Of a stretch of 64,000 nt of DNA, positions 1-64,000 are shown piece after piece. The stretch comes from Ariolimax columbianus. Taxonomy: Eukaryota > Mollusca > Gastropoda > Stylommatophora > Arionidae. The position numbers were made by a program, and so were the translations under genes. The DNA lies in assembly GCA_036924085.1 (NCBI GenBank), contig JAVGWX010000011.1:32238386-32302385 (forward strand). The letters run 5' to 3'. Position 1 is the stretch's first letter, and each line of letters begins with the position of its first letter. A model generated the notes under the pieces. That model did no database searches and had not been told where the DNA came from. It was given only the letters and a program-made list of their open reading frames with translations.

Positions 1-719
1 TTGTGTCAGAGCAGACCAGGTCCTTAGCCGACAGGTGAACAGATAGAGCATTGCTCTGGTGATACGGCAGCTTCTGTAGTTTGCCTTTTTCCAAATGTAT
101 TGGTATTACCTTTCCATTGGAGCAAACAAGGCAGACCGAGAGAGGGGCAATACTGCAGTCAACACATGGTCTCTATATTTCTGCCAGGACGTTGCGCTAA
201 AAGCACAATTACTATCGTCTGACAAGACGAAAAGAGCTGAAGATGGTGATGGGGAGAGGTTACATCCCTGCCTCCCTCCCCCCTATCCCCCCTTCCCCCA
301 TTTGTACTTAGGGCAAATCTGATGTTTCACCAGATACTCTGAGGATATCTTGTTGTTCCTGATATAATGATTTGATTGGATAGATTAGATGCACTGGAAA
401 CCTGATGTCTATCATGATTTTCCGAATTTATGATGCTTGACACAATCATAGGTTTTGGTATAAACGATAAAGCCAGGTATACAGTTCCACGTTATTCTCT
501 CTACATTTGTAATTTGTGTTCCTTATTTTAAATATATGTATATGTCTTTTCTGAAGCCCATTTGCACTTCATATATGTCCCATTCAAATTTTCTTTCAAT
601 GTAATCCACAAGAGGATCTTGCCTACTTGACTTTTGGGTAATTTGCGCACAGATTGAATAACATACAAAGTAGATTTTTTTTTTATCAGAAGGTGATAGC
701 GATATAATAGAATCAAGAG
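1..719. other. AT-rich DNA, nothing recognised
   Basis: I see no coding similarity, RNA gene or recognisable repeat here. A 75-codon open frame at 95-322 has no recognisable domain and runs through a low-complexity C/T tract, so I do not call it a gene. The right edge merges into the degenerate satellite that follows. Confidence 0.4.
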
Positions 720-1800
720 AATGGTAAGTAAAAACATCCGAAGGCAAAGCTATAAGAGCCAGGATAACATGGAGAGACGAATAAGTCAAACATATACATA
801 ATTCGCAATAGGTGGTGGAGATGGATAATGAAAATACAGAAAGACAACGCTGTAAGTGATACAATAAAATCAATATATGGAGATGCAAAACAACGTGAGA
901 AAACGTTGTCGTGTAATATCATATCAAGAGATATATGCTGAAAACAGATCAGGGCTGTACAAGGAAGTGGCCATATAACATACTAAATGAGTAAGTAAGG
1001 TGAAAAGACAGTAGGGCATCAAGAGATATATCATGAAAAAAGGAAGACAACACTATAACTTGCATGATAATATCAAGAGATATATCATGAAAAAAGGAAG
1101 ACAACACTATAACTTGCATGATAATATCAAGAGATATATCATGAAAAAAGGAAGACAACACTATAACTCGCATGATAGTATCAAGAGATGGATCACGAAC
1201 ACAGAGAAAGACAACGTCATAAGAGGCAAGATAACATCAGGACATGGATAGGAAAACATAGAAAGACAACGCTATTAAGTGGCCGTGCAATATCAAGAGA
1301 CGGATAAGGAAAACTGATGAAGACAACGCTTTGTGGCCGTATATCATGACGCGATGAATATGAAAACAGAGGGACACAACGCTATAAGTGGTAGAATTAA
1401 CATCTGGAGATTGATAAGGAATCAAATGGAATCAAGTCAAATAAATCAGTAGGCGTATAACACCAAGAGATAGATAAGTAAAACCAAGAATGACAATTCC
1501 AACAGTGGCAAAAGATAGATAGGAAAAAAATAGGACGACAGCTCTATAAGTGATCGAATAACATCAAGAGATTTGTAAATAAAAGAGAAAAAGACAACAC
1601 TATTAGTGGTAGCAAAGAACCAACAGATTAATATGGGAAAACAGGAAAAAACTACCATAACTGATTTTTTTAACAGTAGAAAATAGATAACAAAAAACAT
1701 GGAGATACAACACTGTACCTGACCCTGCAAAAATCAAGAAATGGGTTAGAAAATCACGAAGATAACTCTATTAGTGTCTTCATAACATCAAGAGATGAAT
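720..1800. repeat. Degenerate minisatellite, ~54-60 bp unit
   Basis: The phrase GAAGACAAC(A/G)CTATAA recurs about every 54-60 bases. It is followed by a short variable stretch, then ATAACATCAAGAG, then GATAAGGAAAAC or ATATCATGAAAA. Three nearly identical 54-bp units occupy 1021-1182, with the period start at 1021, 1075 and 1129. The flanking units are strongly diverged. Read on the minus strand, the units give an 18-residue repeated peptide, which is a by-product of the 54-bp period. Related units reappear at 4680-4790 beyond the LINE-A insertion, so the LINE landed in or beside this array. Confidence 0.8.
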
Positions 1801-1829
1801 ATGAAAACAGAGGTAGTCAACGATATATA

Positions 1830-2310
1830 CTTACTTAGTCGCTTCTCTTCTACCGTGAGGTGTAGAGGTTTGCCAGAGAGAATGCCACACTGCCCTATCC
1901 GTCGTCCTTTTCCTAGCCTCTTTCCAATCCAGCCCTCTATCACTTGTCGTATGTTGTCTTCCCAACGTACTTTGGGACGTCCTTGGGGTCTACGTCCTTG
2001 ACTTTTTATCTCCCATGACCGCTTTGGTATCCGATTTTCTTCCATTCTACATACATGGCCAAACCACTGTAGTTGGGACTTCTCCACTTGTGTCTGCAGA
2101 GGTTGAACTTCAAGATTGCTACGTATTGTCTGGTTACGGATCTTGTCCCTTTTCGTCACCTGAACCGCCTTTCTTAGGTACCTCATTTCTGAAGTTTGTA
2201 ATTGCCTTTCTTGGGCTGTAATCATTGCCCATAACTCACATCCATATGTCAGGACAGGCACATAGGTCTTGGAGTTGCTGATGTGCATTCCTCTCTTCTT
2301 CAACTCTTCT
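1830..2310 (-). pseudogene. LINE reverse transcriptase C-terminal fragment
   Basis: The minus-strand frame reads like the C-terminal part of an endonuclease/RT LINE protein. It has 'PVLTYGCELWAM', then the conserved 'LQWFGHVCRMEENRIPK' block, then a basic 'GRRPQGRPKVRWEDNIRQ' stretch. In the RTE/CR1-type families these follow the RT palm and thumb. The catalytic palm is absent and only the distal third survives, so this is a 5'-truncated dead copy. The clade cannot be fixed from this part alone. Confidence 0.7.
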
Positions 2311-2493
2311 TCGCAAACCTGCAAGTTGATCTGGAGATGTGCTTTGGAATTCGATAATCGGACGGAAAAAACAACACAAAAAACGAACGCAATAACCGGT
2401 CCAAATAGAAAAACAACACCGCGTTTCCGTGAACACAAGTGTAAGTCATCGACTAACGTGAATTCCGGGAAAATCCATGGTCTGGCGGCATCC

Positions 2494-4599
2494 TTCTTCT
2501 TCTTCTTCTTCTGCGTACACAGTCAGACAGTAACCATTATTTTTTCGAAAAAAGCGGCGGTCATCCTGAGACTCTCGCCACTACCATAGAGCTTGTCTTG
2601 CAGTTCCACTGGCAATGGCCACATCTGCTCTCTCTGATCCTCGTATGTCGGGCAGTTCTGCAGCAGATGTTCAGTGGTCATTTTACCAGTACCGCACGGG
2701 CATTCGTCGGTACACCCTATCTTCAATTTGTTGAATAGGTGGTACCTCAGTCTGTTGTGGCCAGTGCGAAGTCTGAAGACAACGACCTGCTCTCTTCGGT
2801 TCAACTGGTAATAGGCATCGTTTTTTGTGTAACCAGTATGTTCGGTTTCCCATTTGGTCATGTATCTGGCTTTGATAAGCCGTTTTGACTCTTCGTACGT
2901 CATACTGGTATCTGTTTGTGGTAGCCTTGCACCTTCTTTTGCCAGTCTGTCTGCCTCTTCGTTGCCTTGGATGTTGCAGTGTGACGGAACCCACTGTACC
3001 ACTACCCTTTTTGGTGCGGACTGCTGGCACAGTTTGCAGAGTGCTGCTCTTAAGTCATTAAGCTCAGTGTTTTTCTGGCTTTTTAGCGCTGTGACTACGG
3101 CGAGAGCATCTGTCAGCAGGACTATATGGCTCTCATTTTCACTGTGTGTTACCATTTCTTCCACTGCCACCCTCAGTGCCTCTGCCTCCGCTCTGAAATT
3201 GCTTGTGTACTTACCAGTAGCGAATGACAGTGTTATTTTTCTGCCATTTGGTAGGTTCAGGAATCCTCCTGCCCCTCCGTTCTGTGTAGTGTTTGTTACA
3301 GAACCGTCGGTGTATGCATGGGTCCAGTCCATGCTTGGGTAGCTTTTCGTTATGAAGCTTAGGGTAGTGTCTCTCCTTTCTTTTTCAGTCCTGCACTTTT
3401 TGTTTGCAATACCTGGTATAATTTCTACCACCTCTGGAAATATATCCTGCCTCCAAGTAGGTTTTCGTACAGTAGTGATGGGTTTTGGTGTTGTTAGTGC
3501 GTTTATGGGATCTTCGTGCATCTTTGCTTTGGCTATTTCTGCAAAGTTTCTCCGCTTTAGTTTCCCATTTCCCAAATTGTTTAGTCTCTGGTACATTGGA
3601 TGGTCCGTCAGTCTTCGGAGTTTCTCTGACTGCAGCTGGGCTCTGCAGTCTCTTCTATCGGTCATGGATTGCAGTTTTGTAATCTTTTCAAGTTCTACAA
3701 TTGGCGTTGACTTCATGCCACCTGTTATAATTCTCATGGCTTGGTTTTGAAGTTTGTTAACTTTATCGAAGTTCGCCTTCGCTGCTGTTGTCCATGCCGC
3801 AATGCCATACTCAAGAACTGGTCTCACTCTTCCAGTGTACAGTTTCTTTAGTATGCCTTCGTCTGCTCCCCAGCTTGTGCCAGCAAGTTTCCTCATGATC
3901 GCCATTCTTTCTCTGGCTTTCATTCGGTTTCTCTCAATCTGACTTTTCCATGTCATGCGCCGATCAAATGTGACTCCCAGATAGGTTGGGTTGTCGTTTG
4001 GCTGCAGGATTTTGCCATTTAGACTTAATTTGGTACTTTGAGGTTTTAATGAGAGCGAGAATATTGTGCACGTGGTTTTCTCCTCGTTTATTTTGACCAG
4101 CCATGAGTTCGCCCACTCTTCCAGCGATGTTAGGGCCGTCTGCATCCGATTTCTTGCTATGGTGAGATTCTTTTCAGAGGTCCACATAGCCAGATCGTCT
4201 GCAAACATTGAGCTATGGACTCTTCTTGGTATATTCTCTGTAATATCGTTTATATATACCAGGAAGAGTGTGGGTGACAATACTCCCCCTTGGGGTACTC
4301 CCTGCTCGAGTGTCACCTTTTTGCTCATCTGCCCTTGTACTTGGACTCTGGCCGTTCTTTGTTTGAGGTAGTGGTTGATCCACTTGTACATCTTCCCACA
4401 GACATCACTTCTTCTTAGTTTGACTCTAAGTCCATCCTTCCAGACTTTGTCAAATGCCTTTTCCAGATCCACCCAAACAGCTACTGTGTGTTTCTGTGCC
4501 TGGTAGGCATCTTCTATCTCCTGGGCTATGAGGATGACCTGGTCCTCAGTGGATCTGTGCTGTCTAAAACCGGCTTGCTGTGGAATTAGTATTCGTTTT
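2494..4599 (-). mobile_element. LINE-A copy 1, 5'-truncated, with target-site duplication
   Basis: The minus-oriented insertion has its 3' end at 2494, where an AGAAGAAG triplet tail is followed by the target. It is 5'-truncated inside the RT domain at about 4599. The direct repeat GGCGGCATCC lies immediately outside both ends (2484-2493 and 4600-4609), a 10-bp target-site duplication. 5' truncation, TSD and a simple 3' tail together are the signature of target-primed reverse transcription. The reading frame is uninterrupted, so this looks like the youngest LINE in the window. Confidence 0.9.
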
Positions 4600-4607
4600 G
4601 GCGGCAT
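2523..4607 (-). CDS. LINE-A RT-RNase H polyprotein, intact but 5'-truncated
   Basis: This frame of 694 codons has no stop or frameshift. RT landmarks are AGFR (residues 12-15), VDLEKAFD (46-53, first catalytic Asp), QGGVLSP (106-112) and FADD (135-138, catalytic pair). A type I RNase H follows, with the acidic set D434 (YTDGS), E474 (FRAEAEA), D500 (LLTDALA) and D553 (GNEEADRLAKEG) plus PSHCNIQGNE. The C-terminus has a Cys/His cluster (CPCGTG...EHLLQNC). RNase H after RT places it in the I/jockey superfamily. The endonuclease and first RT block are lost to truncation, and the apparent start codon and first residues are insertion-boundary sequence rather than a true start. It cannot be autonomous. 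Confidence 0.9.
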   Translation of the reverse strand: MPPKRILIPQQAGFRQHRSTEDQVILIAQEIEDAYQAQKHTVAVWVDLEKAFDKVWKDGLRVKLRRSDVCGKMYKWINHYLKQRTARVQVQGQMSKKVTLEQGVPQGGVLSPTLFLVYINDITENIPRRVHSSMFADDLAMWTSEKNLTIARNRMQTALTSLEEWANSWLVKINEEKTTCTIFSLSLKPQSTKLSLNGKILQPNDNPTYLGVTFDRRMTWKSQIERNRMKARERMAIMRKLAGTSWGADEGILKKLYTGRVRPVLEYGIAAWTTAAKANFDKVNKLQNQAMRIITGGMKSTPIVELEKITKLQSMTDRRDCRAQLQSEKLRRLTDHPMYQRLNNLGNGKLKRRNFAEIAKAKMHEDPINALTTPKPITTVRKPTWRQDIFPEVVEIIPGIANKKCRTEKERRDTTLSFITKSYPSMDWTHAYTDGSVTNTTQNGGAGGFLNLPNGRKITLSFATGKYTSNFRAEAEALRVAVEEMVTHSENESHIVLLTDALAVVTALKSQKNTELNDLRAALCKLCQQSAPKRVVVQWVPSHCNIQGNEEADRLAKEGARLPQTDTSMTYEESKRLIKARYMTKWETEHTGYTKNDAYYQLNRREQVVVFRLRTGHNRLRYHLFNKLKIGCTDECPCGTGKMTTEHLLQNCPTYEDQREQMWPLPVELQDKLYGSGESLRMTAAFFEKIMVTV

Positions 4608-4679
4608 CCATAATGAACTAAATCAGTAGAGCAAAGTAAACACGCAGCCAATAACGGCGCCACCTTTGTTGCCTTTAAT

Positions 4680-4790
4680 GGATTTGGAAATCAGAGAAAG
4701 ACAACACTGTCAGTAGCAGTATAACATCAGAAGATGAAAAACGGAAACATCGGAAGACAACGCTGTAAGTACCTATATTAGCACGAAATC
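4680..4790. repeat. Two further units of the 54-60 bp satellite
   Basis: GAGAAAGACAACACTGTCAG and CGGAAGACAACGCTGTAAGT, separated by ATAACATCAGAAGATG, match the degenerate unit of the 0.7-1.8 kb array. They indicate that the array once continued here. Confidence 0.6.
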
Positions 4791-5254
4791 ATTTATAGTG
4801 AAAAACTTGACAGGATGTCCCTATAAAACAAGAGTCACGTGAACTGGTAGAGCCATTGCAGCAGACCTTGGATTAAGAGATGACTACTGATCTGATTTTG
4901 CCGATGTAAAAGTATCTAGTGAGGTCACAATAAACATGTCACTCAAAACATATGCATTACAATGTACGCCCATTCTTCAGAAACTAAGAAGTAAAAGATG
5001 CATTTATACATACAATTTATAATTAGTTTAATAATAATAATAATAATAAAAATGTTCGCCTAGGCATCTAGGGCCCGTTGCGTCGAACGACCACTACCAT
5101 GTCCAACTGATGAGACTTGTAGCCAAACCTCGTTCAATGCAGAAGGAGAGACTGTAATTTGACAGAGCCCGTGTAGAACGGGGAACCCTTACACGCCTCT
5201 AGACGGTCGGTGAGAGACCGTTGTTACACTTAGCTGACGTAGACATTATCTGTT
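4791..5254. other. No gene recognised; short (TAA)n
   Basis: The only structure seen is a short TAA triplet run at about 5029-5049. No coding similarity was found. Confidence 0.4.
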
Positions 5255-5269
5255 GAATAGGAAGAAAAG

Positions 5270-6440
5270 AATTGGAACTGTATGTAGAAGAAGAAAAACC
5301 AGATATAATAGGGTCAACAGAATCATGAACATATTAGGATATTGCAGATAGTGAACTTAAAGTAGAGGGATATACAATGTTAAGGAAAGATAGGGTAGTT
5401 GGAGACAAGACTTAAGGGGGGTGGCGTTTTATTATACTGTATAAATTCAGTTAATAAACCGATCAAAGATGATTTATCATGTGATAACAAAAATGTGTGC
5501 TATAGATGTCCATCAAGTCAAAAAGAGGAAGATGAGGAGCTTCTTCTTCTTCGTACGCAGTCAGACAGTAACCATTATTTTTTCGAAAAAAGCGGCGGTC
5601 ATCCTGAGGCTGTCGCCACTGCCATAGAGCTTGTCTTGCAGTTCCACTGGTGATGGCCACATCTGCTCTCTCTGATCCTCGTATGTCGGGCAGTTCTGCA
5701 GCAGATGTTCAGCTGTCATTTTACCAGTACCGCACGGGCATTCGTCGGTACCACCTATCTTCAATTTGTTGAATAAGTGGTACCTCAGTCTATTGTGGCC
5801 AGTGCGAAGTCTGAAGACAACGACCTGCTCTCTTCGGTTCAACTGGTAATAGGCATCGTTTTTGGTGTAACCAGTATGTTCGGTTTCCCATTTGGTCATG
5901 TATCTGGCTTTGATAAGCCGTTTTGACTCTTCGTACGTCAAAGATGATTTATCATCTGGTAACAAAAATAAAAGTGTATGGGGAGAAATAGAAAGTTAGG
6001 GTGAAAAAAAACAGTGATTGGAGTGTGCTATAGATGTTACATCAAGTCAAAAAGAGGAAGATCAGGAGCTGATTAGTAGCATAGCAAAGGCAAGTAAAGG
6101 GAAATTATTATTAATGGGGGATTTCAACTTTCCAGAAATAAAATGGGATATAGCAGAAGCACGTGTAGAGTCAAAACCTTTTCTTAAGTGCATAATTGAC
6201 AATTTTTTTAAATTCAACATGTAGACGCTGCCACCAGAGGCAAAAACACACTCGACCTAGTTTTTACTACAGAGGAAAATATGATTGAAAACGTTACCGT
6301 TGAGGAAATGTTTGGCTTAAGTGACCATCAAATCATCCGTTGGGATCTTATTGCAGGGAAAGAAGTAAACATAAATACACAAACATACGACTACTCTAAG
6401 GCAGATGTTAAGAGGATGAAAGAGGCAGCGCACCACATAA
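5270..6440 (+). pseudogene. CR1L endonuclease region (interrupted)
   Basis: The APE-type endonuclease reads in pieces: 'EGYTMLRKDR', 'GGGVLLYCINS', a degenerate 'GVCYR' block, 'LLLMGDFNFPEIKWD' (about 6108-6150, containing the conserved GDFN) and 'FGLSDHQIIRWDLI' (6310-6350, containing the conserved SDH). These are characteristic of CR1/L2 endonucleases, which nick the target DNA. A LINE-A fragment splits the region at 5539-5940, and part of this domain is duplicated on both sides of that fragment. Confidence 0.8.
5539..5940 (-). mobile_element. LINE-A 3' fragment inserted in CR1L
   Basis: This encodes the last ~125 residues of the LINE-A protein ('MTYEESKRLIKARYMTKWE' through 'EHLLQNC' to 'AAFFEKIMVTV'), nearly identical to copy 1, with a GAAGAAGAAG tail at 5539. 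It is heavily 5'-truncated at about 5940. Both sides carry a related stretch of CR1L endonuclease sequence, AAAGATGATTTATCAT to GAAGAT(G/C)AGGAGC (5465-5538 and 5940-6069). The left copy lacks about 50 bases relative to the right. Confidence 0.85.
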
Positions 6441-8385
6441 TCTGGAAAGATATTATCGTAAGCAGAAACTCATTGCAGAAAGGCAACAATTAAAACAAAT
6501 GAGAAGTAAGGGGACCAACTCAGCATATTAAAACTGCGCAAGAAAAGTTAGAAGAGAAATAAGAAAAGATAAAAGAAGATACATAGTAGAAACATGTAAG
6601 GATATAGAAAACCTACAACAACAAGGCAAAGAAAGAGATGCATTCAAAGCAAAAGAACACTGATAAGGGAATTCCGTCAGGTTCCACATGTCATAAATGA
6701 CGAAGAGGATAACACATTAACAGAAACCAAAGACATACTGAATAGATGGAGAGAGTACTGCAGAACCATGTATGGAGACAGCACAAAGCGCTCAATTACA
6801 ATCCTACCAAAGGATGAGAAAGAACCTGAACCAACATTGGAAGAAGTTCGCTCTGCAATTAAAAGCCTGAAAAAAGGAAAGTCCTCAGAATGCGATGATA
6901 TCCCATCAGAGCTAATACAAGCAGGAGGGGGGAGGGGGGAATGTGCTCGAGTCTATCACAAGCTGTGTAAACAGATATGGCACAGTGCAGATTGGCCAGA
7001 AGCATGGAAGAAATCAATTTATATTCCTCCTCCCAAAAGAGGCAACCTAAGGCTGTGCACGAAAAACCGCGCGAAGTTTATCGCGCTGATCAGCCACGCT
7101 AGCAAGATACTCTTGCGAATCCTGTTAAGAAGGATAAACAAAAAGATTTGAATCTGAAATTCACGTAGTCCAGGTAGGTTTTAGGACAGACAGAGGGACC
7201 CGGAACCACAAATTCAATTTAAGGAATATCTATGAAAAATGTGGAGCGTTTAATGTAGACCTGTACACATGTTTCATTGATTACACTAAGGCCTTCGGCA
7301 CCGTAAAACATCCAAATCTGTGGAGAATCATGAAGGAAATGGGATTTCCTTTGCACATAGTCCATCTCATTGAAACATCAATGATCAACAAGCCGCTGTC
7401 CGAGTATCTGAGCAAACATCAGATTGGTTTGCAGTACAAAAGGGAGCCCGACAGGGACGTATCCTCTCACCGTATCTGTACAACATATATGCGGAATGTA
7501 TAATGAGAAATGTTCGAGAAGACGAGAACATTGAAAGTTTTGACCCATTTACGATTGGGAGGGGAGGGGGGGGGGTACGAGATTCCTGAATTTCGATATG
7601 CAGATGACACAGTGATACTATCAAGAAGTGCAGAAGGGCTAGAGCAGCTACTTTCTGCCGTTAATGGACATAGTAAAGATCAAAACCTGTTCATAAACAT
7701 AAATAAAACAAAGATAATGACCACCGACAAAACACAATGTCAGCATAGATTTACAGTGGGTGGTGAGGAAATGGATCAGGTCACACATTTTGAATACCTG
7801 GGCTCCAGAGCTGACAAAAATGGTGACTGCTAGAAAGAAATCAGAAAAAGACTAGCTATGGCAATGCAGAGACTGAACAGTCTGAAGAAATTATGGCAGG
7901 GCACCAAGAAAATGATAAAAGTAAGTCTTGAGAGCCAGTCGTTTTCCTGTGGCAGCTTATGACTGTGAATCATGGACGATTGCCAAAACTTCTAGACAAA
8001 GACTCAAATCTTTCAAGTCAAAATGTTACAGAAAGATCCTCAGAATACCCTGGACAGAGAAAAAAAACAAATGCAGACATTCGGTACGAGTTGAGCATGG
8101 AGGAGAACTGGTTTATCAATTCCATTTTGGCTTGAAAATGCAAGTACTTTGGTCACATCAAGAGACACAACGGTCTTGAGAGAACGGTGATGGAAGATAT
8201 GGTGCCAGGCAAAAGAAGAAGGGGTAGACCAAGAAGACGTTGGCACCAAGATATCCAGGAATGCCTGAGAATGACTGTGGCGGAGGCTGGTGTTTTGGTA
8301 AGGGAACGAGTTTCCTTCAGACTGACTGTGATGGGAGCGACGTTCTACAAAGGACATGCTACATGATGAAGATGATGATTGTCGT
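6440..8385 (+). mobile_element. RTE (BovB-like) copy nested in CR1L
   Basis: The RT reads through several frames: 'EEVRSAIKSLKKGKSSECDD' (6840-6900), 'AEAWKK'-like 'PEAWKKSIYIPPPK', 'ISHASKILLRILLRRI', 'DYTKAF', then 'FRYADDTVILSRSAEGLEQLL' (about 7586-7650, catalytic YADD). Then comes the C-terminal 'YDCESWTI' and the FGH region. The 3' end is GCTACATGATGAAGATGATGATT at about 8358-8380. RTE elements typically end in short tandem repeats such as this. The endonuclease is absent, and the copy carries frameshifts and a G-rich expansion near 7555-7575. CR1L coding resumes directly after it. Confidence 0.8.
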
Positions 8386-9838
8386 AGGAACAGATGTTGA
8401 ACAGGAGTGGAGGAGTTTTAAAACAGTTCTAGAAACGCTAATAGAGGAATGTGTTCCATGTAGGGAGGTAAACCCCAAGTGTAAAAAGTGGATAACTAGA
8501 TTTGTAGTCAAATGTAGAAGAGCTAAAAATAAAGCATGGAGAAAATATATAGAGGCAGGTAAATAAAAAAAAACATATTTAAAATATTTGGACAAACAGA
8601 ACATATCTCAGAAAGCGAATAAAACAGCAAAAATAGACTTCGAAAAAAACTTGCTCAGAGGATCAAGACTGACAGTAAAAGCTTCTTCTCATATGTTAGA
8701 AATAAACAAAGAACGAAAGACAAAGTAGGCCCTCTCATAGACAGTACAGGGAAAATAATAAGTTAGAATAGGGAGGCAGCTAATCTACACAAAAGAGGTC
8801 TGCTCCAAGATCCCAGTGCCTATAGATATTTTTCAAAAATACATGGATACAGCGGGATTAAGATCAGCCTGTATTAAGGAAGGAAATGTTTTTTTTTTAA
8901 ATTGGAGGGGTTGAAAGTGGATAAATGTCCAGGTCAAGATGGTATTCATCCAAAATTTCTGTACGAAATTAGAGACCAACTAGCAAAACTTTTGGCTATA
9001 TTATGTTCTCAATCACTTACAAAAGGGATTGTTCCATGGGATTGGAAAGATGCAGGAGTGATCCCCTTATTAAAAAAAATAGCAAAAAATCATGTCCAGC
9101 GAATAATAGACCTGTGAGTTTAACGAGCATAGTCTGTAAATTGTTAGAGTCAATAATCAAAGAAAATATTGTAATGCATTTAGACAAATTTAATCTAATT
9201 AGAAATAGTCAGCATGGGTTTACTAGAGGGAGATCATGCTTAACAAATCTATTAGAATTGATGGAAGAGGTTACCAAAATGATAGATAAAGGGGAGCCAG
9301 TGGACGTTATTTATCTAGATTTTGCAAAGGCTTTTGATTGAGTACCTCATCAAAGATTATTTCGAAAGTTAAAATCACATGGAATAGGTGGGGAAGTTGC
9401 CAAATGAATTGAAAATTGGTTAACGAGAAGAAGGCAAAGGGTGGATATAAATAAGTAGTACTCTGAGTGGTGTGAAGTGAAAAGTGGAGTGCTACAGGGC
9501 TCGGTATTGGGACGAATTTTGTTCTTGATATATATAAATGATTTGGACATGGATATGGATATGGGATCCATGATTGCAAAATTTGCTGATGACACAAAAC
9601 TATGCAGTAATGTCTCATCTAAAGCAGAAGTTAATATATTGAGGTCGGATTTAGATACAATTCGATAATGGTCTGTAAGCTGGCAAATCGAGTTTAATGT
9701 AGATAAATGTACAGTTATCCACATGGGTAGATCCAATATGGAACATAATTACAGAATGGGAGAGAACAATATTAGAAAGAAAGACAAGGAAAGGGACCTA
9801 GGGGTTAAAATAGATCATACAGGAAAGGTGAGTGAGCA
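8386..9838 (+). pseudogene. CR1L reverse transcriptase region
   Basis: The frame reads 'CRRAKNKAWRKYI', then 'CPGQDGIHPKFLYEI' (8925-8970), 'LTKGIVPWDWKDAGVIPL', 'RPVSLTSIVCKLLESI' (9109-9160), 'NSQHGFTRGRSCLTNLLE', 'VIYLDFAKAFD' (9307-9340, catalytic Asp), 'GVLQGSVLG' and 'KFADDTKLCSNV' (about 9578-9612, catalytic FADD). This is the canonical RT block order of CR1/L2 LINEs. In-frame stops and frameshifts occur, for example directly after KAFD. Coding is cut at 9838 by the retroposon and resumes at 11861 with the same target sequence. Confidence 0.85.
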
Positions 9839-11845
9839 GTTTACCAAAACTGTATCTGTGCCCTTATCGAGGGTTTGTGATAACAGTACAGGCTTCCTGG
9901 GTGAGCACAAGAATATGCGTAATGCATATATAAATTCATTGGACATCTGTGACCACACTCTACCTACACAGGGTGACATCATATTTGTCATTTACCTTTA
10001 TGAATAGTTGTGGGAGCAATTTCACTCGTCTTCGACTTAATAATTGGAATACATTACAAACTTCCTCTCAGATCTTTAAAGGCCATATTTTTTAATGGAG
10101 CGACATGTTCAATCACACAGATAATGCATGTCATGAGCCTCTTTCCAGTTCATTAACAAATAAAAACAAATATAACATTAATTAATAAACTAAATATTAA
10201 AATATAATAATAATAATAAAAATTATACGCTCATATTCGCCTATACATTTAATTACAAATTTTAGATTAGAAATGTCGACTATTGACGGGAGGAGTGACA
10301 GTCATCCATTCCGAAGACACTTTTCCGCTCCCTGTGCTCTACTACTCATGAGGTAACCATCAACATTTCCACCTAAATTGAGCTACAAGAGTTCTAAACT
10401 GCATCTTGACCCTTATCGAGGGTATATGATCCCAGTTATGACGTCTGGAGGGATCACTGGAATTTTGTTCGTCTATACAACTATCCTATTTTGGGAATGT
10501 CTGAGCACACTCTATTCCCTCCCTACAAAGGAAGACAATCCTTTCACAACTCAGTATTAGCAATACCCTTTCAACATTTTTATAGAATGTCTTAGAACTT
10601 CAACATCTGTTTCATATCTACCCTCGGGCCTTATAACATACTAGTCAACATATTGCAACCACATAATACCAAGGCCTTCACGCATATAAACCCCTATTTG
10701 TGGGGCTAAGCCTTTAAGCGCGTAGATAAGAATATATAAAATACATAGCCTTGTCACAAAAAGACTCATAAAGATAAATGATAGGACACCGAGGTACAGT
10801 ATCCGCATCTATGGATCCATGTTCGGGGTACAGCAATATCTTGTTAAGAACATTCTAATTTTTCTGCGTGTTTTCTTTTTATATTCCTCCATGAGATGAC
10901 AGGAGCCGGCAGCAATCTCTGCTACAACCTCTTAAAGCAGCCATTCCACCCTCCTCCTCCGCTGTCCACTAAACCCACACACACCCTCCTCCAAATATCC
11001 AAGAAGACCATTCCACTCACAGTTATCTCCCGAGGGCACAATGTACAGTGCAACAAATTCAGGTTTTCCTTCAAGTGTCAAAGGATCTCTTCCACCTGGA
11101 GCGTTTATCAAAACAGAACTGCGCTGCCGTCACCAGAGAGGACAATGGACCCGAAGAAACACACCTAGCCGATCACAAGACGACAAATCGTTGAACCGCA
11201 TGCCAAGCCAAGAATCATTTATTTTCATTATCCGATACTTCATTTTAATTACTTTCCTTTCTATATATTTTTGGCATCTTCATAATCATCCCATACCATA
11301 GATCACCTTTTATACATATCATCTCATTGCATCTTCACTATTTTTGCAAATATATGATGATGATTTGAAAAAAAAAAAAAAAAAAAAAAAAAAAGGTCCC
11401 TATCACTTTTATTGAAAAAAAAAAAGGCACCGTGAGATGAGATACTTAAGATAATTCTACCCATTCCCCCTTTTTGGCACAACAATCACTGGAAAACGAA
11501 CGTAAGACAGAACCTCCGAATCTGGACGAGAGTACCTTCAACTCGGGGAAAAAAAAAAAAAAAGAAAAAAAATAAATAAATAAATAAATAAAAAACAAAG
11601 GAAATCTGATTTGCCAACCACCGATTACTCACAGGAAGGATCCAAGCGAACCGCCAAATGACATGAAAACACTCCTGCAACACGGAAAACACTAGGTTAG
11701 GTACATACAGATACACACACGCATCCAAGCACTGGTTTATGCGTCCTGATATCGCCCAATGGACTACGGTCTGGGGTGGAAAATGGCGCGCCTCCGCCAG
11801 TAGAAACTAGTGGGGCAAACATTTAAGCAAAAAAAAAAAAAAAAA
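9839..11845 (+). mobile_element. Poly(A)-ended retroposon, copy 1 (5'-truncated)
   Basis: This is about 2.0 kb, begins GTTTACCAAAACTG and ends in a long A run. It is flanked by GGTGAGTGAGCA (left 9827-9838, right 11849-11860; up to 15 bp if the adjoining As are counted). The same sequence occurs at 52384-54366 in a different host element with its own TSD. It has internal A-rich tracts (about 11368-11395 and 11545-11595). A short open frame (10896-11301, broken into two) is intact in the other copy. No RT, transposase or known SINE promoter was recognised, so it must be mobilised in trans or be a retroposed transcript. Confidence 0.8.
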
Positions 11846-11860
11846 AAAGGTGAGTGAGCA

Positions 11861-12494
11861 AGTTAAGGTAGCAGTGAAAAAGGCAAATGCAATGTTAGGT
11901 ATGATAAAAAGAAATATTAAACATAGAAGGAAGGAAGTAATAAAGTATAAAGCATTAGTTAGACCTAGATTGGAGTACTGTGTACAGGTGTGGAGTCCTT
12001 ATCATAGAGGGGATATAAACATGCTGAAAAGGATACAAAGAAAAGCGACAAAGCTGATAGTGGGATTCCAGAATTACAGTTATGAGGAAAGACTCAGAAA
12101 ACCGGCCTACGTTGTCTAGAACAGGGAAGATTTCGAGGTGACTTAATACAGGTTTATAAGATGATCAGAAGAATGGATAAATTAGACTATAACAAGCTTT
12201 TTAAAATACAGCCACTCACAAGAACAAGAGGACACAGCTACAAGCTGACTAATAGAGAGGTCCAGATTAGACATTAGGAAATATTTTTTTAGTCAGAGAG
12301 TGGTGACTGCTTGGAATAATTTTCCAGGGGAGGTAGTGGGGGCAGGAACAGTTAATGCATTTAAAAATAAATTGGATGTGCATATCTCTTAGAGCAAGAG
12401 GATGTAAATGTAACAGGTTGGATACAGACTCTGCAGGGTCTTCTAAACCAGTATAAAGACGTTAAGTCAAGTTAAGGTAAGTTAAGTTAAGGAA
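11861..12494 (+). pseudogene. CR1L C-terminal region and 3' tail
   Basis: 'AVKKANAMLGMIKRNIKHR', 'KALVRPRLEYCVQVWSPYH' and 'LKRIQRKATKLIVGF' continue the RT thumb of the CR1L protein exactly where it stopped at 9838. The end reads '[13 protein letters not shown]', typical of CR1/L2 C-termini. AGTTAAGGTAAGTTAAGTTAAGG at 12470-12494 is the simple-repeat 3' tail. Confidence 0.8.
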
Positions 12495-12504
12495 CTTCTA
12501 GGTC

Positions 12505-12830
12505 CAGTCGAACCACGTGATCAAAAACACGGAGACAGGCGACGGCGGACCAGAGTGTCCGAGATGTAGGAAAGACTCGTCTTTACAGACACCTCGACAT
12601 TACGGACGATATCGAAGAACCGAATACCGAAAACGGCTGCGCATATTAAAGGCATCGCGTCTTGATATGTCCTGTTTAAGTAAGATCCACGTTTCTGAAC
12701 CATACAGGAGGACAAGAATCACACACGTCTGATAAATACGAATTTTGGATCCGAGAGAGAGTCTGCCATTATTCCCCACCCGGCGAAGGTCGTTCATAGC
12801 CGATGTAGCAAGCCCGATCCGTCAGGCGCA
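12505..12830 (-). pseudogene. LINE C-terminal fragment
   Basis: The minus-strand reading 'KIRIYQTCVILVLLYGSETW' followed after a frameshift by 'FFDIVRNVEVSVKTSL' and 'VRRRLSP' matches the post-RT region of endonuclease/RT LINEs common in invertebrates. Only this part is present. Confidence 0.65.
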
Positions 12831-12944
12831 CTAATCGTATTTAGAATCAAGTGTTGCACAATGTGTAATGAAGTCCTATGGAAACAAATCGTCAAAACGA
12901 GACTTGAAAAACAATCAAACTAATTGAACAATTTGAACGTAGCA

Positions 12945-13290
12945 TCACGTACTAGGCGGATAAGCCAACGGTTCGAGGTGAGGGATTACGGCCGAACGCC
13001 TCTAAGCCAAAAATCCCGCCCAAAAGCAGCCCAGCACGAATGCAAAGGGAGGCTTCGACATGGTGGGGACCTCGGGGTCACGCTCCAGCCCCGCCCGGTC
13101 AAGCCGCAGAATGAGGTCTCTGCCGTCCGCTGATAAAAGTGGGCGGGAAGCTGCTCGATATTCACCCCATACGGCGATGAGGAATGAAATCATTTGTAGA
13201 AGACTTAGTTCTCGGTCGAGTGCCCTAAGCAGTAGATCAGCTACCTCACTGCGAACTGCTGAGACTCAACCCTTGACCATGTCCGCTCCC
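12945..13290 (+). pseudogene. 28S rRNA 3'-end fragment, first copy
   Basis: The sequence TGAGGGATTACGGCCGAACG followed by CCTCTAAGCC and ATCCCGCCC is the near-universal 3'-terminal region of metazoan 28S. Further on, AGCAGTAGATCAGCTACCTC and GAGACTCAACCCTTGACCAT correspond to the extreme 3' end of 28S. Point changes (ACTAGGCGGATAAGCC for ACTTGGCTGATAAGCC) mark it as non-functional. Confidence 0.85.
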
Positions 13291-13349
13291 TAGGCGGACA
13301 ACATCTCCGAGCAAGACTAGGCTTGTCACCTGGTCAAATGCACTATTTC

Positions 13350-13535
13350 GAGAGGAATCACAGGTCGCTGATATTTGGTCCACGTGCTTGGCTGATAAGC
13401 TACCATCTGAGGGATTACGGCCGAACGCCTCTAAGCCAGAATCCCGCCCAAAATCTCAGCACCGCTGAGATGGGAGGCTACGACATGGCTGGGGCTTGTG
13501 TCCCGGCCCGATCGAGCCGCAGGAATGCACCTGGT
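13350..13535 (+). pseudogene. 28S rRNA 3'-end fragment, second copy
   Basis: TCGAGAGGAATCACAGGTCG, GGTCCACGTGCTTGGCTGAT, then GATTACGGCCGAACGCCTCT and CAGAATCCCGCCC repeat the same 28S region. This copy starts about 35 bases further upstream in 28S than the first. It therefore follows in tandem after a short 3'ETS-like stretch (13291-13349), then diverges into the body of the retroelement. Confidence 0.85.
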
Positions 13536-14087
13536 AAAATGCACTCCTTCCTCGCTCTTTGCATCTGTCTGCTATCAGTCATTCCAATGGACGCAGAAGA
13601 GATGCAGTCCAGCGGACACTGCACCTCTTGTCCTATGGTGGCAAGCTCCCGGGTGGCGGGGAATGCTAGGCGTACCATCACTGCAGATGAGCCGAGAAAA
13701 TAGAGCGAGCAAAAAGATACCTCACTCATATGCATATGCTACGTTTCTGGCAGGACGTGACGATCCTGGGAAAAAGTCACACTGGACTGCCTCTCTTCCG
13801 GGATAGTACAAACTAGTACATAGTCCATCATATCATTGCCAAACGCTATAGACACGAGTAGGGAAGACTCGATAGTCCTGCATGACAACTTCCCAAGAGA
13901 GACAACTCTGACCAAAAACAACTGCTGCCTTGCAGTTAGGCTGGGGACAGCCAAAAGCTAAGGAGGGCAACCCTACAGAAACGCCTGTTGAAATTGGATG
14001 CACTGAGCCACTGGCTAACAAATTAAATCAGTGCAACGTAAATATCGCTGTAAACAGCGTACGATGAAGAAGAAGAAGAACGTAGCA

Positions 14088-14590
14088 CAGACACACTAAA
14101 GCCAACCAAGAAGTGAGAAAGAGATGCGGGAAAGACATTTGAAAACATATGGTAAGCGAGCAATAAAAGGACATTTGTAAGGCAAAATACAGGCGAACTC
14201 CTTAAATAATTACACGACAAATAATTAGACAGAAGAAATGTTGGCCAGAATATTTAGAAGAACATTCGAAAAGACCAGCGCTATAAGATTTCCCATACTT
14301 TCAGTATTCTGAAAAATAGCTGCAAGTAAATTCATAGAAACTAAATAAAAGAAAACATAAAGAACGCCATAACGTTTCTGATAGATTCCTAAAAATGCTG
14401 TTCCAGATAGTATTCAGTAATGTCAATCAAAACAGACAACGTCAACTCGACAGAGACGTTATCCAATTCTCTGGAAATGTTAGTCGCGAGTTGATGCCAG
14501 CTCATACTTGTGTATTCTGAACTATTATGTACGTTCCCATATCGCTTTCGTTCATCTTTGGGACTTTATAAATATGTAGCTAGTTCATTT
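14088..14590. other. No gene recognised
   Basis: I found no coding similarity or obvious repeat. The sequence flanks the 28S-headed retroelement on one side and the AT microsatellite on the other. Confidence 0.4.
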
Positions 14591-14595
14591 CGTAT

Positions 14596-14599
14596 ATAT

Positions 14600-14690
<91 letters not shown>
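14596..14690. repeat. (AT)n microsatellite
   Basis: About 95 bases of nearly uninterrupted AT dinucleotides, with one interruption near 14611. Confidence 0.95.
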
Positions 14691-14692
<2 letters not shown>

Positions 14693-14779
14693 GATAATTT
14701 AATAAAAACATTGTAAAATTTTGATGAAGTTCAAAGTACTGACAAAAACTATTGTTGTTCGTCCATCACGAGTAATGAA

Positions 14780-15255
14780 GACCTTTACTTTTTGCACCTA
14801 GGCAGTATTTCCAGTCGAGCAAACTGTAATTCCGAGTTGTGGATGGGTGCGGAGATGGCTGAGGAGTCCGAATTGGGATGTGCATCATACTCGCAGGCAG
14901 TGGAAGCATGGAAAGTTTTGCTTCGCGAGACGGTGATCATGATTGTCAGCAAATCCATGTATCTCATCCGATTTATTGCTCAGCCAGGAGTCCAGCAGCT
15001 GACGCAGCTTTTTGACCGTAGTTTAGCTTGTCGTTGGACTTACTCTCTCCGCTTCGCCGCTCGCCGGTCGCCACAGGGCTCGACTGTGTTAGTACCGGAT
15101 AAAATGAAAAGAGAATGACTTGCGCTATGAATTTGATTTAAGTGGGGAAGGGTTGCGCAGTTCGTCGACCTCATTCTCTTGCCCGAGTCCAATTTAAAGT
15201 GGCAAGACAAGTCAGGACGACTAGATACGGACGACTGGATATGGACTTGGATATG
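14780..15255. repeat. Dispersed repeat related to LINE-D 5' sequence
   Basis: TTTGATTTAAGTGGGGAAGG, CCTCATTCTCTTGCCCGAGT and the GTGGCAAGACA that follows resemble 34730-34810. A complementary version lies at 57680-57760, in the region upstream of the LINE-D endonuclease. A second related piece follows at about 15700-15840. The extent is approximate. Confidence 0.45.
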
Positions 15256-15287
15256 GACAAAAAACTATTATTAACCCATTGACTTAC

Positions 15288-15491
15288 TTGTAGCTGCTGT
15301 AAATATTTCACCGATGCCAACAAGCACAAACTGAGGTATTTGTGCGAAAACAGACAAATTTGATGCAGTGAAATTCTTGTTCGCCAAAGTCTGAATATGA
15401 AATCCGCCTGGCATTTTTATGTACTCCTTGCGATAAATTTCCACAATGCCAGCTACTACAACCGCAAGAGTTGAGAATAACAGCCCTAAAC
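15288..15491 (-). CDS. SLC15A4-like: SLC15 (POT) peptide/histidine transporter, internal exon C
   Basis: This 204-nt exon is bounded by an acceptor (CAATTATCCAG) and a donor (A|GTAAGT). It begins with two bases that complete the Gly codon opened by the exon at 48346-48532. It encodes one membrane span ('LGLLFSTLAVVVAGIVEIYR'), a ~20-residue lumenal-type loop with a glycosylation-like NFT, and a second span with 'SVFAQIPQFVLVGIGEIF'. The Q-I-P-Q and G-E-(I/V)-F pattern with an embedded Glu is a hallmark of POT/SLC15 transporters, where that Glu takes part in substrate or proton handling. The family imports di-/tripeptides or histidine with protons, and PHT1 acts on endolysosomal membranes. Assignment to the A4 type is by remembered similarity. 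The exon ends one base into a codon. No following exon was found downstream. Confidence 0.85.
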
Positions 15492-15577
15492 CTGGATAAT
15501 TGAAAAAAAACGAATAGAATGTTATTTTATTTATCTCAATCTCCAATATGCATAATACATACATGCGCGCGCATATA

Positions 15578-15618
15578 CACACATACACACACACACACAC
15601 GGACGCACAAACACACAC
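15578..15618. repeat. CA-rich microsatellite
   Basis: ACACATACACACACACACAC and flanking interrupted CA and CG steps, lying about 90 bases 5' of exon C on the gene strand, within the intron. Confidence 0.85.
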
Positions 15619-15639
15619 CCATTCATCCTGATTACGTCA

Positions 15640-15845
15640 TTGGTTGCCTATCGCATGCGATGATGACGACATACAGTTTTGCCTTGATGATGTAACTTGA
15701 GTTGCATGGCGATTATAATGAGGAAGAAACTGAGCTGATCATCAATCTCACTCTCTTGTCTCGAACTACGCTGGTCTAGTGGCAAGACATTAGTCAAGAC
15801 GACTGGAAGCAGCTCAGGATACGGAAACTCTGGTCTCACCACATT
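15640..15845. repeat. Dispersed repeat fragment (LINE-D 5'-like)
   Basis: AATCTCACTCTCTTGTCTCG, GGTCTAGTGGCAAGACATTA and GTCAAGACGACTGGAAGCAG parallel the 15170-15250 and 34770-34830 repeats. No coding content. Confidence 0.4.
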
Positions 15846-16145
15846 GGGACACTTTAAAACTTACGGTATTCGATCGCACACTGTTTCTGTATATCACTTT
15901 GATATGCGAGTTCGTGACTTATCTACCATAGCGACGTCCAAAAGACTCTGTAGAGTTTGTACACAACCAGTTTCTCATTCCATTCGTGTATTTCGTTACA
16001 AAGTGACAATTGAAATATTCATGTTCCTCGAAGTCTTCCTCCATCCTCTGTTGTTTACTTATAAATTGGCCAGCATGAAGAAGTGCACTAATGATGTTAC
16101 ACACACAGATACACATACTTGTATATGTGTGTGGATGGGAGATTT

Positions 16146-16151
16146 TGTGTG

Positions 16152-16183
<32 letters not shown>

Positions 16184-16209
16184 TGAGTGTGTGTGTGTGT
16201 GTGTGTGTC
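16146..16209. repeat. (GT)n / (GTGC)n microsatellite
   Basis: TGTGTGTGTGTG runs interrupted by CGTGCGTGCGTGCGTG. Confidence 0.95.
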
Positions 16210-16529
16210 ATATGTCAGTCTCGAGAATCAATTGACTTTTGCGGTAGTCAGTGAGTAGTCTAATGTCCTGTTGCTTTTGCCACTGTCGCACAAGTTTGAG
16301 TCTGCATTTTGCCGCAGCTTTGCTTCTCCAGCCTGCATGCCAACCTGCATGACCTGCCTCTAGACAATTCTGTTTTGGGCAAATTCCTCCCATTTTGAGG
16401 TGTTCATGTCTAGTGCTTTCAGGCAGGCTTAAGACGTCTTTATAGCAGGGAAAGGGCCTACCTTTGTTACGGTTTCCAGATGCTACCTCTCCGTTTGAGA
16501 TGTCTGTTTGAATTCGCCCATTTTATATT

Positions 16530-16900
16530 TGTTATACGTATCCCAACCATTGAAAACAGACTGGCAAGGTTAACCATGCTTAATCTTGCGAGACTCAAAG
16601 CTAAAACCCAGATCAGAGAAGTTACTGTCAGGGACTTGTTATTAGCTGATAATGCTGCAATTATTACGCACATTATGCATGATATATATCGATTGATATA
16701 TCTCTCTCAGGCGTGCAAAGATTTTGGCCTTCCAATAAGCCTGAATAAAACAGATGTGCTTGGACAAGACCAACCATCGCAGCCTTCATTGTCGATAATT
16801 ACGAACTGGCAACTGTAGATCAGTTCAATTACCTGGGGTCCCTCATCAATGATAAGCTATCCCCAGACCACAGATAAGGCAATCGTATTAGTAAAGTACT
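16530..16900 (+). pseudogene. LINE-D-like RT fragment
   Basis: 'LNLARLKAKTQIREVTVRDL', 'LLLADNAAIITH' (degenerate F/YADD block, catalytic second Asp lost), 'QACKDFGLPISLNKTDVLGQ' and, after a frameshift, 'DQFNYLGSLINDKLSPD' give the RT palm and connector of an endonuclease/RT LINE. The ADN replacing ADD shows it is inactive. Confidence 0.7.
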
Positions 16901-17129
16901 GCATGGAAAGACGCAGCTGAAACGACAGCTTTAAACTCCAAACACAAAAAGAAAAAATTACTGAGTGGATGACACCTGCTGCAAATTCCAAGAAAGAAAT
17001 ACAGCAAAATGTAAACCTCCATGCAGCAACAACACTTATTGCAAATGAGAATTGCAAGAAGGCGTATGCCTCACTTAGATCAGGTTAGGTCATCCCGTAA
17101 CCAGTGAGATCGTTATGGCACACATGAAA

Positions 17130-19800
17130 ACATCCTCACAGCGCCACGCCACCCTTCACTGTCATCGGCAGCTGTCTGTGCCTTTTCTGGTCGGAGATTG
17201 GTCCATTCTTTTTTGTTATTCTCACACCTCGTTTTGGGACAGCCTCTTCACCGTCTGCATTGCACATTTTCGTGCAGGATCGTATTTGCAAGACCATTTC
17301 CTCTCGATATGTGACCGTACCAGGCGAGTTTCCTTTTTTTGACAGTTACCAATAGTTCTTCAAAAGACCATATTGCTGTGGAAATTCTTTCTCATTTGTA
17401 ACTCGAACTTTTACGTGACGTTTTCGGAAAAGGAAAAGTCTTCGGAAACTTCTCATCTTCAAGGCATGTATTCTTCGCTAAAGGTCAGCTGTAATTGTCC
17501 ATATCTCACAAGCATAGAGGAATATTCACATGACCAATGTACGCATTAATCTGATTTTCGTGCATAGTGCTAACTGTTTATATTGCCAGATTTTGGTAAA
17601 ACCACTTCAAATTCCTGGCCATTAGCTTTTATCCTACTGTTAAAGCCCTTGGCGTTGTTGGTCTTTAATTTTGTCTTTCCAGCCTTTATCTCCATACCAT
17701 AATCAAGAGCTGTTTCATCGAGCCTTTCTGACCCATTCCTGAAGTTCTGTTTCTGAACCCGCCAACCCGTCCATGTCATCTGCAAAACGAAGGCTGCTAA
17801 TCGTTCGGCTCCCTATCTTGACAGTGCCATGTATCTCACTCATAATTCCCTCAAGAATATATTGGAAAAAAGTTGGATAGAATGTACAACCTTGTCTCAC
17901 ACCAACTGATGTGCGAAGCCAGTCCCCACGCCTCCCATTCACAAGAACTGCGCTGGACGCTTTGTCACACAGGTTTTCAAGGACCTTTATAATATTTACG
18001 TTGAATTTATACATCATCATGGTTGCCCATAGCGCTTTATGCCATACTCTATCAAACGCCTTCCTGAAATCAACAAACACATGATACAGTTTTTGCTGCT
18101 GTTCTATGTATTTTTCGCTTAGCAGCTTTCTATTAAAAATATGTTCTGTAGTGATTCTTCCCTATCTGAACTCTGCCTGCTCCTCAGCAATGATGTTCTC
18201 TGCTTGGGGTTTCAATCGGTCGAGGATTAATCTAAGCATGACCTTGCTAGGGTGGCTGATGACGCTTATTGTTCTGTAATTTTGGCACAGCTTTAGGTTT
18301 CCAGACTTAGGTAGCGGTATAACCATTGATTCTGTCCATAAGTCCGGCCAGTTTCCTGTTCGCCCATATTCTGTTGCAGATGTGTGTCATACCTTCCACC
18401 ACTACCTCCCCACCTGCCTGTAAGAGCTCTGCTGGTATATTTTCCACGTCGGCCGCCTTCCCTCTTCTCAATGTCTTTACCACTGCAGCTACTCTTCCTT
18501 CGTTTTCAGTTGATTATCCACTATAGTTGTTGGTGTTTGAGGGATTGTTTTCTCAGGTTCGTCATAGTTGTAAAACTCGGAAGAGTAATCTGCCCATCGT
18601 GTCAGTACGTCATTGTCCTCAATAAGGCACTTGCCGATTTTATTCTGGATCATAAAGTTTCTGCCTTGTCTTGTTGTTACCAGTTCTTTGACCCCCTTGT
18701 ATATTCTTTTATCGTCATTTCTGTCTAATATCTCATTGATGTTTGCACATTGCTCACATATCCACCCATTTTTTGCCTCTTATCTTTTGTTGTATCGCTT
18801 TCTTGACCTTTTTATATCTGCCGACCTCATCAAGTGAATTTTTTAGTTTTTCAGTGATCTTCTTCTATCATGAAGGTCTAGAATTTTGTTTGTCACCCAT
18901 GGCTTCTTTTTTTGTTTGGTGGCAACTTATGATCTCTGTTGCCGTATCTATGAGTGCTGACTTAATAGACTCTGTTACTGTATCGGTATCCAGTCCCTCT
19001 CTAAGAGCCAACATTGGAGCAAATCTCCCTCCTACCCTCGATAGGAAGACTTCGTTGATAGGGTCTTTTAGTTTGTCCAGGTCAAACTTTAGCCACTTCT
19101 TTCTGTGCTACTCTCTTCAATTGTAGACGCACAGTCATCATAGCAAGATCTTGGTCGCTTCCTATATCCGCTCAGGGAAAACTTCTCGTTCTGTCGGTGT
19201 TGATGCCAGATCTAAACCTTCTATGGACCAATATATAATCAATTTGGCTGTGCACTTCATTGTTTGGGTTATGCAATGTCCCAGCGTCTAGGCGTCTTGT
19301 TAAACCCGAACGTGTTTGCTACCAACATCTTATTGCATCGTGCAAATTCTACGAGTCATTAGTTTCCTTGTTTCCGTATGGACCACATGTTATGAACTGC
19401 ATCTTCTCTATTATTTTCTTTCCAATCCCCTTGGACTACCAATATGTCCTTTGTTTGGCGTTTAGGTTATTAGACTCAGAAGTTGATCATAGAATGCTTT
19501 TATTTCACAATCTTCATAGTCTGCAGTGGGTCCGTTGCACTGTATTATGGTAATATTTAAACGGTGCTGCATTTAGCCGTAAGATGATAAAACGGCCAGA
19601 TATTGGACGGCATTCAAATATGCATCTGGCTGTGTCTTTATGTACCAGTTTCCTCACTCCATATACATGTTTGTCCTCTCTGCTCCTGAAGTAGAACTTG
19701 TGGCTCTCCTCTGTGGTAAACTCACCAAAGTTTTTTCCCCTAGCCTCGCATATACTCAGGATGTTCCACCGGTAGTTCTTCATATCGTGTGTTAGATCAT
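17130..19800 (-). mobile_element. LINE-C, near full-length but degenerate
   Basis: On the minus strand, an endonuclease start appears at 19790-19510 ('MKNYRWNILSICEARGKNFG', 'REDKHVYGVRKLVHKD'). RT follows at about 18350-17570: 'QNYRTISVISHPSKVMLRLI', 'VFVDFRKAFDRVWHKALWAT' (catalytic Asp), 'GVRQGC' and 'SSLRFADDMDGLAG' (catalytic FADD). The C-terminal LINE region runs to about 17130. The order EN-RT without RNase H and the wording resemble endonuclease/RT LINEs abundant in molluscs. Stops and frameshifts are frequent between blocks, so it is dead. It lies in intron 2 of the SLC15 gene, in the same orientation as the gene. Confidence 0.75.
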
Positions 19801-19839
19801 TGATTTTATCACATAGTGTGCATTGGTAGGTTTGTGCTC

Positions 19840-22590
19840 GGCATTGCAGCCCAGCGATGTCGGGGTCGGCTAGCTCTTCTTCTGAGGGGCGAAAAGTGAT
19901 ATGAGTAGCCTGCCTATAAAGTCTTTTACTTCTTCTTTGTATTTGGTTTCGTATGCTCGTTTTATGCCACTAGATGGGCTGCCTCCATGAAGTGACACGT
20001 CAGTCGCAGGTCCTCAATGGTTCCCCACAGTTTGTCTTGTATGTTTCTCTCCTCGGGCCAGGTCTTCTCACGGGAGTCTTGGTGTAGTGGACATGTTTGC
20101 AGGATGTATTCTGGAGTCTGGGGGTCCTCTCTGACATGTACACTGTGCAGTCTGTGCTGCTTTCATTTTATGCATGTGTGCATTTAGTTTGCAATGACCT
20201 GTTCTGAGGCGAAAAATTGTGGTATACTGTTTCTTATTCAGTCTATTGATTGGGTCCTGTGGGTATTTACTGTTTGTTCTCTCTATCCACTGTTGTTTAT
20301 ATTTTTTTGGGGATGTTTGCCTTGACTTCTGGCAGTGACACTGGGTGGGTGAATTGTTCTCTTTGTCTTCCCTCCCTGGCTAGCCTGTCCGCCCATTCAT
20401 TCCCAGGTATGCCGCAGTGAGCTGGAATCCACTGGAGGGTGATTTTATTGTGGTCTGAGAGTTTGTTTAGCTGGCATATCAGTTCCCTTTCAAATCTATT
20501 TCGTGGTTCTCTTTGTGTGGCCTGCAAGATGTCCATGCAGTCGCACAAAAACACTATTTTGTTATCCTTTAACCCCTTTTCATCCAATAGTTTGACTGCT
20601 TCAATTATTGCCTGTTGCTCTGTTATTAGATTTGTCGAGGGCTCCTGGGCAGCACTTGCTTTTTCTAGAACGGTTCCATCCTGTAGAAATATGACGAGTC
20701 CCGCCCCCCCCCCCCTTTCCTCAATGCTTCATCTGATGATCCATAGGTGTAGACGTGCGTCCACATGGGTTGAGGATAAGCGTCTCCAATATGCTTTAGG
20801 GTTTTTTCTCTCAATGCATGGTCTGATTCTTCCACCTTTCTATCGATACCTCGTGGTATTGATTTTTCCGCTGCCTCTGTGATGATGTTTGTAAGTGTTG
20901 CAGCGTTTCGTCTTACATTGATTGATGTGAAGGGTGTTTTTAGTTCGTCTTCAGTTAAGCGCTTGTAGAGGTTCCAGTCTGCTCTTTTATAATTCCAGCT
21001 GGCTGTCTTCTTTCTGTTTATGGGTAGTTCTAAATCTGCTATTGTGATCATGACTGGTTTGTGATCACTACCTCCAAGCTGCCTCATTACCTCTCTTTTT
21101 GTGCGCCTCTGGATGTTCTCAGTTGCCATTGCCAGGTCAGGCGTGCTCTGTGTTCTCCAGCATCTTGAGTAAAAGGTTGGCTCTGTGTCTGGTTCGTTTA
21201 TTATAATGAGAAGATTTTCCACCATCCAATCCTCCACCTCCTCTCCTCTTGTATCCATGGTGTTGTAGCCCCAACTTGGAGAGTGGCTGTTGGAGAGTGG
21301 CTAGTGGAATTCTATCTAGTTCCAGGTTTTTGCTATTGGGACAGTAATAATTTGTAGTGGTTTTGGGAGGATATGTATTTTGACTGTCAGATGTTCAGGC
21401 CCATTGATGCTGCTGGAGGTTTCTGTGGCGGCTATGGAGTTTTTTACTAGTGTGATGATACCTCCTTTGTGACTCTCTCTGTCCAACCTGTGTCTTTCAT
21501 ATCCCCTAATACCAAAGCGTCTATCTGCAATTAGATGTGTTTCTTGTATGCACATGACATCTATCTTGTGCTCATACAGGAAGTTGTGCAGTTCTAGCTT
21601 CTTTCCCATCACCCCCTCTGCGTTCCATTGTGCAATCTTTAGAGTGTTGTGTAGTCCAGTATCTTTTTTCTGCTTAATCCTGGTACACCGTGGATCCTTC
21701 GAGGCTTCGGATCCGGCGCTGCCTCCACCTGGTGGCAGTCCACGGAGGCAGCCCCATATCTTGTGATATATCTGAGCATACTCATTAACCGTATATGCGT
21801 ACATGTCCTTTTCCATTTCTGGGTACCCACGCCCTTCTGGCCGGCATATTCCGTCTTAGGTGGGGGAAGTTTTGGAGTCTTCCTATCCATGTCCCGGATC
21901 ATCCAAATACTGTCTGCCAGGCTTCAGTTGCTTTTCTTTTAACCAGGGTAGCTCCATAGGTGTGACTTTGGTGGGGATCGGTTCATGTCCACGTGGCGGT
22001 GGGCCCAGCATCTGCTGCACCTGACGGAGGGGAACACTCCCCCGAGGGTTTCTGTTTGGGTTACCCCACCCATAGTCTGCTATTTTATTCCTTCAGGCAT
22101 TGGGAGTCCGGTTTGTCAGCGCCGGATATTCGCTGCTCGCTATTGCCATGTTAGTTTAAACGGGGAGCACCGGACCCAGCTAGTGGACCACTCGGGAAGG
22201 TACGGTTGGCTTGATTGGCAGAGGCTGTACGTTAGCATAGGCATTTCCCTTTTTTTTTGTGAGATCTGTACCAACCCTTACTCCCCTGCCGATAAAGCGA
22301 ACACTCAAGTCAACCTCACCTTCAAGTGGTGCACACTGCGAAACTATGGCCGCGACGCTGTAGGCAAACATGGCAATGACTCGCCTGGGAAGACGTGCTC
22401 CTCCAGGTCAGGTGCAGATGTTGGCCCGCACCGGCTTTGATAGGAGATGGGCTCCGCCAAGAGATAACCTCCCAAGATTGACCCATGAAGACACCATCAC
22501 AATCAACTAGCTATTCCGGCTCGATTGCAGCCCGCGTTAACAATGACTGCGCCTGCCGTCCCACAACAGGGCGGAGTTGATAAGTGTGCT
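19840..22590 (-). mobile_element. LINE-B (EN + RNase H, RT deleted)
   Basis: The 5' part (about 22590-21820) is a GC-richer leader. The endonuclease is at 21700-21000: 'LKIAQWNAEGVMGKKLELHN', 'IDVMCIQETHLIADRRFGIR', 'ESHKGGIITLVKNSIA', then 'STPDLAM' and 'LGGSDHKPVMITI' (conserved SDH). At about 20760 the frame jumps straight to RNase H ('MWTHVYTYGSSDEALRKGGG'), followed by 'IVFLCDCMD' and 'LQWIPAHCGIPGNEWADRLA' (20587-20297). The RT domain expected between them is missing, so this copy has an internal deletion or is a deletion derivative. In the first RNase H motif TDGS is replaced by TYGS, removing a catalytic Asp. Confidence 0.75.
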
Positions 22591-22609
22591 TATAGGGGAA
22601 CCATAAAGC

Positions 22610-23045
22610 TGAGGAAAGACAAGCTCATAATAGGAACATGGAATGACTCACTTAATAAAATGATTAAATATAACGCTTGAAAAGACTGGAGGCAGTTCTT
22701 CAATGAACTGGCAACACATCTGAAAGTGCAGCAACAGAGAGCAACAGCAGATATCTTCAACAGATTACATGACAGTTATGACAATAAACCACATACTAAA
22801 AATTCACCAATCAGAGATAAACACGGCAACATTCTTACTACAGAAAAAGAGCAGATGGAACGTTGGGCACAATATTTTACAGATATATTAAATAGATCAC
22901 ATCCCACAACACCCCCTAGTTTTGAAAACGAAACAGATATACCACTCTTAATGGTGTCCTGTGCCGAATTTACACGCGCAGAAATAAAAAAAAGTCATCC
23001 ACAAACTAAAGACAGCAAGGGATGATGAGATAACTGGTGAAATGT
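22610..23045 (+). pseudogene. LINE fragment (EN-RT linker)
   Basis: 'RATADIFNRLHDSY', 'SPIRDKHGNILTTEKEQMER', 'WAQYFTDILNR' and then, in a shifted frame, a degenerate 'ARDDEITGEMLKATDYG' match the linker upstream of RT in RTE/L2-like LINEs. The fragment stops where LINE-D begins. Confidence 0.65.
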
Positions 23046-23984
23046 TAAAAGCCACAGATTATGGCGTTACCATCGTAGGCTCTCACATGCATAGCGCAGG
23101 GTGGGTACAAATGCGGCACGGTAGACATTCAGCTTAGTCATTTTGCTGATTCCTCGACGTTCCCATACTATTGAGCGCATTCGACCAAAAGCTGTGCTGG
23201 CCTTTGCTATTCTATTAGCCAGATCATCAGCATTAGTCACTGATCTCTACAGCGTGCTTCCGAGGTAGATACATTTTTCAACCGCTTGTAATTTCTGTCC
23301 CTTTAATGTAACTACTGGCTCTTTAAACGATGTGCCTGGTGACGGTTGATACATGATTTCAGTTTTCTTCGTGCTAATTGTCAAGCAAAAGTTGTCAAGA
23401 GCAGCAGAGAACCGGTCCATAGTCTGCTGCCTTTTCTGTTCTGAGCTACTGTTCTGAGCACAGTCATTCGCAAACATGAGTTCGCATATCGTGTCGTGCA
23501 TCACCTTGGTCTTTATTGGTATGACATACTTAATTTTATTGAAAGCCTCTGTCAAAATAGCTGAAAACATCATACTTGAACAGTGTCGGAGCAAGTGCAC
23601 ATCCCTGTTTTAAGCCGTTGTTGATCTCGAAGGATGGAGAGATCTCGCCGCTGTCAAGTACACGTGCGCGCATGCCCTCGTAGAGCTGTTTCCCCACAGT
23701 TAGAAATTTGCTAGGACAGCCAAATTTAGACATGATCTGCCGTAGCCTACCTCTGCTGACCGTATCAAATGCCTTTGTGAAGTCAATGAACGTAATATAG
23801 AGCTCGCGGTTATGTTCTCGGCATTTCTACTGCGCCCGACGCTCTGCAAATATCATGTCCACAATTCCTCGACCAACTCTAAGTCCACACTGACTTTCCA
23901 TGAGGTGATGGTCTAGCTCAAGATGTTTGTTCAGGCGGTTGAGCAGCACGCGCGCCAGGATCTTTCTGGCATTAGGCATTCCGC

Positions 23985-24325
23985 AGTGATTGTCACACTT
24001 CTGGCGATTGCTGTTTCTCTTGTAGATATGATTGTCACACTTCTGGCGATTGCTGTTTCTCTTGTAGATATGATTGTCACACTTCTGGCGATTGCTGTTT
24101 CTCTTGTAGATATGATTGTCACACTTCTGGCGATTGCTGTTTCTCTTGTAGATATGATTGTCACACTTCTAGCGATTGCTGTTTCTCTTGTAGATATGAT
24201 TGTCACACTTCTGGCGATTGCTGTTTCTCTTGTAGATATGATTGTCACACTTCTGACGATTGCTGTTTCTCTTGTAGATATGATTGTCACACTTCTGGCG
24301 ATTGCTGTTTCTCTTGTAGATATGC
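23985..24325. repeat. 42-bp minisatellite grown from LINE-D coding sequence
   Basis: About eight near-perfect tandem copies of a 42-bp unit, ATTGTCACACTTCTGGCGAT plus TGCTGTTTCTCTTGTAGATA plus TG. Rare single changes occur (TAGCG, TGACG). Its complement contains CATATCTACAAGAGAAA and GTGTGACAAT, matching a single-copy stretch of LINE-D copy 2 at about 59437-59479 (RT N-terminal motif 'HIYKRKINRQKCDN'). It is therefore a local amplification inside the LINE. Because 42 is divisible by three, it stays open in several frames and gives a 14-residue repeat with no known function. Confidence 0.9.
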
Positions 24326-24500
24326 ACTATCGACGTATCCTTCATTTCCGTGGGACTACTGCTTCAGCTCACATGGTGCAGAAAAGTTCAGTGAGCCTTT
24401 TGGTGAGACCTGTTCCTGGTGCTGTATACACATCTGCTGGTCAGCTAAACAGGCTTTTTCAGGAACAAGATTGTATGGCCTTCATCCTCAGCTATGATAT

Positions 24501-26405
24501 ATTCTTCTTCTCTGTACGCTGTCAGACGTCAACTTGAATTTGTTCGAAGAACGCAGCAGTCATCATGAGGCTGTCGACACTGCCATGGAGCTTGTCTAGT
24601 GTTGGTACTGGTGATGGCCACATGTGCTTTCTCTGGTCCTCTTATGTCTGGCAATTTTGCAGCAGATGTTCAGTTGTCATTTTCCCTGTACCACAGGTGC
24701 ATTCATCAGTAGCACCTATCTTCAGTTTATTGAATAAATGGTACCTCAGTCTGTTGTGGCCTGTGCGGAGTCGGAAGACCACAACCTGCTCTCTTCTGTT
24801 AACTGGTAATAGGCATCGTTTTTTTGTGTAGCCAGTATGCTTTTTTTCCCATTTGGCCATGTATCTGGCCCTAATATACCTTTTGGACTCTTCGTAGGTC
24901 ACACTAGAATCTGGTTATGGTAACCTTACACCTTCTTTTGCCAGTCTGTCTGCCTCCTCGTTGCCTTGAATTTTACAGTAGGATGAAACCCACTGTACCA
25001 CTACTCTTTTTGGTGCGGACTGCTGGCATAGTTGACAGAGTACTGCTCTTAAATCATTAAGTTCAGTATTTTTCAGGTTTTTCAGTGCTGAAACCACAGG
25101 CAGGGCATCTGTAAACATGGCTATCTGGTTTTCATTGCTTTCACCTGTCAGCATTGCTTCTACTGCAGCCTTCAATGCCCCTGCCTCTGCTCTGAATTTG
25201 CTCGAGAATTTTCCAGTTACAACTGACATTGTTACCTTTCTACCGTTTATTAGGTTCAGGAATACCCCTCCCCCGCCATTCTCTTTTGTGTTTGTTGCAG
25301 ATCCGTCGGTGTATGCATGGGTCCAGTCCATGTTTGGGTAGTATTTCGCTATGTACCTTAGGGTCATGTCTCTTCTTTCTTTTTCAGTCATGGCTTGGTT
25401 TTGAAGTTTGCTGATTTTATCAAAGTTCGCCTTTGCTGCTGTTGCCTATGCCACAATGCCATACTCGAGAACTGGTCTCACTCTTCCAGTGTACAGTTTC
25501 TTTAGTATTCTTTCGTCTACTCCCCAGCTTGTGCCAGCAAGTTTCCTCATGATCGGCATTCTTTGTCTTGCTCTCATTCGGTTTCTCTCGATCTGAGTTT
25601 TCCATGGCATGCACCAATCAAATGTGATGCCCAAGGTGTTTGGGTTGTCGTTCAGCCGCAGATATTTGCCATTAAGACTTATTTTCGTGTTCTGTTGTTT
25701 ATTTGAAAGGGAGAATATCGTACATGTTGATTTTTCTTCATTTATTTTGACCAGCCATGATTTCACCCACTCCTCCGATTGTTTGCTACGGTGAGATTTT
25801 CTTCAGAGTTCCACAAAGCCAGATCGTCTGCAAACATGGAGCTGTGGTCTCTTTTTGGTATATTCTCTATTATGTTGTTTATATACACCAGAAAAAGTGT
25901 GGATGGCAGTACTCGCCCTTGGGATACTCCTTGCTCCAGTGTCACCTTTTTGCTCATCTGCCCTTGCACTTGAACTCTGGCTGTTCTGTTTTCGAGGTAG
26001 TGGCTGTTCCATCTGTACATTTTTCCAGAAAGTTCACTTCTTTGTAGCTTGACTTTATGCTTGACTTGTATGCTTGACTCTTTTCACATCTTGTCAAATG
26101 CCGTCTCTAAATCCACCCAAAGCACTACTGTATGTTTTTTTCTCTTGGTAAGCATTCTCTATTTCCTGCGCTGTGAGAGTGATCTGGTCCTCAGTGGATC
26201 TGTGTTGTCTAAATCCTGCTTGCTGTGGAATTAATATGTGCTTTGCTTCCAGGTGCCACATCAGTCTGATATTTATCATGCGCTCCATCAATTTACCTAC
26301 ACAGCTCAGTAGACTGATAGGCCTGTATCCATTTGGATCTGTTCTATCTTTTTCTTTCTTTGGTACTGGTATAAGTATAGCATCTTTCCATGCATGCGGT
26401 ACTTT
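24501..26405 (-). mobile_element. LINE-A copy inserted in LINE-D copy 1
   Basis: The 3' tail at 24501 reads complement of GAGAAGAAGAAT. Upstream come the C-terminal Cys/His region, RNase H ('MDWTHAYTDGSATNTKENGG', 'FRAEAGALKAAVEAM', 'CKIQGNEEADRLAKEG'), the RT connector, 'SSMFADDLALWNSEENLT' (about 25860-25810) and 'PNGYRPISLLSCVGKLMERM' (26360-26270). It is truncated at about 26405 inside the EN-RT linker. Frameshifts and small deletions make it older than copy 1. About 150 bp of LINE-D sequence is present on both sides (24345-24500 and 26425-26594), an unusually long flanking duplication. Confidence 0.85.
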
Positions 26406-27418
26406 CCGGCAATAGGCAGCAGTGAAATTCCGTGGTGCAGAATGTGCTGCCACGTGATGCAGAAAAGTTAAGTAGGCCTTTTGATGAGACGTGTTTGTTC
26501 CTTCTGCTGTGTACACTTCTGCTGGTATTGCGTCAGCTTCACAGGCTTGTTCAGGAGAAAGAGATTTGATGGCCTTCATCCTCAGATATGATATCCATGG
26601 CCGTGTTCATTTCTACCTGGGGCATGTGTTGGATGGCCTCTTCATTTATGGATGATGGACTGTTAATAACGTTGCAGAAATGCTCCACCCACCTGAGCTT
26701 TCTCTGGTATCAGCAATCCATCGATGTTGCGAACTGGAAAGATACCAGATCGCTGTGTACAATAGGGTGATTTCAGCGTTGCGTAGAACCCTTAGAGGTC
26801 ATGGCGCACAGCAAACGACTTTATCTCATCTGCCTGTCTGCTTAGCCAGGAATCTTGTAACTCTCCGAGTCTCGTTTAAACTGTTCTTTGAGCGCTAGTA
26901 AAGGCCATTTTCTTTAACAATGACGTTGTGTCAATTTGAAGAGTCCTGTGCTCTTGACGCTTTGCGTCGAGAATAATCTTAATTTCGCCATCATTTTCGT
27001 CTAACCAGTTCTTGTGATTTCGTGGAGATGGAAAAAGGTGTTTTAACGCTGTAGACTAAACAGTGTCCCTTAGAATCGCTCAGTTTTAATCAATGCTGGA
27101 GTTTCTAAGCTGAATCCCATTCAGTCTGGTTTTTAGCTCATCAACGAAACTGTTTCAAATAGAGTCCCACTTTAGCTTTTCCACATTTAGTCTCCCCGGT
27201 GCTTTTGTCTCTTAGTTATTTTGACATCACTTCACGTTGTTGTTTTTCTAGGTGGAAGTCGGAAGATGGTGTTGGTAAGGATAAGCTCATTTGTGGCACA
27301 TGTATTCAGTATGTGTAGGCCGTTGCCTTTACATTTACCAATGCTATTTCGACCAATAGTGCCATCCCACGCAGTGTAGTCTGCACCAACTATGGCGTTA
27401 AAATCACTTAGCAGAATC

Positions 27419-27647
27419 TTCTTCTTCTTCGTATGCTGTCAAACGTCAACCTGTATTTTTCAGCGGTCATCCTGAGGCTGTCGACACTGCCATAGAGCTT
27501 GTCTAGTGTTGCCACTGGTGATGTTCACATCTGCTTTCTCTGATTCTCGTATGTCGGGCAGTTTTGCCGCAAATGTTCAACGGTCATTTTCCCGGTACCA
27601 CACCAGCATTCGTCAGTGCCACCTATCTTCAATTTGTTGAATAGGTG
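27419..27647 (-). mobile_element. LINE-A 3' end
   Basis: CTTCTTCTTCGTATGCTGTC is the complement of the LINE-A tail, followed by the C-terminal Cys/His region and ending at the coding position corresponding to ACCTATTCAACAAATTG. It abuts the left TSD of the composite insertion. Confidence 0.85.
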
Positions 27648-27673
27648 AGTAGTATATAACGCTCCATTCGAGT
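27648..27673 (+). repeat. 26-bp direct repeat, left copy
   Basis: AGTAGTATATAACGCTCCAT followed by TCGAGT, identical to 28083-28108. It sits at the junction between a minus LINE-A 3' piece and a plus LINE-A RNase H piece. Confidence 0.9.
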
Positions 27674-28082
27674 GTGACAGGTAAAAAGAATGAAAGCCAT
27701 ATAGTCCTGCTTACAGATGCCCTGGCCGTAGTCACAGCACTAAAAAGCCAAAAAAATATTGATCGTAATGATTTAAAAGCAGTACTCTGTCAACTATGCC
27801 AGCAGTCCGCACCAAAATGAGTAGTGGTACAGTGGGTTCCATCCCACTGTAACATCCAAGGCAACGAGGAGGTAGACAGACTGGCAAAAGAAGTTGCAAG
27901 ACTACCACAACCAGATACTAGTGTGACATACGAAGAGTCAAAAAGGCTTATTAGAGCTAGATACATGACCAAATGGGAAACAGAACATACTGGCTACACC
28001 AAAAAAGATGCCTATTACCAGTTGAACAGAAGAGAGCAGGTCGTGTTCTTCAGACTTCCACAATAGATTGAGGTACCATCTA
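27674..28082 (+). pseudogene. LINE-A RNase H fragment, inverted relative to its 3' end
   Basis: It encodes 'SHIVLLTDALAVV'-like text, 'VQWVPSHCNIQGNEEVDRLA', 'MTKWETEHTGYTKKDAYYQL' and 'NRREQVV'. It ends at GAGGTACCATCTA, within about 5 bases of where the neighbouring minus-strand 3' piece begins. The two pieces are thus adjacent in the parent element but head in opposite directions. Confidence 0.85.
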
Positions 28083-28108
28083 AGTAGTATATAACGCTCC
28101 ATTCGAGT
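28083..28108 (+). repeat. 26-bp direct repeat, right copy
   Basis: Identical to 27648-27673. The pair brackets a 409-bp LINE-A fragment and looks like a target-site duplication. Confidence 0.9.
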
Positions 28109-28194
28109 CGTTTTGCGGCACTGTTTTGCTATATAATTTACATATGATCCACACGCTTAGTACGGTTCCTGGTGCTTATGTAATAGTCATATGA

Positions 28195-28700
28195 TACACA
28201 CAGGGATCGGCTTGACCTTGATTCCAGCTCGCGCTTCCGCAGATACGTAATCGACAACGAAGTTATCAACTTTTATAATTAAAAGGGGTAGCTAATTATT
28301 AATTTATTGTCCTAGTCTGCGTATTTACAATATGTTTCTTCTTCTTCTTTTATTTCTTCTTCTTCTTCTTCTTCTTTTATTTTCTTTTTCTTTATCTTCT
28401 TAATCTGATGTTTGTTCTCAATCTCCTGCTACCAAGCCCTTATCAAGGCTTTACAAGTAGCATCCAATAGTATGCCACGACTAAAAGGGGCTCCTATAGC
28501 GTGGTGGTAGATCCCTTGTTTTTCATGCCAAAGGGTTGGGGCCACACAGGGATCAGCTTGACCTTGATCCCAGCCCGCGTCTTCTCCAGATACGCAATCG
28601 CGGAGCGAAGCTATCGACTTTTATAATTAATAGGGGTAGCTAATTATTAATTTTTGTTGTTGTTGTTGTTGTTGTTGTCCGAGTCTGCGGATTTACAATA
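28195..28700. repeat. Two copies of a ~120-bp module plus triplet repeats
   Basis: ACACAGGGATC(G/A)GCTTGACC to TTTTATAATTAA and GGGGTAGCTAATTATTAATT occurs at 28197-28330 and again at 28546-28695. Both copies end with GTCTGCG(T/G)ATTTACAATAT. Between them are (TTC)n at about 28330-28395 and, within the second copy, (GTT)n at 28653-28677. The modules look like copies of a short dispersed repeat. No RNA polymerase III promoter is certain. Confidence 0.7.
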
Positions 28701-28865
28701 TTATAACAAGTAGACAAATAAGACGAAACAAAAAGATGATGGATATATACAGCTTTTATGTTTAGATCAATATCACAATGACTCGCAGGACATTTCAAGC
28801 ATCGCTTATGACAATCGTCAACAGCGACAAAAGTCGTAGTTATCGATTTTATAATTAATTGCGGT
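28690..28865. repeat. Dispersed repeat, copy 1 (second at 29860-29995)
   Basis: GTAGACAAATAAGACGAAAC, TATCACAATGACTCGCAGG and TGACAATCGTCAACAGCGAC recur at 29860-29995 in the same orientation with small differences. The second copy interrupts the L1/Tx1-like LINE, so this repeat was mobile after that LINE. Confidence 0.7.
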
Positions 28866-29149
28866 AGCTTCGCGGAAGTTATTGATTACATATTTTCAAA
28901 ATTGTGTGTATTGTTGGTTGTTTTAGGTATGCGTAGCCTGACTCAGTTTGAGGTATCATTATCAAATATAGGTGTGACGCAATATGTTTCATTCAAACAA
29001 GATTGGGTATCTTTTTTTCATACACCAGTCAAAGGGGTTTTTGTAATGGTGGATACGACAAAACACAGACATCAACAAAAACAACAGAACATTTTCTTTA
29101 TGTAATAAAAATGGTTATTAATAACAACAGCAAATTAATTTCAAAGGAC

Positions 29150-30600
29150 TTGTTGTTCCTATATAGTAACGCAGATAAGGGCAGCCCTGTCTTACCGATC
29201 TAGTTATTTGTATTGTGTCTGTAAGTGTGTGATTTATTATGAGTCTACTCTCTGGTTTGTTATATATTACTTTTAACAAATTTGTAAAATATTCTCCCAT
29301 GTTGTTTTCTTTTAGTGTTTTGTGCAGGTATTTATGTGAGACCCTGTCAAAGGCTTTCTCGTGGGCTATCGATAGTATCGCTGACTGTGTGTCTTTTTTC
29401 ATGTATGTATTGGATAGTGTCCTTTAAAAAATGTGCATGTTTACTGATACTTCTATTCTATACACTTCATGGCTGGTCTTCATGGACTAGGTGTTTCATA
29501 AAGAGTATTAGTTTGAATGTTAACGCTTTTGTTAGTATTTTGTAGTCTGTATTTAGAAAGAGGATAGGCCTATAATGTAATTATTTACTTAAGTTTTGTC
29601 TGTCTCAGGTTTAGGTATTAATGTTATGTAGGATTGATTGAAACTGTCTGGTAATTCCCTTTTCTCGGATGCCTCTTGTAAGACCCTGAGTAGGAGTGGA
29701 CTCAACACGTGGAAAATATGGAGTAGAATTCAGAGGGCAGGCCATCAGGGCCCGGACTCTTGCCTTTATAGAGAGAATTTAGAGCGTTTGTAAGAGTCTA
29801 ATGTTAACTGTTCACTAAGGGTCCGACTGTCTTGCTCGTTCAAGCATTTGGTGAAGGTCTCGTAGACAAATAAGACGAAACAAAAGATGATGGTGGATAT
29901 ATACGACTTTTGTTGTTATTGATAAATATCACAATGACTCGCAGGTCATTTCAAGCATCACTTATGACAATCGTCAACAGCGACAAAAGTATACACATGT
30001 ATAAATGTAACATTCAAATGTTGATATGAAGAGGTCGATTGACAACTACTTGTACTGTCTTGTGGTCTGTGAACGTTGTGGTATTCAGACGTTTAATTTT
30101 CGTTGTCTTTTAACTTTCGTGAATGTAAATTATGTCTAACTGGGCTGATGTACAGTGAGCACGTGTTGTCTCCTTGCCCTCGGGGTAAATTGTGTCTGTA
30201 AGTGTCTCTGAGTGCGTGCTCGTCTAGGACTTGTTGTAAAGTGTCACTTGCTTTCCTTGTTTGTTGACCCCTGTGATGCATCTAGTGGGTTTAGATTACA
30301 GTTGAAATCTCCCCCATTATTATTTTGTGTCGTTCATATTGTTGGCTTAATGTAGTTTGGAGGTTTTCGTAAAATGTATTTCGTTTTACTTTTAGTTGGA
30401 GGGGCATGAATGTTTACTAGTGTGTGTATCTTCTATGTTGTCTTTGGTTTTTATTTGTATTATTTGTATTCTACCCTGGTTATCTCTATGTGCGTGCGTT
30501 ACTTTCCACTTATCTAATGGCTGTAGTATATGCTGCAACAGTTCTTCGCTAGTCTGAACGATTGGCGATGGTTCTTTCCCAGTCATCAGGATTAATAGTT
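29150..30600 (-). mobile_element. L1/Tx1-like LINE fragment, EN to RT
   Basis: On the minus strand the endonuclease text 'KIIMGGDFNCNL' (about 30330-30290, conserved GDFN) and 'HALRDTYRHNLPRGQ' is followed by RT text 'SIAHEKAFDRVSHKYLHKTL' (catalytic Asp), 'RLIINHTLTDTIQIT' and 'SVRQGCP'. The phrasing ('AFDRVSHKYL', 'VRQGCP') is closest to L1/Tx1 proteins. It is truncated after the third RT block at about 29150, without the YADD block. A short dispersed repeat interrupts it at 29860-29995. Confidence 0.7.
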
Positions 30601-31300
30601 ATTAAAATTAATGTACCCTTCTATCTTTTTCCCCACCACATGCTCTTTTACCATTTTGCAGCTCAACATAAAGCAGTGTCGAAGGTAGACGACGAGTCAA
30701 CTTCCGGACCACATAACCAGTCCATCTCAGCTGTACACTACATATCATGTACAGGGGAGAAGGTAAAAAAAAAGTGTAATATATATATATCAGCAGTAGC
30801 AGATATTCAGATAGAGAGGGGAAACGTCATGACCTCGTCCTCGTGTACGTGTCTTTTTATATAGACATAAGATAGCGAGTATCTGTGTTGTGTATAGGTG
30901 TAGATACCATAGTTGTGGACTTTGAACATGACATTTTTCCCACCTTGGACTTGTCGCGTATTTAGGACGTCCAAAAACAAAATTGTCCTTAATTTATAAT
31001 GATTTTTTATTTAGACCCTTAGTGGTTGTTTTGTAATATACCCCGATACAGTGGTAGGTTTTTCCGGCAAAGAGAGATCATCCCAGCTACCACGCGTAGT
31101 CTAGTTTAAAAAAACCGGGACTGTATCTGTCCCGCACAACTGAAAATCGGCCTATCTATAAATATTACCTAGGCATTCATAGTAGAAACGCAACATCCGC
31201 AGTTTGGCGTACTGGTAAGACGAAAAGAAACCTATTTGTAAGGGAGATCCCAATTAATTTTCTTGTTCAACATCTTTACTTCAAAAATATAATCGACAAC
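30601..31300. other. No gene recognised
   Basis: AT-rich sequence with a short TA run at 30780-30790. I see no coding similarity here. Confidence 0.35.
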
Positions 31301-31311
31301 TACAATCATAT

Positions 31312-31588
31312 TTTTAAGTGGGGGATTAGTCGGACTAATTTATGAATCTACTGAGTATCTTTCTCTTTTTTTTTCTTCTTTTTTTTTAGAAGCCAATCTA
31401 AAATATTGTTACAGCTTTCACAGTTGCAGTATATTGTATATATGCACAGATGGTAACGGTATCACACTAAATAAACAAGACATAGTTACAATACGTTGAC
31501 CTTTATCACGTATTAGAGGATAACAAAAGAGTAAAACACTCAGTAGATTCATGAATTACCCCGACTACTTTCCCACTTTAAAAATTGA
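31312..31588. mobile_element. MITE-like element with ~45-bp inverted repeats
   Basis: The left arm TTTTTAAGTGGGGGATTAGT through ATGAATCTACTGAGT (about 31312-31358) is matched, in inverse complement, by ACTCAGTAGATTCATGAATT through CCCACTTTAAAAA (about 31533-31581). The arms share roughly 80 percent of positions by eye and enclose about 175 bp with no coding content. A short element with long terminal inverted repeats fits a non-autonomous DNA transposon. The flanking duplication is unclear, so the superfamily is open. Confidence 0.6.
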
Positions 31589-31619
31589 TACCTTATATAT
31601 TTAAATGATACATTAACAA

Positions 31620-34094
31620 ACTATGGAAGTTAGTCAGAGCCATGAATGACGAAACACCGTCAAATAAACAAATTACCATCAAGCAGGGCGAGAACTTGCT
31701 CACTGGAAAAAAACTAGCAAACGCCTTTGCTGAACACTATGCCAAAGCGAACCACATAGATGTCCCTGCAGATAGGCATACGGACATAAATGAAGAGCAA
31801 AAGAGGCATGACAACATCAATATGGCACCAGAAGAGCATATGATGGCAAAACTTACAATGAACGAAATGGAAGAGGCCATGAGAACATTAAAGAAAAGGA
31901 AATCTCCCGGAAAAGACGGGATAACAAACGAAATGCTGATGGGGCTGGGCCAAACAGCAAAAAGGAAACTGCTATCAGTCCTGAACCAAAGCTGAAAAGG
32001 GGGAATTGTACCCCAGGCATGGAAAGACGCAGTACTGGTACCAGTACCAAAGAAAGGAAAAGATAAAACAGATCCAAATGGACACATGCCTATCAGCCTA
32101 CTGAGCTGTGTCGGCAAACTGATGGAACGTATGATAAACACCAGACTGATGTGGCATCTGGAAGAAAAACGGATACTAATTCCACAGCAAGCCGGATTTA
32201 GACAGCACAGATCAACTGAGGATCAGGTCATCCTCATAGCCCAGGAAATAGAAGATGCCTACCAGGAACAGAAACACAAAGTTGCGGTTTGGGTGGACCT
32301 GGAAAAGGCATTTGACAAAGTCTGGAAAGATGGACTTAGAGTCAAGCTAAGAAGAAGTGATGTTTGTGGGAAAATGTACAAGTGGATCAACCACTACCTC
32401 AAAAACAGAACGGCCAGAGTACAAATACAAGGGCAGATGAGCAAAAAGGTGACACTTGAGCAGGGAGTATCCCAAGGGGGAGTACTGTCACCCACACTCT
32501 TCCTGGTGTATATAAATGACATTACAGAGAATATACCAAGAAGAGTTCATAGCTCAATGTTTGCAGACGATCTGGCAATGTGGACCTCTGAAAAGAATCT
32601 CACCATAGCAAGAAATCGGATGCAGCATGCCCTAACATCGCTGGAAGAGTGGCCGAACTCATATCTGTTCAAAATAAACGAGGACAAACCCACATGTACA
32701 TTATTCTCGCTAACAATCAAACTACAAAAAACCAAATTAAGTCTAAACGGCAAATACCTTCAGCCAAACGACAACCCAAACTATCTGGGAGTCACATTTG
32801 ATCGGCGCATGACATGAAAAAGTCAGATCGAGAGAAACCGAATGAGAGCCAGAGAAAGAATAGCAATCATGAGGAAACTTGCTGGCACAAGCTGGGCAGC
32901 AAACGAAAGTATACTAAAGAAACTGTACACTGGAAGAGTGAGACCAGTTCTCGAGTATGGCATTGCGGCATGGACAACAGCAGCAAAGGCAAACTTCGAT
33001 AAAGTTAGCAAACTCCAAAACCAAGCCATGAGAGTTATAACAGGAGGCATGAAGTCAACGCCAATTGTAGAACTTGAAAAGATTACAAAACTACAATCCA
33101 TGACCGACAGAAGAGACTGCAGAGCCCAGCTGCAATCAGAGAAACTCGGAAGACTGATTAACCATCCAATGCACCAGAGACTAAACAATTTCGGAAATGA
33201 GAAGCAAAAGCGAAGAAACTTTGCAGAAATAGCCAAAGCAAAGATGCACGAAGACCCTAAGAACGCACTAACCACACCAAAACCCATCCACACTGTATGA
33301 AAACCTAGCTGGAGGCAGCATATTTTTCCAGAGGTGGTAGAAAATATACCAGGTATTGGAAACAAAAACTACCAGACTGAAAAAGAAAGAAGAGATACTA
33401 CCCTGAGTTACATAACAGTAAACTACCCAAGCATGGACTGGACCCATGCATACACCGACGGCTCCGTAACAAATACAACACAGAACGGAAGGGCAGGAGC
33501 ATTTCTGAACCTACCAAATGGCAGAGAAATAACACTGTCATTTGCTACTGGAAAATACACAAGCAATTTCAGAGCGGAAGCAGAAGCACTGAGGGCGGCA
33601 GTGGAAGAAATGGCGACAGGTAAGAGAAATGAAAGCCACATAGTCTTGCTTACAGATGCTCCAGCACTAAAAAGCCAGAAAAATACTGAACTTAATGATT
33701 TAAGAGCAGTACTCTGTCAACTATGACAGCAGGCTGCACCAAAAAGGTTAGTGGTGCAGTGGGTTCCATCCCACTGCAACATCTAAGGCAACGAGGAGGC
33801 AGACAGACTGGCAAAAGAAGGTGCAAAACTAACACAACTAGATATCAGTATGACTTACGAAGAGTCAAAACGGCTCATTAGAGCTAGATTCATGACCAAA
33901 TGGGAAACCGAACATACTGGCTACACCAAAAACGATGCCTATTACCAGTTGAACAGAAGAGAGCAGGTCGTGGTCTTCAGACTTCGCACTGGCCACAATA
34001 GACTGAGGTACCATCTATTCAACAAATTGAAGATAGGTGGCACCGACGAATACCCGTGTGGTTCCGGGAAAATGACCGGGAAAATGACCTTCGA
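31620..34094 (+). mobile_element. LINE-A copy, plus strand, EN-RT linker to C-terminus
   Basis: It starts in the linker ('MNDETPSNKQITIKQGENLL', 'RTLKKRKSPGKDGITNEMLM'). RT runs through 'MPISLLSCVGKLMERM', 'VDLEKAFDKVW' (32295-32330), 'SQGGVLSPTLF' and 'SSMFADDLAMW' (about 32550-32585). The connector follows, then RNase H at 33430-33850 ('MDWTHAYTDGSVTN', 'FRAEAEALRAAVEEM', 'LLTDAPA'). Frameshifts or stops occur at 31995, 32817, 33300, 33726 and 33786. The C-terminal Cys/His region is cut after GTTCCGGGAAAATGACC, and a duplicated GGGAAAATGACC leads into an inverted 5' leader. Confidence 0.9.
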
Positions 34095-34141
34095 TGCGTG
34101 AGGCCCGGCACTCTCGCTGCCTGGCGGGATTCCACAGGATG
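34095..34141 (-). mobile_element. LINE-A 5' leader fragment, inverted
   Basis: The complement of GGCGGGATTCCACAGGATGC and the adjoining GCCCGGCACTCTCGCTGCC matches the leader of the plus-strand LINE-A at about 43036-43085. It abuts the right TSD, so it marks the 5' edge of the composite insertion. Confidence 0.75.
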
Positions 34142-35029
34142 CTTAGCAGAATCAATTTGTCAGATTTTGGGAATGTAGCTATAAGTGACTCGAGATCTTC
34201 ATAGAACCTATCTTTGGCCTAGTCAGGGTTTGTCAGAGTTTTTACGTGGGCACTTATGACTGTGACCTGACGTTCCACTGTCAGAGGAAGTCGCGTTCGA
34301 CCGCTGATTTCCTTAGGTAAACTTTTTAATTGCTGTACGATTGTAGATTTTAGAGCAAATTCAACACCTGATTGCTGCGGCTGCTCCTGAAAAATGTGTA
34401 GCCGGCACCATCATTTGAGAGTTATCCCTACTCCGCCAATCGCATCTCGCTCACGGTAGATATGCTGATATTAGATCTATCCCCTTTTTCAGGCTACGGA
34501 GGTGAGCCGTCCTGTCCTAGAGAGGGCTGCTCAGTGGTTGAGGAAGCTGCCGGGTTCCATTGCTGCCTCAAGTCAGTGAAAGACGACCCTCTAGTCTAAA
34601 CCGCCTGCGTGCAGGTCTGCAACTACAGCTTTCAGTGTATCCTCACCTGCTGCTTCGCCGCTTCCCAACGCCACATGATATTTGCATGGGATGTGAGATG
34701 CGGGTGATGTCGTGAGTGACGCGCGGATTTGATTTAAGTGAGGTAGATTTTTCTCAGAGTTAGCCTCACTCTCTTGTTTGGGCCCGACATGGTTTAGCAG
34801 CAAGACAGTTTCGAAACTGCTAGTGAAGGGTCAGGATGCAGGAGATTACCAGGGCTTCTTTTATGTCTCGCCGTGCTCTTAGCATTCTTCAAGGCCTGCT
34901 GGTAGGTCTTTTACAAAGAATTACAGCATTTTGTCTTGATGAACGGCGGTAGATAGGGAGTACTATGAAGTCATGATTTCTCCCGTATGATGTCGCGGTT
35001 TCTTACTTAGCGGTCATAAGATATATACA

Positions 35030-35440
35030 TGTCAACTATCATCTGCTGCCTTCCAGTTTGGCTGGGACAGTCAAAGGCTATGGACGCAGTCCTAGAATAT
35101 GACTGCAATTATCCACTTGTTACTTTGTTTACATGATTACATGGCTGATACAGTACCCGTCGGTGACTGAACGTCTTTTCGTACTGTGACTAGCAAACCA
35201 TGCGCAGCGAACAATCTTCAAGAAATCGTTTTGACTAGCGGGCTGAACAAGGTGTAGATAGCTGATGGAGAGTCCTCTCAGCGTAATTGGGTATGTCAAC
35301 CCAGGCATGTCAAGTCTGGCCTCGACGGATTGGGCGTAAGAGTGAAAAAGTTTATCTAACGGTCTTTTCAAATATAATCCTTTTAAGTGGTGTAGTGTTC
35401 GACTGCCTGAGATCGCCGCCATTTCTCAAAGGACATTTTC
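35030..35440 (+). repeat. Dispersed repeat J, copy 1
   Basis: CTGCTGCCTTCCAGTTTGGC, GCTGGGACAGTCAAAGGCTA, GGCTGATACAGTACCCG and AACGTCTTTTCG recur in the same order and orientation at 57300-57570. A shorter related stretch (CTGCTGCCTTGCAG..GGCTGGGGACAGCC) is inside the 28S-headed unit (about 13920-13955) and at 42870-42905. No open frame or function recognised. Confidence 0.6.
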
Positions 35441-35611
35441 TTGTCTTTGATTGACATATATGAAATTGTTCAAAACGTCTTTCATAAATATATTAAAAAC
35501 TATAGTTGAACTAGTGTTTTCATGTCCATATTCTTTTTAAGCAAACAAAACAACTTAAATATAACTTTATATAATTTCAAATACACAGTAAAACCATTTG
35601 GTATCTTGTGT

Positions 35612-36600
35612 TATTTTCTGTTTCTAAGAATCCACGTCACTGCACTCCGGTCATACCCATAGGTGCTCAGTCTCCCTCATCAAATAAGGTATGGATGCTG
35701 ATGGTCCCTGTAGCTTGCTTGTTATTCATTCCCTCCTGTCCCGTCCTCTCACGCGCCCCACTCCACTCGAACCTCGTTTACTGTCGAAACTTTGCAGTCT
35801 GTGGATTGCTGCTTCATCTATTGCGGTGTCCTCATCGAGCAGGCGGTCATTGATTGATTTAAAAATGTCACTTCTATCCATCACTAATAAGCGTGTGATG
35901 CCATGATGTCAACTCTTTCATTGCCCTGAACCCAGGCATGGGCAGGACAGTGGATCCATGTCAACCCCTGAAAGTTTGAAGCCTCAACATCTACTATCCA
36001 CTGATTCATCGGTGTATATGACGGCGTCACTCTCCTCCGTGTTCTTAGTTATCAGCTGATTTACTTTTTGCTCTGCTCTCCAGTTCCTCCGTTCTCTGCA
36101 TTATGTGCCTAAGGTTATGATGACTCTCTGGTATTCTATCATTCTATCACCAGTGTGGATTTATTCTTTCCGTTTGGCTATCGTCTCAGCTGGAGTGGCG
36201 TGTCCGAGTGTTGTCTATGCCTGTGCCATCCATGACGACCCTCTCTTGATTCTTGATGTCTTGAGGTATTACTGTGAAGAGGGTGCCGCGTGTCTGTGGT
36301 GACACTCATATAGGCTTTGACTTCCGCCAGTTTATGTCTGGATGTCCCCGATAACAATCTTAACATGTACCGCATCATCACAATCGGGGTATCTCTAGTG
36401 CAGCCCAGAACCAGTCGCATACCTTCATTCTGGATGCGTTCTAACCTTTCACACTGTGTTCGTGATTCTGTGAGGATGCCTAGTTCGTAATCAATGACAG
36501 ACAACACGACCTGACGAAATAGGATGAACAGGAGGCGTTTTTCCAAGTCGGCAGCAGCCATGGTCTTGAGTGCTCCTAACCCTCTCTTGCATCCTTGCAT
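35612..36600 (-). mobile_element. LINE-F fragment (RT end, RNase H end, tail)
   Basis: At 36600-36290 the minus strand reads 'RGLGALKTMAAADLEKRLLF', 'SVIDYELGILTESRTQCERL' and 'ERIQNEGMRLVLGC', the region after RT in I-like LINEs. At 35940-35650 it carries the C-terminal section shared with 49.7 kb and 61.6 kb. The tail is AGAAACAGAAA next to 35612. The middle RNase H is mostly deleted. Confidence 0.7.
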
Positions 36601-37440
36601 TATGAAAATAGTTAATTGTTAAACACTATCCATTCACCGTATCCTCATTAGGTTCCCACCACGCCCTCTAATAAGCTATTCCTCACACACTTACCCCATC
36701 CATCTTTTTGCCCATTCCTTCTCTTCTCAATCCGCCGACGTTTTCTCACCATACAGTAAATCTCTTGCCACACCCTGATCAAACTGCCCATCTCGCCCCC
36801 TCAACTTAACAATCTATTATACACTTGTTTTATAATCTCTTACCACTCCCCCCCCTCCCCCCCCTCCCCCCCTCCCCACCTTTCAACCGACAATGTCTTT
36901 CTCCTTCAACATGTCCATTATTTTTTTTCAAGCTTTAGTACATATCGTTGGCAGATCGGTTGGAATTCGCTGAATTCTTGGAACTTTCCAATTTTCAAAG
37001 ATTGTGGCCTCAGTGATGCCATTGTGTTCATTTCGTCCGCCATAATCCGTCAAACTCTACCACACATTAACTGTGCATCCCTCCACTATCTTTTCCAATC
37101 GTCGCCCGAAAATTACATAATTATTTTGAATGCACAAAATTCGTAATTAAATTCAAATGAAGCCAAAAAATATTCATACAATAAATAGAAGAAAAATATA
37201 AAATTTATAATGTTGCTCTTATCATAACCGCCTACGTTGTGTCATTTCAGTGCGTCAGGCAGACATTGAAACCATTAGGTCACGCGCTCCTTACTTCATC
37301 GTGTCAGTAAACCGGTTAACGATAAAATCTAACAATCTAACAGCGGTGGACATGATTTACAGTCACATGGTGTCTCCCGCAAACGCAAATAGGTCAAGTA
37401 AATTGGCTCATGAAGTGATCATTATTCTAATTTACCGGTA
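36601..37440. other. No gene recognised; C-rich tract
   Basis: The only structure is a CCCCTCCCC tract at 36846-36880. No coding similarity was found. Confidence 0.4.
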
Positions 37441-37449
37441 AACAATATA

Positions 37450-38175
37450 TACGAGGTGCATTCAAATCGAACGTTGACTGTTTTTTGCAAATAATATTTT
37501 TTAGTTCCATGGTATTTATTTTTCGATGTAATCTCCTGCAACGTTTATGCACTTATCCCAGCGTTTAAGTAGTGCTTGAAAAGTTTAATCGTAGAAAGAT
37601 TTGTCAGTATGAACCAATTCAGAAATTCTGTTTCACTTCGTCATCAGTTCTAAAATAATAACGTCCTTGGTATTCTTTTAGGAGTCCAAACAGGTTGAAT
37701 TCGCTTGAAGCAAGGTCGAGACTGTTAAGTGGATATGGCAATACCTCCCTGCCGCGTTGCTGCAGATTGAACATAATGTGGTGAGCCGTATTATGGCGAT
37801 GATCATCTTGTAGGATCATGATGCCCTTTGTAATAAAACCTAACATTCGAAAATGCAAATGTTCATGGATAATAAGATTTGCATCTCGTGCAATTTAGCG
37901 ACAGCTTATGTGTCAATTTTCCAGTGCAAAGCTTTCCATAATCTGAATATTCACAGGAATAACTATGGTGGTTTGTAATCCACCCCGGCCGGGATCATCA
38001 CTCATGGATGTATGGCCTACTCTAAAATGTTTACACCATTAAAATGTGTTACTGCCGCTGAGTGTTTCATCACCGTAATTGTGATTGCAGTCTTCTGTAA
38101 ATTTCCGCAGGTTTCACGCCTTCTTTCACAAAATACTTTATCACAACACGCTGTTCCAAATAAGCACTAATAAGG
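37450..38175 (-). pseudogene. mariner transposase remnant 1
   Basis: The minus strand shows the C-terminal catalytic part of a mariner transposase. 'MILQDDHRHNTAH' (corresponding to the usual LQDNARPH block, second catalytic Asp) is followed by 'LPYPLNSLDLASSEFNLFGL' (related to the PYSPDL-PSD-LF motif) and 'YYFRTDDEVKQNF'. The end sequence CGAGGTGCATTCAAAT at 37451 directly follows a TA, the dinucleotide mariners duplicate, and matches the form of a mariner terminal repeat. The opposite end is degenerate. Stops throughout mean it is dead. Confidence 0.8.
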
Positions 38176-38204
38176 TTGTCCACCATTTATATTTATCTTT
38201 CATG

Positions 38205-38321
38205 TGACTAGCCTATGGCAAGTGGGCCACCGAGAAGTGATTGGACATATGCGACGCTAACTAATGATATAACCCATTCAGGTAGAACTAGAACAGAAAG
38301 TTCCGGGTTGATTGGAAGGCT

Positions 38322-38366
<45 letters not shown>

Positions 38367-39524
38367 AGGCAGACAGAGAGATGAATTTAAGGCAATAAGA
38401 ACACTGACAAAGGAGTTCCGTCCGGTCCCACATGTCATAAATGACGAAGAGGATAACACATTAACAGAAACCAAAGACATACTGAATAGATGGAGAGAGT
38501 ACTGCAGAACCATGTATGGAGATAGCACAAAGCACTCGGTAACAATAATACCAAAGGATGAGAAAGAACCTGAACCAACATTGGAAGAAGTACGCTCTGC
38601 AATTAAAAGCCTGAAAAAGGGAAAGTCCCCAGGATGCGATGAAATCCAAGCAGAGCTAATACAAGCAAGAGGGGAGGCATATGCTCGAGTCTATCACAAG
38701 CTGTGCAAACAGATATGGCACAGTGCAGAGTGGCGAGAAGCATGGAAAAAATCAATTTATATTCCCCTCCCTAAAAAAAGCAACCTGAAACTGTGCACGA
38801 ACTACTGAGCTACCGCGCTGATCAGCCACGCTAGCAAGATACTTTTGCGAATCCTATTAAGAAGAATAGAGAAAAGGTTTGAATCTGAAATCATGTAGTC
38901 CAGGCAGGTTTCAGGAAAGACAGAGTAACCAGGGATCACATATTCAATTCAAGGAATATCTACGAAAAATGTAGAGATTTTAATGTAGACCTGTACACAT
39001 ATTTCATTGATTACACCAAGGCATTCGACACGGTAAAACATCCAAATTTGTGGAGAATCATGAATGAAATGGGGTTTCCCTTGCATATATTCCATCTCAT
39101 TGAAACATTATATCGAGATCAACAAGCCGCCGTCCGAGTATCTGGGCAAACATCAGATTGGTTTGCAGTACAAAAGGGAGTCCGACATGGATGTATCCTC
39201 TTACCTTATCTTGTACAACATATATGCGGAATGTATAATGAGAAATGTTCGAGAAGACGATGACATTGAAATTTACGACCTATTTACGATTGAGGGGTAC
39301 GAGATTCCAGAGTTACGATACGCAGATGACACAGTGATACTATCAAGAAGTGCAAAAGGGCTAGAGCAGCTACTTTCAGCCGTTAATGGACATAGTAAAG
39401 ATCAAAACCTGTTCATAAACATAAATAAAACAAAGATAATGACCACCGACAAAACACAGTGTCAGCATAAATTTACAGTGGGTGGTGAGGAAATATATCA
39501 GGTCACACATTTTGAATATATGGG
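38205..39524 (+). mobile_element. RTE copy truncated at an rDNA junction
   Basis: The RT linker 'LTKEFRPVPHVINDEEDNTL' and 'EVRSAIKSLKKGKSPGCDEI' (38400-38650) is followed by 'EAWKKSIYIPLPKK', 'FIDYTKAFD' (39006-39032, catalytic Asp), 'VQKGVRHGCIL' and 'ELRYADDTVILSRSAKGLEQ' (39308-39367, catalytic YADD). Then comes 'HFEYMG' at about 39510-39524, where homology stops mid-domain. A (TA)n run lies at 38326-38364 inside the 5' part. Two or three frameshifts are present. Confidence 0.85.
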
Positions 39525-40153
39525 CATCTGGGGTAGTTGTCTCGCCGCAGCGACTCAATTTCAACCAGTGTTCGTAAAGCGATCTCAGTCCCGCAGGCGG
39601 AGCGATAGCGCGGGCTTGCGGAAAACGCTCGCCTGCCTTTCCCCGTAGAGCGAATTGGGTGCGGTTTGTTGTAGCGTCTCCTCCACCGAGGTGCGCTCGT
39701 CTGGTCCGTATCAGGAAACGTGGTCCGTCCGTGGTGATTTATCTAAGGCTTATAGCAGAGCTCGACAGTACGTCTCGCTGGTGGTCCGACTCTCGCAAAG
39801 AGCTTGTGACCGGCAAATGGAAAGCAGGAATTTTGCCTGAAGGCCCTGTGTTTTCCTCGGGAGAAGGGCAGGCTGGCAGGCCAAATTGTCTCTAGTCCAA
39901 GTGAAATTCATCGCCGAGGTCGTTGGGATCCGTTCTGCACAGAGCGCTGCCATCCCTCCTCGAGCGAGCCCGGTCGGTCGATCGTCTGGTGCGTGTAGGA
40001 GGCCCCGTGTCAGGCGGTCCTAGGTCGACGGAGTGAGGGACAGGTGGAACAACCGTCCGTCCGTCCCGTCAGTCGGTCCCTGCGGCCGTCCCAGCGAGGC
40101 TTTTGACACACCCTTCCTCCCTTCCTGTGTTCTGTACGTACGTCTCCGACAGA
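39525..40153 (+). other. 5' external transcribed spacer-like rDNA
   Basis: A markedly GC-rich block lies between the RTE breakpoint and the 18S start. It has pyrimidine-rich and TCGGTC/GTCCGTCC-type motifs (for example AACCGTCCGTCCGTCCCGTC) quite unlike the flanking AT-rich intron. Its composition and its position directly upstream of the 18S start make a 5'ETS origin the simplest reading. It cannot be proven without a reference rDNA unit. Confidence 0.65.
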
Positions 40154-41415
40154 TATCTGGTTGATCCTGCCAGTAGTCATATGCTTGTCTTAAAGATTAA
40201 ACCATACTAAGTTCACACTGTCTCACGGTGAAACCGCGAATGGCTCATTAAATCAGTCGAGGTTCCTTAGATGACACGATCCTACTTGGATAACTGTGGC
40301 AATTCTAGAGCTAATACATGCTTACCAAGCTCCGACCCTCGTGGAAAGAGCGCTTTTATTAGTTCAAACCCAATCGTCGTTTCCCCTCGCGGGGTTGCGG
40401 CGTCCCCACTGGTGACTCTGGATAACTTTGTGCTGATCGCATGGCCTCATGTGCCGGCGACGCATCTTTCAAATATCTGCCCTATCAAATGTCGATGATA
40501 CGTGACATGCCTACCATGTTTGTAACGGGTAACGGGGAATCAGGGTTCGATTCCGGAGAGGGAACATGAGAAACGGCTACCACATCCAAGGAAGGCAGCA
40601 GGCGCGCAACTTACCCACTACCGGCACGGGGAGGTAGTGACGAAAAATAACAATACGGGACTCTTTCGAGGCCCCGTAATTGGAATGAGTACACTTTAAA
40701 CCCTTTAACGAGGATCTATTGGTGGGCAAGTCTGGTGCCAGCAGCCGCAGTAATTCCAGCTCCAATAGCGTATATTAAAGTGGTTGCAGTTAAAAAGCTC
40801 GTAGTTGGATCTCAGGCGCAGGCGGGCGGTCCGGTTCACTGCCCGTTGTCTCCTGCCCTACCGTCTGCCGGCTCTCTCACACGGGTGCTCTTCATTGTGC
40901 GTCCTGGGTGGCCGGCGCGTTTACTTTGAAAAAATTAGAGTGTTTAAAGCAGGCTTCGGCTGCCTGAATAATGGTGCATGGAATAATGGAATAGGACCTC
41001 GGTTCTATTTTGTTAGTTTTTGGAACTGGAGGTAATGATTAACAGGGACAAACGGGGGCATTCGTATTGCAGCGTTAGAGGTGAAATTCTTGGATCGCCG
41101 CAAGACGAGCTACTGCGAAAGCATTTGTCAAGAATGTTTTCATTAATCAAGAATGAAAGTCAGAGGCGCGAAGACGATCAGATACCGTCGTAGTTCTGAC
41201 CATAAACTATGCCGACTAGCGATCCGCAGGAGTTGCTTCGATGACTCTGCCGGCAGCTTCCGGCAAACCAAAGTGTTTGGGTTCCGGGGGAAGTATGGTT
41301 GCAAAGCTGAAATTTAAAGGAATTGACGGAAGGGCACCGCCAGGAGTGGAGCTTGCGACTTAATTTGACTCAACACGGCCAACACTGAAATGATTGACAT
41401 GCCGAGACCACTGTT
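40154..41415 (+). rRNA. 18S rRNA fragment (5' two thirds), pseudogene
   Basis: It opens with TATCTGGTTGATCCTGCCAG, the metazoan 18S 5' end, and runs collinearly through GAAACCGCGAATGGCTCATT, GTGCCAGCAGCCGCAGTAAT, AGAGGTGAAATTCTTGGATC and AAAGGAATTGACGGAAGGGC (41318). Lesions in universally conserved positions show it is not a working gene. The helix near the 5' end has lost about six bases (ACCATACTAAG), the 530-loop has CCGCAGTAA instead of CCGCGGTAA, and GCCACCAGG-type sequence is altered. The last third of 18S is missing, and the sequence passes into a chimeric repeat. The variable regions look molluscan to me. Confidence 0.9.
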
Positions 41416-41692
41416 CTGGGGTCTAATATGGAACTGGTGCTGGATCTAGATCCTCAGAAATATGGGGTATGCCCCCTGTAGCTCGGTCTGTCTGCATCCA
41501 GTGTTCTGACAAGGGAATTGACGGAAGAGCACTATTAGGAGTGGAGCCTGAGGCCTAAATTAACTTAACACGCCAATACTGTAGAATGACTGTCAAAAAG
41601 AGAGCACCTTCGTGGGGTCTAATAGTGAACATGTGCTGGAATTAGACCCTCGAAAATCTGGGGCTACCCTCTAAGTAACTCGATTGTCTCGC

Positions 41693-41726
<34 letters not shown>

Positions 41727-41870
41727 TAACCTGCGGCTTAATTTGACTGGACACGCAAATACTGTAGAACGACTGACAAATCGAGAGCACTACCATTGGG
41801 TCTAATAATGAACGTACGCTGGTATTAGACTCACGGAAGACAAGTCAGCTCTCTAACACTCTAATGAAAG
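41318..41870 (+). repeat. Three degenerate tandem units fusing 18S and 28S segments
   Basis: Units of about 175-195 bp start at 41318, 41512 and 41695 with (A/G)GGAATTGACGGAAG(G/A)GCAC, the conserved 18S core. About 100 bases of 18S follow, ending near GATTGACA/GAGAGCAC. Each unit then switches to sequence resembling 28S CTAATAGGGAACGTGAGCTG followed by GGTTTAGACC, seen here as TCTAATA(A/G)TGAAC..GCTGG..TTAGAC. The same join occurs in all three copies, so the chimera formed first and was then tandemly duplicated. The units have diverged strongly from each other. Confidence 0.75.
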
Positions 41871-41959
41871 AACGCTACGGAAATCGTGTTCAACTCCACA
41901 GAAACCGCAGATTTCAAATACCTGGTCATTGACAAACAAAAGCCCTCAATAAATTCTTC

Positions 41960-42430
41960 TGGCCAAATAGAGAACGGGTGCTGGAAATAGACCATCTGAA
42001 GACAGGTCAGTTTTACCCTACTAATAACAGGGCGTTGCTACGGAAAACCAGCTCATATCGAGAAAAGCCGCAGACACTTTGGTTCACGTACCAGGTTGAT
42101 AAGCCAATGGCGCGAGGCTACCATGTGGCGGATTACGGCCGAACCCTTGTAAGCCGCAATCCCGCCCAAAATCTCAGCACCACTGCAACGGGAGGCTCCT
42201 ACATGCTCGGGACCTGGGGCTTGCGCCCCAGCCCTATCCAGTAGAGCCGCAGTAAGAGGTCCTTGCCGTCCGCCGATCAAAGCAGGCGGACAACTGCTTG
42301 ATACTCACCTTATACGGCGATGGGGTGCGAAACCACCAACACAAGACTTAGTACCTGGTCGGGGTGTCGAAAACAGTAGAGCAGCCACCTCACTGTGAAC
42401 TGTCGAGACTCAACCAATGACCATGAGAGC
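41960..42430 (+). pseudogene. 28S rRNA 3'-end fragment
   Basis: GACAGGTCAGTTTTACCCTA, TTTGGTTCACGTACCAGGTT, GATAAGCCAATGGCGCGAGG, CGGATTACGGCCGAACCC, AATCCCGCCC, then AGTAGAGCAGCCACCTCACT and GAGACTCAACC are the ordered landmarks of the last ~450 bases of 28S rRNA. A conserved stretch around AATCCTGCTCAGTACGAGAG is replaced by unrelated bases, and many point changes are present, so this is a dead copy. Confidence 0.85.
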
Positions 42431-42965
42431 TGTCCGCACACCAGGTGAACAACATCTCTGTGACATTACTAGGCTTGTCCTCTGGCTAAATGCACTTCGG
42501 CTACGATATCTACCTCTGTACGATATCAGCCATATAACTATCATGCTGGACGCAGAAGAGATGCAGACTAGCGGACATTGCACACCTGCCCTACTGTGTC
42601 AACACCCCAGGTGGCGGGGAATGCTAGGCGTACCATCTCTGCATAGAAGCCAAGAAAATAAAGGGAGAAAGAGATACCCCACTCACATGCAAATGGCAGG
42701 ACGTTACGATCCTGGGATACAGACACACTGGACTGCCTCTCTTCCGGGTAAACCAGTCCATCTCATATATCATCTCACATATCATCATTGCACCCTATAG
42801 ACACGAGTAGTGAAGACTCGATAGTCTGGTAAGACAACTTCTATAAGAGAGACAACTCTGATCATAAACAACTGCTGCCTTGCAGATAGGCTGGGGACAG
42901 CCAAAGGCTAAGGAGGGCATCCCTACAGAAACGCCTGTTGAAATCGGATGCACGGGGCCGCAAGC
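42431..42965 (+). repeat. 3'ETS-like / shared body also found in the 28S-headed unit
   Basis: TGGACGCAGAAGAGATGCAG, GGTGGCGGGGAATGCTAGGC, CACACTGGACTGCCTCTCTT, AACTGCTGCCTTGCAGATAG and CTACAGAAACGCCTGTTGAA match 13570-14040 in order. It follows a 28S 3' end in both places, so it is either the downstream rDNA spacer or part of a retroelement that includes 28S sequence. Here it leads directly into the LINE-A leader instead of a (GAA)n tail. Confidence 0.75.
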
Positions 42966-45900
42966 CTAACAAAACAGTGCAACGTAAATCGCAGCATGAT
43001 GACAGTACAACCGATTAGAAAAACGCATGGCGCTCATCCTGCGGAGTCCCGCCAGGCAGCGATAGTGCCGGGCCTCATGCCTCGAAGGGGCCCACCCTTG
43101 ACTACTGGTGGTCACCCACCCATGTGTTGTGGAGTCAAGGCACATGGCTATGGGGCAACTTCTATTGATCAAAACCTCAAGACCCTCAAAATACTACAGT
43201 GGAATGCGGAGGGAGTCATTAACCAAAAACTTTCCCTAACACATCATCTGCATGAAGGTAAGATTGACGTGGCATGTATCCAGGAAACGCACCTCAACAA
43301 TAATCATAAATTCTCAATCAGATAGAGAAGGCCACAAAGGAGGGGTCCTGATACTGACCAGAAACTGCATACCGAGTAGCGCGGTATCTGTCAATCACAC
43401 CGGACAAGCAGAAATTGTAGGAGTTAACATAATGGCTCAAGAGACGAAGCTCCGCATTTTCAATCTGTACGGACCACCAAATAGAGACCTATCGCTCTCG
43501 AGTATGGAGGTCAGAGACTCCAACTGCATAGTAGTTGGAGATTTCAACAGCCACTCGGCGAGACGGGGATACTCTGACACAGACAGCAGAGGTGACGAAG
43601 TGGAAGATTTGGGAGATAGATGCAAATCTCTCCCTAATCAATAGGCCGGATGATAGCCCTAGCTTCTATTCAAGAACATGGCATACCACCTCCACTCCAG
43701 ATTTGGCCTTCTCCACACAGGACATACACCATAAAATAGACCGCCAGGTGCTAAACCAACTGGCAAGTAGCGACCACAGGCCGATCAGGCTAACCATTGA
43801 CATGGAAGTAGGCCCACAGGAAACAAAACCGCTCCCACGTTGGAATTACAAACGAGCCGACTGGGACAGATTTGCAATCCTGACAGATGGGCTGTGTGAA
43901 ACCATCAACACACGAAACACCAAAATGAAGCCTATGGTGGAGATCCTAAGCAAGGCAATAATGCAAGCCACCACTGAAACCATCCCAAGAGGAGCTAGGA
44001 AAAACTATAAGCCCTACTGGAATGATGAGTTGCAGAAAGTGGAAGATGCAGGAACAATTGCTAGGAACATGGCAGAGCGAGAAAAATCCATGGAGGCAAA
44101 CATCGCCCTCAAAGCCGCCACGGCGAAGTACAAACACACTCTCAAGCAAACAGCAAGAGAAAGCTGGAAAAATAAAACGGAAAGTCTAAACCTGGACAAA
44201 GACGGGAACAAGCTATGGAAGCTTGTCAAATAAACAAATTACTATCAAGCAGGGCGAGAACTTGATCACAGGTAAGAAAGCCGCAAACGCCTTTGTCGAT
44301 CACTTTGCCAGAGCAAACCACATCGAGGTCCCTGCAGATAAGCAGACATTAGCGAAGAGCTAAAGGGACACGAAAACATGAATACGGCTCCTGAAGAGCA
44401 CATGATGGCCAAACTAACAATGCGCGAAATGGAAGAGGCTATGAGAACACTAAAGAAAAGGAAATCTCCCGGAAAAGGCGGGATAACAAACGAAATGCTG
44501 ATGGGGCTGGGCCAAACCGCGAAGAAGAAACTGCTATCGGTCCTGAACCAAAGCTGGAAAAGGGGAATTGTACCACAGGCATGGAAAGATGCAATACTGG
44601 TACCAGTACCAAAAACAGGAAAGGACAAAACAGATCCAAATGGATACAGGCCCATAAGCCTACTGAGCTGTGTCGGCAAGCTGATGGAACGGATGATAAA
44701 CACCAGACTGATGTGGCATCTGGAACAAAAACGAATACTAATTCCACAGCAAGCCGGCTTTAGACAGCACAGATCCACTGAGGACCAGGTCATTCTCATA
44801 GCCCAGAAGATAGAAGATGCCTACCAGGCACAGAAACACACAGTAGCTGTTTGGGTGGATCTGGAAAAAGAATTTGACAAAGTCTGGAAAAATGGACTTA
44901 GAGTCAAGCTAAGAAGAAGTGATGTTTGTGGAAAGATGTACAAGTGGATCAACCACTACCTCAAACAAAGAACGGCCAGAGTCCAAGTACAAGGGCAGAT
45001 GAGCAAAAAGGTGACACTCGAGCAGGGAGTACCCCAAGGGGGAGTACTGTCACCCACACTCTTCCTGGTATATATAAACGATATTACAGAGAATATACCA
45101 AGAAGAGTCCATAGCTCAATGTTTGCAGACGATCTGGCTATGTGGACCTCTGAAAAGAATCTCACCATAGCAAGAAATCGGATGCAGACGGCCTTAACAT
45201 CGCTGGAAGAGTGGGCGAACTCATGGCTGGTCAAAATAAACGAGGAGAAAACCACATGCACAATATTCTCGCTTTCATTAAAACCCCAAAGTACCAAATT
45301 AAGTCTAAATGGCAAATTCCTACAGCCAAACGACAAATTAACCTATCTGGGAGTCACATTTGATCAGCGCATGACATGGGAAAGTCAGATTGAGAGAAAC
45401 CGAATGAAAGCCAGAGAAAGAATGGCAATCATGAGGAAACTTGCTGGCACAAGCTGGGGAGCAGACGAAGGCATACTAAAGAAACTGTACACTGGAAGAG
45501 TGAGACCAGTTCTCGAGTATGGCATTGCGGCATGGACAACAGCAGGCGAACTTCGATAAAGTTAACAAACTTCAAAACCAAGCCATGAGAATTATAACAG
45601 GTGGCATGAAGTCAACGCCAATTGTAGAACTTGAAAAGATTATAAAACTGCAATCCATGACCGATAGAAGAGACTGCAGAGCCCAGCTGCAGTCAGAGAA
45701 ACTCCGAAGACTGACCGACCATCCAATGCACCAGAGACTAAACAATTTGGGAAATGGGAAACTAAAGCGGAGAAACTTTGCAGAAATAGCCAAGGCAAAA
45801 ATGCACGAAGATCCCATAAACGCACTAACAACACCAAAACCCATCACTACTGTACGAAAACCTACCTGGAGGCAGGATATATTTCCAGAGGTGGTAGAAA

Positions 45901-46008
45901 ATATACCAGGTATTGCAAACAAAAACTGCCAGACTGAAAAAGAAAGGAGAGATACTACCCTAAGCTTCATAACGAAAAGCAACCCAAGCATGGACTGGAC
46001 CCATGCAA
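42966..46008 (+). mobile_element. LINE-A copy with leader, EN and RT; 3'-truncated
   Basis: The most complete LINE-A copy at the 5' side. Endonuclease: 'LKILQWNAEGVINQKLSLTH', 'IDVACIQETHLNNNHKFSIR', 'GVLILTRNCIPSSA', 'IVVGDFNSHSARRGYSD' (conserved GDFN) and 'LNQLASSDHRPIRLTID' (conserved SDH). The linker follows. RT lies in one frame at 44378-45559 with 'PNGYRPISLLSCVGKLMERM', 'VDLEKEFDKVW' (KAFD changed to KEFD), 'PQGGVLSPTLF' and 'FADDLAMW'. A short deletion near 45545 shifts the frame. Coding ends at 'MDWTHA', the first residues of RNase H, where LINE-G begins. Confidence 0.9.
44378..45559 (+). CDS. LINE-A reverse transcriptase, long open frame
   Basis: About 393 codons, open from the end of the EN-RT linker ('MREMEEAMRTLKKRKSPGKG') through the RT palm (QQAGFRQHRSTEDQ, VDLEKEFD, PQGGVLSP, FADDLAMW) to 'VRPVLEYGIAAWTTA'. 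It is nearly identical to the 2.5-4.6 kb copy where they overlap. The catalytic aspartates of block A and FADD are kept, but Ala of KAFD is Glu. The frame is lost by a small deletion at about 45545 and RNase H is gone, so it is not functional. Confidence 0.8.
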   Translation: MNTAPEEHMMAKLTMREMEEAMRTLKKRKSPGKGGITNEMLMGLGQTAKKKLLSVLNQSWKRGIVPQAWKDAILVPVPKTGKDKTDPNGYRPISLLSCVGKLMERMINTRLMWHLEQKRILIPQQAGFRQHRSTEDQVILIAQKIEDAYQAQKHTVAVWVDLEKEFDKVWKNGLRVKLRRSDVCGKMYKWINHYLKQRTARVQVQGQMSKKVTLEQGVPQGGVLSPTLFLVYINDITENIPRRVHSSMFADDLAMWTSEKNLTIARNRMQTALTSLEEWANSWLVKINEEKTTCTIFSLSLKPQSTKLSLNGKFLQPNDKLTYLGVTFDQRMTWESQIERNRMKARERMAIMRKLAGTSWGADEGILKKLYTGRVRPVLEYGIAAWTTAGELR

Positions 46009-47140
46009 TGGCGTCAAGAAGGGCTGTGCACGAGCCATAACACTCTTTAGCAAAATGTTTGCTTCCATGCTCAACGTTAGCTATCAGGGTTGTAACCAAA
46101 ACAGAGTGGAAATAAAATACACGATTGACGGAAAACTCTTCAATCTCAGGCGGCTGCAAGCACACAGCAAGGTAAAGGACACACCCATCTCAAACTTGCT
46201 TTTTTCTAATGAATGTTCCCTTGCTGCCAGCACCGAAAGAGACAGGCAGACATAAGTGGACAAGTTCTTTACAGCCTGTGACATGTTCGGCTTTACAATT
46301 AATTTAAAAACCCGAGGTTATGTTTCAGCCTGTCCCGAGTGATGCATATCGCCACCCAGATATCAGAGTCAAGAACCAGCTCCTCCAGTCAGCAGACAGC
46401 TTCAATTACCTTGGCAGCACTCTTTCCAGTGAAACTACTTTTGACTGCGAGTTTAGTAACAGAATATCCAAGGCCATTGCTGCCTTTGGGAGGCTGCGCA
46501 ATAGTGTCTGGAATCAGAGGGGTCATAGACGTGATATAAAACTCAAAGTCTACCGAGCTGTAGTGCTCCCACCCTTCTGTATGCCAGTTAGACGTGGCCT
46601 GTGTACAGCAGGCATGCTAGGAAAATAAACCCCTTCTATACTAGGTGCCTCCGTAGATTGTTCAAAATAAAGTGGCAGGATAGGGTACCAGACACTGAGA
46701 TCCTCATAAAGGCAAAAACGCCGAGCATCATCCACACACTGTTGCAGATCAGGTGGGCCGGCCACATCGTGCGCATCCCAAAACAACGGATGAATGGTGA
46801 GCTGAAAATGGCCTGCGCCAAGACGGTGGCCAAAAGAAGAGTTTCAAAGACTCCCTCAAAGTATCTCTGACACGCTTCAGCATCGATGCAAGCGCATGGG
46901 AATGTCTCGCACAGAACCGCAAGGTATGGCGTAGAACTACCTTCATTGGTACCTCCATTGCTGAGGAGCACAGGATCTCCGAAGCACAGTAAAAACGCAC
47001 TTTGCGTCAAGACAAAACAACTGACACTCACATGTTCAATTCTGACATTAAATGCTACGTACGTGGAAGGATTTTCTGTGCCAGAATCGGCCACCTCCGA
47101 ACTCACTTGTGAGGTGCAGCACAACATGTCTGACTGCTGT
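46009..47140 (+). mobile_element. LINE-G RT fragment
   Basis: The opening 'GVKKGCARAITLFSKMFASM' matches the GVKQGC RT block. Next come 'LFNLRRLQAHSKV', a degenerate YADD block ('LLFSNECSLAA'), 'DKFFTACDMFGFTINLKTRG', 'SADSFNYLGSTLSSETTFDC', 'KLKVYRAVVLP', '[20 protein letters not shown]' and '[20 protein letters not shown]'. This is the same superfamily as LINE-D but a different subfamily. YADD is destroyed. It starts at a sharp junction with LINE-A. Confidence 0.75.
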
Positions 47141-47264
47141 TGTCATTGTTGCTTGCGATGGACAGCTATTCTTATTATTCTTACCATCACACAAATATTA
47201 AGGAACGAAACGAAATTCTACTGGAGAATCATAAAATACATTGAGTAAAGAATATAACAAATAA

Positions 47265-47530
47265 CGCCATCTTGCAAAATCTGAGTGTCGAAGAGAATTG
47301 GATTATAAACCACATTATGTCTCGTAAACTGAGATTTTTCGGCCACACCAAGCGCACTGACGGACTGAAGAAAGCAGTTATGGAGGACATTGATCTATGA
47401 AGACATCAACCAATGTGTTGATGGACACAACAAGACATCAAGAAAACCATAAACATGAACACAGGCCAGGCGAGTAGACTGACTACTGATGCGATTCGTA
47501 TCGAAGGGCTTTAATAAGAGCGACGTTCTT
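47265..47530 (+). pseudogene. RTE 3'-terminal fragment
   Basis: 'LSVEENWIINHIMSRKLRFF', 'GHTKRTDGLKKAVMEDID' and a downstream GAGCGACGTTCTTTATA end match the C-terminus and 3' end of the RTE family seen at 8.1-8.36 kb and 54.4-54.6 kb. The (TA)n that follows may stand in place of the usual (ATG)n tail. Confidence 0.65.
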
Positions 47531-47978
47531 TATATATATATATATATATACACATACCGCACGTCCACACCCAGCCACCCATGCACACAGGCACGCACAC
47601 ACACAAGCATGAATGCATGTGATACATACATAAATGCATATGATACATACATTACATACAGTACATACATTACATACATAACATACATAAAACACATAAC
47701 ATTCACACCATACACAACATACATAAAATACATAACAAACATAAAATACATAACATACACAACATACACAACATACATAACATACATAACATACACAACA
47801 TACATACTATACACAACATACATAATATACACAACATACATAATATACACAACATACATAAAATACACAACATATACAACATATACAACATATACAACAT
47901 TCACAACATTCACAAGATCCACAAGATTCACAATATACACACACACATATACACACACACATATATTCACACACACAT

Positions 47979-48011
<33 letters not shown>

Positions 48012-48298
48012 TACATATGCACACACACATATGCACACACACATATACACACGCATATACACACACATATACACACACACATACACACATATACACACAC
48101 ATATATACACACACAATATACACACACGCGCGCGAACGCACGCACATACACACACAACATACTCTACAGACAGGACCGACCGACCGACCGACAGACCAAC
48201 ACCGACCGACCGACCGACCGACAGACAGACAGACATACATACATACATACATACATACATACATACATACATACATACATACATACATTCATACATAA
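47531..48298. repeat. Compound simple-repeat block
   Basis: (TA)n at 47531-47551 passes into CATAACATACA/ATACACAACATACA variants (about 47650-47930), then interrupted (AC)n with ATATACACAC (47930-48150), (GACC)n/(CCGA)n (48174-48225) and (ACAT)n (48232-48292). About 770 bp in all. It gives long open frames of Thr/His/Tyr or Cys/Val/Tyr on both strands, which are meaningless. It ends only about 48 bases beyond the 3' splice-donor side of exon B. Confidence 0.95.
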
Positions 48299-48345
48299 GT
48301 TGTTAAATCATGAATTCTGCACATTTCTGATTCTATTGTTATTAC

Positions 48346-48532
48346 CTATTCTCTTCAACAGCGTCATTGGCAGACCTATTTTCGACATGCAGGGATAGAT
48401 AACTCTATCGAGTACTGGGATTATGAGTACAATTGACAAGTTTGTGAAGGTACTCAACATTGCAGCAGGTATTTTAATACTCCCGGCACGCACATCCATC
48501 CGTAAAGCCTGGATGAAAAAAGAGCTTTGAGT
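48346..48532 (-). CDS. SLC15A4-like: SLC15 (POT) peptide/histidine transporter, internal exon B
   Basis: This 187-nt exon (62 codons plus 1 base) has a polypyrimidine tract and acceptor TTTAAATTTTCAG, and a donor AATAG|GTAATA. It starts in phase 0, matching the end of exon A. Its last G plus the GT of exon C makes a glycine codon. It encodes 'TQSSFFIQALRMD' (end of a span, then loop), then 'IPAAMLSTFTNLSIVLIIPV' and 'LDRVIYPCMSKIGLPMTLLK', ending in RI. The pattern I-P-A/N, then LIIP, then D-(R/K), then YP, then G, then LLKRI is conserved in this position in POT family transporters. Downstream in the intron lies a simple-repeat block. Confidence 0.88.
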
Positions 48533-48689
48533 CTGAAAATTTAAAGAAAAAAAAATGAACACTGTAACATTTGAGAATATTTTATTATGTGCATAAATTT
48601 TTAAAAATTAATATTACTAGAATTGAAATTGTACGATATTGTTCGATATCTAGCAAACAGAATAGGTTGCATTCTACTTCTTCTTTTTC

Positions 48690-50110
48690 AAACACCCTTT
48701 CTGATTTAAACTTGGAAATATTTAAAGAAAGCAGTTGTTCGCCTCTTTAAATCTAAATACAGCTTATCCAGGAATTTCATCGGTGATGGATACATATGCT
48801 TTCTTTGTTCTTCATATGTTAGACACCTTTGTAGTTGATGCCCAGTAGTAATTTTGTCAGTGCCGCAGACACATTCATCTGTATGCCCTATTCTTAGTTT
48901 GTTGAACAGATGATAAAGGTCTTTTGTATTCTTTGCTAAATCTAAAGATTACAACCTGTTCACCTCTGTTGATTTGGCAATACGCATCATTCGATTGTAT
49001 TTACATCTTGTAGACCTATTGGCCTCTTAATACGTTATACCTATATCAGGGTGAGGTAGCTTTCCACATTCTTATGAAAGTCTGTCAGCCTCTTCACTGC
49101 AAAAACAAATTGCAATGATGTTGTAATCCAATATATCCCAACTCTTGAAACGGTGATACGGTTTATCACTCTAAGCTTCTTTAGGTCTTTATATTCCTAG
49201 CTCCCCAGTGTCGCAACCACTGACATAGCAAGTGTGGAGATGTCCTCATGCTGCAGGTAATGATTCGCATTGTTTGGTTCTGAAACGCTATTTATTTTGT
49301 CAAAGTTTGATCTAGTTGCAGTTGTCCATGTTGCTTTGTCATATTCTAGGACTGGTCTCACGCATCCAGTGTACACTGCTTTAATATACTTTCATCTGCA
49401 AGCCGACCGCCGCTCCTAAGTTGTTCCAGCAAGTTTTTATTTTAATGATTGGCATTCCAACCCTTGAACTTACTCGATTTCTCTCTATTTGGGTTTTTCA
49501 CGTCAGCCGTCGATCAAAGATAATAACTAAATAGTTCAGATTCCCATCAAGGTGCAGATTTGTCCCATTTAGCTTTAGTTTAGATATGAGCGGTTTGTTT
49601 GAAAGAGAAAATATTGAATTGGCCCACTTCTCCAATGCTATTAGAGCATGTTTCTGTTTCTGTTTCTGTTTCTATGAATCGACGTCACTGCAATCTGGGC
49701 ATACCCATAGGTGCTCAGTCTCTCTCATCAAATGGCGTAAGGTATGGATGCTGATGGTCCCTGTAGCTCGCTTGATGTACACTATCCTTCGCCGCCCTCT
49801 CATGCGTCCCACTTTGCTCGAATCTTGTTTAATCTCGAAACTTTGCAGTCTGTGGATTGCTGCTTCATCTATTGCGGTGTCCTCATCCAGCAGGAGGTCA
49901 TTGATTGATTTCAAAATGTCACTTCTATCCATCATGTGCCCATGATAGGAGCTTACATATTTTGATATTAGAGCAAACTTCATCCTAATGCTTGCCGTGG
50001 CGATGATTTCTTCTGAGATCCACAAGGTCAAATCTGCAAAAAACAGAGCTGTGCACACGTTTTCGAAAGTTCTTTGTTGAATGTATATTATATCATATAC
50101 AAAAAAGCTT
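48690..50110 (-). mobile_element. Old LINE-A-related copy (RT to C-terminus)
   Basis: The minus strand carries diverged equivalents of LINE-A. 'FADLTLWISEEIIATASIRM' (about 50045-49985, FADD reduced to FAD-L) is followed by the connector (SKLKLNGT, FDRRLT-like, NRSVPGLE..EYDKATWTTATRSNFDK) and the C-terminal region with CXC...H...C remnants near 48880. It is much more divergent than the other LINE-A copies and stop-ridden. It is split at 49649-49965 by a LINE-F fragment. Confidence 0.65.
49649..49965 (-). mobile_element. Short LINE-F 3' fragment with TSD
   Basis: This 317-bp insertion is flanked by TATTAGAGCA (49639-49648 and 49966-49975). It holds the last part of the LINE-F protein ('MDRSDILKSINDLLLDEDTA', 'AIHRLQSFEIKQDSS') and ends in a (AGAAAC)n tail next to 49649. 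It is a classic short 5'-truncated LINE insertion. Confidence 0.85.
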
Positions 50111-50154
50111 TTTGATTTAATTCGGTAGAACCACATTGTGTCTGGCGTTCACTG

Positions 50155-51145
50155 TTGGGACAAGATGTTGATCCTGGTTATATAATAATTATTTTCAACA
50201 GTTGTACGAATTGCATTACGATGTTTCGTCCTTTCCAACCTCCAATTATAGATTCAGTTCAGAAGGGGGTTCGCCAGAGGAATCCATTTTCACATAATCT
50301 TTCCCCAGTATTTTCTGAATCAGTCATCAGCCGTTGCAACTGGAACACCTTTGGCATTCACATTGACGGCAGACGCTTCAATCCCCTTCGATTTACCAAC
50401 GACATAGTGTTCAACACAGAGACAGCAGCAGAAGCCAACCAAATGACGTGGCTACTCGGTCGATGGCGAGGACAGGAAAACGGAACTGGAGATAAAGCGT
50501 TTCGCAATAGTTTCACCAATTGTTATCCAGTCTTCCATGGCAGGGTGCGATTAAAGGATGTCAATGAGTACGTCTATCTTGGGCGCCTCCTCAATATGGA
50601 AAATAACCTGGAGCCTGAACTGACAAGACACGCCGCGTACTAGGCAGCCTTCTCGTCCATTTACACAGTGGTTGAGAAGACCAAAACCTTTGCGCCTCTT
50701 AATTCAATTCAACTCTGCTCCCAATGGTGTGCAACGGTGCTGAGACACGGACACTAACAAAATCACTGAAGAAAAAATTGAGAGTGACCCAGGCCTTTCT
50801 TGAGAACCAACGTATGCAAAATCTCCACAATTCTGACATTCGACGATTGTCGTTGGCGAATGATGATTACTAATCTATGCAAACAGACAAAACAAGGATA
50901 AACAGGTCACATGTTGCGACGAACCGATGGTTGATGGAGTACGGCCACAGCAATCTGGTACCCTGAGATAAAAAGACAACGAATGGAAGACCACCAGTTC
51001 GTTGGTCAGACTCCCTTTCTGTACGCAACAACATCCGAGACGTCTTTAGATTTCTTTAACACACAGTGAACTTCCGTGGCACAAGAGCGTGTCCTTTGGA
51101 GACGAAGTTGGGACCCGCAGCTACGCTGATGTTTAGTCATCAACA
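50155..51145 (+). pseudogene. LINE RT fragment (family I), degenerate
   Basis: 'DSVQKGVRQRNPFSHNLSPV' (VRQG block altered to VRQR), 'GIHIDGRRFNPLRFTNDIVF' (RFADDIV reduced to RFTNDIV) and 'VNEYVYLGRLLNMENNLEPE' match the RT palm and connector of endonuclease/RT LINEs of the RTE type. The C-terminal region continues in broken frames to about 51145 ('KQTKQG-TGHMLRRTDG', 'VLWRRSWD'). Both catalytic motifs are destroyed. Confidence 0.65.
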
Positions 51146-51164
51146 TAAAGATCAAGATGAAGAG

Positions 51165-51965
51165 GAAGATTTATATAAGGAACAACGGGCATTTGTGATG
51201 TTATTTAAATATCCTAAAGTAATGCCTCCTATTTTATTATGATGTTTCACGACGTCAAAAGTAGATTTTGGCAGTATGGCAGTAAGGTTTGAGCTCAGAA
51301 ATCGGAGGATTACGACTATGAAACTGTCTACGGAGCTGGATATCAGATTCAATGCATTGAAAACGAAGGTGACAACTTTGTAATATCACAATGTTTGCAC
51401 CAGATGGGTCCCACAGATGCTCACAAAGAGACAGAAAAAACATCGGATGCAAGCTAGTCATATTCTTTTAAACAGTTATAAAGATGAAGCTGACGGTTTC
51501 CTGGATCACATCATCACTAGTAATGAGACGTGGGACCACTAGAACAATCCTCAGTCAAAGTGGCAGTCCGTGGAATGTCGACATTGGAATTCTCAATCGA
51601 GGAAAACGTTTAAGACGCAACTGTCCAACGGTAAAGTAATGTGCACTGTATTTTGGGATGGGAAAGGGGTAATCCTTCTTTATTTCCTGGAAATTGGAAA
51701 AACCATTAACTCTGACCGTTTATTGCGACACTGACTAAGCTGAAGGCTTCCATCTGTTCGGGCCAATGAAAGATGGCATGCATTGGTAACATTTTCATAG
51801 CAGCGACGCCGTCAAAAGCAGCTATGAAACAGTGTGTCAATTCTGCTGGTGCAGATTGTTACAAACGCTGTAAGTATGCTGTTGTTCATCGTTAGAGAAA
51901 ATGTAAAGTCAAGGGTGGTAACTATGTCGAAAAATTGCTATTAAAAACAAAAACATCGCTCTATC
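51165..51965 (+). pseudogene. mariner transposase remnant 2
   Basis: 'CTRWVPQMLTKRQKKHRMQA', 'ADGFLDHIITSNETWDH' (the first catalytic Asp of DETW is now Asn), 'QSKWQSVECRHWNSQSRKTF', 'GKVMCTVFWDGKGVILLYFL' and 'GKTINSDRLL' are unmistakable mariner blocks in order. GGTAACTATGTCGAAAAATT near 51917 is the C-terminal GGNYVEK. The part between is shifted and shortened, so it is inactive. Confidence 0.85.
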
Positions 51966-52077
51966 AAATGGTGCTATTGTGCTCTTTTTATTTATTATAT
52001 ATGTGTGTGTTGATATATATACACGTATATATATATATATATATATATCATCATCATGTAGCATGTCCTTGGTAGAA

Positions 52078-54366
52078 TACACAGGGAGACGTCATATTTG
52101 TAATTTACCTTTCACGTTATTGAAGGTTAGATCGTGCCGAAAATCATCCTCTCGTAGACCCTCTTACAAATCGGAAAAGTTAGGTACAAACCCCTAAACA
52201 TAAGGCATTTTTGTGGTTGGTTTTCAACTTCTTTAATACACACAAACTGCCGACTATCTAAAGAAAGTCAACCCTGTGAAGGAGAAATGGCAATCACAAC
52301 TTCTAAAACCTCATTTGTTCTTGGACAATCATACCCACGAAGCCTTCCTCCACGTTAACATCCCTGTTTAGCCGCAAGAGTTTACCAAAACTGTATCTGA
52401 GCCCTTATTGAGGGTGTGTGATAACAGTACAGGCTTCCTGGGTGAGCACAAGAACATGCGTAATGCATATACCAATTCATTGGACATCTGTGACCACACT
52501 CTACCTACACAGGGTGACATCATATTTGTCATTTACCTTTATGAGTAGTTGTAGGAGCAATTTCACTCGTCTTAGCTTTAATAATTGGAATACATTACAA
52601 ACTTCCTCTCAGGTCTTTCAAGGCCATATTTTTTAATGGAGCGACATCTTCAATCACACAGATAATACATATCATGAACCTCTTTCCAGTTCATTAACAA
52701 ACAAATTCAAAAATTAATTAATAAATAAAAATATTAAAATCTAATACTAATAATAAAAATTAAACGCTCATATTCGCCGATACATTTAATAAAAATGTTT
52801 AGATTAGAAATGTCGACTATTGAAGGGAGGAGTGACAGTCATCCATTCCAAAGACACTTTTCCGCTCCCTGTGCTCTACTACTCAGGAGATCATCATCAA
52901 CATTACCACCTATATTGAGCTACAAGAGTTCTTAACTGCATCTTGACCCTTGTCGAGGGTATATGATCACAGTTATGACGTCTTTTGGGATCACAAGAAT
53001 TTTGATCGTATATACAACTATCCTATTTTGGGAATGTATGAGCACACTCTCTTCCCTCCCTACAGAGGAAGACGATACTTTCACAACTCAGTATTAGCAA
53101 TACCCTTTCAACATTTTTCTAGAAAGCCTTAGAACTTCAACATCTGTTTCATATCTACCCTCGGGCCTTATAACATACTAGTCAACATATTGCAACCACA
53201 TAATACCAAGACCTTCACGCATATAAACTCCAGTATGTGGGGCTAAGCCCTTAAGCGCGTGGATAAGAATATGTAAAATACATAGCCTTGTCACAAAAAG
53301 ATTCATATAGATAAATGATAGGACACCGAGGTACAGTATCCGCGTCTATGGATCTATGTTCGGGGTACAGCAATATCTTGATAAGAACATTCTAATTTTT
53401 CTGCGTGTTTTCTTTTTATATTCCTCCATGAGATGACAGGAGCCGGCAGGAATCTCCGCCCAAACCTCTTAAAGCCGTCATTCCACCCTCCTCCTCCGCT
53501 GTCCACTAAACCCACACACACCCACCTCCAAATATCCAAGAAGACTGTCCTCCACCCATTCCACTCACAGTTATCTCCCGTGGGCACAATGTACAGTCCA
53601 ACAAATTCAAGTTTTCCTTCAAATATCAAAGGATCTCTTCCACCTGGAGCATTTATCAAAACAGAACTGCGCTGCCGTCACCAGAGAGAACGATGGACCC
53701 GAAGAAATACACCTAGCCGATCACGAGACGACAAGTCGATGAACCGCAAGCCAAGCCAAGAATCATTTATTTTCATTATCCGATACTTCATTTTAATTAC
53801 TTTTCTTTCTATATATTTTTGGCATCTTCATAATCATCCCATACCATAGTTCACCTTTATACATATCATCTCATTGCATCTTCACTATTTTTGCAACTAT
53901 ATGATGATGATTTGAAAAAGAAAAAAAAAGGTCCCTATCACTTTAAAAAAAAATAAATAAAAAAAAAAAATAAAAAAAAGCAACCGTGAGATGAGATACT
54001 TAAAATAAATATACACATTCCCCCTTTTTGGCACAACAATCACTGGAACCCGAACGTAAGACAGAACCTCCGAATCTTGACGAGAGTACCTTCAACTCGA
54101 AAAAAAAAAAAAAAAAAAAAAAAGAGGAAATCTGATTTGCCAACCACCAATCACTCACAGGAAGGATCAAGGAGAGAACCACCAAATGACATGAAAACAC
54201 TCCTGCAACACGGAAAACACTAGGTTAGGTACATACAGATACACACACGCATCCAAGCACTGGTTTATGCGTCCTGATATCGCCCAATGGACTACGGTCT
54301 GGGGTGGAAAATGGCGCGCCTCCGCCAGTAGAAACTAGTGAGGCAAACATCTAAGCAAAAAAAAAA
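52078..54366 (+). mobile_element. Poly(A)-ended retroposon, copy 2 (longer)
   Basis: It is flanked by GTCCTTGGTAGAA (52065-52077 and 54367-54379), a 13-bp TSD in RTE sequence. Its 3' 1.98 kb matches the 9839-11845 copy closely, including internal A-rich tracts (about 53930-53980 and 54100-54123). It extends about 300 bp further 5'. A phrase, ACACAGGG(A/T)GAC(G/A)TCATATTTGT, is repeated internally (52080 and 52508). The open frame at 53433-53849 (138 codons) is intact here. Confidence 0.85.
53433..53849 (+). CDS. Unrecognised 138-codon frame in the poly(A) retroposon
   Basis: A frame beginning 'MTGAGRNLRPNLLKPSFHPP' with a proline-rich middle, a basic stretch ('RCRHQRERWTRRNTPSRSRD') and a hydrophobic end ('FIFIIRYFILITFLSIYFWH'). 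The other copy of the retroposon keeps the same peptide text but is split by a frameshift. I recognise no family. Coding potential is doubtful, since no synonymous-change test could be made. Confidence 0.25.
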   Translation: MTGAGRNLRPNLLKPSFHPPPPLSTKPTHTHLQISKKTVLHPFHSQLSPVGTMYSPTNSSFPSNIKGSLPPGAFIKTELRCRHQRERWTRRNTPSRSRDDKSMNRKPSQESFIFIIRYFILITFLSIYFWHLHNHPIP

Positions 54367-56257
54367 GTCCTTGGTAGAACGTCGCTCCCATCACAGTCTG
54401 TCTGAAAGAAACTCGTTCCCTTGCCAAAACACCAGCTTCCGCCACTGTCATACTCAGGCACTCCTAGATATCTTGGTGCCATCGTCTTCTTGGTCTACCC
54501 CTTCCACTTTTGCCTAGCACCATACCTTCCATCACCGTCCTCTCAAGACTGTTGTGTCTCTTGATGTGACCAAAGTATTTGCATTTTCTAGCCAAAATGG
54601 AATTGATAAACCAGTTCTCATCTATGCTCAACTCTTGCCGAATGTCTACATTTGGTCTTTTCTCTGTCCAGGGTATTCTGGGGATCTTTCTGTAACATTT
54701 TGACTCGAAGGATTCGATTCTTTGTCTAGAAGTTTTGGTAATCGTCCATGCTTCACAGCCATAAGCTGCCACAGGAAAAACACAGGCTCTCAAGACTTTT
54801 ACTTTTATCGTTTTGTTGGTGCCCTGCCATAATTTTTTCAGGCTGTTCAGTCTCTGCATTGCCATAGCTAGTCTTCTTCTGATTTCTTCAAAGCTGTCAC
54901 CATTTGTATCGATTCTGGAGCCCAGATATTCAAAATGTGTAACCTGATCTATTTCCTCACCACCCACTGTAAATGTATGCTGACATTGTGTTTTATTGTG
55001 GTCATTATCTTTATTTTGTTTATGTTTATGAACAGATTTTGATCTTTACTATGTCCATTAACGGCTGAAAGTAGCTGCTCTAACCCTTCTGCACTTCTTG
55101 ATAGTATCACTGTGTCATCTGCGTATCGTAACTCTGGAATCTCGTACCCCCCAATCGTAAATGGGTCGAAACTTCCAATGTTCTCATCTTCTCGTACATT
55201 TCTCATTATACATTCCGCAAATATGTTGTACAGATAAGGTGAGAGGATACATCCCTGTCGGACTCCGTTTTGTACTGCAAATCAATCTGATGTTTGTCCA
55301 GATACTCGGACAGCGGCTTGTTGATCTTGGTATAATGTTTCAATGAGATGGACTATATGCAAAGGAAACCCCATTTCCTTCATGATTCTCCACAGATGTT
55401 GATGTTTTACCGTGTCGAAGGCCTTAGTGTAATCAATGAAACATGTGTACAGGTCTACATTAAACTCTCTACATTTTTCATAGATACTCCTTAAATTGAA
55501 TATGTGGTCACCGGGTCCCTCTGTCTTTCCTAAAACCTGCCTGGACTACGTGAATTTCAAATTCAAACCTTTTCTCTATCCTTCTTAATAGGATTCGCAA
55601 GAGTATCTTGCTAGCATGGCTGATCAGTGCGATAGTTCGGTAGTTCGTGCACAGCTTCATGTTGCCTTTTTTGGGGAGGCGAATATAAATTGATTTCTTC
55701 CATGCTTCTGGCCACTCTGCACTGTGCCATATCTGTTTACACAGCTTGTGATAGACTCGAGCACATGTCTTTCCTCCTGCTTGTATTAGCTCTGCTGGGA
55801 TATCATCGCATCCTGGGGACTTTCCCTTTTTCAGGCTTTTAATTGCAGAGCGTACTTCTTCCAATGTTGGTTCAGGTTCTTTCTCATCCTTTGGTAGGAT
55901 TGTAATGGAGCGCTTTGTGCTGTCTCCATACATGGTTCTGCAGTACTCTCTCCATCTATTCAGTATGTCTTTGGTTTCTGTTAATGTGTTATCCTCTTCG
56001 TCATTTATGACATGTGGAACCGGACGGAATTCCCTTATCAGTGTTCTTATTGCTTTGAATGCATCTCTTTCTTTGCCTTGTTGTTGTAGGTTTTCTATAT
56101 CCTTACATGTTTCTACTATGTATCTTCTTTTATCTTTTCTTATTTCTCTTCTAACTTTTCTTGCGCAGTTTTTATATGCTGTGTTGGTCCCCTTACTTCT
56201 CATTTGTTTTAATTGTTGCCTTTCTGCAATGAGTTTCAGTGTATCCTCTGTTAAATA

Positions 56258-56900
56258 TCATCATCATCATGTAGCATGTTCTTTATAGAACGTCGCTTCC
56301 ATCACAGTCTATCTGAAAGAATATCTTTCCCTTGCAAAAACTCCAGCCTTCGCCCCAGTCATACCCAGACATTCCTGTATATCTCGGTGCCATCGTCTTC
56401 TTGGTCAACCTACTGCCTCTTTTGCCTGGCACCATACCTTCCGTCACCTTTCTCCCAAGACCGTTGTATCTCTTGATGTGACCAAAGTAAATCCATTTTC
56501 TCGCCCAAATGGAATTGATAAACCAGTTCTCCTCTATGCTCAACTCTTGCCGAATGTCTATAGTTATCGTTTTCTCTGTCCAGGGTATTCTGAGGATCTT
56601 TCTGTAACATTTTGACTCGAAGGATTCGATTCTTTGTCTAGAAGTATTAATAATCGTCCTTGATTCGCAGCCATATGCTGCCACAGGAAAAACACAGGCT
56701 CTAAATACATTCACTTTTGTCGTTTTGTTGATGCTATGCCCATAATTTATGCGTTGTCATAGCTAGTCTTCGTCTGATTTCTTTCGAGCAATCGCCATAT
56801 TTCTTAATTCTGGAGCAAAGATATCCAAAATGCGTGACCTACTCTAATATTTCTCATTATATATTCCGCATAGATGTTTTATAGATAAGGTGAGAGGATA
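56258..56900 (-). mobile_element. Second RTE 3' fragment, abutting the first
   Basis: Another ATCATCATCATCATGTAGCA tail begins at 56258, directly against the 5' edge of the neighbouring RTE. Coding reads 'RACVFPVAAYGCESRTIINT', 'RIESFESKCYRKILRIPWTE', 'ELSIEENWFINSIWARKWIY' and 'FGHIKRYNGLGRKV'. The rest is shortened (56740-56900). The first RTE therefore landed at, or recombined with, the tail of this one. Confidence 0.8.
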
Positions 56901-56943
56901 CATCTCTGTCTTACTAATATTAATATGTGTGTGTATGTGTGTG

Positions 56944-56950
56944 AGGGAGA

Positions 56951-57000
<50 letters not shown>
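56944..57000. repeat. (GA)n microsatellite
   Basis: A nearly pure GA run preceded by a short GTGTGT stretch. Open frames across it are artefacts. Confidence 0.95.
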
Positions 57001-57002
<2 letters not shown>

Positions 57003-57299
57003 CTGCGTGACCTACGAGTGAGACGTCCGTTTCATAATCCTTTCGTACCTTGTTCGAATTACGCCGTGTCCAGTTTGGCAACCAAGATGTTTTTTTCTTA
57101 GTGCGATCGCTTTTCCTCTTACGGAAAGTGATGTGGCAATCTACCATATTGCGAACCTGCCAGGTTTGCTGATCTAAGAAGCGTCTTACTACAAATGATA
57201 TGCTACTTAAAAAATAATAAATCCACGGAAGCACCGACGCATGAAGTCAGATAGGCAGACAGACACGCACGCACACGCACATACACATACATATATACA

Positions 57300-57570
57300 T
57301 GCTGATGACAGTCGAAGGCTATGTAAGCAGCCCCAAAATATGGTTTATATGGCTGATACAGTACCCGGCCTTCACGGAACGTCTTTTCGTCCTGTGACCA
57401 GCTGCAGGAAGCGCAGCGAACACATTTTAGTAAACCGCTTTGACTAGCAAACTGAAAAAGGTGTGGATAGCTGAAGAGTATCTCTCAGCGCAATTCGGTA
57501 TGTCAGTCAACCCAGGCATGTGAAGCCTTACCTAGAAAGATTGGGCGTAAGAGTCAAAACGTTTCTCTAA
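57300..57570 (+). repeat. Dispersed repeat J, copy 2
   Basis: ATGACAGTCGAAGGCTATGT, GGCTGATACAGTACCCGGCC, GGAACGTCTTTTCGTCCTGT and GTCAACCCAGGCATGTGAAG parallel 35065-35330 in order and orientation, with indels. No function recognised. Confidence 0.6.
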
Positions 57571-57574
57571 CGGT

Positions 57575-60500
57575 AAAAAAGACGGGCTAGCAGGGATTGA
57601 AGAGTGCTAAGAACACGACGAGACACAAATGAAGCCCTGGTCATCTTCTGCATACGGACCTTTCACTAGCCGTCTCGACACTGCTTGCTGTTAGACCATG
57701 TCGGGCCCAGACAAGAGAGTGAGGCTGAATCTGATTAAATCTATCTCACTTAAACCAAATCTACTCGCCACTCACGACATCACCCGCATCTCATATCTCA
57801 TGTAAAAGTACAGTGACGATGGGCGAGCAGCAAAGCAGCAGATGAGGATACACTGGAAGCTGTAGTCGCAGACCTCCACTAAGCGGCTCAGACCATATGG
57901 TCGTCTTTCACTGACTTGAGACAGCAGTGGAACCCGGCAGCCCTGAACGACTGAGCTGCTCTCTCTAGGACAGCACTGCTCACCTCCGTAACCTGAGGAA
58001 GGGGCTAGAAAAGGTGCCCTAAACATTGCCTGCTTCACTACACCCTGACCAGCATACCGTAGCTGGAGGGGCTCCTACTATATTACGGTCCAAATATAAA
58101 TAAGAAAAGTGTAGAGCCCATTACACATGCCACATGAAATGTGCCACTTATGGACACCACTAGGGATAACAGGCGAGAACGGAGGACCGCCCTGGTCGCA
58201 AGGGAACTGGCTAGATTTAACATCAGCATACCCGCATTGAGCGAGACGCGATTGGCGGAGAAGGGACAACTCTCAATGGTTGGTGCTGGATACACTTTTG
58301 TCAGTAGCGACCCTTGCAATCATGGGGGCAGGAGTTGGATTTGCACAAAGTCCACAATCGTACAGCAATTAAAAAGTTTAGCTAAGAGAATCAGCGATTG
58401 AATCGGGATAATGCGATTTCTTCTGACAGGGGAACGTCAGGCCACAATCATAAGTGTCTACGTACCAACTCTGGCAAACCCTGACTAGGCCAAAGAGAGG
58501 TTCTATGAAGATCTCGAGTCACTTATAGCTATGGTCCCAAAATCTGACAAATTGATTCTGCTAAGTGATTTTAACGCCATACTACACTGCGTGGGATGGC
58601 ACTATTGGTCGAAATAGCATTGGTAAATGTAAAGGCAACGGCCTACACTTACTGAAGACATGTGCCACAAATGAGCTTATCCTTACCAACACCATCTTCC
58701 GACTTCCACCTAGAAAAAGAACAACGTGAAGTGATGTCAAAATAACTAAGAGACAAAAGAACCGGGGAGACTAAATGTGGAAAAGCTGAAGTGGGAACCT
58801 ATTAGAAACAGTTTCGTTGCTAAGCTAAAAACCAGACCGAATCGGATTCAGCTTAGAAACTCCAGCATTGATTAGAACTGAGCGATTCTAAGGGACACTG
58901 TTTAGTCTACAACGTTAAAACACCTTTTTCCATCTCCACGAAAGCACAAGAACTGGTTAGACGAAAATGATGGCGAAATTATTCTCGATGCAAAGCGTCA
59001 AGCGCGCATAGCTCTTCAACTTGTTAAAGAAAATGGCCTTTACTAGCGCTCGATGAACATTTGAAAAGAGACTGAGGGAGTTACAAGATTGGTAACTCTC
59101 CAGTTCGCAATATCAATGGATTGCTGATAACAGAGAAAGCTCAGATTCTCGACAGGTGGGAAAAATATTTCTGCAACAGTCTTAACAGTCCATCATCCAT
59201 ATTGGAGAGGCCATCCAACGCATGCTCCAGGTAGAAATGAACACGGCCAGGGATGATATCATAACTAAGGATGAAGTAGACAAAGCCATCAAATCTCTTT
59301 CTCCTGAAAAAGCCTGTGACGCAGTACCAGCAAAGGTGTATACAACAGCAGGAACAGGTCTCACCAATAAGCTCACTAAACTTTTCTGCACCAATTGGGC
59401 TGTAGTCCCACGGAAATGAAGGATACATCGATAGTGCATATCTACAAGAGAAAAATCAATCGTCAGAAGTGTGACAATCACAGCGGAACTTCACTGATAT
59501 GCCTAAATATCCTGGCGCGCGTACTGCTCAACCGCCTGAACAAACATCTTGAACTAGACCATCACCTCCCGGAAAGTGGATGAGGAATTGTGGACATGAT
59601 ATTTGCAGCGCGTCAGGTGCAGGAGAAATGTCGAGAACATAACCGCGAGCTCGATATTACGTCCATTGACTTCACAAAGGCATTTGATACGGTCAGCAGA
59701 GGTGGGCTTTTGCAGATCATGTCTAAATTCGGTTGTCCTAGCAAATTTGTAACTGCGGTGAAACAGCTCTACGAGTGCATGCCTGACAGAGGCGAGACCA
59801 TTCCATCCTTCGAGGATGCTCTGACAGTGTTCAGTATGATGTTTTCAGTTATGTTGAAAGACGCCTTCAAGAATATGAAGTACGGCATAAAGTATCGCAT
59901 GGATGGTGGTCAAGTCAATCTACGCAGACTGAAGGCGGAGACAAAGGTGATTCACGAATCGATATGCGAGCTCTTGTTTGCTTATGACTGTAGTCTGAAC
60001 AGTAGCTCAGAACGTAAAATGCAGGGGTAATGGACCGGCTCTCTGCTGCTTGTGACAATTTTGGTTTGGCAATCAGCACAAAGGAAACTGAGGGCATATA
60101 TCAGCCGGCACCAGGCACGTCGTATAAACAGCCAGTAGTTACAGTGAAGGGACAGAAATTATAAGCTGTTGAAAAATGTGTCTACCTCGGAAGATCACTG
60201 TCGAGATCAGTGACAATTGCTGATGAGCTGGCTAATAGAAAAACAAAGGCCAGCTCAACTTTTAGCCGAATGCACTCAACAGTGTGGGAACGTCGAGAAA
60301 TCAGTATAATGACTAAGCTGAAGGTCTACCGTGCCGCCATTGTCCCCATCCTGCTCTATGCGTGTGAGGGCTGGACAGTCTATTTATTTTACATAAACTT
60401 TCTGAGGCGCATGTTGCATATACGCTGGTCCAATATCACAGATGCTGAGGTGCTGTCCAGAGCCAACGTGCGAGGTATTCATTCACTTCTGCAGAGGTCC

Positions 60501-60670
60501 CAATGGGAAAGGCTGGCCGCCTTGCCCGGACATTGACACCTTGGAGAACCTGGCTCGCAGTCGCTCGGCTTGGAGGAGCATGATCACGGACGGCATTGAA
60601 CTCAGCGAGGGTCTCCGTATCCAGGCAGCTCAGGATAGACGTGCAATCGGGTAGTCAAGAGCAGAGAAAA
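57575..60670 (+). mobile_element. LINE-D copy 2, contiguous but degenerate
   Basis: Leader at 57575-58130. Endonuclease at 58140-58600 ('RRERRTALVARELARFNISI', 'PALSETRLAEKGQLSMVGAG', then 'LILLSDFNAI' in a shifted frame). The linker holds 'DKAIKSLSPEKACDAVPAKV'. RT at 59410-60010 has 'IYKRKINRQKCDNHSGTSLI', 'LDITSIDFTKAFDTVSRGGL' (catalytic Asp), 'MMFSVMLKDAF' and 'CELLFAYDCSLNS' (YADD lost). The C-terminus at 60180-60660 has 'TKLKVYRAAIVPILLYACEG', 'LRRMLHIRWSNITDAEVLSR'. There are frameshifts throughout. It gives the reference order for the dismembered copy at 23-35 kb. Confidence 0.85.
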
Positions 60671-60836
60671 CTTAAGAGACAACTGCTGATTGAGTTTGTC
60701 AGTAGTGCCGTGGACCTTTCCAGTATCGAATTGGCTTGACCAGTCACGAGCGCACGCACAAACTTAAGGTTGCATTATGACTAGTGCTGATGTTAGTTGT
60801 CCTCATCAACGACGATCGACGAACTATTATTATTTT

Positions 60837-60890
<54 letters not shown>
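60837..60890. repeat. (TA)n microsatellite
   Basis: About 54 bases of uninterrupted AT dinucleotides at the junction of LINE-D-side sequence and LINE-F. Confidence 0.95.
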
Positions 60891-60893
<3 letters not shown>

Positions 60894-60929
60894 ATTGTGC
60901 AATATGCGTGTACCACAGACACGCGACAA

Positions 60930-61860
60930 ATCTCTGCACAGTAGTATCTCAGACATCAAGGGATCAAGAATCAAGAGAGGGTCGTCATGGACAGCATACG
61001 CTGAGTCAGCAATCGGACACGTCAGTTACAGCTAAGACGATAGCTAAAGGGGAAGAATGGGTCCACACTGGTGATAGAATGATAGAGTACCAGATAGTCA
61101 TTATAACCTTAGGCAAGAAATGCAGAGACTGGGGCAACGAGAGTGCAGAGCACGAGGTAAATCAGCTGATAACTGAGAACACCCACGAGAGTGACACTGT
61201 CATATACACGGACGGATCGATCGTGCGCAGTGGGACATCAGGCTGAGGTTTCTAGGCTATAGTGAGAGGAGAGGTCGTTGCTGAGCGCATTAGGGCATAC
61301 ATGTCAACAACCTCCAGTATGAGAATGGAGACGGAAGCAGTAACCTCAGCACTGAAATGGATATCTGATACTTCTATAACAAAGGCAGTAATCATGATAG
61401 ACACGCAAGCCGTACTTCAGAAAGTACAGAAGGAATGGCTTAGGTACGAGTGGATAAAGCAGCTGTTGAGGTCTCAAACCTCCAGGCGCTGAACTGGATC
61501 TACTGTCCTACTCATGCCAGGGTTCAGGGCAATGAAAGAGTTGACATCATGGCTTCACAAGCTCCCATCATGGGCACATTAGTGATGGATAGAAGTGACA
61601 TTTTTAAATCAATCAATGACCGCCTGCTGGATGAGGACATCGCAATAGATGAAGCAGCAATCCACAGACTGCAAAGTTTCGACATTTTAACGAGGTTCGA
61701 GCGGAGTGGGGCGCATGAGAGGACGGTAGAGGAGAGTGTACAACCATCGATCTACAGGGACCATCAGCATCCATACCTTGTGCCATTTGATGAGAGAGAC
61801 TGTGCACCTTTGGGTATGCACGGAGTGCAGTGACATCGATTCTTAGAAACAGAAATTGTG
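60930..61860 (+). mobile_element. LINE-F fragment with RNase H and tail
   Basis: RT-RNase H connector at 60950-61190, then RNase H: 'DTVIYTDGSIVRSGTSG' (61194-61245, first catalytic Asp), 'SSMRMETEAVTSALKWISDT' (catalytic Glu), 'AVIMIDTQAVLQKVQ' (catalytic Asp) and, after a frameshift, 'NWIYCPTHARVQGNERVDIM' (fourth Asp). The C-terminal section 'VMDRSDIFKSINDRLLDEDI' ends at about 61830, followed by TTAGAAACAGAAA, a short version of the (AGAAAC)n tail. Truncated 5' of RNase H. Confidence 0.8.
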
Positions 61861-61933
61861 CAATTATATTTAATTTATACATCGTCTTGAATTTGTGTAA
61901 TCTATTACAGTACACACAAATAATGACTGTTAC

Positions 61934-62149
61934 CTGTGAATAAATTGCCCAGAACATTATAACAAGCGCACACAATGGCAACATTCTGATGACGCTGATT
62001 ATGCCGTTCACAGTTGAGTTATCATAATCACCACCGTGACTAATTCTTGCACTTTCTAGAAACGCATGTTTCTTTGGAGAGTGATTAGTCTTTCCTCTCG
62101 CTTCGTATTTGTCGGTACTTTCTATGTCATCTGACACACGGGACTCGCA
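61934..62149 (-). CDS. SLC15A4-like: SLC15 (POT) peptide/histidine transporter, internal exon A
   Basis: This 216-nt, 72-codon exon is in phase 0 at both ends. The acceptor is CATTCCCTTTCAG and the donor CACAG|GTAACA. The first ~35 residues are a polar cytoplasmic loop rich in Lys, Ser and His ('ESTDKYEARGKTNHSPKKHA'). They are followed by 'ISHGGDYDNSTVNGIISVIR' and the span 'MLPLCALVIMFWAIYSQ'. The LLP...(F/Y)W(A/T)(I/V)(Y/F)xQ pattern is the transmembrane segment conserved across SLC15/POT transporters just after their large central loop. Exon B continues it in frame. The intron between them is about 13.4 kb. I infer a PHT1-type (SLC15A4) identity, with SLC15A1/2 less likely because their large extracellular domain is not seen. 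Confidence 0.88.
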
Positions 62150-62379
62150 CTGAAAGGGAATGAATCATAGTATTTAGTAGCAAGAAGTTAGTTCAGCATT
62201 CCTTTTTTATACAATTCCGACGTCAAAAGTGATATACACAAACATCATCTTACCCAAGTGTTAGTCGGGGAGGAAAGAGTACCTTACACATCAAGCATAT
62301 CGTAGAAGAGGGTTGTGCTTTGGGTTAGCAATATTATTTTATAAAATGAAAATGTTTTTATAAAGTCTTTATACACAGA

Positions 62380-62706
62380 AATGATTTTCCCTGTACCACA
62401 GGTGCATTCGTCAGTGCCACCTATCTTCAGTTTATTGAATAGATGGTACCTCAGTCTGTTGTGGCCTGTGCGGAGTCTGAAGACCACGACCTGCTCTTAT
62501 CTGTTCAACTGGTAGTAGGCATCATTTTTTGTGTAGCCAGTATGTTCTGTTTCCCGTTTGGTCATGTATATGGCCCTAATAAACCTTTTGAACTCACACT
62601 AGAATCTGGTTGTGGTAGTTTTGCACCTTCTTTTGCCAGTCTGTCTGCCTCCTCGTTGCCTTGGATGTTTCAGTGGGATGGAATCCACTGTACCACTACT
62701 CTTTTG
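62380..62706 (-). mobile_element. LINE-A fragment (RNase H end and Cys/His region)
   Basis: Minus-strand text 'HPRQRGGRQTGKRRCK' (shifted frame) with its in-phase equivalent of GNEEADRLAKEG, then 'NRREQVVVFRLRTGHNRLRY' and 'HLFNKLKIGGTDECTCGTGK'. Both ends are truncated. It is embedded in the RTE-like sequence that resumes at 62707. Confidence 0.75.
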
Positions 62707-63960
62707 GCCAAAATATATGAATCTCTTAAACGTAAAGTTGTTTACTAGCCAGTGTTGTTCTATAACAAGCTCCTGTAGAATTTCTGCATTTTTCTGTTTC
62801 GCTTTTTGCGTACTTTTCTGTAGCATTTTAACTCGTAGGATGAAATCTTCTTCCGTAGGTTTTGTGTGGCTGACCATGTCTCGGATTCGTACTTTACGCA
62901 TGAGAAGATGCAAGTTAATAAGAATCTTTGTTTTTTAAATTTTGTTTGTGTTGTACCATACGTTTTTTCATTGTAGTTAACCACTGTGGTACTATGGCTA
63001 TATACGCCTCTTTATTTCTTTTAGGCAATATCCGCTGTTGCTTCTAGCCTATCCTAAATGTTTAAAACTCGTGACTTTCTCAACTGTTTGCATCTCTAGA
63101 ATAACTCTAAGGTCTAGTTTTCGACTTGTCCAGTGCTCATACACCACCTGAACTATCTTTATTTCGATAGCACAAGCCTCCCACTTAGCGAAAACAAGAA
63201 ATCTATGTATTCCGTCTCGCTGCAACACCGCATGACGTAAGACAAAAGTAGGGCAAAAGAAGAAGAAGAAAAGAAGTACTCATTGTCATAGTCTAGCTGG
63301 TGTTTACGAATAGATGTTGTTCCTTGCTGTGTCGTTTCATCCACAGGATTGACTGTTTCACCCGTACAGCGCAGTTTGAAAATACAACTGTGTCATCTGC
63401 ACATTTTAGTTCTGGCATTTCATTCCTGCCGAATGTGAACGGGCGAACTATTCATACTCTTTGTCATTCTTGACATTTGTTATTATTTTTTCTACATATG
63501 TATTGAGCAGATAACGGGAACATAAGCATCCTTCTGTTACTCACTTGGACATCTCGAACCAGTCCAATATCTCTCCAGCTATTCTGACCGTTGCTTTATG
63601 TCCCTTTTACAGTGATTCGGTCTGGTGAATCGGGTGCATCGTGAACCCCAAGTATGTCATGATTTTCCATAGCTTATCCTGTCGCACACAGTCAAAAGAA
63701 TTGGCAGATGTGTAGGTCGACATTGAACTCTCTGCACTTTTCAATAATATTGTGCATGTTAAGGATGTGATTTCTCTTTGTTCTATAGAAAACCTGCGTG
63801 AGCCAGATGTACGTCTTCGTTGATTTTGTTTTCTAACATTTTCATGTTGATCCGAAGGATGACTTTGCAAAGATGATTAATTAAAGTTATGTTTCGTTAG
63901 TTAGTGCATTGCTTCAGATCAACAGTCTTTGTGAGTGGGATATATACAGACCTTGTCAAT
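62707..63960 (-). pseudogene. RTE-like LINE, highly degenerate
   Basis: From the 5' side: AAAATGTTAGAAAACAAAAT and an AGF-like block, 'RQDKLWKIMTYLGFTMHPIH' (63700-63640), a degenerate RQGC and YADD region near 63560-63400, then 'SCVKYESETWSATQNLRKKI' and 'SSYELKCYRKVRKK' (about 62900-62830), and 'EQHWLVNNFTFKRFIYFG'. The block order is that of an RTE/BovB RT. None of the catalytic motifs is clean. The upstream end may continue past the window. Confidence 0.6.
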
Positions 63961-64000
63961 GCGATTGGCTATATTGTGCTGTGCCAGATCGTCTTACATA

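Follow-up and report, generated by a model that had tools for sequence, protein, structure and literature searches.

The window analysed here is a 64,000-nucleotide stretch of the Ariolimax columbianus genome (contig JAVGWX010000011.1). On its plus strand, two copies of the 10-bp sequence GAACGTAGCA, at 12935-12944 and 14078-14087, exactly bracket the 1,133 bp from 12945 to 14077, as the sequence-only reading of this DNA had reported; from this sequence repeat we take them as the left and right target-site duplications (TSDs). The bracketed element comprises i) a unit derived from the 3' end of 28S rRNA with a post-28S stretch (12945-13344), ii) a second, partly deleted 28S-derived unit (13345-13550), iii) a body (13551-14043), of which 13588-14043 matches 42547-42989 in the leader of a LINE in the same window, and iv) the 3' terminus of LINE-A, ACAGCGTACGATGAAGAAG... 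(14044-14077), recognised by its tail match to LINE-A copies. The left TSD abuts the first base of homology to a second copy at 42084, and the right TSD abuts the GAA tail; because the homology starts at one TSD and the GAA tail lies at the other, the element boundaries are independently supported.

Both 28S 3'-end tracts are genuine, though degenerate. Matches to the Rfam LSU model at 13340-13448 (E 5.8e-5) and 12900-13282 (E 1.7e-4) both fall below the gathering score, the alignment of the latter beginning outside the element. Against a piece of human 28S that is not a database record, the two tracts score 124 and 67 (104/124 and 57/72 identical bases), compared with a shuffle maximum of 33. 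The 28S end is therefore present twice, as claimed. No tRNA gene was found in the window by ARAGORN.

Head and body of the element recur at 42084-42496 (74%) and 42547-42989 (81%), in agreement with the claim that the body is repeated in the window; plain rDNA 3'ETS is one possible identity for this body. The 3' end was also correctly described as LINE-A-like: the element terminates ...AACAGCGTACGATGAAGAAG, and its tail ACAGCGTACGATGAAGAAG matches the 3' ends of the LINE-A copies in the window, which on the minus strand read ...GTCTGACTGTGTACGCAGAAGAAG (2494), ...CTGCGTACGAAGAAG (5541), ...GACAGCGTACAGAGAAG (24525) and ...GACAGCATACGAAGAAG (27419). An isolated 46-bp stretch at 35040-35084 is 85% like the body core; it may be what is left of an old copy, or else a domain that the two have in common.

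A dispersed non-autonomous family

We searched the genome (2.29 Gb, 401 contigs) with the body as query. There were 1750 first-look candidates, of which 40 were scored; all 40, among them the copy in the window, matched at 99-100%. In 30 fetched loci the extent of 5' truncation varies, the 3' end is common and the TSDs are private. A single script found TSDs of at least 10 bp at 26 of the 29 loci that it tested; when flanks were swapped between loci as a control, none of 8413 pairs reached 10 bp. The locus left out by the script because of its tail regex (L026, the same as L041) has a 13-bp TSD. The three loci for which the script gave no 10-bp TSD were L021, L023 and L029; by eye, 13 of 14 flank bases match at L029 and there is a duplication of about 8 bp at L023 (the same as L040). 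Of the 28 fetched copies that were aligned, 27 differ from the majority sequence by no more than about 1% across 795 nt and one (L003) is 7% off, although the best-scoring copies had been chosen and the family ages are therefore biased young. The element at 12945-14077 is thus a member of a young dispersed family, and the assembly search proposed in the sequence-only reading returned the dispersed copies with a common 3' end and private TSDs that would establish one.

These features also bear on the idea that ordinary rDNA or intergenic spacer fragments were scattered by DNA duplication, or that the element is an assembly artefact. The rRNA pieces are colinear with the rDNA unit, as this idea would have it, but individual TSDs, variable 5' truncation and a common LINE tail at many places make it scarcely credible.

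Among 14 copies that were extended, eight begin with one and the same 5' end, ATCTGGGG; within this group L037, L039 and L043 have lost or gained internal sequence. The TSDs of seven of the eight are 11-13 bp long and end at the first base of ATCTGGGG. The full-length non-autonomous unit is ~3.53 kb (3529 bp in L033) and reads, in order, ~635 bp of 5'ETS, 18S nt 1-~1210, scrambled 18S/28S, two 28S 3' ends, the body and a LINE tail consisting of ~30 bp of the LINE-A 3' end; Rfam places SSU at 4-1116 and LSU at 3005-3399 of the L033 unit. When the 3-kb left flanks of these eight copies and of the LINE in the window were compared, there were two matches (L031/L035 and L031/L043). The statement that the element opens within 28S is accordingly right for the start of this copy at 12945 but wrong for the head of the family, since 12945 is one of many 5' truncation points.

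A LINE with the same leader

The second copy in the window is part of a LINE on the plus strand. Its 5'ETS-like leader starts with ATCTGGGG (39525-40153), and is followed by degenerate 18S rRNA nt 1-~1210 (40154-41380), scrambled and tandemly repeated 18S/28S fragments (41381-41952), the 28S 3' end (41953-42431), the post-28S stretch with the body (42432-42989, of which 42547-42989 is homologous to 13588-14043) and the LINE ORF region (42990-46007), which contains endonuclease, reverse transcriptase (RT) and the start of RNase H and is broken, and is cut off at 46007. Head and body (42084-42989) directly precede the endonuclease-RT region. An Exo_endo_phos_2 match at 43535-44233 (E 3e-5) lies below its cut-off, and Pfam RVT_1 and RNase_H were found within 2523-4607, in a 5'-truncated LINE-A copy on the minus strand with RT, RNase H and a GAA tail (2494-4607). 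A further LINE-A copy lies at 31659-34077 on the plus strand. The element type thus has the endonuclease, RT and RNase H of a LINE, and there are protein relatives with all three among those listed. Among the 120 relatives listed for 2523-4607, identity reaches 53% near full length and 58-66% over about half; those with names are mostly from gastropods (Batillaria, Littorina, Elysia), and one is labelled as a Solemya gill symbiont.

Several neighbouring sequences are of separate interest. The LINE-like repeat at 39002-39525, which the rRNA-led LINE interrupts and which is broken where that LINE starts, also occurs at 54920-55441 and 7272-7803. After the LINE copy at 31659-34077, an inverted piece of the LINE 5' ORF (34088-34141, 91% to 43035-43088) perhaps reflects an inversion at the time of insertion. 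The broken LINE is followed at 46008-47180 by what is, by eye, a different LINE-like coding remnant, and at 47622-48297 there is a long microsatellite-like array whose ORFs, present on either strand, are probably not genes.

The 18S of the window LINE, used as a query, gave 2121 candidates, and all 40 of the 40 scored matched at 93-100%, again with the window's own included. This query needed 18S from its start, so near-full-length copies are enriched, and because the LINE copies were sampled via their 18S the counts refer to 18S-bearing copies. LINE ORF sequence, 82-98% identical to that of the window LINE, lies where it is expected in 11 of 11 copies sampled from these 40 matches, and in eight of the 11 the body is joined to it; the pieces from L063-L065 start past the body and contain ORF only. 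The 5' ends of 38 of the 40 were probed: 26 start exactly with ATCTGGGGTAG, three do so with 1-3 mismatches, and L103 starts with a form of ATCTGGGGTAG that is diverged (by eye), giving 30 of the 38. Two others (L070, L075) match from 2-6 nt later and L071 from ~60 nt later, and no start was seen for L067, L073, L088, L096 and L097. Left flanks were compared for 36 of the 38, two being too short, and gave one 34-bp match. One further LINE-like copy, on C158 (L053, L054), starts at the same base, ATCTGGGG, inside a satellite-like repeat; it was read to the post-28S stretch, where it is 91% LINE-like.

The sequence-only reading had proposed an rRNA-headed SINE family mobilised by LINE-A. Part of this stands, i.e. 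the copies are dispersed, have individual TSDs and were moved by the LINE whose 3' terminus they carry; the 28S head does not, as the full leader begins at ATCTGGGG and is 5'ETS-like sequence followed by 18S. As in SINEs, there is a 3' end in common with a partner LINE, TSDs and dispersal, but the head is 5'ETS-like sequence with 18S in a 3.5-kb unit and not a small RNA gene. We reject a 28S-headed SINE as the full description, given the 5'ETS/18S leader and the joins between body and LINE ORF. The suggestion that LINE-A mobilised such a SINE family and that the LINE took over its head could draw on the 28S tract and the LINE tail with TSDs. The body is, however, joined directly to the ORF with no SINE tail between them (in the window copy and eight of the 11 sampled) and the full-length units are 3.5 kb, which makes this suggestion very improbable. 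The family has the leader and the tail of the LINE and lacks its interior, as a LINE deletion derivative would. It is therefore RIME/SIDE-like, derived by internal deletion from a LINE whose leader resembles pre-rRNA.

Leader divergence and junctions to further rRNA

Two loci have rRNA joined upstream of the element. At L040, about 411 bp of 28S (5275-5685; Rfam 283 bits, LSU 1456-1888) lie directly before ATCTGGGG, and the 28S and element together sit in a LINE-A ORF with a duplication of ~8 bp (by eye). We take the end of this 28S fragment, near LSU model position ~1860, to be possibly the hidden break of protostome 28S. On C9, L104 reads from the flank into ATCTGGGG, 5'ETS and canonical 18S to ~nt 1373, and then into the ATCTGGGG of a LINE. 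The first part is an element-free pre-rRNA copy (Rfam 1276 bits), termed native from its own structure and not from an rDNA array, and it includes 18S after nt 1210, a stretch that is missing from the elements read. The C9 LINE, known from its two ends (L104 and L105), is ~7.4 kb and has a 3' GAA tail followed by AAATCTCAGTTCT, which by eye also occurs at the left; the flank is a tandem repeat, and the 13-bp duplication AAATCTCAGTTCT is less certain for that reason. On the simplest reading, L104/L105 would be a single insertion event: at the 5' end of the LINE RNA, RT would have switched to an element-free pre-rRNA and copied it as far as its own 5' end. The L104 copy, which is the sole independent evidence here on this point, indicates that ATCTGGGG would correspond to the 5' end of pre-rRNA. 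In eight 2.5-kb pieces probed from small contigs, nothing matched either the element or the 28S fragment.

We used the L104 element-free copy as the reference for differences in the leaders, leaving out gap columns. The L033 leader differs at 25/633 positions (3.9%) in the ETS and at 5/1223 (0.4%) in 18S (Fisher p 3e-8; five gap columns excluded in the ETS and 10 in 18S). Of the 25 ETS differences, 15 are clustered within ETS 301-450; with this interval removed, 10/485 compares with 5/1223 (p 0.002). The ETS and 18S values were 4.1 and 0.6% for L031, 4.1 and 1.4% for L035, 4.6 and 0.5% for L041 and 4.0 and 0.7% for L040 (p 4e-4 or less), 18.6 and 4.3% for L037 (p 3e-20), and 6.6 and 2.4% for the window LINE (p 3e-5). 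A leader free of constraint should diverge evenly, so the closer match of 18S suggests that leaders track rDNA, as the first five named here (L033, L031, L035, L041 and L040) seem to do.

This contrast bears on whether the leader is an internal promoter module, i.e. rRNA captured once by template switching that has since driven dispersed LINEs (through Pol II, or through a Pol I promoter downstream of +1). LINE and non-autonomous copies alike begin at ATCTGGGG, as if by inheritance, the 18S junction recurs in the copies read, and L037, L094 and L100-L103 have leader variants, all of which would suit such a module. The 18S of the leader, however, differs less from its canonical counterpart than the ETS does from that of the element-free copy, a pattern not expected of a free-living module, and the 5' end of the leader coincides with that of the element-free pre-rRNA copy; we consider this explanation unlikely, if deserving of some weight.

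Such a contrast between ETS and 18S could also arise if rRNA were recaptured time and again. Under this explanation each LINE RNA gains a new leader from pre-rRNA through a template switch within the 18S homology, and it would fit both the rRNA junctions at the element 5' end in L040 and L104 and the way in which leader 18S tracks canonical 18S. At both junctions, though, the extra rRNA precedes a 5' end that is itself complete, and the leader is left in place, and the junction CACGG|CCAACACTG is identical in the window, L033 and L053 copies and looks inherited; recapture therefore appears distinctly improbable.

Between the window LINE and L033, divergence is 1-7% as far as leader position ~1950 and mostly 21-24% beyond it, with 7% at 3301-3450. 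This step suggests that the front module shares a more recent source than the rest of the leader. The step (~1950) lies ~85 bp past the 18S junction (~1865), and this argues against the simplest model of rDNA residence. By eye, ATCTGGGGT shows a 9-nt similarity to sequence around leader position 1953.

A possible origin in rDNA transcription

At the level of the element, the data comprise its anatomy, a common 5' end, the marks of target-primed reverse transcription (TSDs, 5' truncation and a GAA tail) and two rRNA junctions. Our preferred reading, to which we assign a probability of roughly 0.6, is that 12945-14077 arose as a 5'-truncated retrocopy, its parent being a non-autonomous element in which the leader of a LINE is joined to the last ~30 bp of that LINE, and the leader being a piece of host pre-rRNA that would stem from source copies in 18S genes by Pol I read-through.

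The 18S junction is central to the proposed location of the sources. In L033, 18S breaks after ...TTAATTTGACTCAACACGG and the element continues with CCAACACTG, and the element-free copy reads ...CACGGGAAAACTCACC across the breakpoint; the junction follows AATTT|GACTCAACACGG. At the target sites of the family, counted by eye, TT precedes the TSD in 18/26 and a purine comes first in 26/26, although overlap with the GAA tail favours purines in the latter count. AATTT|GACTCAACACGG resembles these target sites, which suggests a source copy in an 18S gene. In the mechanism that we propose, AATTT|GACTCAACACGG would be the LINE target and the 12 bases before the junction its left TSD; source copies would then sit in 18S genes with the junction AATTT|GACTCAACACGG|element, and their 3' junction is predicted to read GAAGAAG N{0,8} ACTCAACACGGGAA. 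These copies would be read from the rDNA promoter by Pol I read-through into an RNA starting at the Pol I start site, and the LINE protein would insert such RNAs at dispersed TT|GA-like sites.

From these sequences we infer that the source copies reside in rDNA and are under Pol I control. The full-length copies examined are all at dispersed sites, with no rDNA array, Pol I promoter or rDNA-resident copy among them, and transcription by Pol II would be just as compatible with the GAA tail and the ORF. The odds are about even, in our judgement, that 18S rRNA genes are home to a LINE whose endonuclease is apparently non-specific, and that this LINE uses the rDNA promoter to make a hybrid pre-rRNA and seeds dispersed copies with the 5'ETS and the front of 18S.

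Part of this has parallels in Drosophila. PMC3414825 describes R2 and the R2 and R2-R1 SIDEs as non-LTR elements that use rRNA co-transcripts, insert site-specifically into 28S and are cut from the co-transcript by a 5' ribozyme; SIDEs consist of the 5' and 3' ends of the LINE with an internal deletion, and template jumps to small stable RNAs are reported. The elements described here would be similar in riding rRNA transcripts and in their SIDE-type internal deletion, but unlike the 28S-specific elements their copies are dispersed and keep the 5'ETS and the front of 18S. No site-specific 28S insertion of the R2/SIDE type was found in the copies examined, the sites being dispersed, and an Rfam search of the window to E 5 found no ribozyme family, although divergent ribozymes may escape this library.

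Two further systems combine retrotransposition with 28S. MeloSINE and SINE28 are described as retroposon families with 28S 3'-end sequence (PMC7245038, PMC8010984); compared with these, 28S is internal here, the 5' end is 5'ETS with 18S, there is a LINE with the same leader and the unit is 3.5 kb. LINE-1/28S rRNA chimeras in primates are reported as separate insertions (n = 18; PMC13174262). L040 is like them in having 28S joined at the 5' side of the element, but here, in contrast to the chimeras as described there, rRNA is the fixed leader of a large family and the extra junctions come on top of it.

RIME and ingi of trypanosomes are another case in which a non-autonomous element combines both ends of its LINE; we know of no rRNA leader there. 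LINEs of the R7/R8 type insert site-specifically into 18S and would resemble the present LINE in having the 18S gene as the home of source copies, if our interpretation is right; to our knowledge they have no dispersed copies with a pre-rRNA leader. Among the open-licence papers listed, we found no LINE or SINE with a 5'ETS-18S leader and no pre-rRNA leader in a dispersed LINE. In viral contigs, one search gave a single pattern match without a relative and another gave no pattern match.

If the proposed origin is correct, a LINE would depend on RNA polymerase I although its targeting is not specific to rDNA: the rRNA transcription unit would supply its leader, its insertions would lie outside rDNA, and it would spawn a non-autonomous partner with the same leader. 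Such an origin touches on how an ORF can be translated from a Pol I transcript and on how source copies persist under rDNA homogenisation, and the junctions make template switching onto rRNA visible at base resolution. The dispersed copies would in that event be dated snapshots of the host rDNA spacer, and such ETS 'fossils' could be used to date rDNA evolution.

The leaders of L037, L094 and L100-L103 contain a variant, probably older 5'ETS and are possible records of past rDNA spacer; over the first 300 bp, L037 is ~23% different from L033.
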